This document shows, one piece after another, positions 1 to 22,916 of a stretch of 22,916 bases of DNA; within the stretch, counting starts at the first letter, position 1, and each line of letters starts with the position of its first letter. A program made the translations under genes and the position numbers. Source of the DNA: a virus; the IMG/VR virus record IMGVR_UViG_3300008450_000492, positions 1 to 22,916 of that record; one strand, written 5' to 3'. A model generated the notes under the pieces. It was given only the letters and a program-made list of their open reading frames with translations. It was not told the origin of the DNA and did not search any database.

Positions 1-858
1 CCAAGTATTATCAGGTTTAAATTTCATAATCCACTGGTGGTTATTGCTAGTATTATTATAATAAGCATGTCCTAAAAGTCTTATATAACCACTAGCTGGG
101 GCTGTGGTTGACATCGTTCCTGTACTTCCACTTTTTATATAAATAGGTAAACCATGATCTACCCCATTAATATAAGGTCCTACTCCACTATTATCATCAT
201 TAACAGTTACATGACCTTCTAATAAAACATTCCCGTTTCCAGGTTTACCTACAACAACACATACACCTAACATTTTAGTACTAGTGGTGTTAGTTTGATT
301 AACCTTATACCATTTACCATCTGAGGATTCTAAATATACTAAATCAGAGGTAGCAACTGAGTTATCTAGTGTTACTTTAATTATGTCTCCAGCAAAACTA
401 GAAGAGTTAGCAGAGAATGATTCTTGAGCATCAGCTTTTGATTTTATACTAGCATGGTATAGATCAGAGTAAGTATATATATCATTACTATATCCTAAAG
501 CATTATAACCACCTGGGGAGTATAAAACTCTGCCTTCCCAATCTAAACTAATGGCAGTAGCACTATCAATTAAGTATCTACTAGTAGTGTCAATTTTATT
601 AGTTACTATTAAATCACCATTTATTGTTACTACAAAATTAGTATAATCATAAATAAAATTAGCATCACCACCAAAACTTCCTCCATTATTATATTGGATG
701 TAAGTGTCTGAACCACCAGGTGTTCCTCCACCTCCTGGTGCCCAAGAAGCAGATATAGCATAACTAGCAGTCCCAAATAGATAACCATAAAATGATCCAG
801 AAAAGGATCCTGAGTAGGATCCTATTGATGAGACATCTATTGGGAAAAATTCTGCCAT
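1..858 (-). CDS. Tail fibre / receptor-binding protein, 3' end outside window (partial)
   Basis: An open frame from an ATG at 858 runs to the window edge without a stop, giving 286 visible residues. The N-terminus has Gly/Ser-rich repeats (GSYSGSFSGSFYG, then GTASYAISASWA), a form common in fibres of marine and Bacteroidota phages. A GGGG linker follows, then YIQYNNGGSFGGD, a motif frequent in phage fibre proteins. Around residues 90-110 there is one RYLID...LDWEGRVLY unit, the same module that is repeated in the fibre at 4385-5134. Later residues look beta-rich. The gene is last in the block, 17 nt after the 923-aa adhesin, and its leader carries the ATATTTAT motif. The fibre role is inferred from composition, motifs and position. 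The C-terminal receptor-binding tip, and any chaperone domain, would lie outside the window. Confidence 0.75.
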   Translation of the reverse strand, partial: MAEFFPIDVSSIGSYSGSFSGSFYGYLFGTASYAISASWAPGGGGTPGGSDTYIQYNNGGSFGGDANFIYDYTNFVVTINGDLIVTNKIDTTSRYLIDSATAISLDWEGRVLYSPGGYNALGYSNDIYTYSDLYHASIKSKADAQESFSANSSSFAGDIIKVTLDNSVATSDLVYLESSDGKWYKVNQTNTTSTKMLGVCVVVGKPGNGNVLLEGHVTVNDDNSGVGPYINGVDHGLPIYIKSGSTGTMSTTAPASGYIRLLGHAYYNNTSNNHQWIMKFKPDNTW

Positions 859-867
859 TTATTTTAT

Positions 868-875
868 TATAAATA
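868..875 (-). promoter_or_regulatory. Candidate late promoter/leader motif before the partial fibre gene
   Basis: The coding strand reads AATATTTATAAT ending 9 nt before the ATG at 858. It belongs to a motif (core ATATTTAT) found in nearly every larger gap of the window. The 19-nt block at 858-876 is identical to one upstream of the tail tube gene. Its function is inferred; it is not a textbook promoter. Confidence 0.35.
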
Positions 876-3647
876 TTAGAAGAATGTAAGTTGTCTCCAA
901 AATGGAGTATCATTATGTCTTGCTATATAGATATAATCCAAACCATCTTCTGTTGTTTTAATCCACATCCTTCTACCTTGACGAGCTGTTGACATACCAA
1001 CTGGTATTTGGCCTGCTACTTCTGAGCGATCAGTATCAGTATCAACATATATTATACGGCCTGTAGCATTAGGTTGAATATAAATTCTTCCTTTTCCGTC
1101 ATAAGCAAACATTGTTCCTGTTGTTAAGTTTTCACCAGTCATATGACCAAAAGGCATAATAAATGGATATTCATATTGCATTGTAGCGATATTATACTTA
1201 GCAAATCTCATTGTAGCACCAGCCTCAAAACAATATATATATTTACCTAAAGAAGCAGTTGGTGTAAGATTAGTATCAGCAGTTCCATATATCCATTTTA
1301 AATCTGCTCCACCCGCGCCTGATATAGTTGATGTAGTATTTCGTGGTTGAAGTGGTATAATACTATATACTGTTGTTGCGTCTGGGGCGGTTGTTACTGT
1401 TGTGAATGTTAATGTAGTAGCTGTATTTGCTGTGATAGGTGTTTCTTGTCCTACTCCAGCTCCAGCTACAAACTTTAAACGAGCACCCGCCCAAAAGTTA
1501 GAAGGCCAGTTTTTAGTAGTATCTGTGAGTACAGTAGTTGTACCTGTTATTGTTGGAGTACCATGACCCCAAGTTGTACTCATATCAAATGTCATTATAC
1601 CATTATTAACAGTACTAGCAGCGTTAGCTGAGAGTGACATTGTTATAAAAGAAGCATTTGAAGTGTTATCATATGATCTATAAAAAGAGTTAGCTGTAAT
1701 ACCACTTCCTGTTATAGGAGCACCTATAGGAATATTAAACACACTTGATGAAAAACTAGAAGAAACAAATAAATAAGGTTGGCCTGAAACTGTACTTCCT
1801 GTTAAAGCATAACTACTTGTTCCTGTTGTTGGGCTAGTATCTAATCCCCAACTAGCTCCAAATGAGGCGGAACTGCATATATTATAACCCCAAATGTTAG
1901 AGGTTACAGCTGATAATGCTAAACCTACAGTTATAGATTGAGAAGTATTAGCTGTGATTTCTCGAATTTGGGTAGTTGGAGCAGTTGGTGAGGAAGAATA
2001 TATTTCAATTACTTGACCTACTAATTCATTATTTTGCCAGTTTTTAGACATATCATAAACTACAGTTGTAGTATGAGTATTCAAAGTAGCGTTAGCTGAT
2101 GGGGTACCACTCATTCCATATGTAAATTGAGTTGGCTGAGTAGTACCAGTTAATGTGGCTGCTAAATTATACGAACTAGTTACTACAAATACTCCGTTGT
2201 AAAAAGTACTATCAGCTCCTAAAGCTCCTGATATGAATATTCTGTCCCCAGTTACAAAAGGATGACCTGTGATTGTAGTAACAGTAGCGACATTACCTGT
2301 TCTTGTGATAGAAGAAATAGGATGTAATGACTCAAAACTACCTGAAAGTCTAACATAAGATGTATTTAATACTCCATCATCCCATCTTTGTGATGGTAAC
2401 CATGAATTATTTCTAGCTGAATATTGGACCATAGTTGAGAAGTTACCACCATTCATATATAGTTTATCACTATCATGAGTTATCTGATATTGGTTTCCAG
2501 GTGATGAAGTCCAATCTGAGTCAGTTCTAAAATAAAGAGTATTATTATTATTGTAAGCTATATGTCTTTCAAAACCAGTAGTTTTGTCTTTAACTTTATA
2601 ATTAGCCCATTGATTCCAACCCCAATTTTGAGTATTATCTGTAATTGATCTAATAGTAGCAGATGTCACAGATCCTGTTACAAATGTTGGAGTAAGTGAA
2701 CTGTCAATACTTTCTACTTGCAATTCAGTACCAGCTAGATATTGAGGTAATAAACCACTCATTACGTGGCCTGGGAACCAGTTAGCGTATAATGGGTCGT
2801 AGATGTAATGTAGATAAAGAGCGTTTGTTGAAATATTTTGAATACTATGAAGCATTCCACATTGGATTTCAAAACGAGATGTATAATCCATATTAGCAGG
2901 CCATGGTTGGTCTACAGTAATAGTATCAGATTGAATAACAGCTCTTGAACCGTATGTTGTACTAGGAGTTAAGATATTAGGGTCCCAAACATGACTATAT
3001 GCTATTTGAGGGTCAATAGCATGGTATTCAGCATTAGCAAAATATAAAGTATCATTATTATTATAAATAATCCTTCTAACAAAATATTGTTGTGAAGTAC
3101 CTAAATAAACTCTCACTTGGTAACCTCTCCACTGATTTGGAATCCATTTTTTAGATGAATCTGTAATATAACCTGTACTAGTAGTTGTATTAGCAAAACC
3201 AGTGACTGTTAAATACTCATGATTTATAGGTTGAGAAGAAGACACTATAGTTCTTTCGGTTCCTCTTCCAGGCCCTGATGTTACTTTAATTTTTAAACCT
3301 ACAACTGCACTTTCATTGATAAATGATCCTGTCGCTACTAAACTTCCAGATAATGCATTTATAAATCTACCAGTATGACCATCATCTTTTTTCCAAACAC
3401 CAGTAACTGTACTAGCTGGTGTGTTAGGGTACATTACTCCTAAATAAGACCATGCGTCAGAATATGTATCATATCTCCAAAAATCTGTGGAGTTAATAGC
3501 ATAAATGTATCTATGTTGCCAACTACCAGTGTCAGCTGCTTGTACTGTTATAAATGTGTTAGCAGCCGCGGTTGTAAATGGAACATATCTCATCCATTCC
3601 CATACAGGTTGGTCTACTATTTTTCTAAGTCTGTTTACTAAAGCCAT
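876..3647 (-). CDS. Large propeller-like virion adhesin / tail structural protein
   Basis: This 923-residue protein lacks a signal peptide and membrane segments. The N-terminus (MALVNRLRKIVDQPVWEWMR) is followed by a kelch-like strand, YIYAINSTDFWRYD, at about 48-60. The C-terminus has similar strands (GRIYIQP, DYIYIAR, FWRQLTFF), so the two ends could close a beta-propeller, as in kelch proteins. Four dispersed repeats of about 40 residues start D-x-x-x-x-W at 163, 337, 532 and 709, with consensus D(S/T)xKNWxxNxWxG, and end in hydrophobic LYF/LTF strands. A partial fifth copy lies near 116-148. The rest is Thr/Ser-rich and beta-type. It lies between small structural genes and the last fibre, which suggests a host-contact or baseplate-peripheral role. 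The start is the only sensible ATG, 3 nt after the upstream stop. Exact function is unknown; adhesin is an inference. Confidence 0.7.
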   Translation of the reverse strand: MALVNRLRKIVDQPVWEWMRYVPFTTAAANTFITVQAADTGSWQHRYIYAINSTDFWRYDTYSDAWSYLGVMYPNTPASTVTGVWKKDDGHTGRFINALSGSLVATGSFINESAVVGLKIKVTSGPGRGTERTIVSSSQPINHEYLTVTGFANTTTSTGYITDSSKKWIPNQWRGYQVRVYLGTSQQYFVRRIIYNNNDTLYFANAEYHAIDPQIAYSHVWDPNILTPSTTYGSRAVIQSDTITVDQPWPANMDYTSRFEIQCGMLHSIQNISTNALYLHYIYDPLYANWFPGHVMSGLLPQYLAGTELQVESIDSSLTPTFVTGSVTSATIRSITDNTQNWGWNQWANYKVKDKTTGFERHIAYNNNNTLYFRTDSDWTSSPGNQYQITHDSDKLYMNGGNFSTMVQYSARNNSWLPSQRWDDGVLNTSYVRLSGSFESLHPISSITRTGNVATVTTITGHPFVTGDRIFISGALGADSTFYNGVFVVTSSYNLAATLTGTTQPTQFTYGMSGTPSANATLNTHTTTVVYDMSKNWQNNELVGQVIEIYSSSPTAPTTQIREITANTSQSITVGLALSAVTSNIWGYNICSSASFGASWGLDTSPTTGTSSYALTGSTVSGQPYLFVSSSFSSSVFNIPIGAPITGSGITANSFYRSYDNTSNASFITMSLSANAASTVNNGIMTFDMSTTWGHGTPTITGTTTVLTDTTKNWPSNFWAGARLKFVAGAGVGQETPITANTATTLTFTTVTTAPDATTVYSIIPLQPRNTTSTISGAGGADLKWIYGTADTNLTPTASLGKYIYCFEAGATMRFAKYNIATMQYEYPFIMPFGHMTGENLTTGTMFAYDGKGRIYIQPNATGRIIYVDTDTDRSEVAGQIPVGMSTARQGRRMWIKTTEDGLDYIYIARHNDTPFWRQLTFF
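1404..1523 (-). repeat. DxxxxW repeat, copy 4 of the 923-aa protein
   Basis: Residues 709-748 begin DTTKNWPSNFWAG and end TLTF. They match the copies at residues 163, 337 and 532. This is a protein-level repeat with little nucleotide identity. Confidence 0.65.
1926..2054 (-). repeat. DxxxxW repeat, copy 3 of the 923-aa protein
   Basis: Residues 532-574 begin DMSKNWQNNELVG, contain IREITANT and end SITV. They align with the other three copies. Confidence 0.6.
2529..2639 (-). repeat. DxxxxW repeat, copy 2 of the 923-aa protein
   Basis: Residues 337-373 begin DNTQNWGWNQWANY and end AYNNNNTLYF. The last part is nearly identical to copy 1 (YNNNDTLYF). Confidence 0.65.
3039..3161 (-). repeat. DxxxxW repeat, copy 1 of the 923-aa protein
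   Basis: Residues 163-203 begin DSSKKWIPNQWRGY and end IYNNNDTLYF. They are most similar to copy 2. Confidence 0.65.
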
Positions 3648-3650
3648 ATA

Positions 3651-4169
3651 TTAACTAAATTCTAAATTTTGTCTTATTAAAGCGTATGATTGTCTTGATT
3701 GTGGAAAGAACATTACTTCTGCTGCTGGCATTGTTTGGTTTTGCGCACCACCCATATAGGTTAAGTTGTGCTGGTTGTTAACAGTTCCGGTTGCTGTTGA
3801 TATATCAACTACTTGAGCTCCTGCTGAGTTTGCTCTTCCTGATGGTTCTAATAATTTAACTACTCTTCCTAATAATGCTGTTTGATCACTAAGAAATTGT
3901 AATGTTTCATCTGAGGCTGGTGTTAGAACATTATCAATGAATATTTGCAATTTATCACTACTTGACATTGATGTAGTATCAAAGTCTAATGTTAAGACAT
4001 TGTTTGTAATACTACCACCGGCGTTTGGGTCAGCAAAATTATAAATAATTTTATTAGTAGTTACATTAGTTATAACTAATAACTGTTCTAATGTAATAAC
4101 ATCTGTAGTATTAAATGTAACTGTTTTAGCAGAAGCATTAAAACTATAATTTTCAAATAATATTTTCAT
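3651..4169 (-). CDS. Conserved phage structural protein of unknown function, fibre-adjacent
   Basis: This 172-residue protein begins MKILFENYSFNASAKTVTF. Its N-terminal half is beta-rich, with LLVITNVTTNKIIYNFADP and LTLDFDTTSMSSSDKLQIF. I recognise this style from uncharacterised proteins beside fibres in large marine phages, but I know no function. The second half (about 95-172) is less structured, starts with LLGRVVKLLEP and ends in a polar tail. It starts inside the stop of the upstream 61-aa gene (TAATG, one shared base), implying coupled translation, and it is followed after 3 nt by the 923-aa adhesin. A connector or accessory role for the distal fibre complex is an inference from position only. 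Confidence 0.7.
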   Translation of the reverse strand: MKILFENYSFNASAKTVTFNTTDVITLEQLLVITNVTTNKIIYNFADPNAGGSITNNVLTLDFDTTSMSSSDKLQIFIDNVLTPASDETLQFLSDQTALLGRVVKLLEPSGRANSAGAQVVDISTATGTVNNQHNLTYMGGAQNQTMPAAEVMFFPQSRQSYALIRQNLEFS

Positions 4170-4354
4170 TATATTTCTTTTTCTACAATTCTATATTTTC
4201 TACTAGAGTCTTGTGCTTGCATTCTTTCTAACTCTATTTCTGCTGATTCTAAAGTAGAATATTGAAAAACAAAGTCATTAGACTCATTTTTAAATGATAC
4301 CCACAGTTGATTATTACCTGGGAGCCATTCTGTTTGTATTTCGTATGTTATCAT
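4169..4354 (-). CDS. Small conserved phage protein (61 aa), unknown function
   Basis: This 61-residue acidic protein begins MITYEIQTEWLPGNNQLWVSF and ends SSRKYRIVEKEI, with a probable short helix between (STLESAEIELERMQAQ). The arrangement of a strand with Trp residues, a helix and a final YRIVE strand is common in tiny uncharacterised phage proteins. I cannot assign a function. It lies in the host-recognition block between the DW-repeat fibre and the 172-aa protein, and its TAA overlaps the next ATG by one base. The ATG is preceded by a 30-nt gap with an ATATTTAT motif and no Shine-Dalgarno sequence. Confidence 0.6.
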   Translation of the reverse strand: MITYEIQTEWLPGNNQLWVSFKNESNDFVFQYSTLESAEIELERMQAQDSSRKYRIVEKEI

Positions 4355-4369
4355 AATATTAATATGGTA

Positions 4370-4377
4370 ATAAATAT
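4370..4377 (-). promoter_or_regulatory. ATATTTAT motif before the 61-aa gene
   Basis: The coding strand reads ATATTTATTACC in the 30-nt gap, ending 15 nt before the ATG at 4354. It is a variant of the recurrent intergenic motif (TATTTATT rather than TATTTATA). Confidence 0.25.
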
Positions 4378-4384
4378 ATTGTTA

Positions 4385-5134
4385 TTAGCCAAGCGCTATT
4401 GAATAAGCTATCATTAAAGAGTTTAAATCTATTCCATTTTGGGTTATAGAACCAGATACATCTAATGATCCTGTGACTGACACGCTGCCAGTCATAGCTA
4501 TTTGTCCTTGGGTTCCATAATTTATAGCAGGGGTTGTACTATCAGGGTATATTAAATATCGGGTGTTAAAATCAGCTGATCGAAATCCAGCTGCATCTAT
4601 CATTCTTCTACTTTCCCAGTCAATAGAGGTAATGTTTGCTGAGTCAATTAAAGCCCCATTACCCCAATCTAGTGTAGTAACTCCATCACTATTATATAAC
4701 CATCTATTTCCCCAATCAATTGAATCAGCGTTTGCGGGGTTATTTAAAATCATTCCTTCCCAATCCACAGTAGTGTCACCAGCTGTATTGTTTAATACCC
4801 CTGTAGACCAATCTACTCTTACTATACCGTTAATATCAAATAAATTTGGTTTATTTGTATTTGTGTTAATACCACCATAGGTACCGGATACTATTAAAGA
4901 GCCTGTGATAGTTACATTTTGGTTAAGTGGATTAATGTATGATGCTGTTAGAGCATTTGAAGCTGTGCCTAATAAGCTACCTGTAAAACTACCTGTAAAT
5001 GAACCAGTATGAGACCCACTAAATGAAGTAAATAAGGAGCCAGTACCATCATAGATGCTGGTACCATCAGTTTGGAGAACACGCTGATAGGTGTTCTCTA
5101 TATTTTGGCCAGTAAAATCAAATGGTCCAGCCAT
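4385..5134 (-). CDS. Tail fibre protein with tandem 16-residue DW repeats
   Basis: This 249-residue fibre protein has three parts. The N-terminus (1-35) contains NTYQRVLQTDGTSIYDGTGS, a head often seen in fibre proteins of marine and Bacteroidota phages and probably the virion-attachment end. Residues 36-85 are Gly/Ser/Thr-rich repeats (GSFTGSFTGSLLGTASNALTASY). Residues 108-203 are six tandem 16-residue units with Asp-Trp at 108, 124, 140, 156 and 172 and Asp-Phe at 188, consensus DWxxRxLxDxxGxxSI. The exact period suggests a regular beta-solenoid shaft or a trimeric fibre, which is inferred. The C-terminus (GSVSVTGSLDVSGSITQNG) again resembles fibre linkers. It is short for a fibre and may act with the larger fibre at 1-858, which shares the DW module. 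The gene starts 15 nt after the 186-aa gene. Confidence 0.75.
   Translation of the reverse strand: MAGPFDFTGQNIENTYQRVLQTDGTSIYDGTGSLFTSFSGSHTGSFTGSFTGSLLGTASNALTASYINPLNQNVTITGSLIVSGTYGGINTNTNKPNLFDINGIVRVDWSTGVLNNTAGDTTVDWEGMILNNPANADSIDWGNRWLYNSDGVTTLDWGNGALIDSANITSIDWESRRMIDAAGFRSADFNTRYLIYPDSTTPAINYGTQGQIAMTGSVSVTGSLDVSGSITQNGIDLNSLMIAYSIALG
4526..4813 (-). repeat. Six tandem 48-nt / 16-residue DW repeats
   Basis: Residues 108-203 of the fibre. Spacing between successive Asp-Trp (or final Asp-Phe) pairs is exactly 16 residues for all six units. Nucleotide identity between units is low, so the repeat is kept at protein level. Confidence 0.8.
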
Positions 5135-5149
5135 AACTTTTATTTAATT

Positions 5150-5710
5150 TTATTTTTGTGGAAGTTTTTCTACTATTCCATTTATAATTGATTGAACATA
5201 GTCTTGTTCAACTTTATTTTCTTTAAGGTAAGTACCAATTATATTGTTTACTTTATCTTTTTTAATAGTTAAGTTTTTAACATTAATGTCTTCTTTAACT
5301 AACATCTTAACTATTTTTATAATATGTTCAGTTATTGGATCTACTTCTTCAATTCCTGTAATTTGAATTTTAGGAGTATTTTCTTTTATTACTTCAGCGT
5401 CATTTGATTTAACCTCTACAGTCACTTTACGAGATGCTTCAACTATAAAATCTGATTTCCAAGGGGTAAAATAAGTATCCTCTGCGATAACTTCAAGCTT
5501 TATTTGACCTGAGGTGTTATCTTCTAATAATCCTTTTAATTTTTTAATAGGAATAGAACATTTTCCGTCTTTATTAATAGTACCTTCAAATAGAAGACTA
5601 ACATCTTCTGATTCAATGATTAATCGGGCTGAACTGTTTTTTAATGAAGCTCCTTCAAGTTTAATATTACACTCAAATACTTCAGGTTTGTCAGTAAATA
5701 ATTTATACAT
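5150..5710 (-). CDS. Conserved phage protein of unknown function (186 aa)
   Basis: This 186-residue protein begins MYKLFTDKPEVFECNIKLEG. The N-terminal 100 residues alternate hydrophobic strands (ARLIIESEDVSLLFEG, GQIKLEVIAEDTYFTPW, FIVEASRKVTVEV) and look like an Ig-like or jelly-roll beta sandwich. After a linker near 110-118, the C-terminus is helical and charged (ITEHIIKIVKMLVKEDINVKN and onward). I recall similar uncharacterised proteins in large T4-like marine phages but cannot name a function. It starts inside the TAA of the 110-aa gene (TAATG), so the two are probably translationally coupled, and it precedes the DW-repeat fibre by 15 nt. Virion structural component or fibre-assembly factor are both possible. 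Confidence 0.7.
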   Translation of the reverse strand: MYKLFTDKPEVFECNIKLEGASLKNSSARLIIESEDVSLLFEGTINKDGKCSIPIKKLKGLLEDNTSGQIKLEVIAEDTYFTPWKSDFIVEASRKVTVEVKSNDAEVIKENTPKIQITGIEEVDPITEHIIKIVKMLVKEDINVKNLTIKKDKVNNIIGTYLKENKVEQDYVQSIINGIVEKLPQK

Positions 5711-6042
5711 TAGAAATCAATTTTAATATTTACGCCTAGTACTTCTTTAGCTACTAAGGCTATGTCCGATATACGTATTTTATGATCTAGTACCTCTTTC
5801 GTTTCTTTATACTCTTTGCCTTCTACTTTACAAAGTAATTTAATAAATCGCTTTTTTTCTTCTTTAGGGCGATGTTGCCAAAAATCATGCTCATCATAAC
5901 TTCCACCTTGAATAGCACCAACTAAGCCCTCTATTAGCGCGACATCATCCCAAGTAAACGGATTAGAGCTTTGATTCGGGAAAGGATTCGACTCCCAAGA
6001 GAAATTGGCGTTATCCCATTGAAATGGTACTCTAGTTGACAT
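5710..6042 (-). CDS. Small W-rich conserved phage structural protein (110 aa)
   Basis: This 110-residue protein has an N-terminal stretch rich in Trp, Phe and Asn with two related WD units (FQWDNANFSWES and NPFTWDDVALIEG). A charged region follows (KEEKKRFIKLLCKVEGKEYKE) and the end is IKIDF. Similar small proteins that start with FTWD-type repeats are frequent next to baseplate and fibre genes in large myophages, with no known function. It begins 2 nt after the 267-aa gene and overlaps the next start by one base. A GGAGGT lies about 17 nt upstream, within the preceding coding sequence, too far to act as a normal ribosome binding site. Confidence 0.68.
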   Translation of the reverse strand: MSTRVPFQWDNANFSWESNPFPNQSSNPFTWDDVALIEGLVGAIQGGSYDEHDFWQHRPKEEKKRFIKLLCKVEGKEYKETKEVLDHKIRISDIALVAKEVLGVNIKIDF

Positions 6043-6044
6043 TA

Positions 6045-6848
6045 TTAATAAGCATTTTCACCTCCAGGAATATATATGTTATTCATTTTTGAACCTGTAG
6101 GCATTTGTAAAGTTGTAACTTCAGTTTTAACTATAGTATTCTTTTGAGCCATAGACAAACCTACACCTATGATTTCACTCTTAGAAGTATTAACTATATA
6201 AGGTGTTAATATATCATGTCTATCCATTGAATGTGTTGGTCCAACCATAGGTCCTTTATCTGGGTGTATATGGTATGGTCCTTTATAGTCTAAACCATTA
6301 GGTGTTAAAAATTCACTTCCACTAGTATATAAATTTTCTTGAGGAAGATATCTATAATATTGGATATAGTCATTTAAAAAATTACTTAATCCATTTACAT
6401 TTTCTTTTCGTTCTGTAAGTTGAACTACAGATTTATTAACTTGGTAAACATTTGTTATATTACCTGTTAATTGCCAAGGTAAACTAAATGTTTTATAATT
6501 AACAGTAATGTTTATTTTACCCTGAAGAATATTATTATATGTAGTTTCTGTTATTTCATTAAATAAAACTTGATTTCTTCTACAAGTAAAATATCTTTGA
6601 AACTCTCCTAGTTGATAATCTTCTTCTGTTGGAAAAATAGTTTCAACTGGGATCACAGTAGGTGTATTACTAGAAATTCCTCTAATAATTAATTTCTCAT
6701 AAGGAACACTATTAGGTGACTCTCCAGTAAAATATTCTCCATTAGCTGTTCTCCAATATGGCCCAATATAACTTAAACCATTTTGAGTTACAAACTCATT
6801 TCCAGAAGTATATAATCCTGTTTTTATTTTATTTTTTGGAAAGTACAT
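6045..6848 (-). CDS. Conserved baseplate-region structural protein with duplicated YTSG...GPY motif
   Basis: This 267-residue protein contains a duplicated unit. Residues 12-46 have LYTSGNEFVTQNGLSYIGPY followed by TANGEYFTGESPNS. Residues 173-211 have LYTSGSEFLTPNGLDYKGPY followed by HIHPDKGPMVGPTHSMDRHD. The second copy is rich in histidine (HIH, TH, RH), so it might bind metal; this is speculative. The middle (60-150) is beta-rich. I recognise the unit from uncharacterised structural proteins of large marine phages (forms like YTNGGEF...YVGYYH), but no function is known to me. It lies directly after the two hub proteins and before small structural genes, so a baseplate-peripheral or fibre-attachment role is likely. 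The ATG follows a 13-nt gap with an ATATTTAT motif. Confidence 0.72.
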   Translation of the reverse strand: MYFPKNKIKTGLYTSGNEFVTQNGLSYIGPYWRTANGEYFTGESPNSVPYEKLIIRGISSNTPTVIPVETIFPTEEDYQLGEFQRYFTCRRNQVLFNEITETTYNNILQGKINITVNYKTFSLPWQLTGNITNVYQVNKSVVQLTERKENVNGLSNFLNDYIQYYRYLPQENLYTSGSEFLTPNGLDYKGPYHIHPDKGPMVGPTHSMDRHDILTPYIVNTSKSEIIGVGLSMAQKNTIVKTEVTTLQMPTGSKMNNIYIPGGENAY

Positions 6849-6854
6849 ATATTA

Positions 6855-6862
6855 ATAAATAT
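6855..6862 (-). promoter_or_regulatory. ATATTTAT motif before the 267-aa gene
   Basis: The coding strand reads TTAATATTTATTAAT, partly overlapping the stop codon of the upstream hub gene and ending 6 nt before the ATG at 6848. It is a variant of the recurrent motif. Confidence 0.25.
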
Positions 6863-9800
6863 TAAACTTTTACTATTACTGAGAAGTGATGGGCGTCATT
6901 AGCACTTTTTAACCAAAACATTTCTTCGTCTCCACCTTTAGCTAAAACAAAATTATTATTAATAAGATTGTGAGGGAGTGATGTCTTTACATTATTTGAA
7001 AAATCTCTATCCCAATTAGATACTCCTCCTGATCCTAATGGGTATTGGCTAGCATTAATATCTATAGCCATACCAAAAGCATGGGCTGATATTTGACCAT
7101 ATTTAATACCAGTTGCTGGTGTTACATCACGTCTAACTATACCTGCTCCCCAACTTTTTATATGATCATCATTCCACATACCAGCATTATCTAATGCTTT
7201 TGCTACTTGAGTTAATGTTGGACCAAAAAGTTTATTAAGTTTAGATGATTTTGTGAATCCAGTTTTCCCAGTATATGACCAAGTAGTAAGATTATTATCA
7301 AAGTTAGGATCAGATTCATACTCATTTCTATTACCATTAAATCCAACAACTTTAGCATATTTTGTTCCTGATGAGTCACCAGGTTTAGTATAGAATTTAA
7401 TAGGATAATAACCATTATTAAGTTTAGCTAGTCTCTTTAAACTATTACTATTTAAAGTTAAAGTAACATCAACATAGTTAGTACCATTATCAGTATTAGC
7501 TTTTGTTGGAGGTGAAATATATACTCCATCTGCTGGCCCTTCTGTAGTTGTTATAGTAACATCTCCTACAACTTCTTCTCTTTCTTCAGTCACTTCTTCA
7601 ACATAATCAAATTGTGTTAAAGTAGTTACATTAGTTCCAATAGAATCTATTATATCTGTATCAGATACAGGGACTGTAGTTTTTTTAAGAACTGTTAAAC
7701 TACCTATATCTGTAGTCCACCCACCATCATTAATTTTATGTGTTAATTCTCGAACTACAAATCCAGCTACTCCAGCGTAATCACTTGGTAAAGCTAAACT
7801 ATTAACAGCAAATACTTGATGAATATCTAACCCACTTATTCCATCAACTGTTAATTGAAGATTTAAAGGTATTAATCTATCCCCAGATATATTATTCTTT
7901 TTAGTATACTGGCCTATTTCAAATTTAAAATAGTCTTGTATTGAATCTTTAGAAGAGTCTATATCATCCTTTGACAAAGAAAAATAAAGTTGTTGAGTTA
8001 ATTTTAATCTATATTGTTTATATCTTTCAGCTAAAAGTGGCAATTCAGCGTTAGCTACTCCACCACCAGTTGGAGAATTTTTATTTGTTTTAGTTGTTAA
8101 AACTCTATCTGTTGTGCCTTTATATAACTCAGCAAATATAGTTCCATTAGACACAAGAGTATTCCCATTAGTTTGAGCTCCAACTAGTAAAGCATTTCCT
8201 TGTTTTGAAAACACTTCAGATTTTATAGAATAATCTAAAACAAATGATCCACTTAAAGGTGTTAAAGTATTAATATTAATAACAGTTGGATCAATTTTAT
8301 CATATAAATTAGTTAAATATGTGTTGTCTAATATTCTTAAAGAATTATTAGAATGGTTATATGATAAAACAAAATCATTAATATATCCTAAAGCTCCTTG
8401 TATTCCATCTAATAATGAATCTAAAAATTTAGTTAAACTTAATTTACCATCTGTTTCAATATTTCCTTCTATAGTTTTATGAATAAAATTCATATTAACT
8501 AAAATATGCATTAATTTTCCTTTAAATGGGTCTGATGTTCGATATCTAGAATCTAAAGTATTAAGAATGCCATTACTTTTAAGAGCATCATATGATGGGT
8601 TATCTTTAAATATCTCGGTTATTACTTTTTGGAATAAAAGACCCCTACCAGATGATGGGAGAGTTGTAGTAGGATATTCTACATTTAAGTTTTTACCTTC
8701 AAGATCATCAGTAATGATAGAGTTAATTAATCTTTTTGGGATATCAGTACTCTTTACCCATTTTTCATCAAATACTTCAGGTTCTGTTATTCCTGTATTT
8801 ATGTTAAAGCCCCCAGAAATTTTAACACTTTTCCATTCATATGTAATCTCGTAAATTTCTTTAACATATTTTTTATCAAATTTATTTACGTTATCCAATT
8901 TTAATGGTATTAAACATACTGTTGGGTCTAATGATAAATGGTTAACTAATGTAAAACAAAAATTATTATCATAATCATAATCTAAAAATATAGTAGGTGG
9001 AGATGGATTTTTAGAAGTATCATATTCTAGAAGAAATGACTCTATTATTCTTAATAATGCGCCTAATTTAATATAATATTGTCCTAAAGGAGCATCACTA
9101 TACCCAGATTCTAAATTAGCAAAATCAATTTTATATGTTTCATTATCATCAGTTAATGTACCTCCAGTTTTTTTATAAGAATAGTCAATTCCTGATTTAG
9201 CGGCTATTGTGTCTGTACTTATAGTAGAATTACCATTTAAAGATCCATTCCAATACGTCTCAGCTTGAAATCTTTTTATTATTCTATCTAATGATGATCT
9301 ATTAAATGTAAGTGGATTTAACCAATTATCATCTGTAAGTGTAGGTGCTTCGGGATTAGCTTTAAAATTTAATACTGTATTAATTGATATTGATTCAGCT
9401 ATGTCTCCAGCTGATATTAGATCTATTTTTATTTTGTATGAACCTTCTGGGGTTAAATTCCAGTCAAAATTTTTAACTACACCAACTAGGGCATCATAAT
9501 TACCACAAGATTCTTTTTGTTTATTTTCAACTTCAGCTAGCATATCAGGTAAACTAGTACCATTAGTTAAAAATTTACCTGATAAGTCTATAGTGTTATT
9601 TGTATAATTATTACTATTGTCATAGTAGATGTTATGGCCCCATTCTAACAACATACAATACCGTAATTTTAAATATAAAGCATTAATGACATTAAATTGA
9701 AATATATTATGAGCTATAATATTAATCTCAGCTGTTCTAACACCTCCTTTATTCAATGTTTTAATATTAATATCTATTATACCTGGAGGTGGGACAAATC

Positions 9801-10137
9801 CAAAACTAGGATTAGATGAAAACCCATAAGACACAGGCTCAGAAAAAGAATAACCTACACCTTTAGAAAAATCTTCACCTTGGGAACTTTGAAATCGAGT
9901 TGAAAACAGTTTATACTTTTTAGCTAAGTCATTGCCAGCTGATGCTAATCCTTTTAAATTTAAACTAGTTATAACATTATCTTCTACATTAATGCCTGAG
10001 GTTAATCTAATAAAAGGATATCTATTATTTCTATACACAATATCTTCATTACTTAGATTATCAGATAAATTTAATTTTCTTTGTCTAAGTTTAATTTGAT
10101 CACTTATTGATGACGGTATAGATGGATTTAAAGCCAT
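6862..10137 (-). CDS. Baseplate hub protein with C-terminal M15-type peptidase domain
   Basis: This 1091-residue protein is paralogous to the upstream 1234-aa protein over about 850 residues. Shared motifs in order are RLTSGxxVxxxV, GFVPPPGI, IKTLNKG, LLLEWGH-like (MLLEWGHNIYY), SCGNYDA, YYIKLGALLR, LEYDTSK, LDPTVCLIPL, RILDNTYL, GAQxNGNT, PLNLQLTVDGISG and LTHKINDGGWTT. The common body is probably the hub scaffold (gp27/gp5-like in role), inferred from position and size. The C-terminus (about 950-1091) resembles M15/VanY-type zinc D,D-peptidases: SAHAFGMAIDIN at 1017-1028 fits the SxHxxGxAxD zinc motif (His1019, Asp1026), and DAHHF at 1081-1085 supplies the acidic residue and the third ligand (Asp1081, His1084). 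It would cut peptide cross-links in the murein sacculus during tail penetration. A Thr/Glu-rich linker (about 830-870) separates body and enzyme. It starts 3 nt after the paralogue. Confidence 0.8.
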   Translation of the reverse strand: MALNPSIPSSISDQIKLRQRKLNLSDNLSNEDIVYRNNRYPFIRLTSGINVEDNVITSLNLKGLASAGNDLAKKYKLFSTRFQSSQGEDFSKGVGYSFSEPVSYGFSSNPSFGFVPPPGIIDINIKTLNKGGVRTAEINIIAHNIFQFNVINALYLKLRYCMLLEWGHNIYYDNSNNYTNNTIDLSGKFLTNGTSLPDMLAEVENKQKESCGNYDALVGVVKNFDWNLTPEGSYKIKIDLISAGDIAESISINTVLNFKANPEAPTLTDDNWLNPLTFNRSSLDRIIKRFQAETYWNGSLNGNSTISTDTIAAKSGIDYSYKKTGGTLTDDNETYKIDFANLESGYSDAPLGQYYIKLGALLRIIESFLLEYDTSKNPSPPTIFLDYDYDNNFCFTLVNHLSLDPTVCLIPLKLDNVNKFDKKYVKEIYEITYEWKSVKISGGFNINTGITEPEVFDEKWVKSTDIPKRLINSIITDDLEGKNLNVEYPTTTLPSSGRGLLFQKVITEIFKDNPSYDALKSNGILNTLDSRYRTSDPFKGKLMHILVNMNFIHKTIEGNIETDGKLSLTKFLDSLLDGIQGALGYINDFVLSYNHSNNSLRILDNTYLTNLYDKIDPTVININTLTPLSGSFVLDYSIKSEVFSKQGNALLVGAQTNGNTLVSNGTIFAELYKGTTDRVLTTKTNKNSPTGGGVANAELPLLAERYKQYRLKLTQQLYFSLSKDDIDSSKDSIQDYFKFEIGQYTKKNNISGDRLIPLNLQLTVDGISGLDIHQVFAVNSLALPSDYAGVAGFVVRELTHKINDGGWTTDIGSLTVLKKTTVPVSDTDIIDSIGTNVTTLTQFDYVEEVTEEREEVVGDVTITTTEGPADGVYISPPTKANTDNGTNYVDVTLTLNSNSLKRLAKLNNGYYPIKFYTKPGDSSGTKYAKVVGFNGNRNEYESDPNFDNNLTTWSYTGKTGFTKSSKLNKLFGPTLTQVAKALDNAGMWNDDHIKSWGAGIVRRDVTPATGIKYGQISAHAFGMAIDINASQYPLGSGGVSNWDRDFSNNVKTSLPHNLINNNFVLAKGGDEEMFWLKSANDAHHFSVIVKV

Positions 10138-10140
10138 ATT

Positions 10141-13100
10141 TTATGTATAATAAGGAGGAATATATTCTGGAAGTCCTCCAACACCTTTTTTAGTATTGTC
10201 TACAAAGTTTTTTCTAGTATCAATAAGAGCTTTTACAACTTCACCAACAGTTATTTTAGTTACTTTTGGGTTATTTCCACTTGAATAATACCCAGTTGTA
10301 CCATTTCCTGTAGTGACATCACCAAAGTTTCCAGTTACTTCTTTACCATCTATCTGTTGTTTAATAGTTATAGGTTTAGAAGACCAAATTTGACCTATAC
10401 TTTGTACAGCTTGAGCTAATTGACTAACATCTCCCGAGTTAATTCCTTTAATATAATTACCAACTTGTCCATCTAATAAATTCTCAGCTATTTTTTCTTG
10501 ATTAGCTTCATCATATTTGTCTACATCTGGGTTTAGTCCTGCTTTTTTAGCTCTATCTACTAGATATTTACCTAATTGTTGGTATTTACCTATAGCTGAG
10601 CTCCATTCAGTCTCAGCAGCACGTTTGTTAGCTTTAGCTGCTATTTCACTTATAGTAAATTCTTTAGCATTTTTTCCAAATACTGTTGTAATTCTATTAT
10701 TATCAATCCCTGTTCCTCTTGCACTTCCATTAATAGAATCATATACTCCTTCTCCTCTAGCAGCTATATCTTTTATAGGTAAATATCTATTATCACCACC
10801 TATAGTAATAGGTGTATCAGATTTTGAGTCTTCTTTAGGGGCTACAACTGGGTCAGGTACTTTAATGCTAGCAACTGTTCCTAAACTATTATTTTGAGTA
10901 GTTCCCTTATTAAATCTTTTAACAGCTAATGTTTCAATATTTGTAGTCCATCCTTTATCATCAATCTTATGTGTTAAACCTTTAACTATAAATGCTAACC
11001 TATCATGATAATCAGATGGAAGTAATTCTTGATTAGTTTTAAATAATTGATATTGTTTAATACCACTTAATCCATCAACAGTCACTTGAAGATTAAGAGG
11101 AATAAACATTGTGCCTTTTAAAGTAGCTATATCATTACCTTTTTTATCTTTCTTACCATTAGTAAGATAACCTAATTCATACTCATATATATCTTTAGAT
11201 GCTCCATTAGCAGCTTGAGCTTCTTCAGATGTAACAATAGGAGCACTATTACTTGCTTCAGCACTCCATGCTATAGAAAATAGTTTAGTTATATAATTAT
11301 ATAATATATTTAACCTAGATTTATAAGCTTCATTATCAGAATCAGTGATATTATTTTTATTTTGTTTTTTTTCTATAATTCTATCAACATATCCTTCATT
11401 AAATTTAGCGAATGTAGTTCCATTAGAAACCATAGTATTACCATTCTTTTGAGCGCCAGCGGCTATAGCATTAGCTATTCGAGCTGTTAATTCAGTTTTA
11501 AGAGATACATCTTTAACAAATGTACCTGAGGTGTCTTTTAGTAAATTTATTTGTAACTCAGTTATGTTATCTTTCCCAGAATTGGCTACATATGTGTTAT
11601 CTATTATCCTAAATGTATTATCAACATCATCAAATGTCACTTCAAAATCATTCATGCCACCTAATGCTCCTCCAATATTGCTCATTAATGTTTTTAAAAA
11701 TTTTAAAACATCAATATTTCCATTTTTATCAATCTTAGTATCTAAAATATCCATAACATTACCTAAATTAACTAGAATATCCATTGTTCTAGCTGTGTAG
11801 TCATCGATTCTAAAATCATTCTCCATATGGTATTGTATATGAGCCATTCCTACAGGCCATGAATTAGTACTAACTACACTAGCAGCAGTACCAGTAGATA
11901 TAGTTGTGTATACAAAATATGTTACTTTTACATCTATTTTATTACTAACCTCTCCTCCACCTAAAGCATAACTTGTGTAAATATAATCATTTTGCCAATT
12001 TGGATTTTTTGTTTTAATTTGTTCTAAAACAATATTCCCAAATCCAAATTTTTTATTTTCATAATTATTTAAATTCCCCCAAGTTATACCATCACTTTTT
12101 GTTTTATGAAGTGAGTCAGTTAAAAAATATGAACCTTCTTCATATTTTATATCTATTTTAATTGGATTAGACTCAAAATCTAAAACTTCTTCTGTATTCC
12201 CTGGCCCTCCAGCCCCATTATTTCTAAGAACTGTTATACTTTTAATATAGAATTGGTTAAGTTCTTTTGTTCCAATAGTAGCTTGAGCAGTTACTGTGGC
12301 TACATCACTAGATGTTGCTTCTCCATATCCTTCATTAAATCCTGATCTGCGAAGTTGAGTATTATATTGGTCTATATTTTTATCAGCTGATCCAAATGGT
12401 CTAACAAAGTCACAGTCTACAGTATATTCTCTTAACTCATACTGGAGAGTAGCATTTTGTTCTAATCCTTTTGAGTTAACAGGTATAACACACACTGTTG
12501 GATCTGTTGACACTTGGAGTGGAATAGTTAAAAATTTGTTTGTGTATCTATTATGGTCAATCCTAAAAATAGGTTCACTGGTTCCTTTGGAAGTATCATA
12601 CTCTAAAAGAAATGCTTCTATAAATCTTAATAAAGCTCCTAATCTAATATAATATTGAGCAAATTTAGGATTATTACCATCACTTCCAGCTACATAAAAA
12701 GAACTTGCCCCAAAATATGGAAATATCATTCTAAAAGCTTCGGGTAAATTATTGCCAGTTCCATTATTAGAAAAGGTTTCTTGTATCCCTAATCCACCAC
12801 CGATTGAAGAATTAAGAGTGTTTCTTCCTCCAGCTTTATTATATAACGGAGCTGATTCATATGAAGCGGCTGAGTATTGGGCATAATTCCACTCTGTGTT
12901 TAATTGAACTTCTCTACAATAAGCATGTAAAGTAGACTTTAAGAATTGGGGTGGAAAATAAGCGTTTATGTCTTCTATTTTTTTACCTAAATTAAAAGAA
13001 GTATTAACTTTTAAAGATTCAATCACATCCCCAGTAGATATAGCTATAACAGTTATATCATATGTTCCATTAGATTTAAGACTCCAATTAAAATTTTTAA

Positions 13101-13845
13101 TAACACCTAAAAAAGCATCATAATTACCACATGATTTTTGTCTTAAAGCCTCAATTCTAGTTTGCATATCTTTTTGAGAACCAGGATTTTTAAGAAAAGT
13201 TCTAAATAAATCATATGTTGAGTCTATTTGATTTATTTTATAGTCCCCAGCTGTGTTATTTAAGTAAACACTATGCCCCCATTCTAATAATAAACTATAT
13301 CGTAGTCTTAAAAATAATGCTTCTATTACTCTAAATTGTATTAGATTATGAGCAGTGATTTTAATTGTAGCTTCTTTTAAAGTACCTTTATTTAATGTTT
13401 TAATAGTAGCTGATTCTATACCAGGAGGTGGGACAAAACCAAATTCAGGTGATGATAAAAATCCTTGACTTGGTGGTAAAGAATTATATCCATATCCATA
13501 TCCAATTCCTCCAGTAAGTCTAAATGTGTCTGTAAATTGATTACCACTTTTATCATCAATTTTAGAAACATTAATATTAGGATCAAGGAATTGAGATGCG
13601 AATAAAACAAAATTTTTAGCTAAACCATCACCTTTATTAGCCTGTACCCCAACATTATCAAATCCAATTCGTTTACAAACATCTTCATCAACTGTGACTC
13701 CAGATGTTAATCTAAGAAAAGATGTTTTACTATTATATAAATGAAACTCATTTGAATAATTAGTACTAGATTTTAAAAATGTTTGTCTTTTATCAATTTG
13801 ATCTTTTACAAAATCATTAAATGACTCTCCAATAACATCTGCCAT
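10141..13845 (-). CDS. Baseplate hub protein with C-terminal muramidase-like domain
   Basis: This 1234-residue protein, the largest of the window, shares its first ~950 residues with the downstream 1091-aa paralogue (GFVPPPGI, TIKTLNKG, LLLEWGHSVY, SCGNYDA, YYIRLGALLR, DPTVCVIPV, RIIDNTYV, GAQKNGNT, LTHKIDDKGWTT). After a linker near 990-1020, residues 1026-1165 look like a lysozyme-superfamily (muramidase or lytic transglycosylase) domain of phage tails: ARGEGVYDSING, with Glu1032 as probable catalytic acid, then TISEIAAKA, SAIGKYQQLG, ANQEKIAENLL and LAQAVQSIGQIWSS. The role is probably local cutting of glycan strands at the tail tip, like the lysozyme part of T4 gp5, although the architecture differs from gp5. 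The last ~70 residues are Gly-rich, then helical. No signal peptide is present, as expected for a virion enzyme. The gene is 3 nt after the LysM gene. Confidence 0.8.
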   Translation of the reverse strand: MADVIGESFNDFVKDQIDKRQTFLKSSTNYSNEFHLYNSKTSFLRLTSGVTVDEDVCKRIGFDNVGVQANKGDGLAKNFVLFASQFLDPNINVSKIDDKSGNQFTDTFRLTGGIGYGYGYNSLPPSQGFLSSPEFGFVPPPGIESATIKTLNKGTLKEATIKITAHNLIQFRVIEALFLRLRYSLLLEWGHSVYLNNTAGDYKINQIDSTYDLFRTFLKNPGSQKDMQTRIEALRQKSCGNYDAFLGVIKNFNWSLKSNGTYDITVIAISTGDVIESLKVNTSFNLGKKIEDINAYFPPQFLKSTLHAYCREVQLNTEWNYAQYSAASYESAPLYNKAGGRNTLNSSIGGGLGIQETFSNNGTGNNLPEAFRMIFPYFGASSFYVAGSDGNNPKFAQYYIRLGALLRFIEAFLLEYDTSKGTSEPIFRIDHNRYTNKFLTIPLQVSTDPTVCVIPVNSKGLEQNATLQYELREYTVDCDFVRPFGSADKNIDQYNTQLRRSGFNEGYGEATSSDVATVTAQATIGTKELNQFYIKSITVLRNNGAGGPGNTEEVLDFESNPIKIDIKYEEGSYFLTDSLHKTKSDGITWGNLNNYENKKFGFGNIVLEQIKTKNPNWQNDYIYTSYALGGGEVSNKIDVKVTYFVYTTISTGTAASVVSTNSWPVGMAHIQYHMENDFRIDDYTARTMDILVNLGNVMDILDTKIDKNGNIDVLKFLKTLMSNIGGALGGMNDFEVTFDDVDNTFRIIDNTYVANSGKDNITELQINLLKDTSGTFVKDVSLKTELTARIANAIAAGAQKNGNTMVSNGTTFAKFNEGYVDRIIEKKQNKNNITDSDNEAYKSRLNILYNYITKLFSIAWSAEASNSAPIVTSEEAQAANGASKDIYEYELGYLTNGKKDKKGNDIATLKGTMFIPLNLQVTVDGLSGIKQYQLFKTNQELLPSDYHDRLAFIVKGLTHKIDDKGWTTNIETLAVKRFNKGTTQNNSLGTVASIKVPDPVVAPKEDSKSDTPITIGGDNRYLPIKDIAARGEGVYDSINGSARGTGIDNNRITTVFGKNAKEFTISEIAAKANKRAAETEWSSAIGKYQQLGKYLVDRAKKAGLNPDVDKYDEANQEKIAENLLDGQVGNYIKGINSGDVSQLAQAVQSIGQIWSSKPITIKQQIDGKEVTGNFGDVTTGNGTTGYYSSGNNPKVTKITVGEVVKALIDTRKNFVDNTKKGVGGLPEYIPPYYT
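10351..10770 (-). other. Muramidase-like domain within the 1234-aa hub protein
   Basis: Residues about 1026-1165. Glu1032 in RGEG is the probable catalytic acid. GKYQ and the LAQ...W segment are typical of phage tail lysozyme-like domains. Boundaries are approximate. Confidence 0.65.
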
Positions 13846-13848
13846 AAC

Positions 13849-14148
13849 TTATGAATTTAACTCATTATATGCTGCTACTATATCAGCATAATTTGGTGGG
13901 ATTCTCAATTGAGTTCCTGGTGATAAATATAGCGAATTTTGTGGTAGTTCCTCATTTGATATAGAAATTATCCACCATAATGTTGGATCTCTATAATATT
14001 GGTAAGCTAATAAATCAAGTCTATCTCCTTCTGTTGTAATAACATATATATCATTTATAGACAATGGTACAGTAGGGTACTTAGAATTAGAATAATATCT
14101 CTTTCCAGTGTCTGTTTTACGTATTGATATGTTTTGATAACGGTTCAT
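13849..14148 (-). CDS. LysM-like baseplate protein (gp53 / Afp7-N-type)
   Basis: This 99-residue protein consists almost entirely of one LysM-like domain. GDRLDLLAYQYYRDPTLWW (about 42-60) followed by NSLYLSPGTQLRIP is the typical form of LysM domains in contractile-tail baseplates, seen in T4 gp53 and in Afp7-type proteins of contractile injection systems. In these systems the domain is used for protein packing at the wedge-hub-tube junction rather than necessarily for binding murein. It is shorter than T4 gp53 (about 196 residues), so the rest of gp53 is missing or encoded elsewhere. It lies between the 769-aa junction protein and the first hub protein, with gaps of 7 and 3 nt, which fits a tail-tip function. 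LysM identity is clear; the exact equivalent in T4 is less sure. Confidence 0.83.
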   Translation of the reverse strand: MNRYQNISIRKTDTGKRYYSNSKYPTVPLSINDIYVITTEGDRLDLLAYQYYRDPTLWWIISISNEELPQNSLYLSPGTQLRIPPNYADIVAAYNELNS

Positions 14149-14155
14149 TTATCAG

Positions 14156-16465
14156 TTATGGGTTATAGTTAGGTAATTGTCCTGTATAATTTTCAACTGT
14201 TGGGATATTTGCCTCCGGATTATTGAATGAATCTTGTGGACCTAAAGTACTAGGAAATTCTTCTGGTTCAAAGACATATGATTTTCCACGGAAAGAAACA
14301 GTATTAGTTGGATCTAATGGACTAAAAACATTGCTTGTAGGAGACTGTTGTTCAACCAAATTAGGAAATAAAACTGAGTCAAATTCAAGTGGTTTTAATG
14401 GACCTGTCCCTGGTTCTATAAGAGGTTCAGGAGTTGTTACTAAAGTACCTGATCCTTCTCCTGTACCTACTCCTTGTGAAGTCCCAAAATTAATAAATGG
14501 AGAGTTTTTAACAGGAGTAAATGAGTGTATAGGTGTAAAGTTAAATCCATCTACTTTAATAGCTATTGGAAGTTGACCAGTATAATTAATTCCTCCTCTT
14601 GATACTATTTTACCATCATTGTCTCTATTTATATCCCATCCAGCATCAAATATTGGAGTTAAATTTAAACCCGTTATTATACCTGGGACTGAAGTTAAAT
14701 AATCTCCTACTGTTAATCGTACAATTTGACCTCTCATTAATCCAGCTGATGAGTAATCTGGTGCTGTAATTCCTACTAATCTATTTATTTTATTATATAG
14801 TGGAATCATTTCAGCCCTAGCGAAAGCAGCTATAGTGAATGATAAACTTATATCTCTTTCAAAAGCACTATATCTATAAAAGTTTTCAGCTCTACCTACA
14901 TACTTGTATGAGTCCCATTTTGGTTTATAAGAGTCCTGGAAACTATCTATAAATGCTCTAAAGTATAAATAATCTGAAGCTGTTAGAGATCCATTTGATA
15001 CATCATTACTTAATATCTCTATAGAAAATTTAATTAAGTTAGCATCATCTGCTTTATAATCACTATTAAAATCATTTTTAGCATTTATATAATCTAAATT
15101 TTTCTTTGATGATTTTAAAAAATCAACTCTATTTTTACGATCTCTTGGTAAAGAAAGATAAGGAGTATTCCCACCACCACTCATACCATATCCATTTCCA
15201 TCTCCATCAGGTTGATTTTCTTTATTAAAGGATTTATACCTAGATATTTTAGAAACAAAACTAAGAGTATTAGGTATTAATGTGCCATTTGTATCATCAA
15301 ATGAAATTGGAGAAATATATTCTGGGGATGGTAAATTTGGGCGGAAACCAATACCACCATTATTATCTGAAAAACCAGCAAAAATATTAGTAGCGTCTTC
15401 TAATACTTTTTTACTATTAGTAAATTCCCACCTATTAATAGTGGTAAAACCAATTCCAAAAGGGGCGTCAGATCCTCCAAAATATCTAAGTAATGTATTA
15501 CTATCTTCATCTCCAGATGTTATATTATTTCTATCTTCAGCTCCTATTCTAAACCCAACTATTTTTCTATAATATAATCCTGGTAAACGTGATGCTGGGA
15601 GTTTTGTCGTGTTTCCAAAATTGTTAATGCCTATAAGCGTTTCATCATCTCTTTTAACAACACCCAAATAATTACTGGCGTCATTACCTAATATATCTAA
15701 ATTAGCTCGGAAATCCCCAGTTCTCAAAGCACCAAGACTTAATCCTGTTAATGGGGCTGAGTAAGCCGTTCTAAGTCTAGTACCTATTCCTTGAGATACT
15801 GCTGATCCTATAATGTTTAATATATTAAATCCTCTTTCAACCCCACGTACTAAAGGTGTTTGTAAAGCTAAAGATCTTTGAGTTGATTTGAATATAAGGT
15901 AATTACTATCTACAAGTGTAGTAATTTCTGTTCCTCTCTTTTGAAGCCATCTTTTAAATCCATTATCACTTAAATTCTCAGGATATGGATTTTCTCCATT
16001 AAGTAAAGTTAAAGGTGAAAAAAATCTTGTTAATCTTAATCCATCTATAATACTGCGCTCTCCTAATTTAAGTGTTTTATAAAGAGTAGTATTTTGTAAT
16101 GGAGGTGAATATGATTGGTCTATAGGATCAATATTGCTCCATACTAATGGATATATACTTTTACTACCATTTAATCCATCACTCCATCTTCCAGTATCTA
16201 TTTTACCAACATTTTTACTAGCTCCAGTAACTTTAAAAAGTTTATTTAAAAGTGCTTCTGTAGCTACTGGAGGGGCAGCACTCCTAAAAACTATATTACC
16301 TGGTACTTTTTCATCAGGGTTACCAAAAGCGGCTTCAAAAGCAGGTCCTTCATTTAAAGCATTAGTATTTTCTAAACTAACTCCCCCTCCTTGAAACTGT
16401 TGAGCTAAAGGATTATCCTCATAAAAAGAAGCTAAATTTGTTTTTAATAGATTTTTTAAACTCAT
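14156..16465 (-). CDS. Large baseplate/tube-junction structural protein
   Basis: This 769-residue protein has a conserved region at about 510-650: WDSYKYVGRAENFYRYSAFERDISLSF-like text, then AEMIPLYNKINRLVG, GLMRGQIVRLTVGDYL, VPGIITGLNLTP, GWDINR, QLPIAIKVDGF and FTPIHSF. This series is widespread in large myophage baseplate proteins and resembles tube-type beta-barrel subunits, so it could be a tube initiator comparable in role to T4 gp48/gp54; that is inference. The N-terminal 500 residues are specific and without recognised domains. Residues 650-769 are rich in Pro, Gly, Ser and Thr and probably flexible. The gene starts inside the TAA of the upstream 131-aa gene (TAATG) and precedes the LysM gene by 7 nt. 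The location between tape measure and hub supports a junction function. Confidence 0.72.
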   Translation of the reverse strand: MSLKNLLKTNLASFYEDNPLAQQFQGGGVSLENTNALNEGPAFEAAFGNPDEKVPGNIVFRSAAPPVATEALLNKLFKVTGASKNVGKIDTGRWSDGLNGSKSIYPLVWSNIDPIDQSYSPPLQNTTLYKTLKLGERSIIDGLRLTRFFSPLTLLNGENPYPENLSDNGFKRWLQKRGTEITTLVDSNYLIFKSTQRSLALQTPLVRGVERGFNILNIIGSAVSQGIGTRLRTAYSAPLTGLSLGALRTGDFRANLDILGNDASNYLGVVKRDDETLIGINNFGNTTKLPASRLPGLYYRKIVGFRIGAEDRNNITSGDEDSNTLLRYFGGSDAPFGIGFTTINRWEFTNSKKVLEDATNIFAGFSDNNGGIGFRPNLPSPEYISPISFDDTNGTLIPNTLSFVSKISRYKSFNKENQPDGDGNGYGMSGGGNTPYLSLPRDRKNRVDFLKSSKKNLDYINAKNDFNSDYKADDANLIKFSIEILSNDVSNGSLTASDYLYFRAFIDSFQDSYKPKWDSYKYVGRAENFYRYSAFERDISLSFTIAAFARAEMIPLYNKINRLVGITAPDYSSAGLMRGQIVRLTVGDYLTSVPGIITGLNLTPIFDAGWDINRDNDGKIVSRGGINYTGQLPIAIKVDGFNFTPIHSFTPVKNSPFINFGTSQGVGTGEGSGTLVTTPEPLIEPGTGPLKPLEFDSVLFPNLVEQQSPTSNVFSPLDPTNTVSFRGKSYVFEPEEFPSTLGPQDSFNNPEANIPTVENYTGQLPNYNP

Positions 16466-16860
16466 TAATCATTATCTATGTTATTTCGAGTATCAGAGAT
16501 AGTAGTACCTGTGATATACGAAGGAGTTGGTTTTGTTCCGTTTAAATCTAAAATAGCTGGAGGAGGAACTGCATTAGATGCTAATCCTAATAAGGAAGGA
16601 GGTAAGTTATAAGCATTAAATATATTTTGGGCTCCTTGAGCATCAGATCCATTTAATGAATAACTACTACTTATATTTCCATCATTAGAATGGATAGATT
16701 TTTTATTAGCTGGTGAGAAAATACCTTGTGCTTGTGGATTAACAGGTATATCTGCCCCATGATTGTATGATTCATTAGTTATTGAGAGAGTATGACTCCC
16801 ATAACCTGTCTCAGGCAATTGACTTGGTTGAGTAGCTAATAATAACTCTATTAAAGCCAT
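16465..16860 (-). CDS. Small conserved phage protein, paralogue B of a tandem pair
   Basis: This 131-residue protein begins MALIELLLATQ and is a tandem paralogue of the 105-aa protein just upstream. Shared segments are MALI(E/D)LL, a middle NPQA, then SIHSN(D/N)G, SYSLNGS(D/N)AQGAQN and NAYN, and a late LDLNG versus MDLDG followed by TP and Y. It is Asn/Ser/Pro-rich, mostly polar, and has no signal peptide or membrane segment. I recognise the MALI...SLNG...DLNG pattern from small proteins in other large phage tail clusters; its function is not known. The gene begins 1 nt after the first copy, with AGAGGAT upstream of its ATG, the only weakly SD-like leader in the window (it is also the end of the previous coding sequence). 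It ends overlapping the next ATG. Confidence 0.7.
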   Translation of the reverse strand: MALIELLLATQPSQLPETGYGSHTLSITNESYNHGADIPVNPQAQGIFSPANKKSIHSNDGNISSSYSLNGSDAQGAQNIFNAYNLPPSLLGLASNAVPPPAILDLNGTKPTPSYITGTTISDTRNNIDND

Positions 16861-16861
16861 G

Positions 16862-17179
16862 TTATCCTCTTACTATATTTACTCCTTCAGGTGAGTTATT
16901 AGCGTAGGTAGGTGGGGTATAACCATCTAAATCCATAGGTCCACCAGCTCCGGCAGGTAATGGTAAACTGTTGCTATATCCATCGTTATACGCGTTATAC
17001 ACGTTTTGAGCTCCTTGAGCATTAGATCCATTTAATGAGTAACTATTATTAGGGTCACCGTTATTTGAATGGATTGAAAATGGATTACCAATATTAGCTT
17101 GTGGATTTATCTCAATACCTTCACCATTATTGTAAGATAATGAACTACCTTGATTTTGTAATAAGTCTATTAAAGCCAT
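16862..17179 (-). CDS. Small conserved phage protein, paralogue A of a tandem pair
   Basis: This 105-residue protein (MALIDLLQNQGSSLSYNNGEG at the start) is the shorter copy of the pair. Its core, SIHSNNG then SYSLNGSNAQGAQNVYNAYN, is nearly the same as in paralogue B. Residues about 70-90 (LPLPAGAGGPMDLDGYTPP) give the conserved Leu-Asp-Gly-Pro element. It is polar and probably an extended or scaffold-like protein; no catalytic motif is visible. Location directly after the tape measure and before the baseplate genes suggests a tail-tip or assembly role, an inference. The 41-nt leader carries the ATATTTAT motif and a segment shared with the tape measure leader. Confidence 0.7.
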   Translation of the reverse strand: MALIDLLQNQGSSLSYNNGEGIEINPQANIGNPFSIHSNNGDPNNSYSLNGSNAQGAQNVYNAYNDGYSNSLPLPAGAGGPMDLDGYTPPTYANNSPEGVNIVRG

Positions 17180-17199
17180 AGTTTTATGTTTTTAATTAA

Positions 17200-17218
17200 T
17201 TGTTTGGTATAAATATTA
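17200..17218 (-). promoter_or_regulatory. ATATTTAT motif with TTGTTTGG flank before paralogue A
   Basis: The coding strand reads TAATATTTATACCAAACAA. The core TATTTATA is at 17208-17215, 28 nt before the ATG at 17179. The same 19 letters, with one extra base inside, occur before the tape measure gene at 19571-19590. Confidence 0.4.
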
Positions 17219-17220
17219 TA

Positions 17221-19563
17221 TTAAGCTGAGATTCCAACGGATTTAGTAGCTGTTGTTGTACCAAATGTATCAAAATCAAATTCTTTCCTAGCTGATGTAG
17301 CTGTATTAAATGCTATAGCTTGTAATGCAGCTAACAATTCAGGACTACTATTAGATGTAGGTGCTGTTACCGCTCCAGCACTCATAGGTGTAACAGTAGC
17401 ATCTTGTGTTTGTTGTGGGCTATTAGTACTTAAATAAGCATAATCACTCTTAATTCCTTGTGCTACAGGTACTAACATTCCTCCTTCAGGCTTAGATATT
17501 ACTAAACCACCATCAGGATTAATAGCTCCATCTTTTACCATAGCAAAAGCACCTACAGCTGCCATAACAGCTGCTAAACCCCCAATAATAAATGGAGTAG
17601 CTGCTCCTAAAGTACTAGCTTCAGCGGCTGTTACCTTAGCAGCGGCTTCAGCTGTGGCTATAGTTGTTTTTGTCCTTTCAGCAGCTATTAATTCAGCCAT
17701 AGCTTTTTTCTGGGCATCTAATGCTGCTCTTTGTAATACAAATTGAGCTGTAGTAGCTATTAACCCTCCTATTAATCGGCCTGTTATTAATCCTGCTATA
17801 GCTCCAACCGCTAGTTTAATGTTTTCAAATAACTTTTTAACATTATCTCCATTTGATAAGAATTCTTTTAAAGAAAGCAACATTCCTCGCATTGGACCTT
17901 CTAATAAATCACCTACCGCTTCTTTTAAATCTAATATTAATTCATTAAAGTCAGCTTGAATATCTGTTCTTTCCATAGCAGCTGCTAAAGCTGTCTCATC
18001 ACCAGCTGCTGCTAACAACTGGTTAGCTGCTTCTACTTCTCCTCTAGCTTTTAAATCCTCAACCATTTTAAGTAAATTCTCTCTTTGTTGAGTACCTAAT
18101 TTATTTAAATTGTCTTGTTGGATTAAAGCATTAGAAAATTCATCAACAGTCATCCCCGCGGCTTGAGCTAATGATTCTTGTTCAAACACAGTTCGACCCA
18201 TAAAATCATTAATACCACCAACTTCTTTCATTACTAAAGCTTGAGCTTCAGCTGTTTTACCCGCTAAAGCTAATGAACGAGCTTCTTCAAGATTTAATTC
18301 TTTACCAGTTAGTAATTCAGCTTCTAACTCATTAGCTATAGATGATTCAAAATCTAATAATTTTTTAGCAGCAGCATTTGATTGTTCAATGCTCATACCT
18401 AAACTCTTAGATAAAACTACTGCTTTAGCTATTTGCTCAGTACTATTACCATATTGTAAGCGAAGTTGACCTTGAACTTTAGCAACATCCGCTGTAACAT
18501 CTTTCATGCTTAACATTATACCTTTTTGTTTTGACAAATTGGTAACTTGTTTAGCTATAAGTAATACACCTTCTTTTTGAGACTGGTTATTTACTGCGAA
18601 TAATGTGCTTAATTTAGCAGCTTCTTCGCCTTGTATTCCCATCTTTTTGGTTAAATTTATTTGACCTTTAACCATCTCATCAGAGAACATACCAGCTGTG
18701 CCTATAGAAGCATTTAATTGGTTTTGAGCTTCAACTTGATTTCGGACATTGTAGTAGATATCTCCACTAGTGTCTCGAATTTCTTTCATTCTATCACGTA
18801 GTATTTCTGCTCCTTCATAGGTTACACCCATGTTTTTAGAAATATCTACTAACTGTTTATCTACATTTAAGGCCGCTTCATAAGCGAATTTAAAAGCAGC
18901 TACTATAAGATTAACAGCATTAGCTGGGTCTAAGAAACTTTTTTTCAAACTTCGACCTACAGATTTACCTCCTTCTTTTATGACATCAAAAGCATTTCCT
19001 CCAGCTTCAGCTACTTCTTTCATCTTTTTAGCTGCGCCATCTAAATCCATAAATTTAGCTAATGGGCCTGGTAGTTCTTTGTTTAAGGTTTCTACCGCAT
19101 TACCCATTATACCGTAAGCATGTATTATTTTTCTTTCTGCTTTTTCCCTTTCTTTTATTTCTTGATTAATTTTTTTAAGTATATCTTTATGTTCATTAAG
19201 TATACCTTTTTCTTTAAATCTATATTTAAGTTGATCTTGATTTGATCTAAGTTGATCAGCTGTGGCTTCTTTATTACCTTTTAATATGTTATGGGTGTCT
19301 CGAAGAATATCATTGGTTTTTTTAAACCAATTAATTTGTTTTTGAACAGATAGACTTACATCTTGAATGTCCTTAACAAGATCTTTAAAATTTTTAATAA
19401 CATCTTTGACTTCACCACCTATATCATCAAGGCGTTTCTTAACTTGATTAAGTTCTTTATTTAATTCTCTAACACTTTTTCCAGTGTCATTAAATTCTTC
19501 TCCAAGTTTTTTATAAGCTGCTTCTAATTCTTGTACTTTTTGAGCTCTATTATTTGCTGCCAT
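17221..19563 (-). CDS. Tail tape measure protein
   Basis: This 780-residue protein has the classical form of a tape measure. Residues 1-170 are charged coiled coil (many Lys, Glu, Asp and Gln), followed by an Ala-rich helical body up to about 570. Two hydrophobic segments lie at about 584-602 and 653-676, separated by an Ala/Glu helix. After the second comes DGAINPDGGLVISKPEGG (678-695), an element often found near the C-terminus of tape measure proteins in large phages, and then a low-complexity Thr/Ser tail. It sets tube length during assembly and is expelled at infection; the hydrophobic segments may enter the host membrane. At the rule of about 0.15 nm per residue it predicts a tail near 115 nm, in the range of T4. 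It follows the chaperone pair, the usual order. ATG start with no Shine-Dalgarno sequence. Confidence 0.88.
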   Translation of the reverse strand: MAANNRAQKVQELEAAYKKLGEEFNDTGKSVRELNKELNQVKKRLDDIGGEVKDVIKNFKDLVKDIQDVSLSVQKQINWFKKTNDILRDTHNILKGNKEATADQLRSNQDQLKYRFKEKGILNEHKDILKKINQEIKEREKAERKIIHAYGIMGNAVETLNKELPGPLAKFMDLDGAAKKMKEVAEAGGNAFDVIKEGGKSVGRSLKKSFLDPANAVNLIVAAFKFAYEAALNVDKQLVDISKNMGVTYEGAEILRDRMKEIRDTSGDIYYNVRNQVEAQNQLNASIGTAGMFSDEMVKGQINLTKKMGIQGEEAAKLSTLFAVNNQSQKEGVLLIAKQVTNLSKQKGIMLSMKDVTADVAKVQGQLRLQYGNSTEQIAKAVVLSKSLGMSIEQSNAAAKKLLDFESSIANELEAELLTGKELNLEEARSLALAGKTAEAQALVMKEVGGINDFMGRTVFEQESLAQAAGMTVDEFSNALIQQDNLNKLGTQQRENLLKMVEDLKARGEVEAANQLLAAAGDETALAAAMERTDIQADFNELILDLKEAVGDLLEGPMRGMLLSLKEFLSNGDNVKKLFENIKLAVGAIAGLITGRLIGGLIATTAQFVLQRAALDAQKKAMAELIAAERTKTTIATAEAAAKVTAAEASTLGAATPFIIGGLAAVMAAVGAFAMVKDGAINPDGGLVISKPEGGMLVPVAQGIKSDYAYLSTNSPQQTQDATVTPMSAGAVTAPTSNSSPELLAALQAIAFNTATSARKEFDFDTFGTTTATKSVGISA

Positions 19564-19570
19564 CTATAGG

Positions 19571-19590
19571 TTGTTTGGATATAAATATTA
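19571..19590 (-). promoter_or_regulatory. ATATTTAT motif with TTGTTTGG flank before the tape measure gene
   Basis: The coding strand reads TAATATTTATATCCAAACAA in the 33-nt gap. The core TATTTATA is at 19580-19587, 16 nt before the ATG. It matches the leader of paralogue A except for one inserted base. Confidence 0.4.
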
Positions 19591-19596
19591 AAAGAA

Positions 19597-19938
19597 TTAA
19601 TATTTTGCAGGACCTCGTCCCTTAACAAAATCTTGAGGATTTATAACTGTAGTATTTTGAGAATTAGAAGATTTAGAGTTAGCCTTTTTAGTAGCTTCAG
19701 CTTCTTTCTCATAGAAATCTGAGATTTGTTGGTAAGTAAAATTTCTTAACCAAACCGGCATTCTGTAAACTGTTTCCCAGTCATATCCTCCTTTACCATG
19801 GAATACTATCTCATGAATTTGAGAAAATAGATTTCTTCGAGAAATAGCTGCTTCCTTAAAACTCAGGGTAAAAAAAGTTGATACCAATTGGGATGCTGAC
19901 TCTATCTTCACTCCCGTCGGGAAAAAAAGTAAGATCAA
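19597..19938 (-). CDS. Downstream frame of a tail assembly chaperone, probably expressed by +1 frameshift
   Basis: This frame overlaps the preceding gene by 83 nt. From its conserved part it reads KEAAISRRNLFSQIHEIVF, then YDWETVYRMPVWLRNFTY, then a Lys/Ser/Asn-rich end. YDW..VY.MP.WLR.F is typical of the small second part of tail assembly chaperones. No ATG precedes this region; only TTG (19938), GTG (19911) and another TTG are available, all before the conserved part. The more likely expression is a +1 shift at the end of the upstream frame, giving a fusion of about 329 residues (243 + 86, the latter read from 19857). It sits just before the tape measure gene, like gpG/gpGT of lambda. Independent initiation from TTG/GTG cannot be excluded; coordinates give the full open frame. 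Confidence 0.65.
   Translation of the reverse strand: MILLFFPTGVKIESASQLVSTFFTLSFKEAAISRRNLFSQIHEIVFHGKGGYDWETVYRMPVWLRNFTYQQISDFYEKEAEATKKANSKSSNSQNTTVINPQDFVKGRGPAKY
19855..19864 (-). promoter_or_regulatory. Candidate +1 programmed frameshift site GAG TTT TAA G
   Basis: The coding strand reads GAG TTT TAA G at the end of the upstream frame. A Phe-tRNA on TTT can re-pair with TTT one base forward, after which AAG is read and the downstream frame continues. A slow stop codon directly after a slippery codon is the principle of the RF2 (prfB) +1 shift. Run-of-T alternatives are AAC TTT TTT TAC a few codons earlier and a T7 run at 19922-19928. Confidence 0.45.
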
Positions 19939-20587
19939 TATCTGGCTGCGTGTTTTTAATATGATCTCTTAGCGCTTTAGAATCTCGAGCTAAGAGAGCG
20001 TTGTCGACAAACTCTCGTATATATTTTTGATCTCGTTCTCCATTAATGGATGTTATCATATATTTTAGTCGAGTTGATAACTCTGGGGTGTGATTTTTAT
20101 TAATTTTTTTAAGACCATCTAATTCAGCTTGAATCTTATTCTCATCACCATGAGTTAATAATTTATACATTATATTAACTTTAGAATGAGGTGCTGTAAA
20201 CGAAAACTCATTTATCCCTTTAGTGAATGTTTTTTCATCAATAGGTTTATTTTCAATTGATGTTAAATCAACTGTGTATTCTTCTCCACCATAAGTAAAT
20301 GTGTAGTCTTTACCATATCCTAAAATACGAGCTGCTACCATAATAGCATTTTTATCACCCGCTATAAGATCATTATAATCAATTTTACTTACAATTAAAG
20401 ATTTCATTAATTCATCCAATACTATACCTTTTTGTATGTAAGAAGCATTAGTTAAAATATCTTCTTCTTTAGCGGTCATATATTTCATTTCAATTTGACC
20501 TGATGAAAGTGGATTGTCTGTTGGGTAAACTAAACCTTTTGAAGGTAGATCTATAATTTCTGTTGGTAACTTAATTGGGGTACTCAT
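19856..20587 (-). CDS. T4 gp26-like baseplate/tail assembly protein (PF12322-type), chaperone upstream frame
   Basis: This 243-residue protein has the features of the T4 baseplate-protein family that includes gp26: an N-terminal LPTEIIDLPSKGLVYP, then IEMKYMTAKEEDILTN (about 33-48), a predicted helical middle (VDNALLARDSKALRDHI), and a final IPIGINFFYPEF. It is cytoplasmic and used for tail assembly; in this position (tube, this gene, tape measure) it resembles the short form of a tail assembly chaperone. The stop TAA at 19856-19858 lies 83 nt inside the next frame, which is +1 relative to it. The ATG is 97 nt after the tube gene, behind a terminator and one ATATTTAT motif, so it probably belongs to a new transcript. 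No Shine-Dalgarno sequence is visible. Confidence 0.78.
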   Translation of the reverse strand: MSTPIKLPTEIIDLPSKGLVYPTDNPLSSGQIEMKYMTAKEEDILTNASYIQKGIVLDELMKSLIVSKIDYNDLIAGDKNAIMVAARILGYGKDYTFTYGGEEYTVDLTSIENKPIDEKTFTKGINEFSFTAPHSKVNIMYKLLTHGDENKIQAELDGLKKINKNHTPELSTRLKYMITSINGERDQKYIREFVDNALLARDSKALRDHIKNTQPDIDLTFFPDGSEDRVSIPIGINFFYPEF

Positions 20588-20618
20588 AATCTAATTTTAA
20601 TATAACTTTATTGTCGTA

Positions 20619-20626
20619 TATAAATA
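20619..20626 (-). promoter_or_regulatory. ATATTTAT motif between the terminator and the chaperone gene
   Basis: The coding strand reads ATATATTTATATACG, 31 nt before the ATG at 20587 and just after the terminator. If the terminator works, a promoter must lie in the 44 nt that remain, and this motif is the best candidate. Confidence 0.4.
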
Positions 20627-20630
20627 TATA

Positions 20631-20663
20631 GAAAAAAAAGAAGCTCGCCAAATAGCGAGCTCT
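20631..20663 (-). terminator. Intrinsic terminator after the tail tube gene
   Basis: On the coding strand AGCTCGC, a loop TATTTG, and GCGAGCT form a perfect 7-bp GC-rich stem (20655-20661 with 20642-20648), followed by TC and eight T. On the opposite strand the stem is followed by TCTTTTT, so weak bidirectional action is possible. Confidence 0.85.
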
Positions 20664-20684
20664 TTTTATAAATTTTGTTAGCGA

Positions 20685-21173
20685 TTAGTAGTTTAATACG
20701 CAATAATCCATTCCTAAATTCAATGTGATGTTTTGGGCTGCTGTGTCATTATCCCAGTTATATTCACCAAATTCGGCTGATTTAATAAATGCTCCGACAA
20801 TTACCCACTCACTAACAATATCTCCCACAGGTCCTAATACTTGAATAGAAACTTGTTTCTTATAGAAATCTGAGTAACCATCACGGCCTGTTACTGATTC
20901 ATGGTGTAAACGAACCCATTCCATTACTGATTGAGCACCTGAAGGGGTGATTGGGTCAAATAATGTCATTGTTAAATCGTTCCACTTTAACTTACCTTTA
21001 ATTTTACGATAAGTGTTTATATAATTCAACGTTATTTCTTCTTGTGTGAACCCAACTGAACCAACACCTTTAATAATATATGAAGGTATACCGTCAACTA
21101 TCATTATAAACCTGTTCTGTACTTTAGGTTCAAAAGGGGTGAAAAATATGTCGTTTGTACTTAAAATTGCCAT
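20685..21173 (-). CDS. gp19: Tail tube protein (T4 gp19 family)
   Basis: This 162-residue protein, about the size of T4 gp19 (163), has the expected features: N-terminal FTPFEPKVQNRFIMIVDGIPSY, then IKGVGSVGFTQEEITLNYINTYRK (about 34-57), LTMTLFDPITPSGAQSVMEWV, YKKQVSIQVLGPVG, and IVGAFIKSAEFGEYNWDND. These correspond to the Phage_T4_gp19 family (PF06841). It polymerises as stacked hexamers to form the inner tube through which DNA passes. The gene is 39 nt after the sheath gene and is followed by an intrinsic terminator, so tube and sheath, both needed in many copies, would share one transcript. Its leader holds a 19-nt block identical to that before the fibre gene at 858. ATG start, no Shine-Dalgarno sequence. 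Confidence 0.92.
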   Translation of the reverse strand: MAILSTNDIFFTPFEPKVQNRFIMIVDGIPSYIIKGVGSVGFTQEEITLNYINTYRKIKGKLKWNDLTMTLFDPITPSGAQSVMEWVRLHHESVTGRDGYSDFYKKQVSIQVLGPVGDIVSEWVIVGAFIKSAEFGEYNWDNDTAAQNITLNLGMDYCVLNY

Positions 21174-21188
21174 GTTACTTTATTTTAT

Positions 21189-21196
21189 TATAAATA
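21189..21196 (-). promoter_or_regulatory. ATATTTAT motif before the tail tube gene
   Basis: The coding strand reads GATATTTATAATAAAATAAA, ending 15 nt before the ATG at 21173. The 19 nt at 21179-21197 are identical to 858-876. Confidence 0.35.
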
Positions 21197-21212
21197 TCTA
21201 TTCTTTTAATTT

Positions 21213-22916
21213 TTACCCTGGGAATGTTGCTCCTGTTGGTGTAATATTAAATGTTAAGTAAATAAATTCAGCTGTTTTAGTTGGTTGTAAATATATAGCT
21301 CCATTTAATTGATTTTGATCAATTGTAACTGCTGTATTGTTACTTTCATCCATTACTACTTGGAAAGCATATAATCCTTGACGAGCTTGAACATCAGCTA
21401 AATATGGATTAACTCTTGCTAAGAATGAAGCTCTTGTAGCTAAAGTATTTTGTTCAAATAATAATGTACTAGCTACTTGAGAGATATAACTCTTAACAGC
21501 AATTAACAAACGACGAACATTTACACGATCTAAAGCTGAAGCTTGAGTTTGTAATGTTTTCTGACCATATACTACAACTCCTCTACCTGGGAATGTAGCA
21601 ATTGGATTTACTTTACCTTGGTATAATGTATCTCTATCTGTTTGAGATAATTTGTATTTAGCTCTAATTACTTGACCTAATCCACCACGATTAATACCTG
21701 CTGGTGCAAACCATGGTTCAGCAATAGCATCAGTTTTAGCATACACTCCACCTATAACAGTTGAAGCTGGTACCCATACTCTGTCTCCAGTGTCAGGATC
21801 AGTAACCATTACCCATGGCCAATATGAAGCAGCATATGAAGTGTCTCTAGATGAAGCAGCTCCAGCAACTGTTGATGTTGAACTCACATCATATGGTACT
21901 AAATCTACAACATAAATGTTATCTCCTCTATTTTCAGTGTTACTAATAATAGAAGTAACTTGAGTAGCATTTTCTTGGCTTGATAAACCAGGTGTTAACA
22001 ATACATTAAATCTATAATCATCAGTATTAGCTAATAAATTAATCATATTGGTATAATCTGTTCCTACTACACCTTGAGTGTTTGGAGTTCCAGTTATGAT
22101 TTGATCATAGAATTTAGCATTAGCAGCTATAGTTCCTTGAGCATTACCAAATGATCCACTAGAAACAACTGGGATAGATGATGTATATTGAGCTTTAGCT
22201 ACACCATTATTATCAAAATAATTTGGTGTAGGGTATAATACTGAGCTTACTCTAATATATCTTGAGCGATTTGGATTTTCACCTGTTAATAATACTTGGT
22301 TAGTAGCTGAGTCGTAAGCTTGAACTTGATCTCCAATTACTTTAGATACATAGTTTGGAGCTAATGGGTCTAATGATAAGTTAGTCCATGTTTCTAATAT
22401 TTGCTTAGAAATATTATTATCATTACCTTTTCTAACTATTAATGAGAATGTACCTGAAGAAGTATTAGCTGAAACTATTTCCCATCTAATGTTGTCATTA
22501 GATCCACTAGCTAAAGCTCCATTTGAGTCTTGAGAGCTAGTGCTATTCATTATAATACCTTTAGAAAGTGTTTCTAACACTAAAGCATTACTTCCTATTC
22601 CATTAACACCTCCACCTAAAGTAGCTTGAGTTGAGAATGAAGCACCTGATCCAGTTTGGAAAACATATCCATTATAAGCTGAACTTGATACTGATCCAGA
22701 TAATATTAAAGTATTTGTACTAGTTGTAGCAGTTACACCTAAAGCAGTAACACCTGAGATTTTAGATGCTAAGTTAGCTATAGTTGTTGCTAAAGCACCA
22801 CTAGCAAAGAAATATAATTTACCATCAGCATCATCTTGATAATTACCAGAAGCTGTAGGTAAGAATCTATATGTGTTTGAGCTATTATCTACAACTCTAA
22901 ACTCAATATTGATTGG
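21213..22916 (-). CDS. gp18: Tail sheath protein (T4 gp18 family), 5' end outside window (partial)
   Basis: The frame is open to the window edge, so 567 residues are visible and the N-terminus is missing. An internal GTG at 22580 is not a likely start. The C-terminal part is diagnostic of contractile sheath proteins: RAKYKLSQTDRDTLYQGKVN, then NPIATFPGRGVVVYGQKTL, SALDRVNVRRLLI, a helix with LFEQNT, and QGLYAFQVVMDESN, ending in a beta strand (FIYLTFNITPTG) that would join neighbouring subunits. The N-terminal visible 120 residues are Ser/Gly/Thr-rich and probably form the variable outer domain. Sheath subunits surround the tube and contract to drive it through the envelope. The tube gene follows after 39 nt, the usual T4-like order. 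Confidence 0.9.
   Translation of the reverse strand, partial: PINIEFRVVDNSSNTYRFLPTASGNYQDDADGKLYFFASGALATTIANLASKISGVTALGVTATTSTNTLILSGSVSSSAYNGYVFQTGSGASFSTQATLGGGVNGIGSNALVLETLSKGIIMNSTSSQDSNGALASGSNDNIRWEIVSANTSSGTFSLIVRKGNDNNISKQILETWTNLSLDPLAPNYVSKVIGDQVQAYDSATNQVLLTGENPNRSRYIRVSSVLYPTPNYFDNNGVAKAQYTSSIPVVSSGSFGNAQGTIAANAKFYDQIITGTPNTQGVVGTDYTNMINLLANTDDYRFNVLLTPGLSSQENATQVTSIISNTENRGDNIYVVDLVPYDVSSTSTVAGAASSRDTSYAASYWPWVMVTDPDTGDRVWVPASTVIGGVYAKTDAIAEPWFAPAGINRGGLGQVIRAKYKLSQTDRDTLYQGKVNPIATFPGRGVVVYGQKTLQTQASALDRVNVRRLLIAVKSYISQVASTLLFEQNTLATRASFLARVNPYLADVQARQGLYAFQVVMDESNNTAVTIDQNQLNGAIYLQPTKTAEFIYLTFNITPTGATFPG

Follow-up and report, generated by a model that had tools for sequence, protein, structure and literature searches.

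A conserved slip site points to +1 frameshifting in a phage tail assembly chaperone gene

The DNA analysed here, referred to as the window, spans 22,916 bases recorded from an uncultured T4-like phage and carries contractile tail genes on its minus strand. The ORF list and the phrog matches give the order on that strand as sheath, tube, a pair of overlapping chaperone frames and tape measure (Table 1). The two frames, TAC-N and TAC-C, lie between the tail tube and tape measure genes, a position that is typical of a lambda-type chaperone pair. The tape measure protein is the expected client of the chaperone and the tail tube protein the expected partner of TAC-C. As listed, the ORF of the second frame (19597-19938, first listed start TTG) overlaps that of TAC-N (19856-20587) by 83 nt. 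A sequence-only reading of the window had described this overlap and the +1 relation of the second frame, and had noted that this frame has no ATG before YDWETVYRMPVWLRNF and that the first ORF ends in GAG TTT TAA G; all of this was confirmed from the ORFs, which are on the minus strand. The window also contains adjacent paralogues. Two large ones (6862-10137 and 10141-13845) share 38% identity (E 4e-77); the product of the former has a weak C-terminal match to M15 peptidase (E 0.005), and the C-terminus of the latter product differs. Two small ones (16465-16860 and 16862-17179) share 45% identity and are without any Pfam match.

Table 1. Features of the tail gene region of the window.
Feature	Position	Strand	Evidence and remarks
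Tail sheath gene	21213..22916	minus	phrog_23 tail sheath, E 2.9e-68; truncated by contig end
Tail tube gene (gp19-like)	20685..21173	minus	phrog_4542 tail tube, E 9.1e-24; directly upstream of the pair
TAC-N, gp26-like short chaperone, 243 aa, 0 frame	19856..20587	minus	ATG ORF; TAA at 19856-19858; phrog_150 baseplate hub, E 3.8e-6
Slip site TTT TTT TAC, 0 frame	19868..19876	minus	T-run 19870-19876; +1 reading TTT TTT (T) ACC
TAC-C, +1 frame from ACC (19869-19867)	19597..19869	minus	90 codons plus stop at 19597-19599
TAC-NC, predicted fusion of ~329 aa (239 + 90)	19597..20587	minus	conserved frame pair and site
GAG TTT TAA G at TAC-N end	19855..19864	minus	not conserved in relatives
Tape measure gene	17221..19563	minus	phrog_167 tail length tape measure, E 2.3e-5; directly downstream of the pair

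Relatives were collected as 80 viral loci from a scan with the TAC-N protein of the window, a further 80 loci from a scan with its homologue in Microcystis phage Mel-JY01, and 9 from a scan of genome contigs. The cultured relatives are Flavobacterium phage immuto (58% identity) and Mel-JY01 (47%), with Bacillus phage SP-15, Listeria phage LIS04, Streptococcus phage GXN1 and Rhodothermus phage RM378 farther off. The gene order in immuto is that of the window; in Mel-JY01 the sheath, the tube and the chaperone pair are followed by a large unnamed gene. The +1 arrangement is present in nearly all first-scan relatives in which the stop is covered, the exceptions being L018 and L019. It is likewise present in L096-L175 and L177-L184 where these are covered, in immuto and Mel-JY01, and in SP-15, LIS04, GXN1 and RM378. 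Some loci end too early for the frame relation to be read (e.g. L031, L036, L045, L131, L160 and L185); in L036 and L045 the coverage reaches the start of the second frame only. L089, an uncultured record at a very great distance, has its second frame in the other relation. Because the same +1 arrangement recurs across relatives, the frame pair is not due to chance, and comparison with the relatives establishes it as conserved. The records of immuto and Mel-JY01 show the second frame as a truncated or separate hypothetical ORF and call for correction; no paper was found on this frameshift in the literature on either phage. The end of TAC-N in SP-15, LIS04 and GXN1 (L085, L086 and L087) has the pattern TTY TTT NNN NCC CGA TTY. 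Three of the relatives (L181, L182 and L184) come from contigs that had been binned with assemblies of Alphaproteobacteria, Woesearchaeota and Thaumarchaeota, and these are probably misbinned phage contigs.

To compare the overlaps, identical sites were removed and the remainder clustered at 85% identity over 140 nt, which left 92 representatives. Just upstream of the TAC-N stop all 92 have YTT YTT T, followed by an invariant CC, and this establishes a conserved slip site. The slip codons are TTT TTT in 85 representatives, TTT CTT in 4 and CTT TTT in 3, and the codon after them is TGG in 86, TAC in 4 and TTC in 2. The commonest site is TTT TTT TGG CCT. The window belongs to the TAC group and has TTT TTT TAC CCT, its T-run starting 18 nt upstream of the TAC-N stop. 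The codon TTC is used for none of the 177 Phe codons at the site, versus 176 of 827 (21%) elsewhere in the same ORFs, a depletion with a naive log10 P of -18, uncorrected for relatedness. The TTT CTT TGG and CTT TTT TGG variants retain a slippable YTT T.

The reading frames on either side of the site define where the change of frame would occur. In all 92 representatives the +1 frame is conserved and open over at least 65 codons, with a median of 82.5; past the site, the -1 frame stays open for only 2 codons at the median. Before the site the +1 frame is unconstrained, in 14 of the 92 it has a stop no more than 5 nt upstream, and constraint on it sets in with the first or second codon downstream. 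The stops close upstream, together with the constraint directly after the site, place the frame change on NNN YTT YTT, and at the level of sequence this brackets the shift to some two codons. Among 80 codon columns tested in an alignment of 41 proteins, the CCT column has the strongest excess synonymous conservation, as is expected if CCT also sets a Leu in the +1 frame (GLT...). Elements that might stimulate a shift were also sought. RNAalifold predicted no pair in 26 sequences, so no conserved stimulatory RNA fold was found in them, and downstream folding has a mean z of -0.6 to -0.8. In the column profile, inspected by eye, neither a Shine-Dalgarno-like element nor a conserved purine run was apparent upstream of the site, and Rfam gave no match within the window.

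These observations suggest that the two frames are very probably one tail assembly chaperone gene, the long form of which would be made by a +1 shift on the T-run. In the proposed mechanism, the majority of ribosomes would read TAC-N through to its stop. In the others, a P-site tRNA-Phe (or Leu) would occupy the second YTT while a TGG, TAC or TTC codon is awaited, and would re-pair one base forward on TTT at little cost. The next codon would then be ACC in the window, GGC in most relatives or TCC, and translation would give TAC-NC. The net +1 fusion of ~329 aa that had been proposed for the window is supported by the conserved frame pair and site. Its predicted junction is ...NFF-TLSFKEAA... 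and not ...NFFYPEF-KEAA.... By analogy with lambda gpG/gpGT, TAC-N would coat the tape measure protein and TAC-C would recruit tail tube subunits. That the shift occurs in vivo, that it goes +1 and not -2, how efficient it is and what the two forms do are inferred from comparative evidence.

The two first-scan exceptions, L018 and L019, differ at the site itself. Here TTC TTC TGG replaces the T-run and TAC-N stops there. An ORF for a GIY-YIG homing endonuclease lies between the halves (L018:4709-5392, and in L019; Pfam E 1.3e-5), and TAC-C has its own ATG, which overlaps the endonuclease stop. The L018 ORFs were read directly and L019 was placed by the same junction. No group I intron was found at the L018 insertion. 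A well-placed ATG in the second frame, which the sequence-only reading had named as evidence against a shift, is therefore found among homologues, in two loci with an endonuclease gene between the halves. Loss of the slip site accompanied by an independent start is as a frameshift model predicts, although this is one event. The L018/L019 TAC-C also contains an in-frame stretch that resembles the end of TAC-N (VPLGLNLFN). In L018 a second endonuclease-like ORF (3083-3916; DUF559, NUMOD3) is present between the tube gene and TAC-N.

Would the same fusion be reached in another way? Slippage by -2 lands in the same frame as +1 and would differ in one extra Phe at the junction. TTT TTT T does let the P-site tRNA re-pair 2 nt back on TTT, and phage Mu provides a precedent for a -2 shift (PMC5009743). 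However, at the sites of L084 (TTT CTA TTC) and GXN1 (TTC TTT CGT) a -2 shift pairs poorly, whereas +1 moves from TTT to TTC and is cognate. This point is limited, as these are distant relatives that possibly shift elsewhere, and the TTT CTT TGG variants are not decisive; overall we consider -2 slippage unlikely. The sequence-only reading had instead placed a +1 shift on the TTT at the TAA stop. In chemical terms TTT TAA G could plausibly serve for +1 slippage, and the resulting frame is the same, but it is barely credible as the site used here. When homologues were aligned the +1 overlap proved to be conserved and TTT TAA did not: it is missing in the close relatives L003 (TCT TAA A) and L005 (TCC TGA G) and in nearly all others, most of which have GCC TGA or GTA TAG. 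Moreover, +1-frame constraint is already seen in the codons that directly follow the T-run; the shift therefore precedes them, and TTT TAA comes too late. GAG TTT TAA G is probably just the normal end of TAC-N.

Or, are there two genes or two kinds of message rather than a shift by the ribosome? TAC-C might be a separate gene that is started at TTG or GTG or by re-initiation near the stop. In the window an AAGGAAG sequence overlaps the TAA, the window lineage has a TTG at 19938 and two more GTG/TTG codons upstream of the site, and TAC-C does start separately in L018 and L019. Start codons are not conserved, however: in 25 of the 92 representatives the +1 frame lacks any ATG, GTG or TTG ahead of the conserved GG motif. 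A separate start also leaves the conserved T-run and the directly following coding constraint unexplained, and is in our view very unlikely. Still less probable is slippage of RNA polymerase on the homopolymer of 7 in the window, which would give mRNAs of different frame. The TTT CTT TGG lineages (L039, L062, L068 and immuto, L082) have no run of more than 3 T and keep the frame pair, and a homopolymer broken in such variants argues against it. Homopolymers are also error-prone, and a sequencing or assembly error, or decay of the second frame, could be suspected, though no tool result backs an error. Such a reading is of negligible probability and is refuted by the relatives: independent assemblies show the same relation at 137 non-identical loci, cultured isolates have it too, and the second frame is conserved as a protein.

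The +1 shift on the T-run is thus the reading that we prefer, and the relationships of the two protein halves place it among known chaperones. Vladimirov and colleagues are said to have identified the T4 chaperones, in 2022, as genes 26 and 51. T4 gp26 and gp51 each match Pfam T4_baseplate along the entire family profile. The TAC-N of the window scores 15.3 bits against this family, below the cut-off of 24.5, and the direct comparison of its profile with T4 gp51 is not significant (P 0.29). In profile comparisons that include its distant relatives, the TAC-N family matches cyanophage gp26 along nearly the full length (P 2.3e-11), and cyanophage gp26 in turn matches residues 8-200 of T4 gp51 (P 9.8e-10). 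By this chain through cyanophages, profile comparison establishes TAC-N as homologous to the cyanophage and T4 chaperones gp26 and gp51. The cyanophage -1 frame matches the C-terminus of gp51 from about residue 198 (P 5e-8). The match of the window TAC-C to the cyanophage -1 frame is weaker (P 2e-4); directly against gp51 it is not significant (P 0.066) and is aligned at the expected place. Since the gp51 match breaks at about residue 198-200, gp51 looks like an in-frame fusion near the shift point of the others.

TAC-C has the conserved motif GGY..YNMPIWLR and is modelled as a helical hairpin with a mean pLDDT of 78. The AlphaFold model of TAC-NC residues 1-302 has a mean pLDDT of 86; TAC-N is at about 95 (blocks mostly 90-98) and TAC-C is poorly defined (46-66), the input having been the window fusion and TAC-N rows, so that the TAC-C part was nearly single-sequence. 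Foldseek found nothing significant in the PDB. Of its candidates, VIA-align ranks 2ob9, the tail assembly chaperone of HK97, first; the match is weak, with a Z of 4.6 over 83 residues at 4.2 A, though apt. A search for DUF6760 in 296 Bacteroidota genomes gave 3 matches. In two Bacteroidota genomes (L192:859-1623 and L193:859-1623) a gp26-like ORF runs in frame into a DUF6760 domain directly after Ser-Phe-Phe, which is the frameshift position in the phages; sheath and tube genes are nearby and the loci are like those of contractile injection systems. In another such genome (L191:647-1194, minus strand) a DUF6760 frame comes after a short gp26-like ORF and is in -1 to it, with the junction GGG GAA TCA TAG, possibly another frameshift.

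The cyanophage (Kyanoviridae) gp26 pair is homologous to that of the window and likewise shifts on a Phe-Phe right where TAC-N ends. It differs in having the heptamer T TTT TTC, a -1 second frame and a stop one codon after the site. All 80 cyanophage-type loci have T TTT TTC; in 79 of the 80 the second frame is open in -1 for at least 100 nt, and in none is it in +1. The window family does not follow the scheme of a -1 shift on X XXY YYZ, its second frame being +1. In a TAC-N tree, which is unrooted and has some long branches, a branch with 99/97 support separates the -1 rows from the +1 rows; an injection-system row falls with the latter, at the end of a very long branch. Cygsa01 groups with the -1 rows, and its second gene starts at an ATG that overlaps the stop. 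The cyanophage S-SCSM1 (L091:3171-3371) has the TTT TTC site, yet its second frame is +1 as deposited; a sequencing error, an own start or a true change are candidate causes. The sequences are most simply read as showing a single change of direction, with the Phe-Phe position kept. On balance, we lean towards the view that a homologous chaperone pair has switched the direction of its shift at the Phe-Phe at the end of TAC-N: -1 on T TTT TTC in cyanophages versus +1 on YTT YTT T and a sense codon in a large group of Flavobacterium, Microcystis and uncultured phages, the latter without an A-site stop, an apparent Shine-Dalgarno element or conserved RNA structure, while T4 gp51 would be fused in frame at about the same place.

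How does this pair compare with the systems already described? In lambda, gpG and gpGT are likewise a short and a long chaperone made by a frameshift directly upstream of the tape measure gene, and in the 92 representatives a second frame overlapping the 3' end is reached at a conserved slippery site. The lambda shift is -1 (PMC5009743). The evidence supports the proposal that, in a pair of gpG/gpGT type, the gp26-like protein here takes the place of gpG. The link between T4 gp26/gp51 and lambda-type chaperones, which the sequence-only reading had presented as joining two systems usually described separately, was already published for T4-like phages by Vladimirov, Gautam and Davidson in 2022. 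PMC10885494 cites this study (Virology 566:9-15) for some T4-like phages that encode the short and long chaperones as separate genes, and PMC12846349 cites it for poly-T -1 signals. T4 still appeared as an exception in a review of 2016 (PMC5009743). T4 gp26 and gp51 resemble the window pair in that the N and C parts are homologous by the profile chain and occupy the same kind of gene position; T4 has two genes, whereas the window would have one gene in two frames.

Shifts with a net +1 are known from other phage tail genes. That of a tail gene in the haloarchaeal HSTV-2 is very likely +1, and the major tail gene of Listeria phages PSA, A118 and A500 has a +1 shift at CCC UGA (PMC5009743). In the Listeria phages a tail protein is extended and the site is a Pro codon with a stop, unlike the Phe/Leu YTT T and sense codon of the window family. 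In the literature covered, which was incomplete, no report was found of a +1 version in this phage group or of a switch of direction at one Phe-Phe. The +1 site of bacterial prfB is CUU UGA C, where a P-site YUU moves +1 onto UUU. The window family has the same shift-prone YTT T at the P site in all 92 representatives, and its TTT CTT TGG variants resemble the prfB site. The sequence CUU U is also mentioned in PMC10885494. The prfB site has an A-site stop and an upstream Shine-Dalgarno stimulator, in contrast to the A-site TGG, TAC or TTC of the window family.

In phages with long tails, tail assembly chaperones contribute to establishing the control of tail length. With no obvious stimulators and kept down to about 45% protein identity, the +1 site would provide a clean natural system for sense-codon +1 frameshifting. 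Likewise, the difference between +1 and -1 at one position in homologous genes may offer a way to ask what decides the direction of a shift.
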